Source of the DNA: a virus
Direction: 5' to 3' (one strand)
IMG/VR virus record: IMGVR_UViG_3300036985_002412
Span: 1 to 59,039 of that record
Length of the DNA stretch: 59,039 nt
How positions within the stretch are numbered: position 1 is the first letter of the stretch; each line of letters opens with the position of its first letter. Of this stretch, positions 1 through 59,039 are shown piece after piece. The notes below the pieces were generated by a model. The model was not told the origin of the DNA and ran no database searches. It saw only the letters and a list, made by a program, of their open reading frames with translations. Made by a program: the position numbers and the translations under genes.

Positions 1-127
1 TTATTCTAAAGTAGAGTATAAAATACAAGATTTTACAGAATGCAGTGGCTCATTTATAAATTGTAAACCAGGCGAATATTCTTGCAGAAGAAAAACAATA
101 GAATCTGGCGATTTAACATTTCCTAAA
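1..127. repeat. Exact 127-bp direct repeat, copy 1
   Basis: Bases 1-127 are identical to 33447-33573; the copies diverge at base 128. The repeat lies inside the 3' part of a small gene present in both places. That it begins at the very first base and is 127 bases long suggests a de Bruijn graph node at the contig edge, but a real duplication is also possible. Confidence 0.9.
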
Positions 128-145
128 CAATTTAAAAACAAATAA
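1..145 (+). CDS. 3' end of small conserved phage protein (partial)
   Basis: The window opens inside this gene; 47 codons and a TAA stop remain. The residues match the C-terminal half of the 74-residue protein at 33367-33591 almost exactly, differing only near the end (KQFKNK versus KEIKNK). The full-length relative begins with a hydrophobic segment, so this is probably a small membrane-anchored protein of unknown function. It ends in the AAACAAATAAGATTATG junction that recurs between accessory genes here. Confidence 0.75.
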   Translation, partial: YSKVEYKIQDFTECSGSFINCKPGEYSCRRKTIESGDLTFPKQFKNK

Positions 146-149
146 GATT

Positions 150-851
150 ATGAAAAACATACACATATTACCAACAGATAAACCAAGTAGGTTATATCAA
201 TTAAAAAATGATATTCTAAGATTAGATTATAAAATTGATAAAGGTGAAGCCAATAAACACATCTACATCACTTCTGATGAAGAAATTAAACCTAATGTAT
301 ACGCTTTAATTAATAAAGTTTTATGTAAAACTGAATTATTAGAGGGTAGAATTGTTTCAAGACAATTAGTAGGTGGTGCAACTATGGATATTTGTAAAAG
401 TGAATATTTAGAAATCATCCTAAGCACAGACCAAGACTTAATCAAAGATGATGTACAAGCTATTGATGATGAGTTCTTAGAGTGGTTTGTTAAAAATCCA
501 AGTTGTGAGTGGGTTGAGATTGAAAAATCAACAAACACCGCTGATAATATTGATAGTAATATACCTACTATTCCTTGGACTTTTTATAAAATAATCATTC
601 CAAGTGAAGAACCTAAACAAGAAACAACTCTTGAAGAATTTATTGAATCACAACCTTATTATGGCACTTGTACTTATGAATATAAAGAAGGTATTGAAGT
701 AGGTGCTAAATGGCAACAAGAAAGAATGTATAGTGAGGAAGAAGTTGAGGATTTTATCTATAAAGTTTGTGGCACAGTAGCAAGACTACAAGGAATTACA
801 TTAAATGGTAATCATATAGATACTGCTTATAAACAATTTAAAAAGAAATAA
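150..851 (+). CDS. Conserved hypothetical phage protein (GAKWQQER C-terminal family)
   Basis: This 233-residue soluble protein has no catalytic motif I recognise. Its middle holds an AIDDEFLEWFVKNPSCEWV stretch and its C-terminus a GAKWQQERMYSEEEV stretch followed by a helix ending in QFKKK; both recur in accessory proteins of Flavobacterium phages. The same C-terminal module ends the proteins at 33070-33363 and, more loosely, 43668-43955 (YGAEWSRD). The N-terminal half looks like a separate domain. It starts 4 bases after the preceding stop at the repeated AAATAAGATTATG junction. Function unknown. Confidence 0.8.
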   Translation: MKNIHILPTDKPSRLYQLKNDILRLDYKIDKGEANKHIYITSDEEIKPNVYALINKVLCKTELLEGRIVSRQLVGGATMDICKSEYLEIILSTDQDLIKDDVQAIDDEFLEWFVKNPSCEWVEIEKSTNTADNIDSNIPTIPWTFYKIIIPSEEPKQETTLEEFIESQPYYGTCTYEYKEGIEVGAKWQQERMYSEEEVEDFIYKVCGTVARLQGITLNGNHIDTAYKQFKKK

Positions 852-857
852 GATTAG

Positions 858-920
858 TAGATATGCAGAAGTTTGGGTGTAGCCACCAAGTTAAAAACGA
901 GAGGTGCTTCTGTATGTCTA
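858..920. repeat. Structured inverted repeat between accessory genes
   Basis: TAGATATGCAGAAG (858-871) pairs with CTTCTGTATGTCTA (907-920) apart from two G-U positions, giving a 14-bp stem around a 35-base loop that can form a small inner hairpin. It fills most of the only non-coding gap in this part. It lacks the AAC/GTT ends of the cassette hairpins. It may be a decayed cassette, a terminator-like structure or a small RNA. Confidence 0.5.
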
Positions 921-950
921 TTTATTAACAATTTAAAAAGAAATAAGATT

Positions 951-1178
951 ATGAAACAATCAGCAGTAGAATGGTTAGTAGAGAAACTAAAATCACAAGG
1001 ATTACTAATTGGAGAAATTAACAATTTAGTAGCAGTTAGAGAAGCCAAAGAAATGGAAAAGCAACAAATTATTGATGTTTGTAATAATGCACAAAAAACA
1101 GATTTTTATGTTAAATATTATGATGCAGAACAATACTACAACGAAACATTTAAAAACAAATATGAAACCAAAACGTAA
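951..1178 (+). CDS. Small conserved phage protein (paralogue of 33683-33889)
   Basis: The 75-residue product starts MKQSAVEWLVEKLK and ends in a charged helix with EQYYNETFKNK. The C-terminal two thirds are nearly identical, in protein and DNA, to the gene at 33683-33889 (about 120 bases with one or two changes). I chose the ATG at 951 because it follows the repeated AAAAGAAATAAGATTATG junction and begins the conserved SAVEWLVEKL motif; an upstream in-frame ATG reads through the 858-920 inverted repeat. Function unknown. Confidence 0.75.
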   Translation: MKQSAVEWLVEKLKSQGLLIGEINNLVAVREAKEMEKQQIIDVCNNAQKTDFYVKYYDAEQYYNETFKNKYETKT

Positions 1179-1413
1179 AAACATTTTAATGCATAAACTC
1201 TATTGCATTTGTCAATTACAGCTCGAGGTCTTAGACGAACTCAATCCAACAACTGACAAAATGGTAAAATACAAATCCGATATAATTGGACTTTGTGAGG
1301 AACTGAATAATAATGTAGCCGATACCTATACAATTCAAAAGAGTACCTACTTCCACGAATTGACAAATAAGATTGACACAATATTAAGAAAGGAATTTAA
1401 CGAAAATATGTAA
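1162..1413 (+). CDS. Hypothetical protein, 83 aa
   Basis: A basic start (MKPKRKN) is followed by a helical protein with two Cys in the first helix. It overlaps the end of the preceding gene by 17 bases in another frame, suggesting translational coupling. The ATG at 1162 is preferred over longer frames that would overlap the upstream gene extensively. I recognise no family. Confidence 0.6.
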   Translation: MKPKRKNILMHKLYCICQLQLEVLDELNPTTDKMVKYKSDIIGLCEELNNNVADTYTIQKSTYFHELTNKIDTILRKEFNENM

Positions 1414-1417
1414 TATT

Positions 1418-1516
1418 ATGAATCAAAAGGAACAGGTTATCGTAGAAGTCGCAATGTGGATTTCATTAGTTGTAGCGTGCTTAGGAATATTAAAAATAAT
1501 AACCTGGCTATTATGA
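1418..1516 (+). CDS. Single-span membrane microprotein, 32 aa
   Basis: The frame encodes a short polar N-terminus (MNQKEQ) followed by a continuous hydrophobic helix of about 23 residues. Its TGA stop overlaps the ATG of the nuclease gene downstream (ATGA), the usual coupling in tightly packed phage operons, and this is the main reason to believe it. Function unknown. Confidence 0.5.
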   Translation: MNQKEQVIVEVAMWISLVVACLGILKIITWLL

Positions 1517-1767
1517 CAGAACAGCAAATACAAACTAAAATTAAAAAGAAACTCCAGGAGCGAGGTTGGTTTGTAACCAAACTAATTAAAACCTCCACAA
1601 ATGGCATTCCAGACCTTTTAGCAATCAAATACGGCAAGGCTATGTTTATAGAAGTCAAACGAGAAAACGGCAAACTCGAACCCTTACAACAGACGCGACT
1701 CGAGGAACTAACCCAAGCTGGAGCAATTGTTAAAGTCTGGAGCGATTATGAAGTTGACTTTAAATAA
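1513..1767 (+). CDS. VRR-NUC family nuclease
   Basis: This 84-residue protein is a minimal VRR-NUC domain of the PD-(D/E)XK superfamily. An N-terminal helix (TEQQIQTKIKKKL), GIPDLL at residues 31-36, IEVK at 46-49 and a Gln-rich helix (LQQ at 58-60) supply the usual Asp, Glu-x-Lys and Gln residues. Phage members cut branched or structured DNA and usually sit with replication genes. The start at 1513 overlaps the previous stop. The TAA stop at 1765-1767 lies within the AAC half-site opening the first cassette array, so this is the fixed gene flanking the array. Confidence 0.85.
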   Translation: MTEQQIQTKIKKKLQERGWFVTKLIKTSTNGIPDLLAIKYGKAMFIEVKRENGKLEPLQQTRLEELTQAGAIVKVWSDYEVDFK

Positions 1768-1899
1768 CGTTTTGCAACTACACGTCTGTTGCGTAAAAAC
1801 ACAAAATTATCTTTCAGTTTAACACGGAATTGAAAGGTACAAAACAAATATTAAATTAATCACAATGTAGCAATAGCGTGTAATTGCTGTTATAACTCG
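1758..1899. other. attC-like site A1
   Basis: CTTTAAATAAC opens the site and GTTATAACTCG closes it. GCAACTACACGTCTGTTGCG in the left arm pairs with AGCAATAGCGTGTAATTGC in the right arm, leaving one extra base unpaired, reminiscent of the extrahelical bases of integron attC sites. The left half-site matches no cassette start in the window, as expected for the fixed boundary. GTTTTGCA after AAC is shared with B1 at 43609 and differs from internal sites. Confidence 0.75.
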
Positions 1900-1907
1900 T
1901 TTTTCTT

Positions 1908-2165
1908 ATGAAAACATTATTAATTACTACAATTTTAATTCATTTATTTTTCACAATAATATCATTTGTGATAAATTACAAAAAAGCAACAGAGCCCTAT
2001 TATGTAAAAGATGCTCTGTATGATTTAGGACTTTGTTTAATTCCAGCTGTAAATATTGCGTATGTGTTTTTAACTTTTTATGAAAGTTATTTAGAAAAGC
2101 ACTTTAATAAAATAACTTTCAATTTTAAAAAATGGTCATCTTTTATGGATAAGCGTTTAAAATGA
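1908..2165 (+). CDS. Cassette gene: small two-span membrane protein
   Basis: This 85-residue protein has a hydrophobic helix at about residues 3-23 and a second at about 40-59, with a basic C-terminal tail (FKKWSSFMDKRLK). It starts about 20 bases inside its cassette; its TGA stop sits directly on the GAGTTATAAC half-site that mirrors the cassette start. No family is recognised. A membrane location and single-gene cassette fit an accessory or exclusion role, but that is a guess. Confidence 0.7.
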   Translation: MKTLLITTILIHLFFTIISFVINYKKATEPYYVKDALYDLGLCLIPAVNIAYVFLTFYESYLEKHFNKITFNFKKWSSFMDKRLK

Positions 2166-2303
2166 GTTATAACGTTAAACGGCTTTGTGATGTTGCCGAA
2201 AATACACACACTAACTTTAAATTAAAAACTAAACAATGAAAACACAAAATGACAATTCAGTTAAGCCAGAAGTAGGCAATAGCACAAAACCGCTGTTATC
2301 TTC
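2164..2303. other. attC-like site A2
   Basis: The site runs from GAGTTATAAC to GTTATCTTC. The left arm CGGCTTTGTGATGTTGCC pairs with GGCAATAGCACAAAACCG near the right end with a few mismatches. The left half-site is the inverse of the start of the upstream cassette, the right half-site the inverse of the end of the downstream one. The ATG of the next gene (2236) lies inside it. Confidence 0.8.
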
Positions 2304-2679
2304 TCGGCTTTTAAAATTCCGAGCTTTTTCAAATGAAACAAAAAAAATGATGGATTGGGACTTTATAAGGTCAGTAAATAATCTAACTAAATTAATATCA
2401 CTAAACCACGTTGATGTTTCTGAATTTATAGGATTGCACGACAAAAATGGTAAAGAAATATACGAAGGAGATATTCTTTGTGATTACAGACTTGATGGTA
2501 CTTATCGGCTGTTTAAAATTTTCAGAGGAAAAGGCGGTTTTGTTTTTAATACCCACCAAGACGATTTTAAAAAACCTATTGAGCAAATTCTATTTACTGA
2601 AAGTTGTTCAGATATGCAAAATGCTGGTTTTTTAGAAACTTGTGAAATAGAAGGTAATATTTGGACGTACGTTTGGTAA
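2236..2679 (+). CDS. Cassette gene: YopX-like protein
   Basis: From about residue 31 the protein follows the YopX family: LKFRAF near the start, then EFIGLHDKNGKEIYEGDIL at about 65-83, a beta-rich middle and a C-terminal IEGNIWTYVW. YopX proteins are common phage accessory proteins without a settled function. The only in-frame start is the ATG at 2236, inside the preceding hairpin, so the first 20-odd residues are encoded by the recombination site. The stop is 4 bases before the closing GAAGATAAC half-site. Confidence 0.8.
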   Translation: MKTQNDNSVKPEVGNSTKPLLSSRLLKFRAFSNETKKMMDWDFIRSVNNLTKLISLNHVDVSEFIGLHDKNGKEIYEGDILCDYRLDGTYRLFKIFRGKGGFVFNTHQDDFKKPIEQILFTESCSDMQNAGFLETCEIEGNIWTYVW

Positions 2680-2683
2680 GCTG

Positions 2684-2822
2684 GAAGATAACGTTTCTCG
2701 GCTTTGCTTTGTTGCGGAAAAGTAAGCCAAAATTATCGATTAAAAAACAATATTAACAAACACAAACCGAACATTGAATTATGCCCAAAACCGCAATAGA
2801 GCAAAACCGATGTTATAAGTAG
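2684..2822. other. attC-like site A3
   Basis: The site runs from GAAGATAAC to GTTATAAGTAG. The left arm CGGCTTTGCTTTGTTGCGG pairs with CCGCAATAGAGCAAAACCG. Two of three non-complementary positions are G-T on the plus strand; the third is the C/A mismatch shared by most sites here. An ATG at 2780 opens a frame that stops at the TAG ending the right half-site, so the downstream gene uses its own ATG. Confidence 0.8.
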
Positions 2823-2830
2823 CTTTTATT

Positions 2831-3322
2831 ATGGACCAAATTAAACAATTAAAAGATTATTGTGATGAAATTTCACTTGATGATTTACGATTTGTCAAAG
2901 TAAGACAAAAAATAGAAAAAATGCACGAACAAAACAATATAACAATTATTGATTTTATAAAGCAAAAAGAATATGATTTATCTGTTCGTGCAAAAAATGT
3001 ATTAAAATACGCTTCACATTTATATACTTATATGAATGAACTTTCGGTTATTAAATTAGTAAAAATTAGAACTGTTGGTTTAAAAAGCGTAAAAGAAATT
3101 ATACACGTTTACCCTAATTTAGAAAATGAAGTTGGGCATTTAACGAGTATTACAATAAGAGAACATTTAAACAAAGAAGTATTAGCATTTGTTGAATTTG
3201 TATGCTCATCTAAAAATCAAATAGGTTATCACGAAGAAATGAAAAAGTGGTATATTTATGGTAAAGGGTTATGGGTAGATAGTGAACAATTATTTTGGTA
3301 TTTTAACCGCAATGTTGAGTAA
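2831..3322 (+). CDS. Cassette gene: protein with RNA polymerase alpha-CTD-like HhH domain
   Basis: Residues 50-90 (LSVRAKNVLKYA ... VKIRTVGLKSVKEI) match the LSVRaxNxLK...KIRNxGxKSLxEI pattern of the C-terminal domain of the RNA polymerase alpha subunit, a helix-hairpin-helix fold that binds DNA and activators. The rest (163 residues in total) is unfamiliar; the C-terminus is rich in aromatics. It starts 9 bases after its cassette opens and stops just before TACTTATAAC. A role in steering host polymerase is possible; a generic HhH DNA-binding role is the alternative. Confidence 0.65.
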   Translation: MDQIKQLKDYCDEISLDDLRFVKVRQKIEKMHEQNNITIIDFIKQKEYDLSVRAKNVLKYASHLYTYMNELSVIKLVKIRTVGLKSVKEIIHVYPNLENEVGHLTSITIREHLNKEVLAFVEFVCSSKNQIGYHEEMKKWYIYGKGLWVDSEQLFWYFNRNVE

Positions 3323-3325
3323 AGT

Positions 3326-3335
3326 TACTTATAAC
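3326..3335. other. Terminal AAC half-site of array A
   Basis: TACTTATAAC is the exact inverse of GTTATAAGTA at 2812-2821, the start of the last cassette. No hairpin arm follows; the sequence runs straight into TCCAAAATTCACG. The array therefore ends in a half-site, matching the situation at 49285-49293. Confidence 0.75.
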
Positions 3336-3367
3336 TCCAAAATTCACGCTATAAAAGTATTACAATT

Positions 3368-3550
3368 ATGCAATTATACACTAAAACAAAGGTTATAAGG
3401 ATTTCAGAAACACAATTAAAAACACTTCAAAAAATGAAGTCTTATAATGTTGATGTTGGTAATTTCATTCGTGAAGCAATACAAGAGAAAATTAAACGTG
3501 AGTACAAAGAATTAATATTAAAACATAAAAAATCGGAATGTCCGTTTTAA
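3368..3550 (+). CDS. Ribbon-helix-helix DNA-binding protein
   Basis: This 60-residue basic protein has a short N-terminal strand (TKVIRISE) followed by two helices (QLKTLQKMK and VGNFIREAIQEKIKREY), the layout of Arc/CopG-type repressors that bind operators as dimers. It is the first gene after array A and lies 65 bases upstream of the sigma operon, so it may regulate either. Its own promoter is not obvious. Confidence 0.7.
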   Translation: MQLYTKTKVIRISETQLKTLQKMKSYNVDVGNFIREAIQEKIKREYKELILKHKKSECPF

Positions 3551-3574
3551 TTTTATAACAAATAAAGTATAATT

Positions 3575-3607
3575 TTGTTACAAAACAACTTTTTTTCGTT
3601 ATATTTG
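3575..3607 (+). promoter_or_regulatory. Promoter of the sigma operon (late-type plus host-type motif)
   Basis: TTG at 3575 and TATATTTG at 3600-3607 fit the Bacteroidota promoter consensus. Overlaid is ACAAAA (3580-3585), 11 bases, then CGTTAT (3597-3602), the element repeated before three structural operons. CGTTA and TAACG also form a small inverted repeat around the -7 box. The start codon at 3615 is 8 bases beyond the -7 box, so the leader is very short. Confidence 0.7.
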
Positions 3608-3614
3608 TAACGAT

Positions 3615-3848
3615 ATGATTAAACCGCACACTATATCAACGCAAATGTGGCTCGAAACTGAAGACGATAATCTCGGTTTCAATGGATCATACGTAGAATT
3701 TAGGGTGGTAGTTGATAGCATAAACGGCTTTTGGGTTGAGAATGAAGACGAAATAGTTTTAATTATTAGCGGAACAGCCTATTATATCGAAAGCAACCAG
3801 GATTTATTGAGTTTTTTAAAACAGTATTTTAATCCGTTAACATTATGA
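3615..3848 (+). CDS. Hypothetical protein, 77 aa
   Basis: A small acidic, beta-rich protein with an aromatic-rich middle (NGFWVENEDEIVLIISG). Its stop overlaps the ATG of the sigma-like gene (ATGA), so the two are translationally coupled and probably act together. I recognise no family; an accessory or anti-sigma partner is conceivable but unsupported. Confidence 0.65.
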   Translation: MIKPHTISTQMWLETEDDNLGFNGSYVEFRVVVDSINGFWVENEDEIVLIISGTAYYIESNQDLLSFLKQYFNPLTL

Positions 3849-4288
3849 TTTTAGAAGAGTTAGCTAAGAAGGATGCCCAATGGAGAAAAATGGCTTTACA
3901 AATTTGTAAAGACAAGGACTTAGCTGACGAATTAGTACAGGAAATGTACATTAAGGTTTCAAATAAAACAAAACCTTTGTCAGATGGTTATATATTTGTG
4001 ACACTAAGATCCATTTTCTACGACTCTCTTAAATCAAAAGATATTTTAATCGATGACTTCAGAAGTTTTGAAGCTTTAGAGGAGGAAATTATTGATTATA
4101 TAATTGAGGAAATAGATTATAAAGAGCTTTCTAAGGGCTTAACCTGGTACGAACGCACTATGTTTGAACTCTCAACCTTAGTAGGTCAACGGGAACTCTC
4201 AAGACAAACAGGAATACATTTACAAACTATCCATCGAGTTAATAAGATGGTTAAATTAAAACTAAATGGCAAAAAGAAAAATAAATAG
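3845..4288 (+). CDS. Sigma-70-family-like phage transcription factor
   Basis: The 147-residue protein has a region-2-like helical segment at about 12-45 (WRKMALQICKDKDLADELVQEM) and a region-4-like helix-turn-helix at about 98-138 (ELSRQTGIHLQTIHRVNKMVK), separated by an acidic linker, an ECF-like layout. It lies upstream of the terminase, the usual place for a late-gene activator. The repeated ACAAAA-N11-CGTTAT promoters, one of which drives this operon, are its natural candidate targets. The promoter link is inference. Confidence 0.65.
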   Translation: MILEELAKKDAQWRKMALQICKDKDLADELVQEMYIKVSNKTKPLSDGYIFVTLRSIFYDSLKSKDILIDDFRSFEALEEEIIDYIIEEIDYKELSKGLTWYERTMFELSTLVGQRELSRQTGIHLQTIHRVNKMVKLKLNGKKKNK

Positions 4289-4400
4289 ATTTAAAATAAT
4301 TACTTTTTGGATAGGTGTAAATATTATAGGTATTCCAAATTTTCATTATCATATTTTTGTAAGAAAACAAAGAACATCATTATCAAGATTTTTTAATTAA
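4266..4400 (+). CDS. Small hydrophobic protein, 44 aa
   Basis: It starts inside the end of the sigma-like gene and begins MAKRK, like the next gene at 4407. A hydrophobic central stretch (KIITFWIGVNIIGIP) suggests one membrane segment, followed by a basic tail. The overlap and spacing fit a coupled operon gene, but it is short and unrecognised. Confidence 0.4.
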   Translation: MAKRKINRFKIITFWIGVNIIGIPNFHYHIFVRKQRTSLSRFFN

Positions 4401-4406
4401 ATAACA

Positions 4407-4784
4407 ATGGCAAAAAGAAAAACTAAAAAGGAAATTCAAGGCTTGGGCGATGTAATTGCAGCTGTAACCTCAGCTGTTGGGATTGAGCCTTGCGATGGTT
4501 GCAAAGACCGACAGTTTACCCTTAATCGTTTATTTAACTTTAAAACGGTTAAAAGCGAAATGACTCAAACCGATAAGGACCATTTTGCTTTATTCTTAGA
4601 CTTAAAAGGTCAAAGAGTAATTGATGGTAAAAGGACGGAGTTAGTTTTCGAGGATATTGATTTTTTAAATAAATTATACCTTTATTACTTTGGATTAGAC
4701 AATTCAAACTGTCCTAACTGTTCAAAAGTTCACGAGCAAGTGATTAAGGATTTATTCAAATTGTACAATTATGGAAATTTATAA
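4407..4784 (+). CDS. Hypothetical protein with two CxxC pairs
   Basis: The N-terminus GLGDVIAAVTSAVGI resembles a conserved start of small proteins next to terminase genes in Bacteroidota phages. CDGC (about 29-32) and CPNC (about 101-104) could bind a zinc ion. The 14-base overlap with the next gene indicates one operon. Function unknown; a packaging or head accessory role is suggested only by position. Confidence 0.65.
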   Translation: MAKRKTKKEIQGLGDVIAAVTSAVGIEPCDGCKDRQFTLNRLFNFKTVKSEMTQTDKDHFALFLDLKGQRVIDGKRTELVFEDIDFLNKLYLYYFGLDNSNCPNCSKVHEQVIKDLFKLYNYGNL

Positions 4785-4977
4785 AAGAAAAGCTATTTTT
4801 TCCAATTTAAAAGATTATGATTTTGCATCAAAAGAAAATAGTTATATTGAAATAACAGAATGGAACAACGGAGAAGGAATTGATATAAATGCCAATAATT
4901 ATAGTGATAGAAATATCTCATTATCTTATGCAGAATTTAAATTAATTAAAAAGTTAATTAAAAAATTAGATAAATAA
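4771..4977 (+). CDS. Hypothetical protein, 68 aa
   Basis: A small charged protein with a C-terminal helix (EFKLIKKLIKKLDK). It overlaps the upstream gene and ends just before a terminator. No family or motif is recognised. Confidence 0.6.
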   Translation: MEIYKRKAIFSNLKDYDFASKENSYIEITEWNNGEGIDINANNYSDRNISLSYAEFKLIKKLIKKLDK

Positions 4978-4984
4978 TGATTGT

Positions 4985-5026
4985 ACCTGAGTTGCTTACC
5001 ATAAGAACAGCTCTCAGGTCTTTTTT
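4985..5026 (+). terminator. Rho-independent terminator
   Basis: ACCTGAG (4985-4991) pairs with CTCAGGT (5013-5019) and is followed by a run of six T. It closes the sigma operon immediately before the tRNA-like element. Confidence 0.75.
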
Positions 5027-5034
5027 AAAAAAAT

Positions 5035-5121
5035 AATCGGTTAATGTAATTGGATATAAATCCAACTTGGGAAACATCCGCTTTTATAGTGGGAATAGAG
5101 GTTCAAATCCTCTACCGATTA
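5035..5121 (+). tRNA. tRNA-like element with possible UUA (ochre-reading) anticodon
   Basis: AATCGGT (5035-5041) pairs perfectly with ACCGATT (5114-5120), followed by discriminator A. AGAGG-TTCAAAT-CCTCT (5097-5113) is a perfect T-arm with canonical loop. TCCGC-TTTTATA-GTGGG (5077-5093) can be a 5-bp anticodon arm with a 7-base loop; the anticodon would be UUA, reading the stop codon UAA, but position 37 would be U, which is unusual. The D-region is about 16 bases too long and holds a TTGGA/TCCAA hairpin. CCA is not encoded. It is either an odd tRNA or a tRNA mimic. Confidence 0.45.
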
Positions 5122-5158
5122 CAAATTAATAAAATTGAATTTCAAATAATTTTCAATT

Positions 5159-5446
5159 ATGGAGGATAAAAGAAAAAATAACGGAGGAGCGAGAGCAAAC
5201 TCGGGAAGACTTAAAAAGGAAGAGGTATTCTCTTTGATTGAAACACTTGACACAATAGCAATTCCTGAGACAGTTTGGAAAATGCTTTATGCTAAGGTTT
5301 TGGATAGCGATGTAAATGCTATTAAACTTTGGTTAAGTTATCGATATGGAATGCCGAAGCAAGTAATTGATCAAAATATAAATATAGAAAAACCTATTTT
5401 CCAATCAATCAATTTGGATGTTCCAGACTACGACAGCCCAGAGTAA
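5159..5446 (+). CDS. terS: Putative terminase small subunit
   Basis: A 95-residue protein with a basic Gly/Asn-rich N-terminus (RKNNGGARANSGR) and a helical middle, placed directly before and overlapping the terminase large subunit by 29 bases. Small subunits of PBSX-type packaging systems often begin this way. It would recognise phage DNA and dock the large subunit. The call rests on position and N-terminal motif. A short hairpin (AATTGAA/TTCAATT) precedes the ATG. Confidence 0.65.
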   Translation: MEDKRKNNGGARANSGRLKKEEVFSLIETLDTIAIPETVWKMLYAKVLDSDVNAIKLWLSYRYGMPKQVIDQNINIEKPIFQSINLDVPDYDSPE

Positions 5447-6581
5447 AATCGCACGATTAAGAAAACGTGTTCGGATTGTGCAGGGTGGAACCTCCAGCTC
5501 GAAAACGTTTTCTATTTTACCTTTATTAATAACTTACGCTATACAAAATCCATTTTCAGAGATTAGTATAGTTAGTGAGAGCATTCCTCATTTAAAAAGG
5601 GGAGCTTTAAAGGATTTTCAAAAGATAATGATATTGACTGACAATTATAAGGATGCTAATTTCAATCGGTCATCGTTAAAATATACGTTTTCAAACAATT
5701 CCTATATTGAATTTTTTAGTGTGGACCAACCGGACAAACTCAGAGGAGCAAGGAGGGATATTCTATTTGTAAACGAGTGCAATAATATCGATTTTGAAAG
5801 CTACCAACAACTCGCAGTGCGTACAAAGAAATTCATTTACTTAGACTACAACCCTACAAATGAGTTTTGGGTACAAACGGAGCTTATAAACGATGCAGAC
5901 TCTGACTTTGTAGTTTTAACTTACAAGGATAACGAGGCACTCGATCCGGCAATCGTTAGAGAGATTGAGAAGGCAAAAGTTAAAGCACTTACATCAACGT
6001 ATTGGGCGAACTGGTGGAACGTTTACGGATTGGGAATGCTTGGCTCACTTGAAGGGGTTATCTTTCAAAATTGGGAGCAAATCGATACCGTACCAGCTGA
6101 AGCAAAATTCTTAGGATGTGGACTCGATTTTGGTTATAGCAATGACCCAACCGCTTTGATTGGAGTGTATGAGTACAATGGTAAGATAATCGCTGACGAA
6201 ATGATATATTCAACCTCACTATTAAACTCCGATATTATTACTTTAATGAAACAAGAGCGAACCCTTCCAATATGGGCGGACTCAGCAGAACCAAAAAGCA
6301 TCGAGGAAATTCGCAGAGCTGGTTACAATATCAAACCAGTTGTTAAGGGTGCAGACTCAATAAATTTCGGTATCTCGGTGCTACAGCAAAAAGAGTTATT
6401 AGTTACAAAATCGAGCACTAATTTAATTAAAGAGTTGAGGCATTACAGTTGGGATGTTGACAAAACAGGCAAAAAGCTAAACAAGCCAATCGACGATTTT
6501 AACCACGGACTCGATGCTTTGCGTTATTTTGCAATGATGCAACTCGCTATAAAACCACATCGTAAGGTGATTATCACGTAA
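5418..6581 (+). CDS. terL: Terminase large subunit (PBSX/Terminase_3 type)
   Basis: The packaging ATPase-nuclease. Walker A is GGTSSSKT at residues 23-30, Walker B lies around DILFVNECNN near residue 115, and the C-terminal nuclease shows GLDFGYSNDPTAL, WADSAEPKSIEEI and DDFNHGLDALRY with its metal-binding Asp residues. Length (387) is normal for the family. It pumps DNA through the portal into the prohead. It overlaps the small-subunit gene and is followed by a late promoter. In this unit the portal lies 10 kb downstream, not adjacent as is common. Confidence 0.95.
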   Translation: MFQTTTAQSKIARLRKRVRIVQGGTSSSKTFSILPLLITYAIQNPFSEISIVSESIPHLKRGALKDFQKIMILTDNYKDANFNRSSLKYTFSNNSYIEFFSVDQPDKLRGARRDILFVNECNNIDFESYQQLAVRTKKFIYLDYNPTNEFWVQTELINDADSDFVVLTYKDNEALDPAIVREIEKAKVKALTSTYWANWWNVYGLGMLGSLEGVIFQNWEQIDTVPAEAKFLGCGLDFGYSNDPTALIGVYEYNGKIIADEMIYSTSLLNSDIITLMKQERTLPIWADSAEPKSIEEIRRAGYNIKPVVKGADSINFGISVLQQKELLVTKSSTNLIKELRHYSWDVDKTGKKLNKPIDDFNHGLDALRYFAMMQLAIKPHRKVIIT

Positions 6582-6609
6582 ATTTAGTGAAAACAACTTA
6601 TTTTTATAA

Positions 6610-6638
6610 ACAAAACCAACTTTTAACGTTATATATAT
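6610..6638 (+). promoter_or_regulatory. Phage late promoter, copy 2
   Basis: ACAAAA (6610-6615), 11 bases, CGTTAT (6627-6632), then the start codon exactly 12 bases after the C of CGTTAT. The leader would be almost or completely absent. It precedes the tail operon. Confidence 0.7.
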
Positions 6639-7331
6639 ATGAGAGTTACTATTCCAACCTATTTAAGTGAGATTAAATTATCTCAGTACCTAAGATATCA
6701 AAAGGTTATCGCTGATAATTCAGACGATGAGACCTTTGTATGTATTCAAATGGTGGCTATCTTTTGTAATTTAACAGTTGCCGAAGTTATGAAAATTCCT
6801 GTTAATGATTTCGGGGAAATCGTTGAAACATTAGCGAAAGTATTGGATCAGAAACCCGCACTCGTTAGAACTTTTAAATTAAATAAGGTTGAGTACGGAT
6901 TTATTCCAAACTTTGAGAAAATAACCTTAGGCGAACACGCAACGATTGACACGTTACTCGGCAAAGATGAGAATTTAGCCTTATTAATTTCGGTAATGTA
7001 TCGTAAAATAACTAAAAAGGTTTCTGTCTTTTACGAGATTGAGGAGTACGATGGTGACGAAAGCAAAGCGGAACTTTTTAAAGACGTTCCAATGGATGTA
7101 GTAATAGGTTCTATGCTTTTTTTTTGGACTTTAAACAAAGAATTATTATCGAATATCCTATTACATTTGGAGAGCAAGGCAGCGAGGGAGGGACTGAATT
7201 TGGAGGAAGCTTTGGAGAGCGTTGGGGGTGGTATCAAACTTTTATTCGACTGTCGAGAGAACTTAGAATCCACGTTAGAGAAATTGGAAGAGAGCCTCTT
7301 CACGAATCACTCACGTTATTATCTTACTTAA
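6639..7331 (+). CDS. Putative tail assembly chaperone, frame 0
   Basis: A 230-residue helical protein heading the tail operon, with a VVIGSMLFFWTLNKELL segment and a helical C-terminus of the kind found in tail-chaperone-like proteins of Bacteroidota siphophages. Near codon 160 it crosses nine T residues, and a long reading frame in the -1 register overlaps its last 200 bases. This mirrors the lambda G/GT arrangement, where a minor frameshift product recruits the tape measure. The chaperone role is inferred from position and overlap. Confidence 0.6.
   Translation: MRVTIPTYLSEIKLSQYLRYQKVIADNSDDETFVCIQMVAIFCNLTVAEVMKIPVNDFGEIVETLAKVLDQKPALVRTFKLNKVEYGFIPNFEKITLGEHATIDTLLGKDENLALLISVMYRKITKKVSVFYEIEEYDGDESKAELFKDVPMDVVIGSMLFFWTLNKELLSNILLHLESKAAREGLNLEEALESVGGGIKLLFDCRENLESTLEKLEESLFTNHSRYYLT
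7118..7124 (+). other. Candidate -1 ribosomal slippage site (T TTT TTT)
   Basis: In the frame of the gene at 6639 the codons are CTT TTT TTT TGG, so the heptamer T TTT TTT at 7118-7124 is a perfect X XXY YYZ slip site within T9. After a -1 slip translation continues TTG GAC TTT and stays open to 7384. Confidence 0.6.
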
Positions 7332-7384
7332 TTGACGAAAGCAAAGAGGAAGCAAAACAAATTAAACAAAACTTTAAGAAATGA
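7124..7384 (+). CDS. Tail assembly chaperone -1 frame extension (T domain)
   Basis: This frame is open from 7082, spans the T9 tract and ends at 7384. Its only plausible local start is TTG at 7124, so it is more likely reached by -1 slippage from the gene at 6639. The C-terminal part (GWYQTFIRL ... PLHESLTLLSYLIDES) resembles the second chaperone frame of Bacteroidota phages, which often carries a W.W...HE.L.YL pattern. It overlaps the next gene by 4 bases. The frameshifted fusion would be about 250 residues. Confidence 0.6.
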   Translation: MDFKQRIIIEYPITFGEQGSEGGTEFGGSFGERWGWYQTFIRLSRELRIHVREIGREPLHESLTLLSYLIDESKEEAKQIKQNFKK

Positions 7385-7836
7385 AATCATTTTATAAAAC
7401 AATCGACTATATTAAAACCACTTTGGAGGGTGCTCCGTTATTGAATACGATAACTCACGGAACAGATATAATCGATAACGTTAAAAAGAATATATTCCCT
7501 TTGGCTCACATAAATGTTATGAGCTCAAGCATCAACGCTGGAGTTGTTAATTTCACATTTGAAATCGCAATACTCGATATTCGTAATATCTCAAAGGTAA
7601 AATATAAAGATAAGTTTTTAGGAAATGATAATGAACTCGATAATTTGAACACGTGTCACGCTATTTTGAACTATATGATTATGTCGATGCGAATGAAGCG
7701 AAACGATAACGATATTGAGTTAATGAATGAGCCAACGTTGCAACCGATTTTGATGGCTTTCACAAATGCGTTAGACGGTTGGAAGTGCGATATTGAGTTA
7801 AGTATTCCGAATAACGATTTTGATGTTTGCTGTTAA
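7381..7836 (+). CDS. Putative tail completion/terminator protein
   Basis: A 151-residue alpha/beta protein whose end (ALDGWKCDIELSIPNNDFDVC) matches a motif of minor tail proteins beside HK97-gp10-like genes in Bacteroidota phages. It overlaps its neighbours by a few bases. By position it would cap the tail tube or join head and tail; the exact role is inferred. Confidence 0.55.
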   Translation: MKSFYKTIDYIKTTLEGAPLLNTITHGTDIIDNVKKNIFPLAHINVMSSSINAGVVNFTFEIAILDIRNISKVKYKDKFLGNDNELDNLNTCHAILNYMIMSMRMKRNDNDIELMNEPTLQPILMAFTNALDGWKCDIELSIPNNDFDVCC

Positions 7837-8360
7837 TGGAACTTAAAAAAGTACAGGAGGCATTAAACGCTTTCGGAGCCTCTGTAGTTGAGAGAGCAAA
7901 ACAAAATTTAAAGATAGGGGGTAAATACGGAACGCATAACGCATCCGGAAAGCTTTCAAACTCTTTAAATTATAAAACAAAAGTCAACCCGAACTCGATT
8001 GAATTTGACTTTTACGCTGAGGATTACTGGAAGGAACTTGACTTTGGTACAAAAGGAAGTCAATCGAGTAATAAAGCACCGAATAGTCCTTACAAAGCAA
8101 CGGCAAAACTCGCTGACATTGATAGGTGGGTAGTTCGTAAAGGATTGCAAGGTACGAGAGGAGCTGGTGGAAAGTTTGTAAATCGTAAATTGATGGTTGC
8201 AAGTATAACAAAATCGATTAATAAGACAGGAACTCCAGAAACGAAGTTTTTTAGGAGTGCATTCGATAAGGAATATGAGAATTTTAACAATAATATTGCC
8301 GATAAATACGGATTAGATTTGGAGGAGTTTTTAAAATTTAGTTTAAAAGATATAAAATGA
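7836..8360 (+). CDS. HK97 gp10-like tail/head-tail protein
   Basis: Features of the gp10-like family as found in Bacteroidota phages are visible: a long N-terminal helix (ALNAFGASVVERAKQNL), then YWKELDFGTKGSQSS, an IDRWVVRKGLQG segment and a C-terminal TKFFRSAFDKEYENF helix. Such proteins sit at the head-tail joint or tail terminus. I use the ATG at 7836, which overlaps the preceding stop; an in-frame TTG lies 9 bases upstream. Confidence 0.7.
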   Translation: MELKKVQEALNAFGASVVERAKQNLKIGGKYGTHNASGKLSNSLNYKTKVNPNSIEFDFYAEDYWKELDFGTKGSQSSNKAPNSPYKATAKLADIDRWVVRKGLQGTRGAGGKFVNRKLMVASITKSINKTGTPETKFFRSAFDKEYENFNNNIADKYGLDLEEFLKFSLKDIK

Positions 8361-8518
8361 ACATAGTAAAAATTTATAAAGGAGAGGACACAATTGAAAC
8401 TTTTACAATTAAAAGCGAAAATACTATTGACTCAAGTCAGTACGTAATTTTGTGGGATTGTAAAGAGGAAATATATATTGACGAGGAATTGATTGAAACA
8501 AAATATCATACAGTATGA
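8357..8518 (+). CDS. Small hypothetical protein, 53 aa
   Basis: An acidic, beta-strand-rich protein (KIYKGEDTIETFTI) coupled at both ends: its ATG overlaps the preceding stop and its TGA overlaps the next ATG. This conservation of coupling supports a real tail-operon gene. No family recognised. Confidence 0.6.
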   Translation: MNIVKIYKGEDTIETFTIKSENTIDSSQYVILWDCKEEIYIDEELIETKYHTV

Positions 8519-9636
8519 AAGTAGTAAAAGTTAGAAGTCCGTTTATAATTGAAGTAAATGAGGCGGGTGCAATAGGAAGCAAAGTTGAATTATTTATTTA
8601 TCCTTACGGAAGTTCAGTTCCTGCAACTCCAACCTATACACTATCGAAATTAAACCCAAGTACAACACAATTAAACACGTCTTATAATGTTTCTAATTAT
8701 GTTAAAGAATACATAGATAATATTAAAGCAACCTACGTTCCATTTTATGGCGAACTTGAGCAGAATAACGAATGGGTAAAATTTCAAGTTAAAAGATATA
8801 AATTAGTAGGAAGTACTTATACAGAATTAGGTACTGCGACTGAATATATTGGTGTTAATGGATTTACAGATTACACAAGTGGAAATCAAGAGCCAAGCGA
8901 AGTAAAAATACTATTATTATCAAATCCAAATATCAATAATTATTATTATAAAACACCCACCTATCCAAATACATTAACGCAATATTTTAATTTGTTAGTT
9001 GATAAGCCAACGGCTACTACTACTATAATCGATGTAAAATATGAAAGGATTGATGGTTCAATTTACGAATATACAAATAATATTGCGGTTGGTTTTGGTG
9101 GTATATTTAATATTGCTCAACCTATTACACCTGTAAAAGCAAATGGTAATTTTGTTAACGGTTGTAAGGTTACAATATCTTATACTCCTGCGGTTGGAGA
9201 CACTATATTTTTACCTTCATTTTATACATATCCAATTGAAGAATGTAAATACACTCCAGTACTTTGTGATTTTGTAAATAGATACGGAGGTTGGCAAACA
9301 ATTACTTTTTTCAAGGCTCAGACGAATGCTGTAAGCGTAAAAGGTTCAGAATATAATTTACTTCCTGATGCAATTGATTATAATATATATAAAGGGCAAA
9401 GCAAAGTTTTTAATATAAACGGAACACAAACTGTTAAATTAAATACGGGTTGGGTAGATGAAAATTACAATGAGTTAATAACTGATTTGTTATTAAGTGA
9501 AACTGTATTATTGGATCAAAAACCAGTAAAAGTTAAAACGCAATCTTTGACTTACAAGACACAATTAAAAGATAAAATGATAAACTTTGAAATTGATTTT
9601 GAATACGCTTTCGACTTAATAAATAACGTTATATGA
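8515..9636 (+). CDS. Phage tail protein (conserved, distal-tail region)
   Basis: A 373-residue beta-rich protein beginning VKVRSPFIIEVNEAGAIGSK, a signature I associate with conserved tail proteins of Bacteroidota siphophages, always next to the large protein encoded downstream. No enzymatic motif is visible. Position suggests a distal tail or tail-tip component. Confidence 0.6.
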   Translation: MKVVKVRSPFIIEVNEAGAIGSKVELFIYPYGSSVPATPTYTLSKLNPSTTQLNTSYNVSNYVKEYIDNIKATYVPFYGELEQNNEWVKFQVKRYKLVGSTYTELGTATEYIGVNGFTDYTSGNQEPSEVKILLLSNPNINNYYYKTPTYPNTLTQYFNLLVDKPTATTTIIDVKYERIDGSIYEYTNNIAVGFGGIFNIAQPITPVKANGNFVNGCKVTISYTPAVGDTIFLPSFYTYPIEECKYTPVLCDFVNRYGGWQTITFFKAQTNAVSVKGSEYNLLPDAIDYNIYKGQSKVFNINGTQTVKLNTGWVDENYNELITDLLLSETVLLDQKPVKVKTQSLTYKTQLKDKMINFEIDFEYAFDLINNVI

Positions 9637-11651
9637 TAACAGTTGGAATATATATAAAAAACTCTTATACCTTAGAATTTGATAGGGTTGAGTTATTTGC
9701 TGACGAAAAAATAAGCGTAACGAGTTCAATTCAAAATATAAATAATATTGGAGCGACTTATTCGGATTTTTCTCAGACGTTTACAGTTCCGGCTACTAAA
9801 AATAATAATAAGATTTTCAAACATTGGTACGAAAATTCTTTAGACACACAATTTAGTACATTAATAAAAGCTGATGCATATATTGAATTGGATACAATAC
9901 CATTTAGAATAGGTAAAATTCAATTAGAAAGCTGCGATATTAAAAATGGACAGCCACAAAGCTACTCAATTACTTTTATTGGCAATTTAGGAAACTTAAA
10001 AGACAATTTTGCAGGTAAATTTTTAAGGGATTTAAATACTACAGATTATGATTTTTCACATAATGGAACTGTTGTAAAAGATAAAGTAGTTACAACTACA
10101 ACAAGTGCTGATGTAATGTTTCCGTTAATTTCATCAGATAGGTATTGGAATTATGAAAGTGCATTAGATCCAAGTAATAACATAAGTAATACACTTTATG
10201 CAATTAGATTTAATGAATTATTTCCCGCAATAAGATTACAATCAATTTTTAATATGATTGAAAATGATTTTAATGTTAATTTACAAGGAACTACTGAAAA
10301 TCCAAGTACTTTTTTAACAGATGCAAGGTTTATAAATGCTTATTTATATTTAAAAAATGCAGAAACATTTAAGATTAAAAGTGAATTAAATCAAATAAAC
10401 TTTAATACTTCAACTAATTTTCCAATTAACGGATGGTCATTTTCTTTAGGAAGTGACGCTTTAACTTATGCTATACCTGGAACATTTAGAGCGTCAGAAG
10501 TTTCATTATCAGTAACAACAACAACAACAAATGTTAATTATAGTATTATAGTTTATAAAGATGGTATTTTATATAATACTGTTCCCTGTTCAAACATTTC
10601 AATTTTAACTAACACCTTTGATTTAATTAGTTATACAACTAACATACCAAGCAATGCTGGTCAGTTTAAATTTTATATTGTATCAGAAAATACATTAGTC
10701 TTTACTTCTGAATTAACTGTTTCTGTTACGGCTGTAGGTGATGCCTTTGCTACTCAATCAACAGCACAAACAACTTCTGCTGAATTATATATAAAAAATT
10801 ATTTTCCTGAAATTAAAATTGAGGACTTTTTTAGTGGTGTTTTAAAAATGTTCAATCTTACTTGTTATTCAACTGACGGAATAAATTATACGATAGACAC
10901 AATAGAAAACTATTATGCTACTGGTAATATTATTGATTTGACAAAATATGTCAAGACAGATTCAATCAATTTAACAAGGGTAAAAACTTATAAAAAAATT
11001 AACTTTTTATACGAGAAATCTGAGTCATTAGTTAACGTAGGTTTCAACTCAAATAATGGAATTGAATACGGCTCTCTTTATTATGAAAATATACCTAAAA
11101 CAGATGGCGAGGAATATTCAATAAAGCTACCTTTTGAGGATTTAAATTTTAACAATTTAAAAGACAAATTACAAGTTGGTTATTGCTTAAAAACTGATTT
11201 ACAAAAGTATATACCTAAGCCGATTATTTTATACGATTATAACCCGACAGGTTTAACAAGTTTGACAGCTACTGATTTTTGGTTTAATACATTTTTAACA
11301 GGTGGAACTTCAACTCAACATACAAGTTATAAAGCATTCGGTCAAGAATTATTAACTGGTGGGATTACTTATTCATTGAATTTTCCTGAGCAACAAAGTA
11401 CATTGACAAATGAAGTTGTAGTAAATAGTTTATATCAAACTTATTACTCAAATTATATAAGTAATATTTTTAATTATAGAGCACGATTAATCAAAGTTAG
11501 TGCTATACTACCTATTTCGGTTTTAACGTCTTTAAAACTCAACAACAGAGTTATAATAAGAGATAAAAGATATATTATAAATTCATTCACAACTGATTTA
11601 ACAACAGGCGAGGCTTCATTTGAATTATTAACCGATTTACGAACATTATGA
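9633..11651 (+). CDS. Large tail-tip/baseplate-like protein
   Basis: A 672-residue protein with a conserved N-terminal segment (ISVTSSIQNINNIGATYSDF and QTFTVPATKNNNKIFKHWY) typical of a Bacteroidota-phage tail family. The middle is beta-rich with low-complexity Thr/Asn stretches and the C-terminus has a compact VIIRDKRYIINSFTTDL strand pair. It overlaps its neighbours by 4 bases. A role in the tail tip before the tape measure is inferred. Confidence 0.6.
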   Translation: MITVGIYIKNSYTLEFDRVELFADEKISVTSSIQNINNIGATYSDFSQTFTVPATKNNNKIFKHWYENSLDTQFSTLIKADAYIELDTIPFRIGKIQLESCDIKNGQPQSYSITFIGNLGNLKDNFAGKFLRDLNTTDYDFSHNGTVVKDKVVTTTTSADVMFPLISSDRYWNYESALDPSNNISNTLYAIRFNELFPAIRLQSIFNMIENDFNVNLQGTTENPSTFLTDARFINAYLYLKNAETFKIKSELNQINFNTSTNFPINGWSFSLGSDALTYAIPGTFRASEVSLSVTTTTTNVNYSIIVYKDGILYNTVPCSNISILTNTFDLISYTTNIPSNAGQFKFYIVSENTLVFTSELTVSVTAVGDAFATQSTAQTTSAELYIKNYFPEIKIEDFFSGVLKMFNLTCYSTDGINYTIDTIENYYATGNIIDLTKYVKTDSINLTRVKTYKKINFLYEKSESLVNVGFNSNNGIEYGSLYYENIPKTDGEEYSIKLPFEDLNFNNLKDKLQVGYCLKTDLQKYIPKPIILYDYNPTGLTSLTATDFWFNTFLTGGTSTQHTSYKAFGQELLTGGITYSLNFPEQQSTLTNEVVVNSLYQTYYSNYISNIFNYRARLIKVSAILPISVLTSLKLNNRVIIRDKRYIINSFTTDLTTGEASFELLTDLRTL

Positions 11652-11794
11652 TAAACAACATTTTAGAAATGCTGAAGCTTGCGGAGCACTTTGATAGCAA
11701 TGAAATTATTGCAACCGCAAAAGGGAAATACGAACTACCAAAAACTTATAAAGAAATATTTAAAAAAGCGTTAAAATGGCAATTGAAAAAGTAA
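11648..11794 (+). CDS. Small hypothetical protein, 48 aa
   Basis: A helical, Lys-rich protein (MINNILEMLKLAEHF ... KTYKEIFKKALKW) whose ATG overlaps the preceding TGA and whose end overlaps the tape-measure start by 19 bases in another frame. The coupling favours a real gene. Confidence 0.5.
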   Translation: MINNILEMLKLAEHFDSNEIIATAKGKYELPKTYKEIFKKALKWQLKK

Positions 11795-13677
11795 TTGATA
11801 TACAAATACAAAGTAATTCTGAGCAAGCGGTAGGAAGTTTAAGAACGCAATTAAAAAACGCTCAAGCCGATGTCGCTGCATTATCCGATAAGTTCGGAGC
11901 GACTTCAATCGAAGCAATTAATGCAGCAAAAAGAGCGGGGGAACTTAAAGATAGGATTGGAGATGCCAAAGGATTAACCGATGCCTTTAATCCCGATGCT
12001 AAATTCAAGGCTTTGTCGAGTTCACTCTCGGGAGTTGCTGGAGGTTTTGCAGCGGTACAGGGTGGAATGGCTTTATTTGGAGCACAATCGGAAGACGTTG
12101 AAAAAACTTTGTTAAAAGTTCAGTCTGCGATGGCACTCTCTCAAGGACTTCAACAAATTGGCGAAAGTGTAGATAGTTTCAAACAACTTGGAGCGGTTAT
12201 TAAATCGCTTAACGTTGTTCAATTAGCGAACAACTTTATTCAAACGGGTTCCATTACATTAAAAAGAGAAGATGTAGCCGCAACCACAGCACAAGCAACC
12301 GCAACAGTATCAGCCACCGCAGCAACAAGCGGAGCAACTACGGGAATGAAGTTGTTAAGATTGGCAATTATAGGAACAGGAATAGGTGCAATCGTTGTCG
12401 GTTTGAGTTTACTTATAGCAAATTTCGACAAAGTTAAGGAAACTATAATGAAAGTTATCCCTGGACTTTCATCAGTTGGTAAAGTAATTGGAGGGATTGT
12501 AAATTCAATTACTGATTTCGTAGGTGCAACCTCAGACGCTTCGAGAGCACTCGATAAACTTAAAGAAAATGCGGATAAAACTTTGTCCGTAAATAAAAAG
12601 TTTATGCAGGAACACGGAGACCAAGTTGACCAATATACAAAAAAGAAAATTGATGCGAAAAACGCCTATGCCGAAGCGGTAAAAGAGGAAGGTGCGAATG
12701 AGGCAGAATTAGCAAAAAAATTAAATAGAGAATTAGCTGCAATTGAATATTCGAGAGGAGACGAAAAAAGAAAAATTCAAAAAGATGCAAGCGATAAGGC
12801 TGCGGAGGATAGAAAATCTCAAAATGAAAAATTAAAAAATGAGCGTGAGGATGAGGCTAAAAAATTAAAAGAGGAAAAAGACAAAGCCGTAATTTCAGAA
12901 GCCGAAGCATTTAGAAACCAATTAGAGGCGGTGCAAAAAGTTGAGGCGGATGCTAAAAAAGCGAATGCAGATGCCTTATTGACTGAGCAAGAATTAGCGA
13001 TACAAACTGAAAACGAAGCTTACGAAATTAAAAAAGCAAATGCGATAAAATTTGGAGAGGAAACAACAGAGATTGAGAGGCAACATTTAAACACTTTAAA
13101 TGATATAAATTTAACAGCTCAGCAAAAACAATACGCAACAGATAAGGCAAACACAGAGGCGAAAATAAAACTTTCAGAAGCTGAGGCAGATGCTAAAAAA
13201 GCACTACTTCAAAAAACCTCCGAAGTATTAAATAAAGGAGCTGATTTACTTGGTAAGAATACCGCAGCAGGTAAAGCGATGGCAGCGGCAGCCGCTTTAA
13301 TTAATACTTATCAAGGTATTACAGCGGAACTTGCAACTAAAACAGTTACACCTTTTGAGATAGGTTTAAAAATTGCCAACGTTGCTATTATTGCAGCTAC
13401 AGGATTTAAAGCGGTTAAAAATATTTTAGCCGTAAAAGTGCCAGGTGGTGGTGGTGGTGGTGGTGGAAGTGTTCCCGATGGAGCTTCCGCCGCAGGTGGT
13501 GGAGCTTCAACTCCTCCATCTTTTAATGTAGTTGGAGCATCTGGAACGAATCAACTCGCTCAATCTATTGGGGCACAGCAACAGCAACCGATACAGGCTT
13601 ACGTAGTTGCAAATAATGTGACAACGGCTCAGAGCTTACAACGTAACATAATCGAGAGTGCCACAATAGGAGGTTAA
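11776..13677 (+). CDS. Tape measure protein
   Basis: A 633-residue protein with an N-terminal coiled region, an Ala/Gly-rich hydrophobic segment around residues 195-215 (LRLAIIGTGIGAIVVGLSLL), a long charged coiled coil (about 290-480) and a Gly-rich C-terminus with a run of eight Gly. This is the standard architecture of siphovirus tape measures, which set tail length and are ejected with DNA. At about 0.15 nm per residue it implies a tail near 95 nm. Confidence 0.85.
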   Translation: MAIEKVIDIQIQSNSEQAVGSLRTQLKNAQADVAALSDKFGATSIEAINAAKRAGELKDRIGDAKGLTDAFNPDAKFKALSSSLSGVAGGFAAVQGGMALFGAQSEDVEKTLLKVQSAMALSQGLQQIGESVDSFKQLGAVIKSLNVVQLANNFIQTGSITLKREDVAATTAQATATVSATAATSGATTGMKLLRLAIIGTGIGAIVVGLSLLIANFDKVKETIMKVIPGLSSVGKVIGGIVNSITDFVGATSDASRALDKLKENADKTLSVNKKFMQEHGDQVDQYTKKKIDAKNAYAEAVKEEGANEAELAKKLNRELAAIEYSRGDEKRKIQKDASDKAAEDRKSQNEKLKNEREDEAKKLKEEKDKAVISEAEAFRNQLEAVQKVEADAKKANADALLTEQELAIQTENEAYEIKKANAIKFGEETTEIERQHLNTLNDINLTAQQKQYATDKANTEAKIKLSEAEADAKKALLQKTSEVLNKGADLLGKNTAAGKAMAAAAALINTYQGITAELATKTVTPFEIGLKIANVAIIAATGFKAVKNILAVKVPGGGGGGGGSVPDGASAAGGGASTPPSFNVVGASGTNQLAQSIGAQQQQPIQAYVVANNVTTAQSLQRNIIESATIGG

Positions 13678-13686
13678 AAATTCAAT

Positions 13687-13733
13687 CTACAGGTTTAAAA
13701 TTTATTTATTTTTTAAATCTGTAGGCTTGTTTT
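13687..13733 (+). terminator. Terminator after tape measure gene
   Basis: CTACAGGTTTAAAA (13687-13700) pairs with TTTTAAATCTGTAG (13711-13724) apart from one G-U position, followed by GCTTGTTTTG. It separates the tail operon from the capsid operon and is almost symmetric. Confidence 0.7.
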
Positions 13734-13770
13734 GTATCATTAAATTAAAATTTAATGTAAAAAGTTTATA

Positions 13771-13799
13771 ACAAAATTAATTAATATCGTTATACATAT
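13771..13799 (+). promoter_or_regulatory. Phage late promoter, copy 3
   Basis: ACAAAA (13771-13776), 11 bases, CGTTAT (13788-13793), start codon 12 bases after the C of CGTTAT, as at 6610 and 16523. It drives the protease-capsid operon. Confidence 0.7.
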
Positions 13800-14885
13800 A
13801 TGGAAACATACAATGTTATTTTTAACGAAGGCGAAAACGAGGGTGTATATGCTATCTCGTTGGTTTCTGATCCTGCAATCGGAGTGCAATTTTTAGCTTT
13901 GGCAAAACAAACCGAATTAAAACTTGCAACCGTAAACGAAGAGCAAAGAATTTTAGTTGGTCCGATATTAATTCCTGAGCAACTTATATATAGAAATCAA
14001 GACGGACACGAATTTAATATAAAATTTACATCCGAAACAATTAAGCAAGTTCACAGAAATTTTGTAACGCAGGGTTACCAAAATAACTCAACAATTGAAC
14101 ATTCGGGTAAGCAAATCGAAGACGTTATATTTATTGAAACGTGGATAAAAGAGGATGAGGTTCACGACAAATCAGTACTATATGGTTTTAGTGAGCAAGT
14201 GGGTACAATGTTTGGTTTAATGAAAGTTAATAACGACGAAATTTGGAATGATTACGTTAAAACAGGAAAGGTTAAAGGCTTCAGTATTGATGGAGTTTTT
14301 GATATGGAGAAAGTAAATTTAAAAAGTGAGTATATGAATGTAGAATCAATTGTAAATGCAATCAAAGATGGTTTTGCTTCGGTAAAATTATCTGAGGAAG
14401 TTGCAATCGAGGAAATTGCTATCGCAATGGAAACGATTAAATTAAAAGACGGTATTACCGTTTTGGAAGCTGAGGCTTTTGAAGCTGGTAAACCTGTTTT
14501 TATTGTAAACGAAAACGGAGACAAAGAGCCTGCACCAATCGGAGACCACGAATTGGAAGACGGTAGACTTTTAGTAATCGTTGAGGAAGGTGTTATTGCT
14601 GAAATTAAAGAGGCAATAATGGAAGAGGAAGCTCCAGAGGTTGAGACAAAGGAAGCTGTTGAAATGTCAAACGAGGAACTTGTTAAATCAATTGTGACTT
14701 CTATGAGTATCGAAGTGGCAAAACAAATCGAATCAATTAGAACAGAATTATCTGCTCAAATTGCTGAGGTTAAAACTACTCAAGTTGAGGTGAAAGCTTC
14801 AACAAAAGCAAAACCAGAAGTTAAAAACGATAAACCGTTAACAAACTTCGAAAAATTTAGAAATTTTAATAAACAATTTAATTAA
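13800..14885 (+). CDS. XkdF-like prohead protease/scaffold
   Basis: The N-terminal half follows the XkdF-like serine protease family of PBSX-type phages: NEGVYAISLVSDPAI near the start, VGPILIPEQLIYR, then TIEHSGK, FIETWIKEDEVHDKS and GTMFGLMKV, ending at KGFSIDGVFD. The C-terminal third is acidic and helical, like a scaffold. The protein would shape and then cleave the prohead. It starts directly at a late promoter and precedes the capsid gene by 6 bases. Confidence 0.75.
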   Translation: METYNVIFNEGENEGVYAISLVSDPAIGVQFLALAKQTELKLATVNEEQRILVGPILIPEQLIYRNQDGHEFNIKFTSETIKQVHRNFVTQGYQNNSTIEHSGKQIEDVIFIETWIKEDEVHDKSVLYGFSEQVGTMFGLMKVNNDEIWNDYVKTGKVKGFSIDGVFDMEKVNLKSEYMNVESIVNAIKDGFASVKLSEEVAIEEIAIAMETIKLKDGITVLEAEAFEAGKPVFIVNENGDKEPAPIGDHELEDGRLLVIVEEGVIAEIKEAIMEEEAPEVETKEAVEMSNEELVKSIVTSMSIEVAKQIESIRTELSAQIAEVKTTQVEVKASTKAKPEVKNDKPLTNFEKFRNFNKQFN

Positions 14886-14891
14886 ACAAAA

Positions 14892-15893
14892 ATGGCAGTA
14901 ACTTACACAGGGGCACAAATCCCAACAGATTTTAAAGCGGAAATTATCGCTGAAATCCTTTTCAAAAATAAAACAGTTGAAGATGGATTAGTTTCTTTTG
15001 AAACAGGAATAAAAGCAGGTAGAGTAATTACCGAAAATATTAACTCGGTAACTATGCAAGCGTGGAGTGTTAATCCAACAGGTTCAGAAGCTGGAGCAAT
15101 TGGATTAGAAGATACAGTAGTAACTCCTGTAAAAGTTGAATTTATTGATAAATTTACACCAGACGATTTGCGTTCAACTCGTTTTAATCGTGATATGCCA
15201 GCAGGGGCAATCAATGATGTTTCTGATGAATTTAACAGATTAGTTTTAAATGGAGTTGCTCCGCTTATTTCTAATGATGCTGAAAACAAATATTGGAACG
15301 GTGCTACTTCTGCTACAAAAACAGCTGTTGCAGCTTTAACAGCAGGAACAGGTCAAACTTCAGTTGGAGCAGCTGAAAAAACTTTAGTTGCAGCTATGCC
15401 AACTACATTATTTGACTCTTTGACTACAAGAATTATTTATAATAAAGCAGCTGTAGGTAAAAGAATAAAAGTAGCAGGAACTACTTTAGACGTAAGTAAC
15501 ATTGCAACTGAAATGGGTAAAGTGTATAATGCTATTCCTGATGAAGTTTTAGCAAGTGAGACAAAACCTTTTATTTATGCACCAAGAAATGTTAAAAAAT
15601 TAATTAACAATTTTAATCTTGCACAAACTTATAGAGATACTTTTACAGTTGATTTAGCAACAGGTAAATATTTCTATTTAGATATTGAAATCGTTTTTGT
15701 TCCATTTGCTTCAAATGTATTATTAGCAGGTGTACCTTCTAACTTTATGTGGTGTACTGATTTAATGGATGACTATTCAAACATTAATATTGCTCCTTAT
15801 CCAGCACCGAGAAAAGATTACTTCTATGATGTAATTTTTACAATCTTTGCTCACGTTGTAAATCAAAAATTCAACGTTCTTTACGTAGGATAA
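14892..15893 (+). CDS. Major capsid protein
   Basis: A 333-residue protein directly after the protease/scaffold gene, free of Cys except one near the C-terminus, with an Ala/Thr-rich middle and a C-terminal PYPAPRKDYFYDVIFTIFAH segment like capsid proteins of related phages. Strong codon regularity and its own following terminator fit high expression. The call rests on gene order and overall character. Confidence 0.8.
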   Translation: MAVTYTGAQIPTDFKAEIIAEILFKNKTVEDGLVSFETGIKAGRVITENINSVTMQAWSVNPTGSEAGAIGLEDTVVTPVKVEFIDKFTPDDLRSTRFNRDMPAGAINDVSDEFNRLVLNGVAPLISNDAENKYWNGATSATKTAVAALTAGTGQTSVGAAEKTLVAAMPTTLFDSLTTRIIYNKAAVGKRIKVAGTTLDVSNIATEMGKVYNAIPDEVLASETKPFIYAPRNVKKLINNFNLAQTYRDTFTVDLATGKYFYLDIEIVFVPFASNVLLAGVPSNFMWCTDLMDDYSNINIAPYPAPRKDYFYDVIFTIFAHVVNQKFNVLYVG

Positions 15894-15903
15894 TTAATAA
15901 TTT

Positions 15904-15930
15904 AACCGCTCATTAATTTGGGCGGTTTTT
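15904..15930 (+). terminator. Terminator after capsid gene
   Basis: AACCGC (15904-15909) pairs with GCGGTT (15922-15927), followed by T residues. It may reduce read-through into the tail tube gene, which has no late promoter of its own. Confidence 0.65.
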
Positions 15931-15946
15931 AATACAAAAAAAACAA

Positions 15947-16471
15947 ATGAGTTGTTTAATAAGCAAAGGAAAACTTTTAGGTTGTAAAGACCAAAGAGGA
16001 GGGTACAAAAATTTGTACTTTGCCAATTATGCAGACTACGCTTTCGTAGTTGCTGCACACCAAGTGACGAGCTTAGGCACGTTAGCTGAAGTGTTTAAAT
16101 ATGAAGTTAAAGCGACTACAAATGCTTTAACCGAAACGGGTACAAGTTCAGAGGATAATGGAACGTTTTTAAACGCTCAATCGGTTGCGGTTACGCTTCC
16201 AAAATTAGCCGCTGACTTACAGGCTCAAGTACAATTGATTTGTGCTTCAAGACCTTACGTTTTTGTAGAGGACTATAATGGTAACATTTTACTTTTAGGA
16301 GCTACAAACGGAACTATGTCAAGCTGTACAAAAGTAACCGGAGGAGCTGGTGGAGATTTAACAGGTTACACTTTGGCTATAACAGCGGAGGAAGGTAATT
16401 TATCTCCATTTTTAGATGCTACAACTAAAACCGCTTTATTCGCTTTAGTTAGTGATGTGGTAGTTTCTTAA
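15947..16471 (+). CDS. Major tail (tube) protein
   Basis: A 174-residue protein matching the pattern of Bacteroidota-phage tail tube proteins: short N-terminus (LISKGKLLGCKDQRGG), FANYADYAFV, a TLPKLAADLQAQVQLI segment, RPYVFVEDYNGNILLLG, and a C-terminal LTGYTLAITAEEGN strand pair. It would polymerise around the tape measure. Here it lies after the capsid gene rather than before the tape measure. Confidence 0.75.
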   Translation: MSCLISKGKLLGCKDQRGGYKNLYFANYADYAFVVAAHQVTSLGTLAEVFKYEVKATTNALTETGTSSEDNGTFLNAQSVAVTLPKLAADLQAQVQLICASRPYVFVEDYNGNILLLGATNGTMSSCTKVTGGAGGDLTGYTLAITAEEGNLSPFLDATTKTALFALVSDVVVS

Positions 16472-16491
16472 CTTTTTGCATAAAAATTGAT

Positions 16492-16519
16492 AAAAAAGCT
16501 CCTTAATGGAGCTTTTTTT
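16492..16519 (+). terminator. Rho-independent terminator after tail tube gene
   Basis: AAAAAAGCTCC pairs perfectly with GGAGCTTTTTT across a 5-base loop, ending in a T-run. A late promoter follows at once. Confidence 0.85.
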
Positions 16520-16522
16520 GTT

Positions 16523-16551
16523 ACAAAAAACTATTTATTCGTTATATATAT
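16523..16551 (+). promoter_or_regulatory. Phage late promoter, copy 4
   Basis: ACAAAA (16523-16528), 11 bases, CGTTAT (16540-16545), start codon 12 bases after the C of CGTTAT. The preceding terminator overlaps its upstream edge. It drives the portal-fibre-lysis operon. Confidence 0.7.
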
Positions 16552-16860
16552 ATGTGGATATTTAATTTAACAGCACCGTACCAATTCAAATGCATTCCGA
16601 GAGGATATAATAGTGGCATAATCACGTTTTTTTTACGTGACGAGCTTAAAGATATCACTCACGAAATCGAGGTAACGGGTGTTTATTATCAAAATGGTAT
16701 TTTAATTTTAATTTTTGACGATTATATAATGAAGGAAGGGCAATCTTTTGAAATTGTAATCAACGAAAATGACGAATTAATATATAGAGGCAAGGCTTTT
16801 GCTACCGCTCAGACTGACTTAGAAAATTTTGAACTTAATAATGGAGTTCTAAAAGTATAA
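16552..16860 (+). CDS. Hypothetical protein before portal
   Basis: A 102-residue beta-rich protein (MWIFNLTAPYQF ... GILILIFDDYI) heading the portal operon, 4 bases before the portal gene. The family is not named in my knowledge. It may be a small structural or adaptor protein. Confidence 0.6.
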   Translation: MWIFNLTAPYQFKCIPRGYNSGIITFFLRDELKDITHEIEVTGVYYQNGILILIFDDYIMKEGQSFEIVINENDELIYRGKAFATAQTDLENFELNNGVLKV

Positions 16861-16864
16861 TTTT

Positions 16865-18571
16865 ATGGGAAAATTACAAATAATAAATTTATCGAACTAT
16901 ATAAGACCAGAAATCAAAGAGGTATCTGGTAAAAAATGGGTATTGAATGGTAAAAATAACGAATTTTATCAAACTATTATCGATGCTTATAATGGATCAC
17001 CTACTAACTCAGCGATAATTGACTCTTATAGTCAGTTTATTTATGGTAAGGGTTTAACTTCAAAAGACAGAAATACAAAACCATCGGAATGGGCTGCAAT
17101 AATTTCCTTAGTTTCTAAAAAAGATTTGAGAAAAATTTGTAAGGATTTCGAAATGTTTGGCGAAGCTGCAATTGAGGTTAAATATTTAAAAAATAAAGTA
17201 CAAAAATGTTTCCATATTGCTAAACAAAAAGTTGCTCCAGAGGTTGCAAATGAGGATGGCGATATTACAGGATATTATTATAGTTACGATTTTTCAAATG
17301 TAAATAAATACAAGCCAGAGCGTTTTGATGCTTTTGGATTTGGAGAAGGAATACAGGAACGCTCCGAAATTTATATAATTAAAGATTATCAGGTCGGGCA
17401 ATTTTATTATAGCAATCCTTCTTACGTTGCTGGTATTAGTTGGGCGAAAATGGAGGAGGAAATTAGTAACTACTCTATAAATCATATACAAAAGGGGTTG
17501 TCTTTCGGTCATATTATAAATATGAATAGCGGTATTCAACAAAGTGCCGAAACAATCCAAGAGAACACGAGACAAATTAGAAATCATTTGACAGGTTCAC
17601 AAAATGCGGGTGCATTCTTTTTAAATTGGAACGATAACAAAGATAGCGAAATTACAATTTCGGCTTTGGAAGTTTCAAACGCTCACGAGCAATATGCTTA
17701 TTTGAGTGCTGAGGCTAAAAATCAATTATGTACCTCTCATAAACTTACAACTCCGATGTTAGTAGGTGTAAAAGATGCAGCGGGTTTTAGTTCAAACGCT
17801 GACGAAATAAAAGTAGGATTTGAGGAGTTAATGATAAACGTTATTAAACCAAAACAGGAAATAATTTTGGATGGTTTAATGGAAATATTTGCAGTTAATG
17901 CTATCGGTTTGAATTTACAATTTGAAAGCTTAAGAAGCGAAGAGCCTTTGGCAATTGTTGCTCCATTAGTTCCACAAACTACGCAATTGAATACTCAAGA
18001 ATACGGAGAGGAAATAGATTTGAACGAATGGGAATTAATAAGCTCCGAGCCTGTAGATTACGACAAGGAAGAGGAATTAGATGCAGAGATTAAGCGTTTA
18101 AATAATGTTAGTACTAATTTAATGCGAGTAGCTTTGGAGTCTGTAAGTACGGGAACTGCAAGACCAAACGCATCAAGTGAGCAAGACGGAGTACTTTTTA
18201 AAAGTCGTTATAGATACGGAGGAAATGCATCTCCAGAGCGTGATTTTTGTAAAAAAATGATGGGTGCAAATAAATTGTATCGTAAAGAGGATATTCAAAT
18301 GATGAGTCAAAAGAATGTAAATCCTGGTTTTGGAATGAGTCCAAATCCAAATCAACCTTATGATATATTTTTATGGAAGGGCGGAGGTTTATTATCTGAC
18401 AACTTTAATTTTGGAACTTGTAAGCATTTTTGGATGAGAGAAACTTATCGTAAAAAAGCCGATGTAAATAATCCAAATGCTGAAATTATAACTCCAGCGA
18501 AAGCTCGTAAAGATGGAGAGATTTTACCAACAAATAACCCAAAGGTGTACATTGCACCACACGATATGTAA
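16865..18571 (+). CDS. Portal protein (unit A), with C-terminal extension
   Basis: A 568-residue protein with portal-like features: an N-terminal domain (NSAIIDSYSQFIYGKGL), a helical stem region (RQIRNHLTGSQNAGAFFLNW) and a clip/wing segment with KLTTPMLVGVKDAAGFSSNADE. The last 150 residues (YDIFLWKGGG ... CKHFWMRETYRKK) form an extra domain seen on portals of other Bacteroidota phages. The dodecamer is the DNA channel and docks the terminase. It lies after, not before, the capsid gene. It is unrelated in sequence to the portal at 34637. Confidence 0.75.
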   Translation: MGKLQIINLSNYIRPEIKEVSGKKWVLNGKNNEFYQTIIDAYNGSPTNSAIIDSYSQFIYGKGLTSKDRNTKPSEWAAIISLVSKKDLRKICKDFEMFGEAAIEVKYLKNKVQKCFHIAKQKVAPEVANEDGDITGYYYSYDFSNVNKYKPERFDAFGFGEGIQERSEIYIIKDYQVGQFYYSNPSYVAGISWAKMEEEISNYSINHIQKGLSFGHIINMNSGIQQSAETIQENTRQIRNHLTGSQNAGAFFLNWNDNKDSEITISALEVSNAHEQYAYLSAEAKNQLCTSHKLTTPMLVGVKDAAGFSSNADEIKVGFEELMINVIKPKQEIILDGLMEIFAVNAIGLNLQFESLRSEEPLAIVAPLVPQTTQLNTQEYGEEIDLNEWELISSEPVDYDKEEELDAEIKRLNNVSTNLMRVALESVSTGTARPNASSEQDGVLFKSRYRYGGNASPERDFCKKMMGANKLYRKEDIQMMSQKNVNPGFGMSPNPNQPYDIFLWKGGGLLSDNFNFGTCKHFWMRETYRKKADVNNPNAEIITPAKARKDGEILPTNNPKVYIAPHDM

Positions 18572-18574
18572 ATT

Positions 18575-19084
18575 ATGGCAACGACTATACTTTTAAAAGA
18601 AAACGAATTAACTAAAAATACCCTTTTGGGTGGGAATATCGATATTGATTTATATATCCCTTGTATTGCAGACGCTCAGAGAATTAGACTTGAGGAAATA
18701 TTAGGGGATACGTTATACAATAAGATTTGCGAGGATTTTGAAAACGATGACTTAGTAGGTGATTATTTAACATTGTACGAAGGGTATATAGTACCGTTTT
18801 TAATTGCAGCCGCTGCGGTTGAGTATCTATTAATCGGAGCGTATAAAGTAAATAATAATGGTATATTTAAAACGCAACCAGAGAACTCGGTTTCCGTTGA
18901 TAAAACAGAGGTAGATTACTTGGTTAATAATATGCGTTTAAAGTCTGAAATGTACAGAGATAGAATGTTTAGATGGTTATATCAAAATCATTTGCCGGAG
19001 TATGTAAGTAGCTCTACAAATATCGTTAATCCGATGCGTTCCAATTTAATTTGTGGTAAATGGTGGCTCGATAAACCATATTAA
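18575..19084 (+). CDS. Head-tail connector protein (gp6-like)
   Basis: A 169-residue helical protein with PCIADAQRIRLEEILGDTLY near residue 30 and an AAAAVEYLLIGAY helix, the pattern of connectors that sit on the portal ring in Bacteroidota phages. It follows the portal by 3 bases. The adaptor role is from family and position. Confidence 0.7.
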   Translation: MATTILLKENELTKNTLLGGNIDIDLYIPCIADAQRIRLEEILGDTLYNKICEDFENDDLVGDYLTLYEGYIVPFLIAAAAVEYLLIGAYKVNNNGIFKTQPENSVSVDKTEVDYLVNNMRLKSEMYRDRMFRWLYQNHLPEYVSSSTNIVNPMRSNLICGKWWLDKPY

Positions 19085-19146
19085 AAATATGAGAAAAACA
19101 GACAAACGAACAGAGGAAAATATTTTAAAATTAAAAAAATTTGTAA

Positions 19147-19470
19147 ATGGCATCGACATTAAACTTTACGACAAAAAGAGGGGACACATTCAAACAGACA
19201 GACTTCCAAATAAACATTAACGATGTACCGTTGGATTTAACCGATGGACTTGTTAAAATCCAATTACGCAAAGAAGCTGGGGGGATTGTCGCATTCACTC
19301 CAGAGTTAACTATATTTGATCCAACAAATGGGGAGTTTTGTATTAACGAGCAAATTATCGATATACAAGCGTGCATTTATAAATATGATATTCAAATCAC
19401 TACAGCTAACGAAGAGGTTAACACTTGGGTAAGCGGTTTATTCACAATTACAGACGATATAACACGATAA
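19147..19470 (+). CDS. BppU-like N-terminal domain protein
   Basis: A 107-residue beta-sandwich-like protein starting with the KRGDTFKQTDF motif and DLTDGLVKIQLRK, which recall the N-terminal domain of upper-baseplate proteins (BppU). Unit B encodes a member at 37512-37844, also just before a fibre gene. It probably anchors the fibre to the tail tip. Confidence 0.65.
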   Translation: MASTLNFTTKRGDTFKQTDFQININDVPLDLTDGLVKIQLRKEAGGIVAFTPELTIFDPTNGEFCINEQIIDIQACIYKYDIQITTANEEVNTWVSGLFTITDDITR

Positions 19471-19471
19471 T

Positions 19472-21364
19472 ATGAGCGATAATGTAAATATTATAGTACA
19501 AGACACTATTAATGAAATCGTTGTTAATAGTGCCGTTATAGTTGAAACAATCGATATCAATGTACAGGTTGCAGTTGATGAGGTTACTATTATAGCAAAC
19601 CCAAACGAGTATATTATAAATGTAAATCGTATAATCGGGGAGCAAGTTCAAAGCGATTGGAACGAAACAGATGATCAAGCTCCAGACTATATAAAAAATA
19701 AACCGATTATACCTGCAGCGGTTACAAAAACTTCAGATTTAATTAACGATGGAGAGGATGGAATAAATCCTTTTATAACGTTAGAAGATATTCCCGTAAG
19801 CGGATTGACTTCTGTAGGTTTATCAATGCCCGTAGCATTTAATGTAGCAAATAGCCCTTTAACTTCAGATGGTACTATTGCGGTAAGTGCTGCTGGTACT
19901 TCATCACAATACATTCGAGGAGATGGTCAATTGGCAACTTTACCAAGTGGGGGCGGAGGTGGTTCATCTGTTAATTATTATTTGAATGGTTCGATTGCTG
20001 CGTCGGTAGCAACTTACAAACAATTAAGTAATACGGCGATAATTGGTGGTGGAACAGATTTTACATTAACAGGTAATGGTTTAATTACTCAGTTTTTAAC
20101 AGATGTAGGTAATCCAAATAGAATTGAAATACCCGGCGGGGCTTGGAATTTTGAAATGTGGTTTAGTATGTCTTCTAATGGCGGTACACCTAAATTCTAT
20201 GTTGAGTTATTAAAATATAACGGAACAACTTTTACAACTATTGCAAACAGCTCAGCAGTTCCCGAAACAATAAATGGTGGGACAGTTATAGATTTATATT
20301 TAACTTCATTAGAAGTACCTACAACAACTTTATTAAGTACAGATAGATTAGCTATTAGAGTTTATATAGTTAATAATAGTGGAGGCAGAACAGCTACTTT
20401 ACATACTGAAGATAATCATTTATGTGAAATACTAACTACATTTTCGGGAGGCGTAACTTCTTTAAATGGGTTAACTGCAAATACGCAATATTTAACGGTT
20501 GGAACTACAGGAACAGATTTTAATATTAGTAGTTTAGTTGAAACACATACTTTTAATTTACCAACCGCAAGTGCTACAAATCGAGGTGCATTAACTTCAA
20601 CTGATTGGACTGCATTTAATGGTAAATTTACTTTACCTTCATTAACTTCGGGTTCAGTTTTATTTTCAAATGGTACAACAATAGCACAAAAAAATAGTAA
20701 CTTCTTTTGGGATGATACTAATAATAGATTAAACATAGGCGGAATAACATCAAATACCGCAAGGCTTGGAATAAAAGCACCTGGAGCATTATCAACTGAT
20801 ATAGCTTTAAGGGTTCGTAATAGTGCTGATAGTGCGGATTTGATGACTGTTAATGGATTGGGAAATGTAGGGATAGGAATTGCTCCATCTTATAAATTAG
20901 ATGTAAATGGAACTGCAAGATTTGGAAATGGATTAATACTTGATACCGATTCAGGTTCAAGAATATTTTCAGGTAATAATATACAATATCAATCAAATAA
21001 TGCAACTTTACAGCATAGATTTACTAATTCAATTGGAACATCTTTAACAGGTACTTTATTACAAATTGACACAGGAGGAGCTTTATCTCCAAATTCGGTT
21101 AATCTTATAAAAGTTCAAAACCAAACAACTGATGTATTATATTTAAAAGCAAGTGGAAACTTACTTATAGGGACAGCAACAGATATTGCAAGTTCAAAAT
21201 TAACAGTTGAAAGCACAACACAGGGGTTTTTACCTCCAAGAATGACAACCACACAAAAAAACGCAATAGCAACACCAGCATCGGGATTAGTTGTTTACGA
21301 TACAACTTTAGGAAAACTATGTGTAAGAGGTGCCGCAGCGTGGGAAACAATAACATCAATATAA
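19472..21364 (+). CDS. Tail fibre / receptor-binding protein
   Basis: A 630-residue protein with an N-terminal strand-rich attachment part, an SDWNETDDQAPDYIKNKP collagen-like-phage linker, a Gly-rich hinge (about residue 160), a beta domain, and a C-terminal region with GNVGIGIAPSYKLDVNG and GFLPPRMTTTQKNAIATPA motifs widespread in tail and cell-surface fibres. Likely the main host-range determinant of unit A. Confidence 0.75.
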   Translation: MSDNVNIIVQDTINEIVVNSAVIVETIDINVQVAVDEVTIIANPNEYIINVNRIIGEQVQSDWNETDDQAPDYIKNKPIIPAAVTKTSDLINDGEDGINPFITLEDIPVSGLTSVGLSMPVAFNVANSPLTSDGTIAVSAAGTSSQYIRGDGQLATLPSGGGGGSSVNYYLNGSIAASVATYKQLSNTAIIGGGTDFTLTGNGLITQFLTDVGNPNRIEIPGGAWNFEMWFSMSSNGGTPKFYVELLKYNGTTFTTIANSSAVPETINGGTVIDLYLTSLEVPTTTLLSTDRLAIRVYIVNNSGGRTATLHTEDNHLCEILTTFSGGVTSLNGLTANTQYLTVGTTGTDFNISSLVETHTFNLPTASATNRGALTSTDWTAFNGKFTLPSLTSGSVLFSNGTTIAQKNSNFFWDDTNNRLNIGGITSNTARLGIKAPGALSTDIALRVRNSADSADLMTVNGLGNVGIGIAPSYKLDVNGTARFGNGLILDTDSGSRIFSGNNIQYQSNNATLQHRFTNSIGTSLTGTLLQIDTGGALSPNSVNLIKVQNQTTDVLYLKASGNLLIGTATDIASSKLTVESTTQGFLPPRMTTTQKNAIATPASGLVVYDTTLGKLCVRGAAAWETITSI

Positions 21365-21375
21365 ATAAATAAATT

Positions 21376-21678
21376 ATGGGATTATTAGTTAGTGCTACGG
21401 CAGAAAAAAAGATTTTAATTCAAGGAACAGCAATTGAATTACCAAACGTTTATGTTCGGGTTGAATACGCAGGTCGTGCAAATGGTATAACTTTGGAAAT
21501 AGCATCTTCAATTTATGCAAGTCACGAAGCGTTTAAAGATGGAGCGGGTGCAATCTTTACAGATGTTCAACAAGGAGCGTTTTCTGTTGAATTAGTAGAA
21601 GGACAAGCACAGGATTTAACGAGTGCAGAATTGTACTCAAAATTAGCTTTCGAGCAAATGGGATATACAGTTGAGTAA
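21376..21678 (+). CDS. Hypothetical protein after fibre
   Basis: A 100-residue beta-rich protein (LPNVYVRVEYAGRANGITLEI) between the fibre and the lysis genes, overlapping the next gene by 8 bases. It may decorate or chaperone the fibre; no family is known to me. Confidence 0.55.
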   Translation: MGLLVSATAEKKILIQGTAIELPNVYVRVEYAGRANGITLEIASSIYASHEAFKDGAGAIFTDVQQGAFSVELVEGQAQDLTSAELYSKLAFEQMGYTVE

Positions 21679-21853
21679 AGAGCAATTTGATATAATATTA
21701 AGTAAATGGATTTCACGCAAGCTACTTGTTTTTATGGTAGCTTGCGGGGGGTTATTTAGCGGTCAATTAACATCAAGTGATTGGGTTATAATTGCGACTG
21801 CTTATATAGGAATAGAAGGAATTACAAACATAGTAGAACGATTAAGAAAATAA
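21671..21853 (+). CDS. Small membrane protein, holin-like
   Basis: A 60-residue protein with a hydrophobic helix at about 18-33 (LLVFMVACGGLFSG) and a second at about 38-52, and a basic tail. It overlaps the XhlA-like gene and precedes the lysozyme, so it is a plausible holin or holin partner. Confidence 0.6.
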   Translation: MSKEQFDIILSKWISRKLLVFMVACGGLFSGQLTSSDWVIIATAYIGIEGITNIVERLRK

Positions 21854-22092
21854 TGGATAATTTAGAGCAATTAAGCAAAGACATAAAAGAAATTAAACAA
21901 GCTTTGTTAGGAAGTGAATTTAACAACTTCAAAGGTATGGTTTCACAAATGAAAGAAACAGACGAGCGTGTTGAGAAATTAGAAATTTTCAAAAACGAGA
22001 TTTCTGTATATGTAAATCAGTTTAAAGTAGCTTTTGTGGTTATATTCGGAGCTTTAATTACTTTAATTTTCAAATTATTTTCGATAAGATGA
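21853..22092 (+). CDS. XhlA-like holin accessory protein
   Basis: The N-terminal 50 residues form a coiled coil (LEQLSKDIKEIKQ ... RVEKLEIFKNEI) and the C-terminus a single membrane helix (FVVIFGALITLIFKLF), the layout of haemolysin XhlA-type lysis proteins. I chose the ATG at 21853, which overlaps the preceding stop, over an upstream in-frame start lying inside the previous gene. Confidence 0.6.
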   Translation: MDNLEQLSKDIKEIKQALLGSEFNNFKGMVSQMKETDERVEKLEIFKNEISVYVNQFKVAFVVIFGALITLIFKLFSIR

Positions 22093-22535
22093 AATTAAAT
22101 AATGCCGGTTATTTATTAATTACAGAATTTGAAGGTTTTAGCTCAAAACCTTATTTATGTTCCGCAAAAGTTCCTACCATTGGACATGGCTCAACATTTT
22201 ACGCTGATGGTTCAAAAGTTACGATGAACGACAAGCCCATTTCCAAATATTTAGCCTTTGAAATGTTTAAAACCATAGCCGATAAATTCACTATTGGAGT
22301 TTTAAAGTGTGTTAAAAAAGAAATAAATCAAAATATGTTAAATAGTTTAGTATCTTTGTCCTATAATATTGGAATTTCTAATTTTATGAACAGTACTTTA
22401 TTAAAAAAAGTAAATGCAAATCCAAACGACAAAACAATCTTTGCCGAATTTTGCAAATGGAATAAAGTAGGTAAAAAAGAAATTGCAGGATTGACAAAGA
22501 GGCGGAATAAAGAAGCCGTCAATTATTTTACTTAA
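22089..22535 (+). CDS. Endolysin, GH24 lysozyme
   Basis: A 148-residue T4-type lysozyme: catalytic Glu in TEFEGF (residue 15), TIGHGST for the conserved Thr, and NALVSLSYNIG-like NSLVSLSYNIG. The residue usually Asp between Glu and Thr falls in a PYLCSAKVP stretch, so the active site is slightly atypical. There is no signal peptide, so export depends on the holin. It cleaves peptidoglycan glycan strands at lysis. Confidence 0.85.
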   Translation: MKLNNAGYLLITEFEGFSSKPYLCSAKVPTIGHGSTFYADGSKVTMNDKPISKYLAFEMFKTIADKFTIGVLKCVKKEINQNMLNSLVSLSYNIGISNFMNSTLLKKVNANPNDKTIFAEFCKWNKVGKKEIAGLTKRRNKEAVNYFT

Positions 22536-22551
22536 CTAAAAAAAATAAATT

Positions 22552-23679
22552 ATGAGCAAATTTGATTATTTAAACTTAGAAGCGATTAAACATTTTGGAA
22601 CTAATTTAAATAACTCAAAAATCGCAAGGATAATTCTGCCCGATGCAAATAAAAGCGATTTTAGTACATTACGAAAGCACATTTCTAAATTAAAAAATAA
22701 TAAAGGGATTTTAGATGCTTGCGATAATTTAGGAGTTGATCCGACAACCGCTCCAATGATGTGGTTAAAATCTAAAAATGAAAGTATAAGAGTCACAAAT
22801 CCTTTATTTGTAAAGCCAGAAGAAAAGGAATTTTCTGATTTAACAGAAACTCTAATTAATGATTTACAGCAATACGCTCCAAAATTCCCGAAATTAGAAC
22901 GAATTGAAAACAAAGATTCGTATTTATTAGTCATTGATCCAGCAGATATTCATATCGGAAAATTATGTAGTGCTTTTGAAAGCGGTGAGGCTTATAATAA
23001 TCAAATAGCGGTCCAGAGAGTACTCGAAGGAGTCAAAGGAATACTTCAAAAGGTATCGAGTTTTAATATTGATAAGATTTTATTCATTGGAGGTAACGAT
23101 ATTTTACATATTGACAACCCTTTGCGTACAACTACAAGTGGAACGCCTCAGGATACGGATGGAATGTGGCACACAAATTTTTTAATTGCGAAACAACTTT
23201 ATACAGACGTTTTGGAATTGCTTTTAGGGGTTGCCGACGTTCATTTTACATTCAATCCATCAAATCACGATTATACAAATGGGTTCTTTTTAGCTCAAGT
23301 AATTGAAACCTACTTTAAAGAGTGCAAAAATATTACATTCGATACAAGTATCGCACACCGCAAGGGTTTTAAATACTTTAATAACCTTATTGGAACTACT
23401 CACGGAGATGGAGCAAAACAAATGGACTTACCTTTGTTAATGGCAGTTGAATTTCCAATCGAATGGAGTCAAACTAAGCATCGTTATATCTATACGCACC
23501 ACGTACACCATAAAACGAGCAAAGATTATGCAGGAATAACGATTGAAAGCCTAAGAAGTCCAAGCGGAACAGACAGTTGGCATCACCGCAATGGCTACCA
23601 ACACGCTCCAAAAGCGGTAGAAGCTTTCCTACATTGCAAAATTAACGGACAAATCGCCAGAATAACACATATATTTTAA
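22552..23679 (+). CDS. Calcineurin-like metallophosphoesterase
   Basis: The five metal-binding motifs are visible in order: DPADIHIGK (about 127), GGNDILH (about 180), SNHDY (about 240), THGDG (about 284) and THHVHHK (about 311). A 120-residue N-terminal domain with helix-turn-helix-like character precedes them. Such phage enzymes act as phosphodiesterases on nucleic acids or nucleotides; the substrate is unknown. It sits unexpectedly between lysozyme and spanin. Confidence 0.8.
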   Translation: MSKFDYLNLEAIKHFGTNLNNSKIARIILPDANKSDFSTLRKHISKLKNNKGILDACDNLGVDPTTAPMMWLKSKNESIRVTNPLFVKPEEKEFSDLTETLINDLQQYAPKFPKLERIENKDSYLLVIDPADIHIGKLCSAFESGEAYNNQIAVQRVLEGVKGILQKVSSFNIDKILFIGGNDILHIDNPLRTTTSGTPQDTDGMWHTNFLIAKQLYTDVLELLLGVADVHFTFNPSNHDYTNGFFLAQVIETYFKECKNITFDTSIAHRKGFKYFNNLIGTTHGDGAKQMDLPLLMAVEFPIEWSQTKHRYIYTHHVHHKTSKDYAGITIESLRSPSGTDSWHHRNGYQHAPKAVEAFLHCKINGQIARITHIF

Positions 23680-23683
23680 AATT

Positions 23684-23878
23684 ATGATATACAATTTTAT
23701 TTGCAAACTCAAAGGAGTCGATTTAAAGTATAAAGTTGAGGCTGAAAACGTAACCGATGCAATGATTAAGGTACGAAATCACATTAAAAATGCGGTAGAA
23801 ATAACGGAAGTACAAAAAATTGAGAAGCCTAAATCTGATTTTATAGATTTTTTTAACAATACAATACAGAAAAAATGA
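23684..23878 (+). CDS. Hypothetical protein, 64 aa
   Basis: A small protein with a strand-rich N-terminus (YNFICKLKGVDLKYKVEAENV) and a helix, overlapping the start of the spanin gene by 4 bases. No family recognised. Confidence 0.55.
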   Translation: MIYNFICKLKGVDLKYKVEAENVTDAMIKVRNHIKNAVEITEVQKIEKPKSDFIDFFNNTIQKK

Positions 23879-24339
23879 GATATTTATTTATATTATTATT
23901 ATTGGTTAGTTGCGGATCACGTAAAGTTAACAAAAGCAATACCGAAACCAAAGAAAAAAGCGAGATTATAATAGTAGATTCACTTAAAAAAGAAATTAAA
24001 ACCGACTCAAGTACTGAAATACAAAGTAATGAATTTGAGATTGAGCCAATTGACAGTATTAAACCAATTATTATAATAGATGCTCAAGGTAAAAAGACCT
24101 CCTATCTAAATGCGAGGTTAAAATATAAGCAAGAAACAAAGCGAAATAAGACACTTAAAAATGAATTAGTACAAAGAAGTCGCAAAACAAATATTAAGGC
24201 AGAAAAACGCACTCAAATCGAGGTCAAACAAGTAGAACGCAAAGAAAGTATAATCACTTCCCTATGGTGGTTATGGATTTTGATTATTTTAATAATTACT
24301 TATTACGTTAGTAGAAAATTTATACCCTTTCGCATATAA
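23875..24339 (+). CDS. Putative unimolecular spanin (lipoprotein with C-terminal TM helix)
   Basis: An N-terminal lipoprotein signal ends in LLLVSCG (lipobox Cys about residue 13). A charged periplasmic region follows, and a strong membrane helix (SLWWLWILIILIITYYV) lies near the C-terminus. One protein tethered to both membranes is the definition of a u-spanin, which fuses inner and outer membranes in the last lysis step. Its end overlaps the first repeats of the control region. Confidence 0.7.
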   Translation: MRYLFILLLLVSCGSRKVNKSNTETKEKSEIIIVDSLKKEIKTDSSTEIQSNEFEIEPIDSIKPIIIIDAQGKKTSYLNARLKYKQETKRNKTLKNELVQRSRKTNIKAEKRTQIEVKQVERKESIITSLWWLWILIILIITYYVSRKFIPFRI

Positions 24340-24548
24340 AATAGCGTTTTAGTGGAAAATTATACCCAATTGCATATAATTAACATACTCAAATACCTAT
24401 AATTATACATAAATACCTATAATTAATGTATGTTATATAATACATTAATATATAATTTTGTATAAGATAACATACATTTTAATAAATGTTAAAGTTTTGT
24501 TAATATTTAATTAAGTAGTGTTTTATTAATAAAGTAGTTATATATTTG
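24321..24548. promoter_or_regulatory. Repeat-rich control region before the early operon
   Basis: About 230 very AT-rich bases hold ordered repeats: TATACCC...GCATATAA twice, 40 bases apart (24321, 24361); AAATACCTATAATTA twice, 20 bases apart (24391, 24411); a perfect inverted repeat TTAATGTAT/ATACATTAA (24423-24448); and TATATTTG (24541-24548) as the -7 box for the gene at 24594. ATACC occurs at 24322, 24362, 24393 and 24413, near-helical spacing. An operator cluster or replication origin is likely. Confidence 0.6.
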
Positions 24549-24593
24549 CACTCAGATAACAACAACAAAGTTTTTATCTTAATACTAAAACAA

Positions 24594-24845
24594 ATGAAAA
24601 AATTTAATCTTACTTCTAATTATTCTGGTAAAATCATTAAAACTATTAATGCAATTTCAATGCAAGACGCACAAAATCAATTAGAACAAAAAGGATATGA
24701 TTGCCAAGATGATTACTTTTTACAGACAGTTGAAGATGCAACAAAAGATTGGGTTTCTTTAAGTAGATATGCAAAACTTGAAAATTTAATGAATGATGCA
24801 GAAGAAAATGATATAGATTATTTATTTATTAATTATAAAAATTAA
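24594..24845 (+). CDS. Hypothetical early protein, 83 aa
   Basis: An acidic helical protein (ISMQDAQNQLEQKGYDCQDD) and the first gene after the control region and promoter. I use the ATG at 24594; upstream in-frame codons lie in the promoter. Function unknown, early accessory role likely from position. Confidence 0.6.
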   Translation: MKKFNLTSNYSGKIIKTINAISMQDAQNQLEQKGYDCQDDYFLQTVEDATKDWVSLSRYAKLENLMNDAEENDIDYLFINYKN

Positions 24846-24849
24846 TACT

Positions 24850-24936
24850 ATGAAAACTTTTTTATCAAAACAAAAACACCAAATCACATTTATAGCAATC
24901 GTTGCTGTATATTTTTTAACTCAATTTTTACGATAA
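24850..24936 (+). CDS. Membrane microprotein, 28 aa
   Basis: A basic N-terminus (MKTFLSKQKHQ) is followed by one hydrophobic helix (ITFIAIVAVYFLTQFL). It lies 4 bases after one gene and 2 before the next. Short, but spacing and topology favour a real single-span peptide. Confidence 0.4.
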   Translation: MKTFLSKQKHQITFIAIVAVYFLTQFLR

Positions 24937-24938
24937 TT

Positions 24939-25157
24939 ATGAAAAATTTATTAGAACGTTTAAAGCCAGAGTATTTAGAATTATTAAATGAGGAAGCAAA
25001 AACATATCCAGTAACTGTTGAACTTTTTAAAAGGAATTTAAACAAAACAGCAAATTGGTTACAACTTACTTACGACGATTTAATAACCATAAATAGATTA
25101 CTCAAAGTAAGAATAGATATAACAGAAATTAACAATTTATTTGAACCATATGAGTAA
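24939..25157 (+). CDS. Hypothetical early protein, 72 aa
   Basis: A helical charged protein (MKNLLERLKPEYLELLNEE) of a type common in Bacteroidota phage early operons. It overlaps the next gene by 8 bases. No function known. Confidence 0.6.
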   Translation: MKNLLERLKPEYLELLNEEAKTYPVTVELFKRNLNKTANWLQLTYDDLITINRLLKVRIDITEINNLFEPYE

Positions 25158-25302
25158 CGAAAGAAACGCTGGAAGGAAAGCCAAGTATAAAGCCGGTACA
25201 ATTACAAAAAAGCTTCAAGATTTAATTCCAATTGAAGCAGAAACAGAAATTAAACAATCAATAAATCAAATAACACAAAAATGGAAAACAAAGCAAAATT
25301 AA
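25150..25302 (+). CDS. Small basic protein, AGRKxKY family
   Basis: The 50-residue product starts MSNERNAGRKAKYKAGTIT, resembling a family of short phage proteins with an N-AGRKPKY motif and a helical tail, probably nucleic-acid binding. It overlaps both neighbours. Confidence 0.5.
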   Translation: MSNERNAGRKAKYKAGTITKKLQDLIPIEAETEIKQSINQITQKWKTKQN

Positions 25303-25403
25303 AAGAATTAAAAAAATTCGATAAGTGGATGAGAAAAACTGTACAATCAATCCACTACTCAAATAACGAAAAAATGTGTAACGCTTATTTAAAAATTAAT
25401 TAA
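25281..25403 (+). CDS. Small hypothetical protein, 40 aa
   Basis: A Lys-rich helical protein (MENKAKLKELKKFDKWMRK) overlapping the previous gene and ending 1 base before the next ATG. Unrecognised; supported by coupling only. Confidence 0.4.
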   Translation: MENKAKLKELKKFDKWMRKTVQSIHYSNNEKMCNAYLKIN

Positions 25404-25404
25404 A

Positions 25405-25656
25405 ATGAAAAAAATATTAGGAATTTTAGCAATATCATTATTGATTAGTTGCTCAAAAGATGAGATAAAAAAAGAAGTAGTAAAAGATTGCAACTGCAAT
25501 AGAGTTGTTGAAGTTCTAACAATGAATATCGTAAATGGAAATGGTACCGTTGGAGTTACAAAACTATACAGATATACAACGATAAACGATTGTACAGGAT
25601 TACAAAGAGATAGTAGTTGGAGTACTCAAAGTGTTTCAAAAGGACAATGTAAATAA
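25405..25656 (+). CDS. Small lipoprotein
   Basis: A signal sequence ends in SLLISC (lipobox Cys about residue 16), followed by SKDE as at flavobacterial lipoproteins. The 65-residue mature part has a CNCN motif and two more Cys, likely disulphides. An outer-membrane lipoprotein expressed early is a reasonable superinfection-exclusion candidate, but this is inference. Confidence 0.65.
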   Translation: MKKILGILAISLLISCSKDEIKKEVVKDCNCNRVVEVLTMNIVNGNGTVGVTKLYRYTTINDCTGLQRDSSWSTQSVSKGQCK

Positions 25657-25663
25657 AAAAATT

Positions 25664-26107
25664 ATGGGAGCAAGTTCAAGTTTATTTTTAGAAAATTCAG
25701 AGGCAGTACTTACAATGTACGAGCCAACGTTCACGAAAAAAGATGCAATCTTAACAGGTAAGCGAATGGTTGATAATGTAATCGAAAGCGGAGAAGTTGA
25801 CAAACACCATTTTATGGCAAATATATGCCGATTAAAAGAGGTTATTAATTCAGCGGACTCGGAGATGCGTAAATATTTACCTTACGAAAAATTGAAATAC
25901 TACGGCGTTGAGTTCACTCCAACAAATGGAGGCAATACAATAGACTATTCAGAAGATCCGATTTACTGCCAACTCAAAGCGGATTTAGATGCGAGGGTTG
26001 AGCTTTTAAAGTTAGCACAAAAACAAACTATAATCGATGCTTACGGAAACGACGTTCCCAAAGTGGGAACTACACCGAGAAAAAACTCAATCGCATTAAA
26101 ATTTTAA
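25664..26107 (+). CDS. Hypothetical early protein, 147 aa
   Basis: A helical soluble protein (MGASSSLFLENSEAVLTMYEP) directly upstream of the DNA methyltransferase, 2 bases away. I chose ATG 25664; upstream in-frame codons lie within the lipoprotein gene. No family known to me. Confidence 0.6.
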   Translation: MGASSSLFLENSEAVLTMYEPTFTKKDAILTGKRMVDNVIESGEVDKHHFMANICRLKEVINSADSEMRKYLPYEKLKYYGVEFTPTNGGNTIDYSEDPIYCQLKADLDARVELLKLAQKQTIIDAYGNDVPKVGTTPRKNSIALKF

Positions 26108-26109
26108 AT

Positions 26110-26946
26110 ATGAAACAAGCAAAAATTTTTAATAATCATTTTCAAAATTTCAAAACATACGCAATTCCAAAAGCACAGCTTATTATTGCAGATATTCCTT
26201 ATAATTTAGGAAATAATGCATACGCTTCCAATCCAGCTTGGTATAAAGACGGAGACAATACTAATGGAGAAAGTGCTTTAGCTGGTAAATCATTTTTTGA
26301 TACTGACGAAGATTTTAGACCTGCAGAGTTTATGCACTTTTGTAGCACAATGCTAAAACCTGAAACAAAAAAAGTAAAAGTAGAAGGAGAAGCAAGGCAA
26401 AAAGGAGATGCACCATGTATGATTGTTTTTTGTGCTTTTGATCAGCAAATGGATTTAATACAATTAGCCAAAAGATACGGTTTAAATAATTATATTAATT
26501 TAGTTTTTCGTAAAAATTTCAGTGCTCAAGTTTTAAAGGCAAATATGAAAGTTGTTGGAAATTGTGAATATGGTTTAATTTTTTATCGTGAACGTTTACC
26601 AAAATTTAACAATAATAAAAAAATGATTTTTAATTGTATGGACTGGCCGAGAGATAATATAAGCGAAAAAATACACCCAACTCAAAAACCTGTAGAACTT
26701 TTAAAAACATTAATAAGAATTTTTACAGATGAGGGCGATGTGGTTATTGATCCATGTGCAGGAAGTGGAAGCACTTTAATAGCTGCTCAAGAATTAAAAA
26801 GGACAGCTTTTGGATTTGAAATTAAAAAACCATTTCATAAAGCTGCTGAAAAATGGATTGATGAAGAGTATCAAAAATTAAGTGATATTGAAGAATTTGG
26901 ATTTGCAAAAACTTTAATACAAAAAACCGAAACAACATTATTTTAA
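26110..26946 (+). CDS. DNA (adenine or N4-cytosine) methyltransferase
   Basis: The catalytic DIPYNLG motif (about residue 30) precedes the AdoMet-binding DPCAGSGSTLIAA motif (about 217), the beta-class order. An AYASNPAWYKDGD insert after DIPY is shared with a common phage family. The enzyme would modify phage DNA against host restriction. Unlike the methyltransferases of unit B it is not in a cassette. Confidence 0.85.
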   Translation: MKQAKIFNNHFQNFKTYAIPKAQLIIADIPYNLGNNAYASNPAWYKDGDNTNGESALAGKSFFDTDEDFRPAEFMHFCSTMLKPETKKVKVEGEARQKGDAPCMIVFCAFDQQMDLIQLAKRYGLNNYINLVFRKNFSAQVLKANMKVVGNCEYGLIFYRERLPKFNNNKKMIFNCMDWPRDNISEKIHPTQKPVELLKTLIRIFTDEGDVVIDPCAGSGSTLIAAQELKRTAFGFEIKKPFHKAAEKWIDEEYQKLSDIEEFGFAKTLIQKTETTLF

Positions 26947-27075
26947 ATGACAGCGAAACAAAGTGCAAAGACCAGGATAAATCGAGTATTAAGATTTTAC
27001 GCAAAGAGAGGCGTAAACTCCGAGCGAGTTAATAACCTTTATAGAAAAATAATAAATGATTTACTCAATAGATGA
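26947..27075 (+). CDS. Small basic protein, 42 aa
   Basis: An Arg/Lys-rich helical protein (KTRINRVLRFYAKRGVNSERV), starting right after the methyltransferase stop and overlapping the next gene by 20 bases. Possibly DNA binding; unrecognised. Confidence 0.45.
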   Translation: MTAKQSAKTRINRVLRFYAKRGVNSERVNNLYRKIINDLLNR

Positions 27076-27289
27076 AATCGAGGAAATGACTTTCATTTCT
27101 CGTAATACAATAAGGAAACGAATTAAAGATTTAGGATTAGTTCCACAATATAAAGATACAAGTAAAACTCACTATTTTGATGAGGAGCAAATCGAACTAA
27201 TAAAAGAAAATCGATATATTGATTATCAAAAATTTACGCATACTATTGAAACTTTTTATATTTATGAGAGTAAATTAAATTTTAATTAG
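27056..27289 (+). CDS. MerR/excisionase-like HTH protein
   Basis: A 77-residue protein with YSIDEIEEMTFISRNTIRKR then LGLVPQYKDTSKTHYFDEEQI, the helix-turn-helix plus wing of MerR/Xis-type DNA-binding proteins. No integrase is encoded in unit A, so a repressor or activator role is as likely as excision. Its end overlaps the -7 box of leader P1. Confidence 0.6.
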   Translation: MIYSIDEIEEMTFISRNTIRKRIKDLGLVPQYKDTSKTHYFDEEQIELIKENRYIDYQKFTHTIETFYIYESKLNFN

Positions 27290-27344
27290 TATATTTGTAA
27301 TTCATAATAACCGTTGGAAGGGTTTCCCAACTTAATCGAAATCC
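27290..27344 (+). promoter_or_regulatory. Promoter and pseudoknot leader P1
   Basis: TATATTTG (27290-27297) is followed by two interlocked inverted repeats: GTTGG (27313) with CCAAC (27327), and GGGTTTC (27320) with GAAATCC (27338, one G-U). Order a-b-a'-b' is an H-type pseudoknot. It lies 17 bases before the start of the ssDNA-binding-like gene. Unlike P2-P4 it has no T-run. Confidence 0.55.
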
Positions 27345-27361
27345 ATAAATAAATAAAAATT

Positions 27362-28060
27362 ATGAGTACTTCAAACCGCAAGGCAGCTTTCCAACAGCCA
27401 CAATCGAATCCAGCTCAAAAATTCATCGACTGGAAATCAAATGACAAATGTTTTAGCCTTTACGACCGTGAAAATGCGACAAACGTTTTAATTCCTTTAC
27501 CTTTTAAATTTTTAGTCTTAGACGAATTGCACACCGTAAAAGGTTGGAACGATTCTTTAAAAGGTCAAATCGTTTCAAACGAGGTGAAATTTATATCTAA
27601 GGAGGTTTTGAAAGTAAAAACATTCCATAAAGATGCAAATGGTAAAAACATTAAAACGGATATGATTGAAGGGATTTATTCCGAAGTAAAAGAGAAAATT
27701 AAATCCTCTGGAGCTCACTATGTAAAATCCATTTATATAATGTTAGAAGACGGCTCAATCGCAAACCTACAATTAAAAGGAGCAGCGTGCCAAGCCTACG
27801 GAGATTTCACCGCAAAGACTCGCTCACGATTGAGTGACGAATGGGTTGAGGTGGCAAGTGCTACAGATGGGAAAAAAGGAGCGATTGAATATACTACTCC
27901 AGAGTTTAAATTCGCTAAAAGTATCTCAGATAGTGAAAGCGATTTGGCAGATGAGGCTTTTAATACATTGGAGGCTTATTTAAAGGCTTATTTAGTTAAA
28001 ACCGATATAGTAGAAGTTAATGATATTATCGTTGACGAGGAAGAGGATTTGGAGTTTTAG
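27362..28060 (+). CDS. Putative ssDNA-binding protein
   Basis: A 232-residue soluble protein without enzymatic motifs, ending in a strongly acidic tail with a terminal aromatic (VDEEEDLEF), the hallmark of SSB-type proteins that recruit partners through the C-terminus. It has its own promoter, a structured leader and a terminator, and lies just before the primase-helicase. The SSB assignment is inference from tail and context. Confidence 0.55.
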   Translation: MSTSNRKAAFQQPQSNPAQKFIDWKSNDKCFSLYDRENATNVLIPLPFKFLVLDELHTVKGWNDSLKGQIVSNEVKFISKEVLKVKTFHKDANGKNIKTDMIEGIYSEVKEKIKSSGAHYVKSIYIMLEDGSIANLQLKGAACQAYGDFTAKTRSRLSDEWVEVASATDGKKGAIEYTTPEFKFAKSISDSESDLADEAFNTLEAYLKAYLVKTDIVEVNDIIVDEEEDLEF

Positions 28061-28087
28061 ATTTTGTTATTGATTTTGGTAGGAAAA

Positions 28088-28112
28088 AGGGGCTTTATAG
28101 CCTCTTTTTTTT
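28088..28112 (+). terminator. Rho-independent terminator
   Basis: AGGGGCT pairs with AGCCTCT across a 4-base loop (one G-U), followed by eight T. It ends the SSB-like transcript. Confidence 0.8.
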
Positions 28113-28114
28113 GC

Positions 28115-28222
28115 AATAGTACACATTTTAAGCGTTTTCCTATACCCCCGTCGTTTGAGTGTTTTTAATTTTATAGGGGGGGGGGGTTGTTTTCCCAAAA
28201 AAATGTGTACTATGTGTACTAT
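28115..28222. promoter_or_regulatory. G11 tract flanked by GTGTACTAT operator-like repeats
   Basis: AATAGTACACATTTT (28115-28129) is inverted as AAAATGTGTACTAT (28200-28213), and GTGTACTAT is repeated in tandem at 28205 and 28214. Between them lie CCCCC (28145-28149) and eleven G (28176-28186), striking in such AT-rich DNA. It sits between the terminator and promoter P2. Probably an operator, with a length-variable G tract that could tune binding or transcription. Confidence 0.55.
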
Positions 28223-28266
28223 TTAAAAAAATATTAAAAAAAATTAGTTTATTAAAAATAAAGTAT

Positions 28267-28354
28267 TACCTTTGTTGAACTTCGACAATATAAGAAAACA
28301 TTATTAAAAAGGGATAATGAAACCAGTGTCGAAGTTGGTGGATTTATCCCTTTT
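28267..28354 (+). promoter_or_regulatory. Promoter and pseudoknot leader P2
   Basis: TACCTTTG (28267-28274) precedes AACTTCGACA (28278) paired with TGTCGAAGTT (28327), interlocked with AAAAGGGATAA (28307) paired with TTATCCCTTTT (28344), followed by a T-rich run. Both stems are perfect. A 15-codon frame starting ATGAAACCAGTG (28318) lies inside. It ends 15 bases before the primase-helicase gene. Confidence 0.65.
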
Positions 28355-28369
28355 AACTTTTTAAAAAAT

Positions 28370-30694
28370 ATGACAGTATCCGTATTTAAAGACTTATATA
28401 AGTCTACAGATGTACCCTATCACCTTCCAATTGATAAAATTATCGAAAGGATAAAAGAAGGAACAACAAAAGAATTGGTGGAACTAATTAGAACAGGAGC
28501 AAAGGATCAAAAGACAAAGCTTCCTTGTATCTTATTTGCAGGGATTTTTAACGAGAGAAATTCAAACTCTTTACAAAAGCATTCCGGACTTATGGTTGTG
28601 GATTTTGACAAGTATCCAAATGATAAAACGATGTTTGAACATTTGGAACTATTAAAAGAGAATAAGCATTTTTGTTTACTTTTTATTTCCCCATCTGGGA
28701 ATGGAATTAAAGGGGTTTTAAAGGTATCTGACGAACTAACTAAGGAAACGCACCCAAAAGTATTTAAAGAGTTTCAAAAGGTTTATAATTACGATTATTT
28801 TGATATTGCAAACTCCAACGTTGACCGAGTTTGTTTTGAGTCTTATGATCCAAACATTTACGTTAATTTAGAAGCTGACATTTTCAATCCTATTTTAAAA
28901 GAGGAGGGGTTTAATGTTTCGGAACGTGTGCCTCTTTTACCAATTACGGACCAGGATAATATTATTTCTAAAATAATGGCTTGGAATTGGAATAAGGATT
29001 TTGTTGAAGGAGAGCGAAACGCTTTTATCTTTGATGTAGCTGGAGCGTTTTGTGAATATGGAATTGGGCAACACAATGCAGAGGGATATATTTTAAATAA
29101 TATTGTAATTGGAGAGTTTTCAGAAACAGAGGCTAAAACCACAATTAAATCCGCTTATAAAAAACGAAACTTTGATAGTAAATACTTCGAGAATTATAAT
29201 AAAATTGACTCTATAAAAGTTGATTTAAAGAAAGGTAAAAAGGAAGTAATTGAGAAATACGGTATCACGGAGGATACATTCAACGAAATAAATGAAGCAT
29301 CCGAACACGAAGACTTTTGGCATTATACCGATAAAAACAAAATAGGATTTGACCATTTAAAATATAAATCGTTTCTTGAGCGTAATGGTTTTAAAAAGTA
29401 TTTTCAATCGAATGCTCAAAAAGCTACGTGGATTTATATAAGTTCAAATAAAGTAGTTGAAACCTCAACCGAGAAAATTAAAGATTTCGTTTTAAATTAT
29501 TTAATTGAACGCAAGGAGTTAGACATTTGGAATTATTGTGCAGCATATCAAAATATATTTTCAGAGAACTATTTATCAATGATTGATAGCGTTGAATTGT
29601 TAATGTTAAAAGATACCAAAACAAAATCCTTTATTGCTTTTGAAAATGGTATTTTAGAGATTACAAAAGACACTATTAAAATGGTGGATTATATCGATGT
29701 TGATGGTTACGTTTGGCAAAGTCAAATAATAAACCGAAACTATAATACTACAGACGATTTTAAAAACGAATACGCAACCTTTATTAAAAATATAAGTAGT
29801 AACGAGCCTATCGCAATTGAATGCGTTATAGGGTATCTTTTGAGTACCTATAAAAATAAAATGAATAACAAAGCTATTATTTTAAACGATGAGGTAATAA
29901 GCGAAAATCCAGAAGGAGGAACAGGCAAAGGATTGTTTGTACAAGGTTTGAAACAAATTCGTAAAGTTTCTATTTTAGATGGTAAAAGCTTTGATGATAA
30001 AAAATCATTTCCTTATCAAACAGTTTCTCCAGAGACTCAAATTTTAGTCTTTGATGATGTTAAGAAAAACTTTGACTTTGAGAGTAAATTTAGTTTGGTA
30101 ACGGAAGGGATGACTTTGGAGCGTAAAAATAAAGACGCTATTAAATTGAAAGTTGAGGAAAGTCCTAAAATGATTTTGAGTACAAATTACGCAATTAAAG
30201 GTGAGGGAAATTCTCACGATAGGAGAAGGCACGAAATCGAGTTCGCTCAATTTTATGGTAAATCCTTAACACCTTACGACGAATTTGACAGACAGTTATT
30301 TGATGACTGGGATGAGTTGGATTATCAAAAATTTGATAATTATATGGTTAATTGTTTACAGTCTTATTTGAAACTCGGTTTAGTTCCGCAAAATGCTAAA
30401 AATATTAAAATGCGTAAATTTATCGCTGAGACTTCGATGGAGTTTTTAGAATGGGTAAAAGATAAAGAGAATGTGGCACATAATGACAGACTCGAAAAAT
30501 CATTGTATTTTAATAATTTTACAACCGAGTACCAAGATTACAAAAAATGGTTAACAAATAAGAAATTTAATATTTGGATTCAAAAGTATTGCAACTTCAT
30601 AGGGGCTGAATATTTGGAAGGAAACACCAACGGGATGAGATGGTTCACAATTAAAACAGGGCAGCTAATTGAAGTTGACGATATAGCTTTTTAA
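28370..30694 (+). CDS. Primase-helicase
   Basis: A 774-residue replication protein. The N-terminal part (VVDFDKYPND near residue 78, FISPSGNGIKGVLKV near 105) matches the VirE/BT4734-type primase-like domain with its metal-binding DFD. The C-terminal half is an SF3-like helicase with Walker A NPEGGTGKG (about 515) and FDDVKK for Walker B (about 560). It would prime and unwind at the phage origin. It is controlled by leader P2. Confidence 0.8.
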   Translation: MTVSVFKDLYKSTDVPYHLPIDKIIERIKEGTTKELVELIRTGAKDQKTKLPCILFAGIFNERNSNSLQKHSGLMVVDFDKYPNDKTMFEHLELLKENKHFCLLFISPSGNGIKGVLKVSDELTKETHPKVFKEFQKVYNYDYFDIANSNVDRVCFESYDPNIYVNLEADIFNPILKEEGFNVSERVPLLPITDQDNIISKIMAWNWNKDFVEGERNAFIFDVAGAFCEYGIGQHNAEGYILNNIVIGEFSETEAKTTIKSAYKKRNFDSKYFENYNKIDSIKVDLKKGKKEVIEKYGITEDTFNEINEASEHEDFWHYTDKNKIGFDHLKYKSFLERNGFKKYFQSNAQKATWIYISSNKVVETSTEKIKDFVLNYLIERKELDIWNYCAAYQNIFSENYLSMIDSVELLMLKDTKTKSFIAFENGILEITKDTIKMVDYIDVDGYVWQSQIINRNYNTTDDFKNEYATFIKNISSNEPIAIECVIGYLLSTYKNKMNNKAIILNDEVISENPEGGTGKGLFVQGLKQIRKVSILDGKSFDDKKSFPYQTVSPETQILVFDDVKKNFDFESKFSLVTEGMTLERKNKDAIKLKVEESPKMILSTNYAIKGEGNSHDRRRHEIEFAQFYGKSLTPYDEFDRQLFDDWDELDYQKFDNYMVNCLQSYLKLGLVPQNAKNIKMRKFIAETSMEFLEWVKDKENVAHNDRLEKSLYFNNFTTEYQDYKKWLTNKKFNIWIQKYCNFIGAEYLEGNTNGMRWFTIKTGQLIEVDDIAF

Positions 30695-30695
30695 T

Positions 30696-31925
30696 ATGTT
30701 ACAACTTAGACCATACCAAATAAAACTCTCGACTCAAGCGAGTGAGATTTTAGAACATAAAAAAATCGTCTATTTAGCAATGGAAGTGAGAACAGGTAAA
30801 ACTTTGACCGCTTTGAATATTGCGAAATTATATGAAGCGAAAAACGTTTTATTTTTAACAAAGAAAAAAGCAATCTCGTCAATCCAATGGGATTACGATA
30901 ATTTTGGATTTGATTTTGATTTAACAATTATAAACGATGAGAGTTTGCATTTAGTGAATGGAGATTTTGATTTAATTATCCACGATGAGCATCACAGATT
31001 TGGTGCATTTCCTAAGCCGAACAAAGTTGCGGTACTATTTAAGAAACGCTACTCGCATTTGCCAATGATTTTTTTAAGTGGAACACCAACTCCAGAAAGT
31101 CACTCGCAATGGTTTAACCAATTTTGGGTAAGTGATTACTCTCCTTTTAAAAAGTATGTGAACTTTTACAAATGGGCAGTTGATTTTGTGGATATTAAGC
31201 AACGTAATATAGGTTATGCGGTAATTAAAGATTATAGCACCGCAAATGAAACGCTAATTAAACGAATACTACAAAATTATATTATAACTTTTACCCAAGC
31301 TCAAGCGGGTTTCACTACTTCGGTTAAAGAGATGGTACTCGAGTGCGAAATGCAACCAATCACAAAGTTAATAATTGACCGACTTAAAAAGGATTTGGTA
31401 GTAAAAAACGCTGAAGGTCAAATCATTTTAGCCGATACAGGTGTAAAATTAATGCAAAAGATACACCAACTGTCAAGCGGAACTTGTAAGTTCGAAGACG
31501 GAACGAGTAAAGTTATTGACAAATCAAAGGCGTTGTTTATCCTCGATAAATTTACGGGGGTAAAAATCGCTATTTTTTACAAGTTCAAAGAAGAGTGGAA
31601 TGCCTTGCTTTCAGTTTTTGGTGCAGAAAACTTGACAAACGATGTTGATGAATTTGATAATTCCGACAAATGTATTGCTTTGCAAATCGTTTCCGGAAGG
31701 GAAGGAATAAGCTTAAAAAATGCAAAGTATTTAGTTTATTACAATATTGATTTTAGTGCAACGAGTTACTGGCAAAGCCGAGACAGATTAACTACTATGC
31801 AACGACAATCAAATGAGGTCTTTTGGATATTCTCAAAAGGAGGTATTGAAAACGATATTTACAAAACAGTATTAAAGAAAAAAGATTATACACTTAAAAT
31901 CTTTCGTGAAAATAATATAAGTTAA
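30696..31925 (+). CDS. SF2 DEAD/SNF2-like helicase
   Basis: The 409-residue protein carries the superfamily 2 motifs: LRPYQIK (Q motif), EVRTGKT (Walker A, about 32), IIHDEHH (about 93), FLSGTPTPES (about 124), and SYWQSRDRLTTM for motif VI (about 355). Phage members remodel DNA or replication forks. It starts 2 bases after the primase-helicase stop. Confidence 0.85.
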   Translation: MLQLRPYQIKLSTQASEILEHKKIVYLAMEVRTGKTLTALNIAKLYEAKNVLFLTKKKAISSIQWDYDNFGFDFDLTIINDESLHLVNGDFDLIIHDEHHRFGAFPKPNKVAVLFKKRYSHLPMIFLSGTPTPESHSQWFNQFWVSDYSPFKKYVNFYKWAVDFVDIKQRNIGYAVIKDYSTANETLIKRILQNYIITFTQAQAGFTTSVKEMVLECEMQPITKLIIDRLKKDLVVKNAEGQIILADTGVKLMQKIHQLSSGTCKFEDGTSKVIDKSKALFILDKFTGVKIAIFYKFKEEWNALLSVFGAENLTNDVDEFDNSDKCIALQIVSGREGISLKNAKYLVYYNIDFSATSYWQSRDRLTTMQRQSNEVFWIFSKGGIENDIYKTVLKKKDYTLKIFRENNIS

Positions 31926-31962
31926 TATTATGTTAAAATAAAATATATTAAAAAAACATTTG

Positions 31963-32040
31963 TATATTTGTACAACCGCCAAAGTGAAAACATTAACAAT
32001 CCTTCTCTTTTGTACTTGGCGGTATCAATCGAGAGGGATT
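31963..32040 (+). promoter_or_regulatory. Promoter and pseudoknot leader P3
   Basis: TATATTTG (31963-31970), then ACCGCCAA (31975) paired with TTGGCGGT (32016), interlocked with AATCCTTCTC (31998) paired with GAGAGGGATT (32031, one G-U), followed by TATTTTTT. It ends 18 bases before the gene at 32058. Confidence 0.65.
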
Positions 32041-32057
32041 TATTTTTTAAAAGAATT

Positions 32058-32492
32058 ATGAAAATAGATGAATTACCGGAAGACGTTAGAAAAAAAGTTT
32101 TAAATTATCAAAAGCAACAAGTCATAAACACCAAAGGAACAAAAGTTTTTGATTATTCTTCAAATAATTTAGATGATGCATTTGATTGGGAAAAAACAGA
32201 CGAGGGATGTGATTATTGGAATAAATGGTATTGTAATAAACAACTATTTACTGAGACAATGACAAATCCATACGTCAAAAACAATTACGACTCCAACGGA
32301 GTGACTCAACCAAAGCAATACCAAATCGGTATCGATACATTTCAACGATCCGAGAGCAATCTAACAAAACAGGAAATTATCGCTATTTGTAAATTCAATA
32401 TTGATAAGTACTGCTGGAGAAAAAAAGACCAAGACAAAGAGGATTTTAAAAAGATTATTGATTATGCCAATTGGGCTATTAAAAATTTATAA
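32058..32492 (+). CDS. DUF3310-like phage protein
   Basis: The N-terminal half (MKIDELPEDVRKKVLNYQKQQ) is typical of Flavobacterium phage proteins. The C-terminal 60 residues (IGIDTFQRSES ... CKFNIDKYCWRKKDQDKEDFKK) resemble the DUF3310 domain often linked to phage nucleotide metabolism. I chose ATG 32058; an upstream frame overlaps leader P3. Confidence 0.6.
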   Translation: MKIDELPEDVRKKVLNYQKQQVINTKGTKVFDYSSNNLDDAFDWEKTDEGCDYWNKWYCNKQLFTETMTNPYVKNNYDSNGVTQPKQYQIGIDTFQRSESNLTKQEIIAICKFNIDKYCWRKKDQDKEDFKKIIDYANWAIKNL

Positions 32493-32493
32493 G

Positions 32494-32736
32494 ATGGAAC
32501 ACTTAACAATTAAAAATCAGAAAATATATTTACATTTTGAGCCACAGGTTGGAACTAATAACCGAGAGTTTAAATGTATAGGGCATAAAATAAATGAAGA
32601 GTTCCCGAGTAAATGGAGCAATACTAAAAAAGTCTTTTGCTTTCATTGGATTTATACGTTTAAGTATTTAGATAACGATGAAGTATTCGAGTTAGAATTT
32701 GATTATAACGATGAATTTAAAAGAAAATTAATATGA
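32494..32736 (+). CDS. Hypothetical protein, 80 aa
   Basis: A strand-rich acidic protein (HLTIKNQKIYLHFEPQVG) starting 1 base after the previous stop and overlapping the next ATG. The true start is ATG 32494; upstream codons belong to the previous gene. Unrecognised. Confidence 0.6.
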   Translation: MEHLTIKNQKIYLHFEPQVGTNNREFKCIGHKINEEFPSKWSNTKKVFCFHWIYTFKYLDNDEVFELEFDYNDEFKRKLI

Positions 32737-32918
32737 CACTAAAAGAAAAGTTTATAGAAGCGTTTAAATCGGGTAAAAGATTTGACATTAAAAACGCCGA
32801 AGTAATAGCAGATGAGTTTGCTATCGAGTTTGCAGAGTGGTTACTAAACGTAAGTTATGTAATTCAAGAAGCATATACCACAAAAGAATTATTAAAAATA
32901 TATAAAGAAACATTATGA
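32733..32918 (+). CDS. Hypothetical protein, 61 aa
   Basis: A helical protein (FIEAFKSGKRFDIKNAEVIADEFAIEFAEWL) of a kind common in phage accessory operons. It overlaps both neighbours by 4 bases. Function unknown. Confidence 0.6.
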   Translation: MTLKEKFIEAFKSGKRFDIKNAEVIADEFAIEFAEWLLNVSYVIQEAYTTKELLKIYKETL

Positions 32919-33073
32919 AAACATTTGAAGTTGAAGGCTGGTTCCGTTACAACGATGAGAAGGATTTTGAAATTGAGAAAATAATAGCCAATACACCCGA
33001 AGAGGCGATTTATTATTTTACAACTATTTATCCGAAATTACACTTTTTTAAAATTACAATTAAAGAAATATGA
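32915..33073 (+). CDS. Hypothetical protein, 52 aa
   Basis: A short strand-rich protein (MKTFEVEGWFRYNDEKDFEIEK) coupled by ATGA overlaps to genes on both sides, which supports it. Unrecognised. Confidence 0.55.
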   Translation: MKTFEVEGWFRYNDEKDFEIEKIIANTPEEAIYYFTTIYPKLHFFKITIKEI

Positions 33074-33363
33074 AAGAAGAAACAAAATGTTATTGCGGTC
33101 ATACTACATATTGTGACTGCGGGCTTGAAACACTTGAAGAAGCTGCTGAAAAATATGCAGATATTTACAGATGTCCTGCAACAAATCAAAACGAATATTG
33201 CAAACACGACATTATATCAGCATTTAATAATGGTGCTAAATGGCAACAAGAAAGAAGTTATAGTGATGAAGAACTTTTAGAAATATTAGCAAGTTATGCT
33301 GACTGGTCAATATTCGGAGTTTGCAGTTATCAAGAATGGTTTAAACAATTTAAAAAGAAATAA
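33070..33363 (+). CDS. Conserved hypothetical phage protein (GAKWQQER family, Cys-rich N-terminus)
   Basis: The N-terminus has closely spaced Cys and His (CYCGHTTYCDCG), possibly a small metal site. The C-terminus carries NNGAKWQQERSYSDEEL and ends KQFKKK, the module shared with the protein at 150-851. The gene ends in the repeated AAAAGAAATAAGATATG junction. Confidence 0.7.
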   Translation: MKEETKCYCGHTTYCDCGLETLEEAAEKYADIYRCPATNQNEYCKHDIISAFNNGAKWQQERSYSDEELLEILASYADWSIFGVCSYQEWFKQFKKK

Positions 33364-33366
33364 GAT

Positions 33367-33591
33367 ATGGAAACAGCATTATTAATTACGGGAACAATAA
33401 ATATTATCTTTTTTATAATATTCTTAATTGATAAAATACAAGATTATTATTCTAAAGTAGAGTATAAAATACAAGATTTTACAGAATGCAGTGGCTCATT
33501 TATAAATTGTAAACCAGGCGAATATTCTTGCAGAAGAAAAACAATAGAATCTGGCGATTTAACATTTCCTAAAGAAATTAAAAACAAATAA
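33367..33591 (+). CDS. Small membrane-anchored phage protein
   Basis: Residues 4-22 are hydrophobic (ALLITGTINIIFFIIFLID), followed by a 50-residue domain with three Cys. Its 3' part is the exact 127-bp repeat at the window start. Function unknown. Confidence 0.7.
   Translation: METALLITGTINIIFFIIFLIDKIQDYYSKVEYKIQDFTECSGSFINCKPGEYSCRRKTIESGDLTFPKEIKNK
33447..33573. repeat. Exact 127-bp direct repeat, copy 2
   Basis: Identical to 1-127. After it the sequence enters unit B (33574 onward), whereas after copy 1 it enters unit A at 128. It therefore marks the junction between the two phage maps. Confidence 0.9.
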
Positions 33592-33594
33592 GAT

Positions 33595-33678
33595 ATGGAT
33601 ATTAAGTTTATAATATTTTGGTTTATAATTTGTATTGTAATTACCTTATTAATGGAAAATAAATTTAAAAACAAATAA
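33595..33678 (+). CDS. Membrane microprotein, 27 aa
   Basis: Nearly the whole frame is one hydrophobic helix (FIIFWFIICIVITLLM) between an MDIK start and an ENKFKNK tail. It starts and ends at the repeated AAACAAATAAGAT(T)ATG junction, which supports it as a modular gene. Confidence 0.45.
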   Translation: MDIKFIIFWFIICIVITLLMENKFKNK

Positions 33679-33682
33679 GATT

Positions 33683-33889
33683 ATGAAAAAAACAGCAGTA
33701 ATATGGTTAATTGAAGAATTGACTAAAAATGGACACAATTTCAAATTGTATAAAAAAGAAATTGAACAAGCCAAAGAAATGGAAAAGCAACAAATTATTG
33801 ATGCTTGTAATAATGCACAAAAAACAGATTTTTATGTTAAATATTATGATGCAGAACAATACTACAACGAAACATTTAAAAACAAATAA
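33683..33889 (+). CDS. Small conserved phage protein (paralogue of 951-1178)
   Basis: The 68-residue protein shares its last 45 residues, almost base for base, with the gene at 951, while the N-terminal 20 residues differ. That pattern looks like gene conversion or module exchange. Function unknown. Confidence 0.7.
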   Translation: MKKTAVIWLIEELTKNGHNFKLYKKEIEQAKEMEKQQIIDACNNAQKTDFYVKYYDAEQYYNETFKNK

Positions 33890-33892
33890 GAT

Positions 33893-34090
33893 ATGACATC
33901 ACATAGAATAAAATACGAAGGATTAGAATTTGAAGTTTTTGGAGATTGGGAAGATTTTGAAGAAGAAACTGGTTACAAAGGTGGTTGGAGTACTACAATG
34001 ATAAAAGTAAATGATATTGATATTTATTTTATGTTAAAAGAAAACATAATAGATATTTTAGCAACTATATTAGTAGAAGAAAATTATTAA
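33893..34090 (+). CDS. Hypothetical protein, 65 aa
   Basis: An acidic protein (YEGLEFEVFGDWEDFEEETGYKG) with aromatic residues, last in the accessory block before the terminator. It starts at another copy of the AAACAAATAAGATATG junction. Unrecognised. Confidence 0.55.
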   Translation: MTSHRIKYEGLEFEVFGDWEDFEEETGYKGGWSTTMIKVNDIDIYFMLKENIIDILATILVEENY

Positions 34091-34110
34091 CTAATTTATA
34101 ATAAATTACA

Positions 34111-34192
34111 TACCTTTGTAGTTCCTTATTCTTTGTTGTTTTAGTTTTTTTTTGTTTGGGCTATCTTATTTTTTTAAGATAGCCTTTTTTTT
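34111..34192 (+). ncRNA. Candidate small RNA (promoter plus terminator, no ORF)
   Basis: TACCTTTG (34111-34118) fits the -7 box. About 40 bases on, GGCTATCTTA (34159-34168) pairs perfectly with TAAGATAGCC (34175-34184), followed by eight T. The transcript of roughly 70 bases has no reading frame. It may only be the terminator of the upstream operon with a fortuitous promoter. Confidence 0.4.
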
Positions 34193-34206
34193 AAGATTTT
34201 ATTTTA

Positions 34207-34302
34207 TACTTTTGTAAAGAATTATAAATGTCAATGTTGTGATAACATCGAGTAAAATAATAAAAAAGCAGTAATCCCTTTAAATAGAGATTACTGTTTT
34301 TT
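34207..34302 (+). promoter_or_regulatory. Promoter and attenuator-like leader before gpW/portal
   Basis: TACTTTTG (34207-34214) is followed by a small ATGTT/AACAT hairpin and then CAGTAATC (34269-34276) paired with GATTACTG (34289-34296) and six T, a typical terminator placed 18 bases before the start codon. Read-through would be needed for expression, suggesting attenuation. The repeats are nested, not interlocked as in P1-P5. Confidence 0.5.
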
Positions 34303-34320
34303 GTTTTAAAACTAAAAATC

Positions 34321-34614
34321 ATGAATACGGAATATTTAACAATATCTCAATATATAGAAGCAAAATCTAAACTAATAGGAAAAATTGCAACTTTTGATTT
34401 GCTTATAGAAAGCATGGAAGCTTCTATTTTAGAAGGAACTGTATCAGGCCATTTAGTTCAATATGAAATGGATGATTCTATGATGAAGGTAAGAGCTCAA
34501 TATAGAAGCATTAGTGATATGGTAAAAGCACTTGCTGGATTAGAAACTTTACGCCAAAGATATATTAACAGATACAATGGTAGAGTTACGGTTTTAAAAG
34601 GTGGAAGGATATAA
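34321..34614 (+). CDS. gpW-like head-tail joining protein
   Basis: A 97-residue helical protein with MKVRAQYRSISDMVKALAGLE and a C-terminal YINRYNGRVTVLKGG, a pattern of gpW-like proteins that sit directly before lambda-type portals. It would bind under the portal. Its partner is the portal gene 22 bases downstream. Confidence 0.65.
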   Translation: MNTEYLTISQYIEAKSKLIGKIATFDLLIESMEASILEGTVSGHLVQYEMDDSMMKVRAQYRSISDMVKALAGLETLRQRYINRYNGRVTVLKGGRI

Positions 34615-34636
34615 ATAAACTTTATAAAAAAACACA

Positions 34637-36274
34637 ATGAAAATACTAGGATTTGAATTTAAAAGAGCAGACAAAAATATTCCAAAAGACACAAAAAGTA
34701 CTGTATATCATGGTGATTTTGATTATGGGCATAACTATCCAATAGTCAATAAAAAATGGGATGGTGAAAAGACTTTAGGAGAATTAGGAACTGTTGTAAG
34801 AAATATTCCTGATTATGAAAAGTTAAGATTAAGATCCTATGATGCGTATGCCACTATCGATACAATAAAAATAATTGCTTCTAAATTTTTTTATTGGACT
34901 ATTGGAACCGGATTAAAATTACAAGCAGAACCAAATAGAAACGTTTTAGAATCAGAAAGTATTGTAAATAATTCCAAACTTTATTCAGATTTTCAAAAAA
35001 TTACTGAATCTCGTTTTATGGTTTATGCCAATTCAAAAGAATGTGATTATTTAAAAGAAAAAAACTTACACGAATTAGCATTAAATGCTTATCAAGGAGA
35101 ATTTTTAGGTGGCGATATGTTAGTTATCGTTCGATTTAACGAAAATGGCCCGAATATACAATTATTATCAGGAGAACATATTTGCAATCCATCTCTTGAA
35201 GGAGAATATTATTCTTTGGCAGAAAAGGATGGAAATTTTATTGAAGATGGGATTGAAATTGACAGTAAAGGTTCACATGTTGCATATTTTGTAAAAACTA
35301 AAAAAAAGGAAAAAGTAATTGAAAAGTGGGAAAGAATACCAGCAAAAGGAGCTAAAACTGGCAAAAGATTAGCTTGGTTAATTTCTAGCAAAAAGATTTC
35401 TCCAGACCATTTTAGAGGAGTTCCAGCAATGGCACAATCTTTAGAAAAAATTAATAAATTAGACAGATATGTAGAAGCTGCCGTTGCAAAAGCCGAACAA
35501 GGGGCTAAAATTGTTTATTCGATAGAACATCAAGAATATTCAACAGGAGAAAATCCTTTAGACCAGGTTGTAGCTAAAAAAAGATTTCCAGGTTTATTAA
35601 ACAATACAAATGATGAGGATAATAATCCAAATGTTTTGGCAGATGGATTAGCTAATAGAATTGCGGCAACAACTTCAAATCAAACTTATAACATGCCAAA
35701 TGGATCTAGTTTAAAATCATTTGATTCAAAAATTGAAACTAATTTTAACGACTTTCATAGCACAGTTTTTAAATCTATAAGTGCTGGAGCTGATGTTCCG
35801 CCAGAAGTAGCCATGCAAGAGTATAATTCAAATTATTCGGCTTCAAGAGCAGCTATTAATAGTTTTGGATATATTATTTCAATAAATAGACAAAGATTTG
35901 CAAATCAATTCTACATACCATTTTACAAATTATGGTTGGAATGGCAAATTTTAAATCAAAAAATATCTGCACCAGGTTACATTGAAAACATTGCTAATTT
36001 TATGGTAACAGAAAGTTATTCACAATGTAGATTTACTGGTAAAAATATGCCACATATTGACCCGTTGAAAGAAATTAAAGCGGTTAGAGAAATGTTAGGT
36101 GTTGATGGTGCTACACCATTAATTTCAAGAGAACAAGCGGTAGAAATGCTAAATGCAGGACAGTGGGATGAAAACTTTATGAAAAATTTAGAAGAAGAAA
36201 ATATAATTCCAAAAGAAGAAGAAGATAATTCACAAAATAACAATAACGATGACGAAGAAAATAATAATAACTAA
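34637..36274 (+). CDS. Lambda-type portal protein (unit B)
   Basis: A 545-residue portal of the lambda gpB family: YDAYATIDTIKI near the start, DHFRGVPAMAQSLEKINKLDRYV around 255-275, the AKAEQGAKIVY segment, PPEVAMQEYNSNYSASRAAI near 390, and an acidic Asn-rich tail. It is unrelated to the unit A portal. No terminase, protease or capsid gene is near: the next gene is a fibre whose start overlaps this gene by 26 bases, so the head module of unit B is missing from the window. Confidence 0.85.
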   Translation: MKILGFEFKRADKNIPKDTKSTVYHGDFDYGHNYPIVNKKWDGEKTLGELGTVVRNIPDYEKLRLRSYDAYATIDTIKIIASKFFYWTIGTGLKLQAEPNRNVLESESIVNNSKLYSDFQKITESRFMVYANSKECDYLKEKNLHELALNAYQGEFLGGDMLVIVRFNENGPNIQLLSGEHICNPSLEGEYYSLAEKDGNFIEDGIEIDSKGSHVAYFVKTKKKEKVIEKWERIPAKGAKTGKRLAWLISSKKISPDHFRGVPAMAQSLEKINKLDRYVEAAVAKAEQGAKIVYSIEHQEYSTGENPLDQVVAKKRFPGLLNNTNDEDNNPNVLADGLANRIAATTSNQTYNMPNGSSLKSFDSKIETNFNDFHSTVFKSISAGADVPPEVAMQEYNSNYSASRAAINSFGYIISINRQRFANQFYIPFYKLWLEWQILNQKISAPGYIENIANFMVTESYSQCRFTGKNMPHIDPLKEIKAVREMLGVDGATPLISREQAVEMLNAGQWDENFMKNLEEENIIPKEEEDNSQNNNNDDEENNNN

Positions 36275-37214
36275 TAGTTCCCAAAATTGGAACGCAAAGA
36301 AACGTTATAAAATTAACGAAATTGTTACTCATAACGGAATTGATTATCAAAATACTACTGGTGCAAATTCAGAACCTGGAGTTGGTAGTGATTGGGTTGT
36401 ATTAGATTTGATAGGCGGAATTGGAGGCACACAATACTACTATGTAGCAGGAAACGGTACACCAACACAAAACGCAACTGAATTACAAACTGCTTATGAT
36501 TTAGCTAAAACAATATCAGGACTTTCTGCTACCAATAGATTTAAAATTATTGTTGGAACTGGTAAATATGAGTTTACAGGACAATTTTTAATAAATACAC
36601 AATACATAGACTTTGTTTCACTAACAAATGATGCGGATGTAGAATTTACAAATGGTATAAATGTTACAGCAAATAATGTATTTTTAAAAGGTTTAAAAAC
36701 AAGTTTGCCTTTTCAAATTGCTACAAATTTGAATTTATTAATTTGTGATACTTGTATTGGTGGACATCAGTCTTTTGGTGGTAACACAATTATTATAGTA
36801 TCAGGAACATTTAATAATTGCGTTGCTAATACTCAGTCTTTTGGTGGTTCGTCCGCCACATCATCTGGTATATTTAATAATTGCGTTGCTGGAGGTGCTT
36901 CTTTTGCTCAAGCAGGTGGAGCAACTGGTATATTTAATAATTGCGTTGCTGGAAGTAGTTCTTTTGGTAGTACAGCATCAGGGACTTTTAATAATTGCGT
37001 TGCTGGAACTCAGTCTTTAGGTAGTGGTACAGCATCAGGAACATTTACAAATTGTATTGGTGGAAATGAGTCTTTTGGTAATAATAGTGGTGGTGGTGTT
37101 TTAACTGGCAAACTATTTTACTGCCGTTTAACATCAGGAACATTTCAAACTGTATCAGGTGCTGGTAGAACCTACTATTGCGTAGATGGAAATGGTAACC
37201 CTAATAATCAATAA
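36249..37214 (+). CDS. Tail spike-like protein with Cys-bearing beta-helix repeats
   Basis: Residues 1-60 form an adsorption-type N-terminal module (WNAKKRYKINEIVTHNGIDY). From about 188 to 270 five FNNCVAG-like motifs recur every 18-21 residues, typical coil lengths of a right-handed parallel beta-helix, each with Cys in the same place. The C-terminus is Gly-rich. Likely a receptor-binding or depolymerising spike. It overlaps the portal gene by 26 bases. Confidence 0.65.
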   Translation: MTKKIIITNSSQNWNAKKRYKINEIVTHNGIDYQNTTGANSEPGVGSDWVVLDLIGGIGGTQYYYVAGNGTPTQNATELQTAYDLAKTISGLSATNRFKIIVGTGKYEFTGQFLINTQYIDFVSLTNDADVEFTNGINVTANNVFLKGLKTSLPFQIATNLNLLICDTCIGGHQSFGGNTIIIVSGTFNNCVANTQSFGGSSATSSGIFNNCVAGGASFAQAGGATGIFNNCVAGSSSFGSTASGTFNNCVAGTQSLGSGTASGTFTNCIGGNESFGNNSGGGVLTGKLFYCRLTSGTFQTVSGAGRTYYCVDGNGNPNNQ

Positions 37215-37216
37215 TT

Positions 37217-37510
37217 ATGAAAAATTTTAATAGTACAATAGAAAACGAGTGGAAAGAGCAATTAAATTTTACAACTGCTCAACTCGAAACTTTAAAAAAT
37301 GGCACAGATAATCAGAAAAAAGCAGTAATTGAAGCTGTAAATGTTGTAGTTAGTGCAAATAATTTAACAATAATTAATGCGATATATAATCAACATAAAC
37401 CAACAGAAGAAAATTACGAATTTATAGGTTGTAATTTAACCACAGGCGAAGAAACAAGAGGTATTATCAATTATCGAGTTAGCGGAGAGCATAAACAAAT
37501 AAGATTTTAA
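37217..37510 (+). CDS. Hypothetical protein in fibre region
   Basis: A 97-residue protein with a helical N-terminus (ENEWKEQLNFTTAQLETLKNG) and a strand-rich end, 2 bases after the spike gene and 1 before the BppU-like gene. Its position suggests a structural or chaperone role. Confidence 0.55.
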   Translation: MKNFNSTIENEWKEQLNFTTAQLETLKNGTDNQKKAVIEAVNVVVSANNLTIINAIYNQHKPTEENYEFIGCNLTTGEETRGIINYRVSGEHKQIRF

Positions 37511-37511
37511 T

Positions 37512-37844
37512 ATGGCAGAATTAAAAACTTGGAAGATGGATTCTCAAAAAAGAGGAGATACTTTTAATCAGCGAAACATAACATTTCCATTTGATATTAC
37601 GAATTGCGATATAAATATGCAGTTTAGAAAACAAGCAAATGATACAGTAGAATTTGCTTGGAGTACATCGGACGGTACATTTGAAAAAGTAAGTGCTACA
37701 AAGGTTATAATGAAGTCTAAATTGATAAACGCAAATGCAGGTGTTTATCTTTCTGATTTAGAAGTTAGATTTAATGCTACAACTATTTACACATACTGCA
37801 ATGCAACTTTACAGATTTATCAAGACATAACACAAATACCATAA
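37512..37844 (+). CDS. BppU-like N-terminal domain protein (unit B)
   Basis: A 110-residue protein with the KRGDTFNQRNITFPFDI motif and INMQFRKQANDTVEF, parallel to the unit A protein at 19147. Its stop overlaps the fibre start. It probably mounts the fibre on the tail. Confidence 0.6.
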   Translation: MAELKTWKMDSQKRGDTFNQRNITFPFDITNCDINMQFRKQANDTVEFAWSTSDGTFEKVSATKVIMKSKLINANAGVYLSDLEVRFNATTIYTYCNATLQIYQDITQIP

Positions 37845-39466
37845 TGGCAGAAATAATTATAGAAGAAGTAATATTTAATCCCCAAATTAACATTGAGGAA
37901 ACAATTTTAGAAACTTCAATACTTATTGAAGAAATGCAAATGCCTGGTGTTAATGGAAAGACTGCGTATCAGTCTGCATTAGATGGTGGGTTTATAGGTA
38001 CAGAATTAGAGTTTAATTTATTTTTATCTGAAGTTGGAAATAAAGTAGATAAAATTACGGGTAAAGGATTAAGCGCTAACGATTATACAACTACTGAAAA
38101 GAATAAACTTGCAGGAATTGCTGATAACGCTGAAGTTAATGTTAATGCAGATTGGAACGCTACAACTGGCGATGCACAAATTTTAAATAAACCAAGTATT
38201 CCAAATATTGCAGGATTAGCAACAGTTTCTTATGTTGATACTCAAGACGCTTTAAAGGTTGATAAAGTTGCAGGAAAGGGTTTAAGTACAAATGATTATA
38301 CAACTCTAGAACAAACTAAATTAGCAGGAATTGCTGATGGCGCTGAAGTTAATGTTAATGCAGATTGGAACGCTACAACTGGCGATGCACAAATTTTAAA
38401 TAAACCAAGTATTCCAAATATTGCAGGATTAGCAACAGTTTCTTACGTTGATACTCAAGACGCTTTAAAGGTTGATAAAGTTGCAGGAAAGGGTTTAAGT
38501 ACAAATGATTATACAACTCTAGAACAAACTAAATTAGCAGGAATTGCTGATAACGCTGAAGTTAATGTTAATGCAGATTGGAACGCTACAACTGGTGATG
38601 CACAAATTTTAAACAAACCTACAATAGCAACACAAACAAGTCAACTAACTAATAATGGTGCTGATGGTACAAATCCATTTATAACTGCTTTAGATATACC
38701 TACAAGCGGACAAGCAGGTTCGTTAGTTCGTGAGGTTAAAAATATGACTGGAGCAACTTTAACAAAAGGTACTGTCGTTTATATTAGTGGTGCAAATGGA
38801 AACAAAGCATTAGTTTCAAAAGCACTTGCTATTAATGATGAATTAAGTTCAAGAACGTTTGGACTATTACAATCTAACATTTTAAATAATGAGTTAGGAA
38901 ATTGTGTTATAATTGGTGATTTAAGTGGGTTAAATACTTCTTCTTTTGCAGAAGGAGTACAATTATATTTAAGTGGAGTAACTGCTGGAACATATACATC
39001 AACAAAACCATCAGCACCAATACATTTAGTATATATAGGTAAAGTAACACGTTCACATCCAACATTAGGACAAATTGAAGTAGGCATTCAAAATGGTTAT
39101 GAATTATCAGAAATTCACGATGTAGCTATTAATGGTGTTTCTAATAATGAATTGTTACTTTACGAAAGTTCAACTTCTCTTTGGAAAAATAAAAGAGTTA
39201 CGACTTTTGTAAACGGGCAAAGTGGCACAGTAAATGCAACAAACACGTTTGGAATAATTGTGTATGAATTTACAGGAGCAGGAAATTTAATACTGCCAAC
39301 AGCTATTGGAAACAATGCATTATTTAAAGTTAAAAATAGACACACAGAAAACATAACAGTTACTTTTACAGCGGGTCAAAATGCTGATGGTACAACAACA
39401 ATTATTCTAACACCATTTCAAGCGTTAGAATTTATTTCAAATAATATAAATTTTAATATTTTTTAA
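37844..39466 (+). CDS. Tail fibre with 71-residue tandem repeats
   Basis: A 540-residue fibre. Residues about 75-258 hold three copies of a 71-residue unit (KLAGIADNAEVNVNADWN, ILNKPSIPNIAGLATVSYVD) encoded by a 213-bp tandem repeat. The C-terminal 220 residues (SLVREVKNMTGATLTKGTVVY onward) form a globular domain found in many phage fibres. Repeat number probably sets shaft length. Confidence 0.75.
   Translation: MAEIIIEEVIFNPQINIEETILETSILIEEMQMPGVNGKTAYQSALDGGFIGTELEFNLFLSEVGNKVDKITGKGLSANDYTTTEKNKLAGIADNAEVNVNADWNATTGDAQILNKPSIPNIAGLATVSYVDTQDALKVDKVAGKGLSTNDYTTLEQTKLAGIADGAEVNVNADWNATTGDAQILNKPSIPNIAGLATVSYVDTQDALKVDKVAGKGLSTNDYTTLEQTKLAGIADNAEVNVNADWNATTGDAQILNKPTIATQTSQLTNNGADGTNPFITALDIPTSGQAGSLVREVKNMTGATLTKGTVVYISGANGNKALVSKALAINDELSSRTFGLLQSNILNNELGNCVIIGDLSGLNTSSFAEGVQLYLSGVTAGTYTSTKPSAPIHLVYIGKVTRSHPTLGQIEVGIQNGYELSEIHDVAINGVSNNELLLYESSTSLWKNKRVTTFVNGQSGTVNATNTFGIIVYEFTGAGNLILPTAIGNNALFKVKNRHTENITVTFTAGQNADGTTTIILTPFQALEFISNNINFNIF
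38069..38620. repeat. 213-bp in-frame tandem repeat in fibre gene
   Basis: Units begin at 38069, 38282 and 38495. The second and third are nearly identical in DNA, the first is diverged, and the third is cut short. In-frame period (71 codons) allows recombination to lengthen or shorten the fibre shaft. Confidence 0.85.
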
Positions 39467-39468
39467 TT

Positions 39469-41151
39469 ATGGCATACAATCCAAATAATCCAAACGGGTT
39501 AGCTGCAATGAAAGATTCCACTCCAGTTGTACAAGCTTCTCAAAATGTTGAAACAGCAGGATTCGGTTCATCAGGTGCATCTGTACTTGACGATATGTTT
39601 CTTCAAACTCCAATAGTTGGAACAGGAATAACATACAATCAAACAAACAGTTCATTAAACATTCTTACAGGCACAACTCCAAGCGCTGAATTTTTAGCAC
39701 GTTCAACAATGTCTTTTAAAGGAACGATGAGGTTACGCTTTGGTATTTCAGCATCTCAAAGAATTATAAATAATAACTTACAAGTTTCGTTGGCTGATTT
39801 AATTGGTGAGAATTTAGCTTTTAATATTGTCAGTTCAACGTTAGTTGACGTTACTTTAACAGCACATAGTTTTACTTCAGTTAATATAGGTCAATTTATG
39901 AACCTCGCAGGATTGGGTGGTGTAGGTATTCCTAATAGATATGCAATTCAATCTATCCCTGATGATAATACTATTAGATTTACTGTAGTAGGATGGCCAG
40001 CAAGTGGAACAGGAACTTGTACATTATTTGGGTATAATCAAATCAAAAATTTACTAACTGGAATATTAGCAACGCAAATGACTTTTGATTCACAAAGAAA
40101 TGGTTGGCCATTTGGTGATTCAATTGCAACTATAAATAATACATCTGGTGTTGGTCTTGTAATATTAAATGAAATAACAGGTCGTGATGTATTCCTTATG
40201 GACTCATTAAGAGCGTCTAGTGCTACTCCAAATTTTGCTACTAGAGCAAGTAGATACGAAAATATCCCAGAGCAAACAACGCCACTATATGTGTTTATTT
40301 GGAGTTTTAATGGAACAGTTGCACCAGTTTCAACAACTACATTCTCTTTATCTTCACTATCAGTAGAGGACTTTGCGAATGTACCTGTTTACATTCAAGG
40401 GTTTAGGTCAAATGGACAACAAAATGCTCTGCCTGTTATATTACTGCCTGGTGGTGCTGCAATTGGTAATGTTGGTGCTACTTTAGCCACTCCAACCCCT
40501 GTAGCAGATATAGCTTCTGCCGCTTTAATTACTTCAACAACAACCGCAGCATTAACAGTAGCTGGTATTTCTTATAGCGTCAATATTCCAGTAACCGCTG
40601 TAACTGGAACAAATCAAACACTTGATGTTACTATTCAAGAATCAGATGATACTGCTACTAACTGGTTTAATGTTTATTCTTTTCCAAGGATTACTGCTAC
40701 TGGTATATATCGTTCTCCAATTATACCTCTAAAGGGAAATAGAATTAGATACGTTCAAACCGTTGGTGGTACTTCTCCTTCGTTTACAAGGTCAACTAAT
40801 AGATTAGTAATGAATATATCGCCTATTAATGCAGTTTCACAATTAATAGATAGAACTGTTGTTCTTACAACTTTAAATAGTGTAACACCATCTTTAAATG
40901 TTCAAGGGGCAACAAATTTACAATTGGTTATGAACATCGGAGCTACAACTATTGCTCCAATATTGCAATTAGAAGGAAGTGAAGATAATGGTTTAACGTG
41001 GTATGCTATTGGTACTCCACTAACAGCGGTTGCAAGTTCAACAGTTCAATTCACTTTAGCAACTTTTATGAATGCTCAACTTGTAAGAGCAAGAGTAGCT
41101 ACTGCTGGAACTGCTACTACTATGGGTTATATATTAATAAAAGGATTTTAA
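39469..41151 (+). CDS. Virion-associated beta-rich protein (tail/receptor-binding region)
   Basis: A 560-residue Thr/Ser/Asn-rich, Cys-poor beta protein. Its start (NPNNPNGLAAMKDSTPVVQAS) resembles a phage structural family with NGQATMANSSPVVIAS-type starts. Two domain-like halves flank an Ala/Thr-rich linker near residue 345. It follows the fibre and may be a second receptor-binding or decoration protein. Confidence 0.6.
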   Translation: MAYNPNNPNGLAAMKDSTPVVQASQNVETAGFGSSGASVLDDMFLQTPIVGTGITYNQTNSSLNILTGTTPSAEFLARSTMSFKGTMRLRFGISASQRIINNNLQVSLADLIGENLAFNIVSSTLVDVTLTAHSFTSVNIGQFMNLAGLGGVGIPNRYAIQSIPDDNTIRFTVVGWPASGTGTCTLFGYNQIKNLLTGILATQMTFDSQRNGWPFGDSIATINNTSGVGLVILNEITGRDVFLMDSLRASSATPNFATRASRYENIPEQTTPLYVFIWSFNGTVAPVSTTTFSLSSLSVEDFANVPVYIQGFRSNGQQNALPVILLPGGAAIGNVGATLATPTPVADIASAALITSTTTAALTVAGISYSVNIPVTAVTGTNQTLDVTIQESDDTATNWFNVYSFPRITATGIYRSPIIPLKGNRIRYVQTVGGTSPSFTRSTNRLVMNISPINAVSQLIDRTVVLTTLNSVTPSLNVQGATNLQLVMNIGATTIAPILQLEGSEDNGLTWYAIGTPLTAVASSTVQFTLATFMNAQLVRARVATAGTATTMGYILIKGF

Positions 41152-41153
41152 TT

Positions 41154-41327
41154 ATGTATAAAATACTTGTAAGCGTAGAAGATTATTGGGAGGAGGTGGA
41201 AACTTCTAGTCTATCACTAGAAGAAACAATTTTACGAGTTTTAGAACTTGAAAAAATAAACGCAGGCGCAATTTATCGCCTTGAAGAAATAACAAATTTA
41301 GGAAATAAAGTAATAGAATTTAATTAA
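41154..41327 (+). CDS. Small hypothetical protein, 57 aa
   Basis: A short acidic protein (MYKILVSVEDYWEEVETS) 2 bases after the previous stop. I chose ATG 41154 because upstream in-frame codons overlap the structural gene in another frame. Unrecognised. Confidence 0.55.
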   Translation: MYKILVSVEDYWEEVETSSLSLEETILRVLELEKINAGAIYRLEEITNLGNKVIEFN

Positions 41328-41332
41328 AAAAA

Positions 41333-41590
41333 ATGGAATATTTAGTTTTTATAGAAAGAGGTGTTTGGTTTGCAATATGTGTTGCTATTTTTATTTGGGC
41401 CAAAAAAGGTGCAAAAAGAATTGATAAGCCAAGAGAATTAGAAGATGGTAAATTCGCTATCCCTAAACCTGAAGATGAGTTTATGGAAGGTGTAGAATAT
41501 GACGAAGTAATAACTGATCCAAAATTTAAAAATGAAGCAACAGCAAGACCGCCAGACCCAAAAGGAAGGCCTACAATTAGGCCTGTCTAG
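41333..41590 (+). CDS. Single-span membrane protein
   Basis: Residues 5-23 form one membrane helix (VFIERGVWFAICVAIFIW), followed by a charged, Pro-rich soluble tail. It overlaps the next membrane protein by 59 bases. Part of the lysis region. Confidence 0.6.
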   Translation: MEYLVFIERGVWFAICVAIFIWAKKGAKRIDKPRELEDGKFAIPKPEDEFMEGVEYDEVITDPKFKNEATARPPDPKGRPTIRPV

Positions 41591-41897
41591 GTTGTTATTA
41601 ATAGTTTGTTGTTTATTATTTTTTAGTTCATCCTATATAGCTAATTATAATTCAACAATAGATGAAGCTTGGCAAAGATGGAATTTTTTAATGTATTTTA
41701 ATTTTACATTAATGTTTTTTTCATTAAGAAAAGAAGCGAAAAATTTAATAACAAACACAGGTTATAGAATAGTATTGTATCTATTGATTAATTATTTTAT
41801 TGATAGATATTTTGGATTAAAAGATTGGAGTTGGAATGATTTTACAACAGTAGCAATAATAGTTTTAGAATTTGCATATAATAAATTAAAAAAATGA
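41532..41897 (+). CDS. Multi-span membrane protein, possible holin/antiholin
   Basis: A 121-residue protein with hydrophobic segments at about 20-35 (LLLIVCCLLFFSSSY), 52-65 and 78-90, next to the recognised holin. It may be a holin partner. Start at 41532 gives a basic Gln-rich N-terminus. Confidence 0.55.
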   Translation: MKQQQDRQTQKEGLQLGLSRLLLIVCCLLFFSSSYIANYNSTIDEAWQRWNFLMYFNFTLMFFSLRKEAKNLITNTGYRIVLYLLINYFIDRYFGLKDWSWNDFTTVAIIVLEFAYNKLKK

Positions 41898-42376
41898 AAG
41901 ATAAGCAGTCAGTATTAGAAGGAACAACATTAACATTAGGGGCTTTATTATTAAAAATAAAAGCTGAAATAAGTATTTTGTTTTTTACATTTTTATCTTT
42001 TATATCTCCAATAAAAGGTTTGTTTGTTTTAGTTGGTATGGCAGTAGCATTAGATACTTTTGCAGGGATTTATATTGCTCGAAAAAACAAAACCTTTTGC
42101 TCCAATAGTCTTTTTAATATTGTTGTGAAAACTTTTTTTTACATGGGTACAATTTTAATGGCTTATTTTGCAGATTTATATGTTTTTGAAGAAAAACTAT
42201 TAGATATTCCATATTTAATGGCTAAAATAACAGCAGTTTTTTGGATGTATATTGAAGTTAAAAGTCTTGATGAAAAAAGTGTAAAACTAGGAAATAAACC
42301 TTTTACAGTTATTATTTCCAATTTAATAAAATGGGTAAAAAGTATCAAAAAAGACATTAACGAAATCAAAGAATAA
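41894..42376 (+). CDS. Phage holin (phage_holin_4 family)
   Basis: A 160-residue protein with several membrane helices and the family's KTFFYMGTILMAYFADLY and VKSLDEKSVKLGNKPF segments. It would open the inner membrane for the endolysin immediately downstream. Confidence 0.8.
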   Translation: MKDKQSVLEGTTLTLGALLLKIKAEISILFFTFLSFISPIKGLFVLVGMAVALDTFAGIYIARKNKTFCSNSLFNIVVKTFFYMGTILMAYFADLYVFEEKLLDIPYLMAKITAVFWMYIEVKSLDEKSVKLGNKPFTVIISNLIKWVKSIKKDINEIKE

Positions 42377-42378
42377 TT

Positions 42379-42879
42379 ATGGACAAAATCACAATTGACA
42401 GAATTAAAGAAGCGCATCCTCGTTTGCGAGAAAAAATGCTTAAAGATTATACTGCCGCTAACAATTTGTTAGGCAAAGGAGTTCGTCTGCGATTTGCTTA
42501 TGTTTTTAGAAGCAATGTTTTGCAAGACAAATTGTATAATCAAAGACCTAAAGTTACTAACGCCAAAGGCGGTCAATCCATCCATAACTACGGTTTGGCT
42601 TTTGACATTGTTTTGCTGTATGATAATGATGGAAATGGCACTTTTGAAGAGGCAAGTTACTCTATGATCAAAGACTACGACAAAGACAGTATTGCCGATT
42701 GGAAAGAAGTTACAGACTATTTTAAGTCGCAAGGTTGGGAATGTGGTGCCGATTGGAAAAACTTCAAAGACGCTCCTCATTTTGAATACAATTATGGTTT
42801 TGACTGGCGCACCCTAAAATCAAGAATTGACAAAGGATTGATTATAACTGATAACGGAATTACATACCCAAAAATTTAA
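42379..42879 (+). CDS. Endolysin, M15-type L,D/D,D-peptidase
   Basis: A 166-residue peptidase with SIHNYGLAFDIVL (His and Asp zinc ligands) and APHFEYNYGF (second His), typical of VanY/M15 endolysins that cut peptidoglycan crosslinks. Unit A uses a lysozyme instead. Codon use here looks slightly more GC-rich than in neighbours, consistent with exchange. Confidence 0.85.
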   Translation: MDKITIDRIKEAHPRLREKMLKDYTAANNLLGKGVRLRFAYVFRSNVLQDKLYNQRPKVTNAKGGQSIHNYGLAFDIVLLYDNDGNGTFEEASYSMIKDYDKDSIADWKEVTDYFKSQGWECGADWKNFKDAPHFEYNYGFDWRTLKSRIDKGLIITDNGITYPKI

Positions 42880-42882
42880 GTT

Positions 42883-43446
42883 ATGGTAAATTATATTCAA
42901 ACAATAAGAAACCTTGCAATAGTTATATTAATCGGAATAGGTATTTGGTTTTACAAAGATTGGCAATTTCAAAAGTCAGAAAATATTCGCCAGACTGAAA
43001 ATATGCGACAAGTTAGAATAGCTGATAGTTTACGATTTTCAAGTCAAATAGTCAATTCTAACGAACTAAAAGATTATTTGCAATATCAGAACTCGGATTT
43101 ACTTAATAATCTCTCAAAAGAGGGTATAAAAACAAATAGGGTAAAAGAAATTGTAAGCACTAATTATGTATATCGAGATACTACTTATACAGAACACAAA
43201 GAAAAAAAATTTACTGATAGCACTAAATGTTTAACAATAAAAGGAACTATAAATCCCAATGGAACTGTTTCAATTACTGATAGAAAATTTACTAATAAAA
43301 CAGATGCTGTTGCTTTCTGGGAAAGAAAACAATGGAGTTTTTTAGGAATTAAATCAAGGTTTTTAGGCAAAAAACAAATGAGTGCAAAAGTGTATAATGA
43401 ATGTGGTGAAAGTCAAATAATTAAGATAGAAAAAAAAGAAAATTAA
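42883..43446 (+). CDS. Rz/DUF6549-like membrane protein (spanin candidate)
   Basis: A 187-residue protein with one N-terminal membrane helix (LAIVILIGIGIWFY), a helical stretch and a beta C-terminus with SFLGIKSRFLGKKQ, as in DUF6549-type proteins placed after endolysins in Bacteroidota phages. An inner-membrane spanin role is inferred from location and topology. Confidence 0.6.
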   Translation: MVNYIQTIRNLAIVILIGIGIWFYKDWQFQKSENIRQTENMRQVRIADSLRFSSQIVNSNELKDYLQYQNSDLLNNLSKEGIKTNRVKEIVSTNYVYRDTTYTEHKEKKFTDSTKCLTIKGTINPNGTVSITDRKFTNKTDAVAFWERKQWSFLGIKSRFLGKKQMSAKVYNECGESQIIKIEKKEN

Positions 43447-43488
43447 AAATATTTTAAAAAAAATTTGCATTATATAAAAAAAGTTTTG

Positions 43489-43570
43489 TAAGTTTGTACC
43501 CAGCAAGTAGGACAGCTATAAGAAATCAATTTATCCAATCGTTTGAGAAGTCCTACTCTCTTTCGGTTGG
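43489..43570 (+). promoter_or_regulatory. Promoter and pseudoknot leader P4 (cassette array promoter)
   Basis: TTG (43465) and TAAGTTTG (43489-43496) form the promoter. AGTAGGAC (43506) pairs with GTCCTACT (43550), interlocked with CCAATCG (43535) paired with CGGTTGG (43564, one G-U), followed by six T. It is the only visible promoter in front of cassette array B and so plays the role of an integron Pc, but with an attenuator-like leader. Confidence 0.65.
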
Positions 43571-43601
43571 TTTTTTATTTAAAATTAAAATTACAAATGT
43601 A

Positions 43602-43734
43602 CACTAACGTTTTGCAGCTAATCGACAGGTTGGGATTAAATAGTACAAACTTTAAATAACAGATAAAATGAGTAAAGAAAACGAAAACTTAAATGAAACA
43701 GAAAACTCGGCATTGAATATAGGTGCTGTTAGCG
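43602..43734. other. attC-like site B1 (array boundary)
   Basis: Runs from CACTAACGTTTTGCAGC to GTGCTGTTAGCG. Arm complementarity is weak compared with the others. The GTTTTGCA start is shared with the boundary site A1 at 1758. The gene at 43668 starts inside it. Confidence 0.6.
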
Positions 43735-43955
43735 GTTCGTTGCTTTCATTCGAGGAAATTATGAATGAGGCAAAAAGAGTAAAGGAAAATGTCAAAGCAT
43801 TCCCATTTCACGATGTATCATTTCAGTATGGTGCAGAATGGTCAAGAGATATTTTGATTGAAGAAATTAAACGTAGGCAAGAATTGATAATTTCAGAACC
43901 TGATGGAATTGTTCGAGAAACGATGATTGCTAATTTGTTGGTTGGTCTGCAATGA
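43668..43955 (+). CDS. Cassette gene: GAEW-type phage accessory protein
   Basis: A 95-residue protein whose conserved part, SFEEIMNEAKRVKE then VSFQYGAEWSRDIL, resembles the GAKWQQER family seen at 150 and 33070. The ATG at 43668 lies in the preceding hairpin, so residues 1-20 (NLNETENSALN) are encoded by the att site; an ATG at 43761 is an alternative. The TGA stop overlaps the ACCGCTAAC half-site. Confidence 0.65.
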   Translation: MSKENENLNETENSALNIGAVSGSLLSFEEIMNEAKRVKENVKAFPFHDVSFQYGAEWSRDILIEEIKRRQELIISEPDGIVRETMIANLLVGLQ

Positions 43956-44090
43956 CCGCTAACGTTTCGCGGCTTTGTGCAGGCGGGAAAATAAAACCTA
44001 ATAATTGAATTAAACACTAATAATAAAAATATACCAAATGACTGAATTAAAGACTAATGCCCGCTTGCTCAAAACCGCTGTTATGTGTAG
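43955..44090. other. attC-like site B2
   Basis: Runs from ACCGCTAACG to CTGTTATGTGTAG. GCGGCTTTGTGCAGGCGGG pairs with CCCGCTTGCTCAAAACCGC with three mismatched positions. Contains the 44038 start codon. Confidence 0.8.
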
Positions 44091-44841
44091 GGCGGTTGAT
44101 AATTTAGAGTTGCTTAAAACGCAAGCTGATGAAAGTGTTGATTTAATTTACTGCGACATTCTTTATGGAACAGGTAGAAATTTCGGTGATTACCAAGATT
44201 TAAAACCGAATAGAAGCGAAATAGAAGCACATTATGAACCACGATTAAGAGAAATGCACCGAGTATTAAAAAGCACAGGGAGTATTTATTTACAAATGGA
44301 TTATAGAATAGTGCATTGGATTAGAATTTTGATGGATGATATATTTAATTATAAAAATTACATTCAATCTATTTATTGGAAATATAATGCAGGAGGGAAA
44401 CATAAAGATAAATTTAAAACTGTTACTGATGAAATTTTATTTTATTCAAAAACAGAAAACAAGTGTTTTTATCCTGAAAGGGTTATGATACCTCATCATC
44501 CTGATACATATAGACGAATAAAAGGATATGCGAATGCTGGAATAACCATAAATATAAATGGAAAACAGCGTGAAAATTTATGGGATTTTAATGCTGTAAA
44601 AAAAGGCAATTATACTAAAATCAATGCCGAATATGTTGATTATTCAACTCAAAAGCCAAAAGCATTGATTGAAACAATAATTAAGGCAAGTTCAAACGAA
44701 GGAGATACCGTTGCCGATTATTATTTAGGTTCAGGAACAACCGCAGTAGTATGTAAAGAATTGAACCGAAATTTTATTGGTTGCGACATTAATCCAAAGG
44801 CTATTGAAATTACAAATGCTCGTTTAGATGCAGTTTCGTAG
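44038..44841 (+). CDS. Cassette gene: DNA adenine methyltransferase
   Basis: DLIYCDILYGTG (about residue 37) stands for the catalytic DPPY motif and DYYLGSGTTAVV (about 228) is the AdoMet-binding motif, the beta-class order. QKPKALIETIIKASS precedes it, as in Type III/phage methyltransferases. ATG 44038 lies in the hairpin; ATG 44083, in frame inside the GTTATG half-site, is a strong alternative. The TAG stop is 5 bases before the closing half-site. Confidence 0.85.
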   Translation: MTELKTNARLLKTAVMCRAVDNLELLKTQADESVDLIYCDILYGTGRNFGDYQDLKPNRSEIEAHYEPRLREMHRVLKSTGSIYLQMDYRIVHWIRILMDDIFNYKNYIQSIYWKYNAGGKHKDKFKTVTDEILFYSKTENKCFYPERVMIPHHPDTYRRIKGYANAGITININGKQRENLWDFNAVKKGNYTKINAEYVDYSTQKPKALIETIIKASSNEGDTVADYYLGSGTTAVVCKELNRNFIGCDINPKAIEITNARLDAVS

Positions 44842-44846
44842 CCTTG

Positions 44847-44980
44847 CACATAACGGTTGCGGCTTGTATCGTCGTTGCGGACTTCGTAACTACAAAATTT
44901 CATCTTAAAAATAAATATAATGCGAAACGAAAATATGATTGAACCACAAAATCCGCAATGCGTACAAGCCGTTGTTACTG
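44847..44980. other. attC-like site B3
   Basis: Runs from CACATAACGGTTGCGG to GTTGTTACTGG. GCGGCTTGTATCGTCGTTGCGG pairs with CCGCAATGCGTACAAGCCG, leaving two or three extra bases in the left arm. The ATG at 44920 lies inside. Confidence 0.75.
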
Positions 44981-46371
44981 GCTGTTTCTCTCGTGTAGTA
45001 GATACTGGTTCAGATTTTAGCGGAGTTGGGGCATTTGATCAGGCACTTGAAAGATTAGGAATTAAACAAAATAAAAAGTTTGCTTGTGATATGGATAAAT
45101 ATGCAAGACAGACTTATATCTACAATTTTGGAGAACCTGATTATTATCCTGAAAATGTTTATGATCGTAAAATACCAAAAGAAAGTTTAGATATTTATAT
45201 GACTTCGCCTCCTTGCCAAAGTTTCTCACTTGCTGGAAAACGCAAAGGCGAAGATTCTAAAAATGGAGTTTTGTTTTATAATTCACACGAATTTATTGTA
45301 AAAAACAATCCTCGTTATTTCATTTTTGAAAATGTAAAAGGATTACTTTCTGATGATAACGGAAAAACGTTTCAAAGATGGATTGATTATTTAGGAGGTA
45401 AATCAGTAAATGGAAATCCTGTAATATTCCCTCACGAAAACGCAACACCGTATCACGTTTATTATCAGGTTATGAATGCTAAACATTACGGAGTTCCTCA
45501 AAACCGTGAAAGGATTTTCATTATAGGGATTCGTGATGATGTAGATAATACTTTTACTTTTCCAAAACCATTTCATTTAATTAAAAGATTGAAAGATGTT
45601 TTAGAAAGTGAAGTTGATGAAAAATATTTTTTGAGCGATACAATGCTTACTTGGATTGATAAACATAGAGAAAAAAGAAGTAGTTCAGGAAAATATCCAT
45701 TTACAGAAGAAGATGAGTATAGCGGTTGCATTACAGCACGATATAATAAAATGGGTGCAGAAGATATATTTATTGGAGCAATACGAGGTCGAAATCCACA
45801 AAATCCATTAAGTAGAGTTTCAGGATTGCCAACTGAACAAATGCTTGAGATAAACGAAAACGGAACTTCAAACGCATTAACAACGGTTCAAAAAGATAAT
45901 GTGGTTATAATTCCTGCTAATAACTCAAAAGGCTATGATATTGCAGAAGAAGAAGAAGATTCTATAAATTTTTCAAATCCAAATTCAGAAACTAGACGTG
46001 GTAGAGTTGGCAAAGGAGTAGCACAAACATTAGATACGAGTTGTAATCAGGGAGTTTTAGTAAAAAATGACGCTTATATTTTAGGATATACAAGGGATAA
46101 AAAAGGAAAAGTTACAAAAAGAAATCCTTTAAATCATTCAAATACAATTCATACTTCAACTGGAAGCGGAGGAAATACAGACCAATTCGCTATTTGTAAC
46201 CAAAGAATCCGTCGATTAACCCCAAAAGAATGCTTTGCTTTAATGGACTTCAACGAAGATTTCAAATGGGATGTTTCCGACAGTCAAGCCTATAAACAAG
46301 CAGGAAATAGTATTGTTGTAGCTTGTTTAGTTGAGATTATAAAACGTCTTGATTTACGTAAACCGAAATAG
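44920..46371 (+). CDS. Cassette gene: C5-cytosine DNA methyltransferase
   Basis: All hallmark motifs are present: DFSGVGAFDQALE (motif I), SPPCQSFSLAGKRKG with the catalytic Cys (motif IV, about 95), FENVKGL (VI), GVPQNRERIFIIG (VIII) and RLTPKECFALMDF with QAGNSIVV (IX/X). The region between VIII and IX is large and contains a target-recognition domain. The only nearby ATG is 44920 or 44935 in the hairpin. Likely protects phage DNA from host restriction. Confidence 0.92.
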   Translation: MRNENMIEPQNPQCVQAVVTGCFSRVVDTGSDFSGVGAFDQALERLGIKQNKKFACDMDKYARQTYIYNFGEPDYYPENVYDRKIPKESLDIYMTSPPCQSFSLAGKRKGEDSKNGVLFYNSHEFIVKNNPRYFIFENVKGLLSDDNGKTFQRWIDYLGGKSVNGNPVIFPHENATPYHVYYQVMNAKHYGVPQNRERIFIIGIRDDVDNTFTFPKPFHLIKRLKDVLESEVDEKYFLSDTMLTWIDKHREKRSSSGKYPFTEEDEYSGCITARYNKMGAEDIFIGAIRGRNPQNPLSRVSGLPTEQMLEINENGTSNALTTVQKDNVVIIPANNSKGYDIAEEEEDSINFSNPNSETRRGRVGKGVAQTLDTSCNQGVLVKNDAYILGYTRDKKGKVTKRNPLNHSNTIHTSTGSGGNTDQFAICNQRIRRLTPKECFALMDFNEDFKWDVSDSQAYKQAGNSIVVACLVEIIKRLDLRKPK

Positions 46372-46507
46372 CCAGTAACGTTCCCTCGCTTTGTGATGTT
46401 GCAAAGTTCGGAACTGCATATTTTCCGCTACAAATAAACGTGATGCGAACCGTAAACGTCAATTTACTACATAATTTGCAATAGCACAAAACGAGTGTTG
46501 GCAGTAG
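46370..46507. other. attC-like site B4
   Basis: Runs from AGCCAGTAACGTTCCC to GAGTGTTGGCAGTAG. CTCGCTTTGTGATGTTGCAAA pairs with TTTGCAATAGCACAAAACGAG. This half of the 228-base gap between genes is the att site; the rest is the cassette's own control region. Confidence 0.8.
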
Positions 46508-46518
46508 TTTTTTTGATG

Positions 46519-46589
46519 TTAGGAAAATTTTACTAACTATTTAATGTCTAAAGGTGTCGAATTCGACAAGTTTAGGAAAACTTTACTAA
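46519..46589. promoter_or_regulatory. Cassette-borne operator cluster
   Basis: Two copies of TTAGGAAAAYTTTACTAA (46519-46536 and 46572-46589), each nearly palindromic, flank a perfect 14-base palindrome TGTCGAATTCGACA (46555-46568). It lies between the cassette start and the Myb-like gene at 46600. Autoregulation by that protein is likely. Confidence 0.65.
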
Positions 46590-46599
46590 AAATAATATT

Positions 46600-46878
46600 A
46601 TGGCTAAAAATTGGACAACCGAAGAAGAAGAAATTATTAAACAAGAGGTTTTAAAAAACCCTAATAATTTAAGAGAAGCATTTTTTATTGCTTCATTGAA
46701 AACTGGAAGAACTGCTACATCTGTTTGCACCCGATATTACGGAGCGATGAATGAAGAAAAAGAAACCAAAGACGAGCAAATAAAGAAATTATCAATAGAA
46801 ATTATAAAACTTTATGACTTGAATTTAGAGCTAAAACAACAACTTGAAGATGCAACAAAAGCTAAATTTATTAATTGA
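46600..46878 (+). CDS. Cassette gene: Myb/SANT-like DNA-binding protein
   Basis: NWTTEEEEIIKQEV and GRTATSVCTRYYG match the Trp-acidic first helix and the recognition helix of a Myb/SANT-like domain; a coiled coil follows. The 92-residue protein is encoded just after a cluster of palindromes, its probable operator. It overlaps the next gene by 35 bases, so this cassette carries two genes. Confidence 0.65.
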   Translation: MAKNWTTEEEEIIKQEVLKNPNNLREAFFIASLKTGRTATSVCTRYYGAMNEEKETKDEQIKKLSIEIIKLYDLNLELKQQLEDATKAKFIN

Positions 46879-47308
46879 TAAGAAATTTAATTATAAGGAT
46901 AAGATTATCAGTATAACTAAATGGAAAAAAGTAGGAGTTACTTATGTTGTTTTTACAGATAGGCAAACTTATAATTTCTTTGAAAATGAAATAGATTTAT
47001 TTATTGAGGAACTTCTTCCGGTAAGAGTAAAACTAAAAGAAGGGGTTTTAGAAAAAAGACAATTAGAGTTAAAAAATGTATCAATACAAGTAAAAAAAGA
47101 CGAACTCAACACTAATAAAATGGAAGAAAACGAAAAAAATATTGTACCAATACAAGAAAATGATTTGAGTGTAATTCTTTTAGATACTATTCAAAAAGTG
47201 CAAAAAGACAAAACTTACATTAATCAAGCCAATGCAATTTGCAATGTAGTTTCTCAAATGATTAACATAAAAAAACTCGAATTACAATTGGCACGCAATG
47301 TTCGGTAA
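46844..47308 (+). CDS. Cassette gene: hypothetical protein, 154 aa
   Basis: A charged protein with a strand-rich N-terminal half (ITKWKKVGVTYVVFTDRQTY) and a helical C-terminal half. It overlaps the Myb-like gene in another frame and ends 3 bases before the closing TACTGCCAAC half-site. Function unknown, probably partner of the Myb-like protein. Confidence 0.6.
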   Translation: MKMQQKLNLLIDKKFNYKDKIISITKWKKVGVTYVVFTDRQTYNFFENEIDLFIEELLPVRVKLKEGVLEKRQLELKNVSIQVKKDELNTNKMEENEKNIVPIQENDLSVILLDTIQKVQKDKTYINQANAICNVVSQMINIKKLELQLARNVR

Positions 47309-47311
47309 AAT

Positions 47312-47449
47312 TACTGCCAACGGTTCTCGGCTTTGCGATGGTGGGGTTTCAAGGCACAAATGTTCAACCCACAACTAATGTTTAATAGAATTACAAATGA
47401 TGAATTTACAACTTCCTCCCCACTATTGCAAAACCGATGTTATGCGTAG
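47312..47449. other. attC-like site B5
   Basis: Runs from TACTGCCAACGG to GATGTTATGCGTAG. CGGCTTTGCGATGGTGGGG pairs with CCCCACTATTGCAAAACCG, two of three mismatches being G-T on the plus strand. Contains the start codon of the next gene. Confidence 0.85.
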
Positions 47450-48179
47450 TGTTTTAGTCCACGCTGATTGCTTTGATGTGTTTCCATACATTGCTGATAA
47501 AAGCGTAAATCTTATTTTATGCGATTTGCCTTATGGTACTACCGCTTGTAAATGGGATAGTATTTTGCCTTTTGAAAAACTTTGGAATGAATACGAAAGA
47601 ATAATAACCGATAATGGTGCAATAGTGCTAACGGCATCACAACCATTTACGAGTGCTTTGGTAATGAGTAATCCAAAAATGTTTAAACACGAATGGATTT
47701 GGGAAAAACAAAAGGCAGCAAATTTTATGAATATGAAAACTGCTCCTGCAAAATACCACGAAAACATATTGGTATTTGCAAAAAACACTCCAACTTATAA
47801 TCCTATAATGTGGCAAATAGAAGAAAGCAAACGAGATAAAAGAAAAACTGTAAATAACCCAATTACTAATAAAGATTGTCATTTAGGGGAAATTGTAAGA
47901 ACAAGAAAAGAAGATGATGGAAGTAGATACCCAAAAAGTATTTTAAAAATTGACAAAAGCATAAATAAAAATTTGCACCCAACAGCAAAACCTTTGGAAC
48001 TTATGCAATACTTAATCAAAACATATTCAAATGAAGATGATGTAGTAATGGATAATTGTATGGGTAGCAACACAACAGGTTTAGCTTGTAAAGAGTTAAA
48101 TCGTCAATACATAGGAATTGAAAAAGAAAAAGCGTATTATGATATTTCAGTCAAACGAGTTACGGAGTGTCTGTTCTAA
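47397..48179 (+). CDS. Cassette gene: DNA adenine methyltransferase
   Basis: LILCDLPYGTTACKWD (about residue 40) and DNCMGSNTTGLACKEL (about 221) are the catalytic and AdoMet-binding motifs in beta-class order; HPTAKPLELMQYLI precedes the latter. The second motif is a variant of DPFMGSGTT. ATG 47442, in frame inside the GTTATG half-site, is an alternative to 47397/47400 in the hairpin. Distinct from the enzyme at 44038. Confidence 0.85.
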   Translation: MMNLQLPPHYCKTDVMRSVLVHADCFDVFPYIADKSVNLILCDLPYGTTACKWDSILPFEKLWNEYERIITDNGAIVLTASQPFTSALVMSNPKMFKHEWIWEKQKAANFMNMKTAPAKYHENILVFAKNTPTYNPIMWQIEESKRDKRKTVNNPITNKDCHLGEIVRTRKEDDGSRYPKSILKIDKSINKNLHPTAKPLELMQYLIKTYSNEDDVVMDNCMGSNTTGLACKELNRQYIGIEKEKAYYDISVKRVTECLF

Positions 48180-48182
48180 CAT

Positions 48183-48319
48183 TACGCATAACGTTATCTC
48201 GCTTGGCGAGGTTGGGAAAAATAAGCCCAAATCATCTTATTTAAAAACTATAAAACCAAGTACAAAATGAACAATAAATTAAGCCAAATACCCAATCTTG
48301 CCAAACGAGTGTTAGTGGC
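48183..48319. other. attC-like site B6
   Basis: Runs from TACGCATAACG to GAGTGTTAGTGGC. CTCGCTTGGCGAGGTTGGG pairs with CCCAATCTTGCCAAACGAG. The start codon at 48267 lies between the arms. Confidence 0.85.
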
Positions 48320-49268
48320 TGATGTGGGATTGAAAGAAAGATGTCTTATTTCATTCTCTGGTGGCGAAACTTCCGCTTATATGTTATGGTGGTTATTAAC
48401 TCATAAATCTGATGTTTATGATTTTGTAATAATATTTGCTAATACTGGGCAAGAAAATGAGCAAACTTTAGAATTTGTTAGAAATTGTGAAACTCATTTT
48501 GGTTGTAAAATTGTATGGGTTGAAGCTGTGCCAAGAATGTTTTTTCAAGGCAAAGTAAATAAAGTAGAAGATTGGTTAAACAATATCCAAATTATAAAAT
48601 GGATTGGAAAAAAACTTGGGACAAAACACAGAGTTGTAAATTTTGAAACAGCTAATCGTGATGGAAAAGTTTACGAGACTGTAATTGCGAGATACGGAAT
48701 ACCAAATGCGGCTGGAATATTTTGCACAAGAGAATTGAAATTAAGACCTATAACTTCATATTTGAGAAGTATCGGATGGAAAAAAGGAACGTACCAATCA
48801 GCAATAGGAATTAGAGCTGATGAATTTGACAGAATGAATAAAGATAGAGTTAAAGAAAAACTTTATTATCCTTTGATAAAAGACCAACCAATGACAAAAC
48901 CTAAAATTAATTTTTGGTGGAAATTACAGCCTTTTAGATTAGAATTGAAAGGTTATCAAGGAAATTGTAAATGGTGCTTTAAAAAATCAGATAATAAACT
49001 TTATCAATTAGCACAAGAAACGCCTGAAATATTTGAATTTCCTGACAGAATGGAACAGATTTATGGAAATTGGATTCCACCCGATAGATTAGCTGAATTG
49101 ATTGAAAAAGGAAAAGAAATACCAACAAATATTAAGTTTTTTAGAAACCATAAATCAGCAAAAGATATTTTAGAAAACTCAAAAACATTTGATAAAAACG
49201 TGAAAGATGATAGTGATGTTTATGATGATACAGAGAGTTGCGATATATACGCAGAATGTGGTTCTTAA
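48267..49268 (+). CDS. Cassette gene: PAPS reductase-like PP-loop ATPase
   Basis: LISFSGGETSAYM (about 28-40) is the PP-loop of the PAPS reductase/ATP sulfurylase fold, followed by FVIIFANTGQENEQTLEF, and a later NCKWCFKKS Cys pair that could bind a metal or cluster. Phages often carry such genes; DndC of DNA phosphorothioation belongs to the same superfamily, so a role in DNA or RNA sulfur modification is possible. The only upstream ATG (48267) is inside the hairpin; GTG 48309 or 48315 are alternatives. Confidence 0.75.
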   Translation: MNNKLSQIPNLAKRVLVADVGLKERCLISFSGGETSAYMLWWLLTHKSDVYDFVIIFANTGQENEQTLEFVRNCETHFGCKIVWVEAVPRMFFQGKVNKVEDWLNNIQIIKWIGKKLGTKHRVVNFETANRDGKVYETVIARYGIPNAAGIFCTRELKLRPITSYLRSIGWKKGTYQSAIGIRADEFDRMNKDRVKEKLYYPLIKDQPMTKPKINFWWKLQPFRLELKGYQGNCKWCFKKSDNKLYQLAQETPEIFEFPDRMEQIYGNWIPPDRLAELIEKGKEIPTNIKFFRNHKSAKDILENSKTFDKNVKDDSDVYDDTESCDIYAECGS

Positions 49269-49284
49269 ACGTAAACGAACATTT

Positions 49285-49342
49285 GCCACTAACTACTATA
49301 TGTAAAAAAAATGTGCGAACACTAATAAACTTAATGCCTAAC
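49285..49342. other. Lone half-site and candidate attI of array B
   Basis: GCCACTAAC (49285-49293) is the exact inverse of the last cassette's GTTAGTGGC start, but no hairpin arm follows. Fifty bases on, GCCTAAC (49336-49342), a perfect RYYYAAC core, lies 2 bases before the recombinase ATG. This is the natural candidate for the primary insertion site. Confidence 0.5.
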
Positions 49343-49344
49343 AA

Positions 49345-50151
49345 ATGGAAATTCCTAAGTACCTTGTTTTATATCGGAAAGAATTAACCTTAAAAGGATA
49401 TTCTGAAAATACTATTAAAAATTATGTTTCACAGGTAGATTTATTTTTAAGAGGACATAATCAGTTGTTTACAGAACCATCTAAAATAAATGAAGAAGCA
49501 ATAAAAACATGGCTACTTCAATTTAAAACTAAAAATTCAATGTGTCATAGCATTTCAGCTTTGAAATTATTTTATAAGATGGTTATAAAGCAACCTATGA
49601 AATTTCGTTACATTGAATATCCTCGTTCTGAAAAGAAACTGCCTAAAATTATTGAAAAGGAATTTTTGTTAATCCAATTGAATAAAATCAAAAATAGCAA
49701 ACACAAAGCACTTCTTACAATGACTTATTCTACAGGAATGAGAGTTTCAGAAGTTATTAATCTTTTGATAGCTGACATAGATAGTAAGCGCATGATTATT
49801 TTCATTAGAAATTCAAAAGGCAATAAAGATAGAATTGTTCCATTAAGCCAAAAAGTTTTAGAATTATTACGTATTTATTATTCTGAATATAAACCTAAAG
49901 AATATTTATTTAATGGTCAAGGAGATAATATTCAATATTCCGAAACAAGTTGTAATCAATTGGTAAAAAAATACATTGGAAAAGAATATCATATGCATTT
50001 GCTTAGACACTCAAATGCTACAGCACTTCTCGAAGCAGGAACAGACCTTAGATATATTCAAAAACACCTTGGACATTCAAACGTTAAAACTACAGAAATT
50101 TACTGCCATGTAAGTACAAATATGCTTTCAAAAATGGCATTACCAATTTAA
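49345..50151 (+). CDS. Tyrosine recombinase (candidate cassette integrase)
   Basis: A 268-residue XerC/D-like recombinase with an N-terminal SAM-like core-binding domain (ENTIKNYVSQVDLFL) and a catalytic domain containing Arg133 (STGMRVSEV), a beta-hairpin Lys (SKGNKDR), His218-x-x-Arg221 (HLLRHS), His244 (LGHS) and Tyr253. It lacks the extra helix that marks classical integron integrases. It sits directly beyond the last half-site and points away from the array, as intI does. It may instead be the phage integrase. Confidence 0.85.
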   Translation: MEIPKYLVLYRKELTLKGYSENTIKNYVSQVDLFLRGHNQLFTEPSKINEEAIKTWLLQFKTKNSMCHSISALKLFYKMVIKQPMKFRYIEYPRSEKKLPKIIEKEFLLIQLNKIKNSKHKALLTMTYSTGMRVSEVINLLIADIDSKRMIIFIRNSKGNKDRIVPLSQKVLELLRIYYSEYKPKEYLFNGQGDNIQYSETSCNQLVKKYIGKEYHMHLLRHSNATALLEAGTDLRYIQKHLGHSNVKTTEIYCHVSTNMLSKMALPI

Positions 50152-50161
50152 CACATAAACC

Positions 50162-50569
50162 ATGAGCCAGCTAAAAAAACTAAATAATTGGATTGTAGCT
50201 TATGAAACAGCAAATGATATTTTTCCTGATTCTAAGGCAATAAAATTCAAAATCAAGGAACTACTGAAAGAGGAGGTTATTGATAAAAAATCAGGATCTA
50301 AAAAGATTTACTTTCGGGATTGCAAATGGTCAGATTATAATATTCTTAGGAAAGAATTAGCATCTGATCAAAATTTTGTTAAGCAATATTCCGGAGTTGA
50401 TTTGAAGGCTTATATTGAAGATGCTATGGCATGGTCAGAAAAAGGGAATACCACTACAGAAAATGGATGGAAGTTAACTTTGAAAAATTGGATGCGTAAA
50501 TCTAAATTAGAAGGTAGATTAATAATGAAACCAAAAGCAGATATTAAGGATGCTTTTACAAATCAATAA
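50162..50569 (+). CDS. Hypothetical replication-associated protein
   Basis: A 135-residue helical basic protein; YIEDAMAWSEKGNTTTENGWKLTLKNWM resembles a C-terminal module of phage replication proteins before a helicase gene. It lies 3 bases upstream of the helicase. A loader or initiator role is inference. Confidence 0.5.
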   Translation: MSQLKKLNNWIVAYETANDIFPDSKAIKFKIKELLKEEVIDKKSGSKKIYFRDCKWSDYNILRKELASDQNFVKQYSGVDLKAYIEDAMAWSEKGNTTTENGWKLTLKNWMRKSKLEGRLIMKPKADIKDAFTNQ

Positions 50570-50572
50570 TAA

Positions 50573-51550
50573 ATGGATTTACCAATAGGATTTGAAATGC
50601 TTAACTATAATAATAGTAGAGATGAATTACAAGCTTACAGAGAAAAAGGTGCTTTAAGAGGGAAATTTTTAGGATTTCCTTTTTTAGAAGAACACTATAC
50701 AATGTCAACTCCAGGAATTACCGATTGGACAGGTTATCCACAATCAGGTAAAACTGAATTTTTAATTGAATTACTTTTAAATACTTCTTTATTTTATGGA
50801 TGGAAACATTTATTATATGTTCCTGATGTTGGAGATAAAAATGAAGTTTTAGGCAACATAATACATAAACTATCGGGATATACTTTTGACAAAAGATTTA
50901 ATAATCATATTTCTGAAAGTGATACTGATAAAAATTTGCAATGGGTTTTAGAACATTTTTATATTATTTATGAAAAAGAAGCAGGTTCTAGTATTACACC
51001 ATTTCAATTTTGGGATTATGCAGCTTATGCTTCAAAAGAATTTAATATAAAAACTGCCACTATTGATAGTTGGAAAGATTTAGATTTAAACGTTATGCCT
51101 GATGGTACATCAATGGGTAGAGATGATAAGTATTTAGAGAAAGTATTAAAGTATAGAAATAAAATTGCAGATATGTACAAAATACATTTACATACAATTA
51201 TACATCCAACAAATATTCCTCCTGACAAAGATGGTAAAAGACCAGAACCAAAACCATTTAACTTAAGTGGTGGCGCACAATGGATGAATAGTGGTAGAAC
51301 TATGATAACAGTTCATAGAATTGATGGTACAGAAAATGAAGTTGATATTGTAATAAATAAGGCAAAGCCAAAAAGTGTTGCAAAGTTAGGTAGGGTTAGA
51401 ATGTTTTTTGATGTTAAGACTGCAAGATTTTATACAGATAATTTCGGACAAAAAGTATATGCAAATCACATTTACGAAAAACCAATAGCATTATCATTAC
51501 CAGATAGTAGTATATTTGATGATAATGAAGATGACCAATTACCATTTTAA
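50573..51550 (+). CDS. RecA-fold replicative helicase (DnaB/Twinkle-like)
   Basis: Walker A is TGYPQSGKTEF near residue 58; a Walker B-like TATIDSWKDL lies near 160; LSGGAQWMNSGRTMITVHR and NKAKPKSVAKLGRVRMFFD match the C-terminal part of Bacteroidota phage helicases. The tail NEDDQLPF is SSB-like and may bind the same partners. It would unwind the phage replication fork. Confidence 0.75.
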   Translation: MDLPIGFEMLNYNNSRDELQAYREKGALRGKFLGFPFLEEHYTMSTPGITDWTGYPQSGKTEFLIELLLNTSLFYGWKHLLYVPDVGDKNEVLGNIIHKLSGYTFDKRFNNHISESDTDKNLQWVLEHFYIIYEKEAGSSITPFQFWDYAAYASKEFNIKTATIDSWKDLDLNVMPDGTSMGRDDKYLEKVLKYRNKIADMYKIHLHTIIHPTNIPPDKDGKRPEPKPFNLSGGAQWMNSGRTMITVHRIDGTENEVDIVINKAKPKSVAKLGRVRMFFDVKTARFYTDNFGQKVYANHIYEKPIALSLPDSSIFDDNEDDQLPF

Positions 51551-51559
51551 AATTACACT

Positions 51560-51979
51560 ATGACAAAAGACGAATTAAGATTAGCAAATTATCATTTAGA
51601 ATATTTAAAAAATCAGCGTAAATATTTTGAATATGCAGATACATCACAGTTTTTATTGGAGCAACAAAAGGACAATGATTTATTACTTTTACAAGAGGCT
51701 TTTACGAATTGGATTCAAAAAATTAAGAAAGGAGATTTAAGAGCAAATGAATTAACATTACTTTTGCAAAGCATTTGGAGATTACAATCTTATTGTGGAA
51801 ATTTGGAAACTATTTGTAGAGCATCAGTATCGAGCATTGTGGAATCAAACAAAAGGATTGAGAGGTTAGAATCTGAAAAGAGGATTTTAGAATTACAGAT
51901 ATTGCAGATAAATTCAAAACACGAAATAGAAAAAAAGAAACTTGAGCAAGAAATCGAATTTATCACAAAAAATGGCTAG
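51560..51979 (+). CDS. Hypothetical coiled-coil protein
   Basis: A 139-residue protein whose C-terminal third is a strong coiled coil (ERLESEKRILELQILQINS). It follows the helicase by 9 bases and overlaps the next gene. Unrecognised. Confidence 0.55.
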   Translation: MTKDELRLANYHLEYLKNQRKYFEYADTSQFLLEQQKDNDLLLLQEAFTNWIQKIKKGDLRANELTLLLQSIWRLQSYCGNLETICRASVSSIVESNKRIERLESEKRILELQILQINSKHEIEKKKLEQEIEFITKNG

Positions 51980-52172
51980 TCCAGAACAGATTTATTTTGT
52001 TTTAAAAAGCGGTATAAAAGTTTATCCGGTTTATAATTTAGGTTGGTTTATCGAGGTTGATAACAATGGAAGAATAAATCGATTTGACAAAAAAATATCG
52101 CAAACAGAAATAAATGAATCAATAGCAAAAACAATAATATTTTACTACAACAAATTAAAAGAAACAAAATAA
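51972..52172 (+). CDS. Hypothetical protein, 66 aa
   Basis: A small strand-rich protein (IYFVLKSGIKVYPVYNLGWFIEV). I chose ATG 51972, which overlaps the previous stop by 8 bases; the upstream frame lies within the previous gene. It overlaps the next ATG by one base. Confidence 0.55.
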   Translation: MASPEQIYFVLKSGIKVYPVYNLGWFIEVDNNGRINRFDKKISQTEINESIAKTIIFYYNKLKETK

Positions 52173-52384
52173 TGGCAAAATTAGAATTAACGCAGGAACA
52201 AAAGGAATTTAGATTAGATGATTACACTTTGAACCGACACTTTATTTATTGGCTAACAAAAAGTAAGTGTATGTGGGATTTAAAAACATCACATCAAGAG
52301 TATAATAAATTGAGATTAGATTTGGATCACGCAACAGCATTTGAGAAATTGAAAGTAATGATGTTTAATTTAGGTGTAAAGTAG
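52172..52384 (+). CDS. Hypothetical protein, 70 aa
   Basis: A charged helical protein (LELTQEQKEFRLDDYTLNRHF), tightly packed in the replication operon. No family recognised. Confidence 0.55.
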   Translation: MAKLELTQEQKEFRLDDYTLNRHFIYWLTKSKCMWDLKTSHQEYNKLRLDLDHATAFEKLKVMMFNLGVK

Positions 52385-52386
52385 TT

Positions 52387-52908
52387 ATGGATTTAATCAA
52401 AGAGATAATTATAGACAATCCTCCACACAAATGGAGTTTGGTTTACAAAAAGCAAAAGTTTGATAGCAAAGGTAAGTTGGTAACGCATCAGGACTATTAT
52501 TTGACAGCAAATCTTTTTTATAGCGACAGAACATCATTTCATATTACATCAAAGATTATTTATGAAACAAAAGAGTTTCTATTACCGTATTTAAAAGGAC
52601 TTCCAGAGTTAGAAAAAATGAGAACTGAAATGGAAATTTATAATACAAAAGATGTTGATTTGGATAATAGATGGTTTTTCTTTTATAAGTTGATTTTGGA
52701 TATACTAAAAACGCCTACATCAAAACAAATTGATAGAGCTTTAAAATATAAAAAGCCAATTATAACTACCAATACAATTTATGATGATAATACAAAATCA
52801 GTATCTGAATTTAATTGTAAGTTTTTAAAAGGTAATAATAAAATAGTTTTCAGAATTTTTGGTAGAGTAAAAACAGAGCAAAAAGAATTAAGTTTGTTTT
52901 TTATATAA
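52387..52908 (+). CDS. Hypothetical protein, 173 aa
   Basis: A mixed alpha/beta protein (HKWSLVYKKQKFDSKGKLV near the start) without recognised motifs, directly upstream of the disrupted methyltransferase. Function unknown. Confidence 0.55.
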   Translation: MDLIKEIIIDNPPHKWSLVYKKQKFDSKGKLVTHQDYYLTANLFYSDRTSFHITSKIIYETKEFLLPYLKGLPELEKMRTEMEIYNTKDVDLDNRWFFFYKLILDILKTPTSKQIDRALKYKKPIITTNTIYDDNTKSVSEFNCKFLKGNNKIVFRIFGRVKTEQKELSLFFI

Positions 52909-52915
52909 AATTAAT

Positions 52916-53606
52916 ATGGAAATAAATAAAGTGTATAATGAAGATTGTTTGGAAACTTTAAAAAAACTTCCTGATAATTCTATTGATTTGGTAATAGCAG
53001 ACCCTCCATACGAAATTGTAAGCGGTGGCGGTGGTGGTTGCTTTGGAACAGAACAAAGAGATTATCATAAAGGCGTAAAATCATTAAGCGATGGATTTGA
53101 AAACGTAATACTTGACGAATGTAAAAGAGTTTTAAAAGTATTTAATTGTTATTTCTTTTGTAGTAAAGACCAAGTGTTGCAAATTTTACTTTGGGGCAAA
53201 GAAAATAATATGAATACTGATATACTTTGTTATCACAAATTAAATCCAATACCTACAACTAATAATAAATATTTATCTGATACCGAATATATAATTTTTA
53301 TGAGAGGTAAAGGAGCTTATTTGGGGGGGGGGGTACAAAACTAAAAAGAAATACTTTCTACAAAACAATAGTAAAAGTGAATTTGAACATCCTACTGTAA
53401 AACCTTTAAACATTATAAGAACGTTAATTACTAATTCAAGTAAAGAATATGATTTAGTATTTGACCCATTTATGGGAAGTGGCACAACTGCAATAGCTTG
53501 TATAAAAGAAAAAAGAAACTTTTTAGGAAGTGAAATAGATAAAAAATATTATTCAGTATTATCAAAAAGAATATTAAACGAACAATCACAAACAACATTA
53601 TTTTAA
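52916..53606 (+). pseudogene. Phase-variable (out-of-frame) DNA methyltransferase with G11 tract
   Basis: Frame 1 runs from 52916 with LVIADPPYEIV (about residue 29) and hits a TAA at 53342 just after eleven G (53323-53333). The rest of the enzyme, including HPTVKPLNIIRTL and VFDPFMGSGTTAIAC, continues in another frame to the TAA at 53604-53606. Ten G would join the two halves into an intact enzyme of about 229 residues. The gene is thus OFF by one base; contingency switching, a true mutation or a homopolymer error are possible. Confidence 0.8.
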
Positions 53607-53827
53607 TGAAACAATCTAAAAAGCATTCAGCATTAGAATCTACAACCAATGTAGTTGTGGGTTTAATAATATCAATTTTAACTCAAATGGCATTATTTCC
53701 CATTTTAGGTATTCCAGTTTCGACAGAGCAAAATATAATCATTACAGCGGTGTTTTTTGTGTTGTCATTTGTAAGAGGATATATTATTCGTAGAATTTTT
53801 AATAATAAAATAAAATCAAATGGATGA
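53606..53827 (+). CDS. DUF7220-like small membrane protein
   Basis: A 73-residue two-helix membrane protein (STTNVVVGLIISILTQMALF and NIIITAVFFVLSFVRGYIIRR) of a family common in phages. Its ATG overlaps the methyltransferase stop. Function unknown. Confidence 0.65.
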   Translation: MKQSKKHSALESTTNVVVGLIISILTQMALFPILGIPVSTEQNIIITAVFFVLSFVRGYIIRRIFNNKIKSNG

Positions 53828-54233
53828 ATTAAAATTTAAAATTTGTGCAGATAGAGAGTGCAATGTAAAGTTTAGGCAATTTAATTCCTTGCAGAAATAT
53901 TGTTGTTCCATCTGTTCAAATAAAAATAAGAAGGTAAACTTAAAGCTAAAACCACTTTATAAAATTCCGAAAGTATCTGAAAAGCGTAAAATAGAAAACC
54001 TAAAGTATTCAGTTTTAAGAATTGAGTTTTTAAGTAAACCAGAAAACCAAAAATGTCCTATAACTGGAAAACCAACAACAGATGTGCATCATTCCAAAGG
54101 TAGAATTGGAACTTTATTATTAAATACTCGTTATTGGATAGCTTTGAGTAGGGAAGGACACAAGTTTGTAGAGGAAAACCCAGAATGGGCAAAAGAAAAT
54201 GGTTATAGTTTAAATCGATTGTCAAATGAGTAA
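53820..54233 (+). CDS. HNH-like/zinc endonuclease-type protein
   Basis: An N-terminal Cys4 element (CADREC ... CCSIC) precedes a domain with KCPITGKPTTDVHHSKGR, the His-His core of HNH-type nucleases found in phage recombination regions. NinG-like roles in Holliday junction processing are possible. 137 residues. Confidence 0.6.
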   Translation: MDELKFKICADRECNVKFRQFNSLQKYCCSICSNKNKKVNLKLKPLYKIPKVSEKRKIENLKYSVLRIEFLSKPENQKCPITGKPTTDVHHSKGRIGTLLLNTRYWIALSREGHKFVEENPEWAKENGYSLNRLSNE

Positions 54234-54369
54234 AAAAACAAAACCATTAATCTATCCTTTTACTTTTAATGAATGGTTATCACATCCAAGCACAAAACCA
54301 AAATTAAAATGGTGTAAACAAATAGCATCTGAAATTAAATATGGAACTCAAAAAACTTTAAACTTATGA
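54226..54369 (+). CDS. Small hypothetical protein, 47 aa
   Basis: A basic, aromatic-rich protein (FTFNEWLSHPSTKPKLKW) overlapping genes on both sides by 4-8 bases, which supports it. Unrecognised. Confidence 0.5.
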   Translation: MSKKTKPLIYPFTFNEWLSHPSTKPKLKWCKQIASEIKYGTQKTLNL

Positions 54370-54593
54370 ATGAAAAAGAATTATTAGAATTAGGATTTAT
54401 AGATACTTCTTATACGGAAGATAAAATAGATTTTACCGAGCATACATTAACTAAAGAAACTTTTTCAATAGAAATAAGCGGAATTGATAGTGTAGAAATT
54501 AAATTTGTAGGTATTGGTTGGGTTGATGTTCCTAACTGTAAAACAATAGAGGATTTAAAACAATTAATAAGATTATTTAACATTAACAATTAA
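54366..54593 (+). CDS. Hypothetical protein, 75 aa
   Basis: An acidic strand-rich protein (ELLELGFIDTSYTEDKIDF) typical of small phage proteins near SSB genes. Function unknown. Confidence 0.55.
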   Translation: MNEKELLELGFIDTSYTEDKIDFTEHTLTKETFSIEISGIDSVEIKFVGIGWVDVPNCKTIEDLKQLIRLFNINN

Positions 54594-54605
54594 AAACAAG
54601 AAGCG

Positions 54606-55004
54606 ATGAGCAACATTTCTATTAAGGTAAACCTTAAACAATTAAAACACGTAGAACGTGAAATGAAAGGACTAGATGGTAAAATGATTAAATGTTTAAT
54701 CATACCATTAGATGAAAATTTAATCTATCAAGGAGAGAAAGGAGCATATCTAAATCTTACAGCTATTGAGATAAAAGATAGAAGTAAGTTTTTACCGGAC
54801 CAAAAAGATACTCACTTGGTTAAACAAGATATTCCAAAAGAAAAGTATGATGCAATGAGTGATGAACAAAGAAAAGCAATGCCGATTTTAGGAAATGCAA
54901 TTTTATGGGGAAGGAAAGAACCTGCACCAAATGAAAGTTCAGAAATGTCAAATAGTGCTGTTGATGCTTATTTAGAAGAACAAGATGATTTACCTTTTAA
55001 TTAA
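54606..55004 (+). CDS. Putative ssDNA-binding protein (unit B)
   Basis: A 132-residue protein with a beta-rich N-terminal part (ISIKVNLKQLKHVEREMKG) and a disordered acidic tail ending EEQDDLPFN, the SSB-type partner-binding tip. It lies upstream of RecT and the exonuclease. The tail motif and context support the call; no OB-fold signature is certain. Confidence 0.6.
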   Translation: MSNISIKVNLKQLKHVEREMKGLDGKMIKCLIIPLDENLIYQGEKGAYLNLTAIEIKDRSKFLPDQKDTHLVKQDIPKEKYDAMSDEQRKAMPILGNAILWGRKEPAPNESSEMSNSAVDAYLEEQDDLPFN

Positions 55005-55054
55005 GGGTTTTTAGTTATCCCGTAAAAGTAAAACTAATAATTAATTTTATTGCA

Positions 55055-55087
55055 ACCAACCTTTATTGTTAAGGGTTGGTTTTTTTA
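55055..55087 (+). terminator. Rho-independent terminator
   Basis: ACCAACC (55055-55061) pairs with GGTTGGT (55074-55080) and is followed by eight T. It closes the replication operon that ends with the SSB-like gene. Confidence 0.8.
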
Positions 55088-55118
55088 TAAAAAATAATTA
55101 AAAAAACATAAAAATGTT

Positions 55119-55148
55119 TGTTTAATTAAAATATAGTTGTATTATTGC
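55119..55148 (+). promoter_or_regulatory. Host-type promoter of recombination operon
   Basis: TTG (55119-55121), 19 bases, TATTATTG (55141-55148), one mismatch from the Bacteroidota -7 consensus. The start codon at 55172 is 24 bases further. Confidence 0.55.
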
Positions 55149-55171
55149 ATAATAATTTTAAACTTTTATAA

Positions 55172-55456
55172 ATGAGTACAAAAAAAAATGATTTTAAAAA
55201 GCTGGATATTAAAGATGTATTTCTTGACTTTCCATCTGCTGTAATTAAAATTCGTTACAACACCGGAGAAAAGAAGTTGTTAGGTTCAGTAGCGCAAGAG
55301 TGTGGGGTTTCGTTAGTTATTGTAAAACAATGGGAAACAAAAGCTCCAAACATTGTGGCAATTATTCACGCTTACTTGAAAGAGTACAATTTGACTTTTG
55401 AGGAATTGGTAAAGGAAGTGAATGTAAAGAAAAAAGCAAAAACTAAAATAAATTAA
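55172..55456 (+). CDS. Putative HTH regulator
   Basis: A 94-residue basic protein; LGSVAQECGVSLVIVKQWET looks like a helix-turn-helix with a recognition helix, and the C-terminus is Lys-rich. First gene of an operon with its own promoter, so it may be the repressor or activator of the RecT-exonuclease genes. Confidence 0.5.
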   Translation: MSTKKNDFKKLDIKDVFLDFPSAVIKIRYNTGEKKLLGSVAQECGVSLVIVKQWETKAPNIVAIIHAYLKEYNLTFEELVKEVNVKKKAKTKIN

Positions 55457-55477
55457 TCATCTAAAACAATAAGGAAA

Positions 55478-56602
55478 ATGGAAAACACAGGATTACAGTT
55501 ATCAGATTTGAAGGTAAATAATTTACCAGAGTTACAAGGTTGGAAAGAGAAGCAGGAGAAGTTAGTTTCAGAAAATCCATTTGTAGAAATTACGGACAAC
55601 AAGAGTTATGAAGTTGCTTGTAAAAGTCGTACTAATCTTTTGAAAGGTCGTACTGAATTGGAGAAGCAAGACAAATTAATTGCATCTCAACTGACTTCAT
55701 TTAGAAAAGATGTAAAGTTAGAAACGGATAATTTGATTGCTATTACTTTACCATTTGAAGAAAGGCAACAATCAGAAGTAAAGCGATTTGAAGCTATTAA
55801 AGAAGCAGAAAAGCAAGAGAAAGAACTTTTAGAGCAATTACGAATTGATGATATAAAAAAACGTATTAATTCGTTTGAAACTGATAGTTACAAAATCATT
55901 CAGGAAACTACTATTGAAAATGTAGAAATACACAAGACAATGTTAAATCTTTTTTTGAAACATGATTTTGACTATGAGGAATATGATGTTATGTTTGAAC
56001 TAGCAAAAATCCGTGTTCAAACTTCATGGGATGCTAAATGTAAAGACATTAAGGAAAAAGAAGAACAGCGTTTGGAGAATGAAAAATTGGCTGAAGAAAA
56101 CAGACTATTAAAAGAAGCTAATTTAGAACGTGAGAATAAAGCCAAAGAAGAAAAAGAAAAGATATTTGAGATTCGTAAAGTAAGGTTAGAAGAAATTGGA
56201 GTTCAATTACAAGGGGAATGTTTTTTTTCAATAGAAACTGATGCTTTATGTGATAAAGAATTTGTTTTTAATTCAGATACTATTGAATTTGAAACATTAA
56301 TTACTGATGCTAAATTGGCTATCCAAAAAGCTAAATCCAATGCAGAAGAATTTGAAAAGCAAAAAGCCATTGATTTAAAATTAGCTGAAGAAGATGCGGA
56401 ACGTTTGAAGAAAGAAAACAAACAAAGAGTAGCTAAATATTCATCGGACAAAAAACTTCTTAAAGAATTTGTCAAAAGTTTAGAATTTAGTAATCCAGTA
56501 CCGGAATTAGAGAACGAAGATTTGCAATCAATTTTGGATAATATTCTATTGGAATTGCAAAACACAAGAGGTCATTTATTAACTCAAATCAATTTATTTT
56601 AA
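55478..56602 (+). CDS. DUF1351-like coiled-coil protein
   Basis: A 374-residue highly charged coiled-coil protein placed directly before RecT. Its N-terminal part (VACKSRTNLLKGRTELEKQDKL) and location match a phage family found with RecT/exonuclease pairs. Function unknown, probably in recombination. Confidence 0.65.
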   Translation: MENTGLQLSDLKVNNLPELQGWKEKQEKLVSENPFVEITDNKSYEVACKSRTNLLKGRTELEKQDKLIASQLTSFRKDVKLETDNLIAITLPFEERQQSEVKRFEAIKEAEKQEKELLEQLRIDDIKKRINSFETDSYKIIQETTIENVEIHKTMLNLFLKHDFDYEEYDVMFELAKIRVQTSWDAKCKDIKEKEEQRLENEKLAEENRLLKEANLERENKAKEEKEKIFEIRKVRLEEIGVQLQGECFFSIETDALCDKEFVFNSDTIEFETLITDAKLAIQKAKSNAEEFEKQKAIDLKLAEEDAERLKKENKQRVAKYSSDKKLLKEFVKSLEFSNPVPELENEDLQSILDNILLELQNTRGHLLTQINLF

Positions 56603-56604
56603 TT

Positions 56605-57345
56605 ATGTCAAACATCGTAAAAGCAGAAAGTTCAATATTTAGCACAATTGCTTCATTTGAAGATGGTCAAAGAATCGCAAAAGGGCTTTGTAGTTCAGAT
56701 TTAGTTCCACAAGCATACAAAGGTAATATTCCCAATACAATGATTGCTTTAGAAATGGCAACACGTATCGGAGTAAGTCCATTTATGGTAATGCAAAACC
56801 TTGATATTATTCAAGGAAAACCAAGTTGGAGAAGTTCATTTATTATTGCGGCTTTAAATTCATGTGGTCGTTTTAAGCCATTAAAATTTGAGTTTGTTGG
56901 TACAGATACTCAAAGTGATTCTTATGGTTGTAGAGCATACACAGATGATTTTGATGGAAATAGAATTACTGGGCCGATGGTTACTTGGTTAATGGTAAAA
57001 TCGGAAGGTTGGTTAAGTAAAACTGGTTCAAAATGGAAAACAATGCCAGAGTTAATGTTTCAATATCGTGCCGCAAGTTTTTTTGGTAGATTATATGCAC
57101 CTGATATTTTAAATGGTATGCAATCAGTAGAAGAAGTAAAAGATGTTTTAGGAACTATTGATACAGAGTATGAGGATGTTTCAAAGCATGAAAAGCTAGT
57201 AGAATTGTTTGAGTTAAAAAAGGAATTGATTTCCGAAACAGATTTAGTTTTTGTTCAAAAGGTAATTAACGACAAGGACAAAGCTAATTACGACAAAGTA
57301 ATTTACAACCTAAACAAGCTTAAAAATGAACAACAAGCCAAATAG
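56605..57345 (+). CDS. recT: RecT-family recombinase
   Basis: ALEMATRIGVSPFMVMQNLDIIQGKPSW (about 48-75, given here in part) and WLMVKSEGW with MPELMFQYRAASFFGRLYAP are conserved RecT blocks. RecT anneals complementary single strands with the 5'-3' exonuclease encoded downstream at 57867. An HNH gene and its own promoter separate the two. Confidence 0.8.
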   Translation: MSNIVKAESSIFSTIASFEDGQRIAKGLCSSDLVPQAYKGNIPNTMIALEMATRIGVSPFMVMQNLDIIQGKPSWRSSFIIAALNSCGRFKPLKFEFVGTDTQSDSYGCRAYTDDFDGNRITGPMVTWLMVKSEGWLSKTGSKWKTMPELMFQYRAASFFGRLYAPDILNGMQSVEEVKDVLGTIDTEYEDVSKHEKLVELFELKKELISETDLVFVQKVINDKDKANYDKVIYNLNKLKNEQQAK

Positions 57346-57378
57346 AGTTGCAAAGTTTTGTAATTAAAAAAAGTTTCT

Positions 57379-57488
57379 TATATTTGCAACGCTAGTTCGT
57401 TACAAATGAAATCACAAAAGAAACCCGATTGCTTACAATGCCTTCTGCTAATACTTAGCAAACGGACTAGCCTTTGTTCGTAATCGGG
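57379..57488 (+). promoter_or_regulatory. Promoter and pseudoknot leader P5
   Basis: TTG (57358) and TATATTTG (57379-57386) are followed by GCTAGTTCGTT (57391) paired with AACGGACTAGC (57461, one G-U), interlocked with CCCGATT (57424) paired with AATCGGG (57482), then AATTTTTG. A 25-codon frame from ATG 57406 lies within. It precedes the HNH gene by 10 bases. Confidence 0.65.
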
Positions 57489-57498
57489 AATTTTTGTT

Positions 57499-57873
57499 AT
57501 GGAAAATCAAATTGAAATTTGGAAAGACATTTTGAACTCTAAAGGAGAATATCAAGTGTCTAATCTTGGAAGAATTAAAAGTGTTAAAAGAATAGTTAAT
57601 AGAAGTCATAGAATATTGCCTATTAAAAGTAGAATATTAAAAACATCTATTAGTAATTCTGGATATGAACTTGTTTTTATAAGGTTTAAAGGCATTAAAA
57701 AAGGCTTTTATGTTCATCGTTTAGTTGCTCAATCATTTATAGAAAATATTTACAATAAACTTGATGTAAATCACATAAACGGAATTAAAACAGATAATAG
57801 ATTATTAAATTTAGAATGGTGTACTAGAAAAGAAAATATGGAACATTATAAAAAACATTTAAAAAAATGGTAG
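57499..57873 (+). CDS. NUMOD4/HNH homing-type endonuclease
   Basis: IEIWKDILNSKGEYQVSNLG is the NUMOD4 DNA-binding motif; VHRLVAQSFI and DVNHINGIKTDNRLLNLEWCT form the HNH nuclease core. A 124-residue free-standing endonuclease of the kind that inserts between phage genes. It separates recT from its partner exonuclease and overlaps the exonuclease start by 7 bases. Confidence 0.85.
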   Translation: MENQIEIWKDILNSKGEYQVSNLGRIKSVKRIVNRSHRILPIKSRILKTSISNSGYELVFIRFKGIKKGFYVHRLVAQSFIENIYNKLDVNHINGIKTDNRLLNLEWCTRKENMEHYKKHLKKW

Positions 57874-58607
57874 AAATAGTAGAAAGAATAGGGAGGTTTA
57901 CGAGTTCCAACATTTGGAAATTAACAACATCCGATCGTAGTGGAAAAACATTTGGTTCAGCTGGATTGACTTATATAAAAGAAAAATCTGCTGAAAGATA
58001 TTTAGGTCGTTCTGTTGATTTAGGGAAAGATTCACAAGCCACTGTTTGGGGAAAGGTTGCGGAGCATTTTTGTAATTTTTTCCATTTAGATTTAAGTTAT
58101 CAATTAATTTCAAATAAAACAGTAGTGCATCCTAAGTATGATTTTTGGACAGGAAGTCCTGATGCAAAGAAATTAGATACAGTAGGGGAGATAAAATGCT
58201 TTGAACCTAAAAAATATTTTGCTTTATCAATGGCGTTGTTAAAGCTAAATGAAAATCAAATTACAATAGAAGATTTTAAAAAAGAGTTTGACGATATTTA
58301 TTGGCAAGTGGTTTCAAACAGTATTTTATTAAACACAAAATATGCTGAAATAATTGCATTTATGCCAAATGAAGAACAGCTATTAGAAATTAGACAATCT
58401 ATTGAGGAAACAAATGTTTTAGAATTGTTAGGTATAGACCCATGGAAAGCTAGATACATCTATGAAGAACCAATAAGTCATTTGCCTTTCGTTAAAAACG
58501 AAAATTATCCAACATTTGTAAGTCATAAATTTGAACCAAGTGTTGAGGATAAAGTATTCTTAACAAAGCGAGTATTAGAGGCTATTAAAATTTTAAACAA
58601 AATATAA
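57867..58607 (+). CDS. YqaJ/lambda-exo-type exonuclease
   Basis: A 246-residue PD-(D/E)XK exonuclease: RFTSSNIWKLTT near the start, WGKVAEHFCNFF (catalytic-domain Glu), FWTGSPDAKKL with the metal-binding Asp and TVGEIKCFEPKK with Glu-x-Lys. It resects double-stranded ends for RecT. Confidence 0.85.
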   Translation: MVEIVERIGRFTSSNIWKLTTSDRSGKTFGSAGLTYIKEKSAERYLGRSVDLGKDSQATVWGKVAEHFCNFFHLDLSYQLISNKTVVHPKYDFWTGSPDAKKLDTVGEIKCFEPKKYFALSMALLKLNENQITIEDFKKEFDDIYWQVVSNSILLNTKYAEIIAFMPNEEQLLEIRQSIEETNVLELLGIDPWKARYIYEEPISHLPFVKNENYPTFVSHKFEPSVEDKVFLTKRVLEAIKILNKI

Positions 58608-58609
58608 TT

Positions 58610-58723
58610 ATGAAAAAAATTAAAACAGATATTTGCGGATTTGGAGTGGCTTATGACACAAAGGCAAAAGAATTATTAATTCATTTTTTGTTTTGGTGTT
58701 TTGAAATTAAAATAAAAATGTAA
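58610..58723 (+). CDS. Small hypothetical protein, 37 aa
   Basis: A short protein (MKKIKTDICGFGVAYDTKAK) with a hydrophobic C-terminal half, 2 bases after the exonuclease stop and 2 before the next start. Unrecognised. Confidence 0.4.
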   Translation: MKKIKTDICGFGVAYDTKAKELLIHFLFWCFEIKIKM

Positions 58724-58725
58724 TT

Positions 58726-59039
58726 ATGACAAAGCAAATACAATCAAAAGAAGAAGCTATTGAAAGTGTAATGTATGGAAACAAACACGACTTCAATAAA
58801 ATATTTGGTTTTGCCGAATTATGGGTAAAAACTCAATTTAGATGGTTTAGTGCTGATGATTTAAAAGAGGCATATTATTCAGCAGGAAATTTACCTCCAC
58901 AGCAATTAAATGTATTTGGAGCAGTATTTAGTAATCTTTCAAAATCAAAACTTATATTTCATTTTGGATTTACAAAATCTATACATAAAGTAGCACATGG
59001 TAGAGATTTAAAAACGTGGATTAGCTTAGAATATAAATT
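58726..59039 (+). CDS. Hypothetical phage protein (partial, runs off the window)
   Basis: At least 104 residues; a helical N-terminus with ELWVKTQFRWFSADDLKEAY, then PPQQLNVFGAVFSNLSKSKLI and HGRDLKTWISLEY at the window end, a pattern seen in phage proteins near RecT/exonuclease genes. The 3' end is missing. Confidence 0.55.
   Translation, partial: MTKQIQSKEEAIESVMYGNKHDFNKIFGFAELWVKTQFRWFSADDLKEAYYSAGNLPPQQLNVFGAVFSNLSKSKLIFHFGFTKSIHKVAHGRDLKTWISLEYK

Follow-up and report, generated by a model that had tools for sequence, protein, structure and literature searches.

Which enzyme could move the genes that lie, each behind a hairpin, at positions 1766-3335 of an IMG/VR virus record of 59,039 bases (hereafter the window), when the phage around them, of flavobacterium type, has no tyrosine recombinase? 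We consider, with a probability of roughly 80%, that this stretch is an integron-like array without its own recombinase, and that its cassettes would be moved in trans by an enzyme of the family encoded at 49345-50151. The window comprises two phages, phage A at 1-33447 and then the phage that carries array B and the recombinase (phage B). The features of phage A and of its array, array A, are the following.

1..33447, no strand assigned: phage A, apparently a complete genome, in circular permutation with respect to its kin, without a tyrosine recombinase
1513..1767, plus strand: VRR-NUC / Holliday-junction-resolvase-like gene (PF08774, E 9.5e-9)
1766..1891, plus strand: site A1, attC-like hairpin of the AACGTTTTGCA subtype (R2 122 bits, E 3e-21; fold)
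1769..2173, plus strand: cassette unit 1, hairpin A1 and an 85-aa gene at 1908-2165 (sequence, end complementarity, limits by analogy with L120/L122)
2171..2297, plus strand: site A2, attC-like hairpin (R2 E 6.2e-16)
2174..2692, plus strand: cassette unit 2, hairpin A2 and a YopX gene at 2236-2679 (PF09643, E 1.4e-9)
2690..2814, plus strand: site A3, attC-like hairpin (R2 E 1.4e-20)
2693..3335, plus strand: cassette unit 3, hairpin A3 and a 163-aa gene at 2831-3322 (sequence; PF03118, E 5.5e-5)
3332..3367, plus strand: attI-like site of array A, TAAC followed by TCCAAAATTCACGCTATAAAAGTATTACAATT (55 aligned relatives)
3368..3550, plus strand: 60-aa flank gene, phrog_25647, conserved right neighbour of array A (phrog E 1e-34)

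An earlier note on this DNA had divided array A into three cassettes; the number stands, while the limits shift to those given above, so that in each unit the hairpin comes before the gene. The units extend from the G that follows one AAC to the next AAC, limits that we infer from relatives of the window. On the left, the stop codon of the VRR-NUC gene overlaps the first TAAC of the array, and relatives of this gene (L079-L082) likewise end in TAACG. The units' own ends are GTTATAACTCG and GAGTTATAAC in unit 1, GTTATCTTC and GAAGATAAC in unit 2, and GTTATAAGTAG and TTACTTATAAC in unit 3. The start codon of the YopX gene lies within the hairpin loop of A2, and its product has 147 aa. The cargo types assigned from the letters (membrane protein, YopX-like and alpha-CTD-like) are as described, the 85-aa protein being a borderline match to a phage membrane-protein family (E 0.058) and the 163-aa protein a weak alpha-CTD match (23.2 bits against a cutoff of 23.8). 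The same note had proposed looking for the three cassettes elsewhere. In IMG/VR, the YopX gene is the only one met again, in arrays L131, L319 and L300 and once outside an array (L299); for the 85-aa and 163-aa genes no relative was detectable. A spaced start-codon pattern was also looked for in the window, and nothing was found.

For the sites, we relied on a covariance model, R2, whose 24 training sites all came from other contigs and none from the window. Applied to the whole 59 kb, it returned exactly nine sites, A1-A3 and B1-B6 (E 3e-21 to 4e-5), the best match outside the arrays having an E of 0.74. Its recovery of A1-A3 at 3e-21, 6e-16 and 1e-20 bears out the proposal that the three cassettes share one site family. 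Each site, typically about 124 nt long, has paired R and L boxes, an asymmetric unpaired spacer and invariant AAC/GTT pairs, as in an attC-type fold. Among the 24 non-window sites, 97.7% of the stem cells were paired, compensatory changes were seen in 15 of the 20 stem pairs, and cells with double changes numbered 119 versus 33 after shuffling; the covariation score was 0.708, against 0.180 in shuffled and at most 0.145 in slid alignments. When folded singly as DNA, these AT-rich sites had energies not distinct from those of shuffles (A1, z -0.9; A2, z 0.1), so the structural case rests on covariation and not on energy. Rfam contained no family matching the sites. About 310 sites were counted in IMG/VR loci, each on the same strand as the neighbouring flank gene or recombinase.

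The motif AACGTTTTGCA(A/G)C is indeed common to A1 and B1 in the window, as had been pointed out; its supposed role in marking array boundaries did not hold. It is a site subtype: AACGNTTTGCA is present in 17 of 282 sites, at any array position (in L098, for instance, at sites three and four), and AACGTTTTGCA is ruled out as a boundary signature. Two sites in the L098 array (1053-1178 and 1400-1525) have equal scores and both start with AACGTTTTGCAACTACA, suggesting recent copying of a site.

The cassettes carry a second, individual mark: reverse-complemented, the bases after the right GTT read the same as those before the cassette's own final AAC. In 192 phage cassettes, the start agreed with the reverse-complemented own end at 5.29 of 6 positions, compared with 2.70 in shuffled pairs. 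This complementarity is what an excised circle would need to regain its full stem, and integron cassettes behave likewise. In the same cassettes, position 8 after GTT matches in 1% of cases and position 9 pairs again. The mismatch at position 8 is systematic in phage and chromosomal cassettes, with G on the start side and T on the end side, and is possibly a mark of polarity. Taken with the fixed G-T pair, the fixed mismatch is consistent with recombination of the folded bottom strand only; in the model proposed here, a folded single strand, the plus strand by integron convention, would be the recombination substrate. A unit measures 488 nt in the median, and in 89 of 174 phage cassettes the longest frame has its start codon within the hairpin. 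In all 174 clear phage cases, with 0 exceptions, the site comes first and the gene is directed towards attI.

The right end of array A has its own signature. When 55 relatives were aligned, the columns to the left of TAAC mostly carried 0-0.7 bits (with one fixed T at -7), TAAC itself 2.0 bits, and the columns to its right mostly 0.5-1.6 bits. This conservation step indicates that array A possesses an attI-like site of its own beside the 60-aa flank gene, where the cassettes end. The flank gene has 69 relatives in IMG/VR. At recombinase loci, a like step with a different conserved sequence lies 44-68 bases before the gene in 40 of the 49 loci checked. Array B and its relatives have their attI directly beside the integrase gene, as integrons do; array A has a site of this kind too, with no recombinase adjoining it. 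An empty junction, TTTAAATAAC joined directly to T...CTATAAA, had been predicted, and it found no match in IMG/VR, where no empty attI was seen for the lineage of array A.

From these parts we propose the following sequence of events. A unit would consist of some 125 nt of attC-like DNA, able to fold into a hairpin of two paired boxes with an unpaired spacer, and then one gene, often with its start codon in the hairpin loop. It would be excised as a circle at the step between AAC and G, which would restore pairing between its own first and last bases, and inserted at the attI-like site (3332-3367 in array A). Since insertion would occur at attI-like sites, new cassettes would enter beside the 60-aa flank gene. 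The catalyst would be a tyrosine recombinase of the 49345-50151 family, provided by the host or by another phage, whether co-infecting or a prophage.

Comparison of related loci supports the movement of single, precisely bounded cassettes. L120 and L122 share flanks of 1798 and 998 nt that are 100% identical, and the difference between them is one cassette of ~806 bases, the break falling inside TAACGT; L127 is a third variant of this locus, with a different last cassette. A 401-nt cassette stretch is 99.75% identical between L038, in a 362-kb record that bears the recombinase family, and L125/L126, integrase-less records with the flank gene. Its right end is exactly TAAC, and its left end extends 14 bases beyond AAC, an overrun that we read as an end motif common to the two. 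Homologues of several other cassettes occur in both flank-gene and recombinase records. Exchange of cassettes between phages, which the earlier note had suggested, thus gains support from the L038/L125 cassette and the L120/L122 difference; the argument from two phages sharing one window falls away, since phages A and B were perhaps joined by the assembler and a shared contig is then no evidence of exchange.

As for the enzyme, the only PF00589 match in the record is at 49690, at the end of array B, whose parts are listed here.

43606..43730, plus strand: site B1, weak hairpin (R2 E 3.9e-5)
43961..44082, plus strand: site B2 (R2 E 1.5e-18)
44852..44976, plus strand: site B3 (R2 E 2.9e-10)
46377..46499, plus strand: site B4 (R2 E 1.8e-10)
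47319..47441, plus strand: site B5 (R2 E 3.6e-12)
48190..48313, plus strand: site B6 (R2 E 1.7e-17)
49290..49344, plus strand: attI-like site of array B, TAAC followed by TACTATATGTA..., directly upstream of the recombinase (conservation step in relatives)
49345..50151, plus strand: tyrosine recombinase of 268 aa in phage B, candidate cognate enzyme of the site family (PF00589, E 3.4e-35)

This recombinase has 76 relatives in IMG/VR, with arrays upstream and all sites in the orientation of the recombinase. Nineteen of them, placed in a tree, formed one group in a clade apart from IntI. Between two conserved motifs there are 59-60 residues in the phage proteins, 64-65 in the chromosomal ones, 106 in IntI and 68 in E. 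coli XerC, and the additional domain that IntI bears around patch III is thus absent from the family. Against TIGR02249 the protein scored 146 in two pieces, the cutoff being 265. Its predicted structure (mean pLDDT 88) matched XerA best and IntI4 (2a3v) next. No isolate phage was found to carry a recombinase of this family, the best places reaching about 34% identity. In L033 (2425-3222), the C-terminal part of the recombinase equals that of the window protein and the rest has diverged, as if recombined.

The family extends to chromosomes. Model R1, built from the window sites, had matches in 72 of 198 sampled Bacteroidota genomes, a count that leans towards the window's family because of how R1 was trained. 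When loci were picked by recombinase similarity alone, arrays were often present, and near the genuine IntI loci of the phylum R1 found no site. The loci L277-L286, L166, L195, L209, L213 and L204 are chromosomal arrays of Bacteroidota with the same site family and classical polarity, and the recombinases beside them are without the IntI domain. Their cassette ends pair as those of the phages do. In chromosomal arrays, 65 of 74 genes are directed away from attI, a figure in which the strand of the sites rests partly on R1 and is backed by the constant position of the recombinase, found at the right end of the array in site orientation in phages and chromosomes alike.

The 49345 protein might still be an ordinary prophage integrase that stands beside the array by chance, with a host IntI or some other enzyme moving the cassettes. 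Such an account would fit its membership of the phage integrase superfamily and the report that IntI1 recombines one of two tested attC sites of Polaribacter phage P12002L (PMC9892861). We hold it unlikely, because a conserved attI at the array end precedes the recombinase across the 76 relatives, and because chromosomal relatives without the IntI insertion also terminate arrays of this family, whereas the IntI loci of the phylum have none.

An enzyme of the 49345-50151 family acting from outside phage A thus remains our preferred reading. A search of 1-33447 with PF00589 and the A4 profile was empty, in agreement with the earlier observation that this unit has no recombinase. Among 39 records with the attI or flank gene of array A, 37 showed no trace of the cognate recombinase (PF00589, A4 profile), an absence that is weaker evidence there than in phage A as many of these records are fragmentary; the exceptions were G031 and the contig edge of G024. 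Conversely, the flank gene is missing from 31 of the 32 records that carry the recombinase. These counts favour the proposed dependence on a recombinase in trans, and array A, having none in its own phage, would behave like an integron run from outside; G031 and the G024 edge, which hold both flank gene and cognate recombinase, indicate that supply in trans is not a universal rule. By sequence comparison, then, we can establish the site family with its structure, cassette limits and attI, the gain and loss of single cassettes, the sharing of a cassette by both kinds of genome, the linkage of sites to the recombinase family and the absence of this family from phage A; that its recombinase is the catalyst, and acts in trans, is what these results would imply.

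Were arrays A and B parts of a single phage genome, the recombinase would act in cis. The single contig and the two records just named could be taken that way. We judge this improbable, given that positions 1-148 recur at 33447-33594 as a 98.6% repeat that closes phage A, that relatives join its right end to its left end, and that it is syntenic with G003 and G037; the repeat and the synteny argue for 1-33447 as a closed genome. The near-complete separation of recombinase and flank gene across records also speaks against a single genome. Beyond the repeat the contig enters the second phage, and an assembly join at the repeat is possible. The end repeat and the circular permutation of 1-33447 agree with the earlier recognition of two phages in the window. 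Least probable of all is that the hairpins are regulatory RNA or terminator repeats before moron genes, shuffled by homologous recombination: their position immediately 5' of genes, the start codons inside them and stems that could equally form in RNA are compatible with it, but the cassette-specific end complementarity lies outside the hairpin and has no RNA role, the breakpoints are at TAAC outside the stem, there are a conserved insertion site without a hairpin and a linked recombinase, and the diverging hairpin sequences would be poor homology tracts.

With cassettes moved in trans by this recombinase family still the reading we favour, the cargo gives an idea of their use. Among 99 phage cassette proteins, Pfam identified 10 N6/N4 methylases, 4 C5 methylases and 4 YopX proteins, with single matches to Mom, D12 methylase and others, and most were without a Pfam family. 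Judging from these families, anti-restriction is likely a use of part of the cargo. In L140 (1046-7004), five related DNA methyltransferase genes stand in a row with array sites adjoining. More broadly, and with less assurance than for array A itself, we lean towards the view that integrons of a class whose recombinases lack the IntI domain operate in Bacteroidota and in their phages, that polarity is reversed in the phages so that each cassette would bring a translation start inside its recombination site, and that some phages keep only attI and cassettes and exploit a recombinase of other elements. A recombinase family that apparently handles folded cassettes without the additional domain would open to test how integrons arose and what they minimally require. 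Phages would gain an engine for swapping methyltransferases and small genes of unknown function, many orphan phage genes would be explained as cassettes, and the phage arrays would be tied to those of the same site family in the sampled Bacteroidota genomes.

The system shares with integrons its tandem single-gene cassettes, a folded two-box site with an unpaired spacer, cassette starts complementary to their own ends, an insertion site beside the recombinase, and the gain and loss of cassettes at one conserved base step. It differs in that the recombinase has no IntI-specific domain and groups apart from IntI, a domain regarded as needed for IntI activity (Messier and Roy 2001, as cited in PMC9668308). 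The R-box consensus GTTRRRY is found in 15 of 282 sites (5%), the conserved part being GTTR only, and the classical orientation, with attC after the gene, in none of the 174 phage cassettes, whose genes follow the site towards attI, compared with the large majority in chromosomal arrays. IntegronFinder 2.0 reported very few integrons in Bacteroidetes (PMC9024848). In the open-access literature, preprints and most subscription journals aside, we found nothing on an integron-like system of Bacteroidota with a recombinase lacking the IntI domain. A CALIN is defined by two or more attC sites in the absence of an integrase gene; phage A has three sites, attC by structure and not by GTTRRRY, and no integrase, which supports the likeness to integrase-less attC clusters drawn earlier. 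Qi et al. (2023) described 17 such clusters in phages, including that of P12002L with methyltransferases, for which the authors reported no cognate recombinase and no phage attI and described the site directions as divergent (PMC9892861). The P12002L cluster (L147, NC_028924, 29170-32300, minus strand) resembles the present system in that a flavobacterial phage lacking a recombinase carries methyltransferase cassettes and, by eye, in a hairpin before the gene and complementary cassette ends (e.g. GTTAGGCAC / GTGCCTAAC). These two last features suggest that it may be a divergent member of the system, although its sites are unmatched by R1 (best 10.5 bits). Finally, the solved relatives nearest to the recombinase, whether judged by sequence (archaeal Xer 4a8e, XerA 5hxy) or by fold score, belong to the XerA/XerC/XerD group, which likewise has no IntI insertion. 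Xer enzymes act at a short dif site to resolve chromosome dimers, whereas the recombinase family of the window adjoins cassette arrays.
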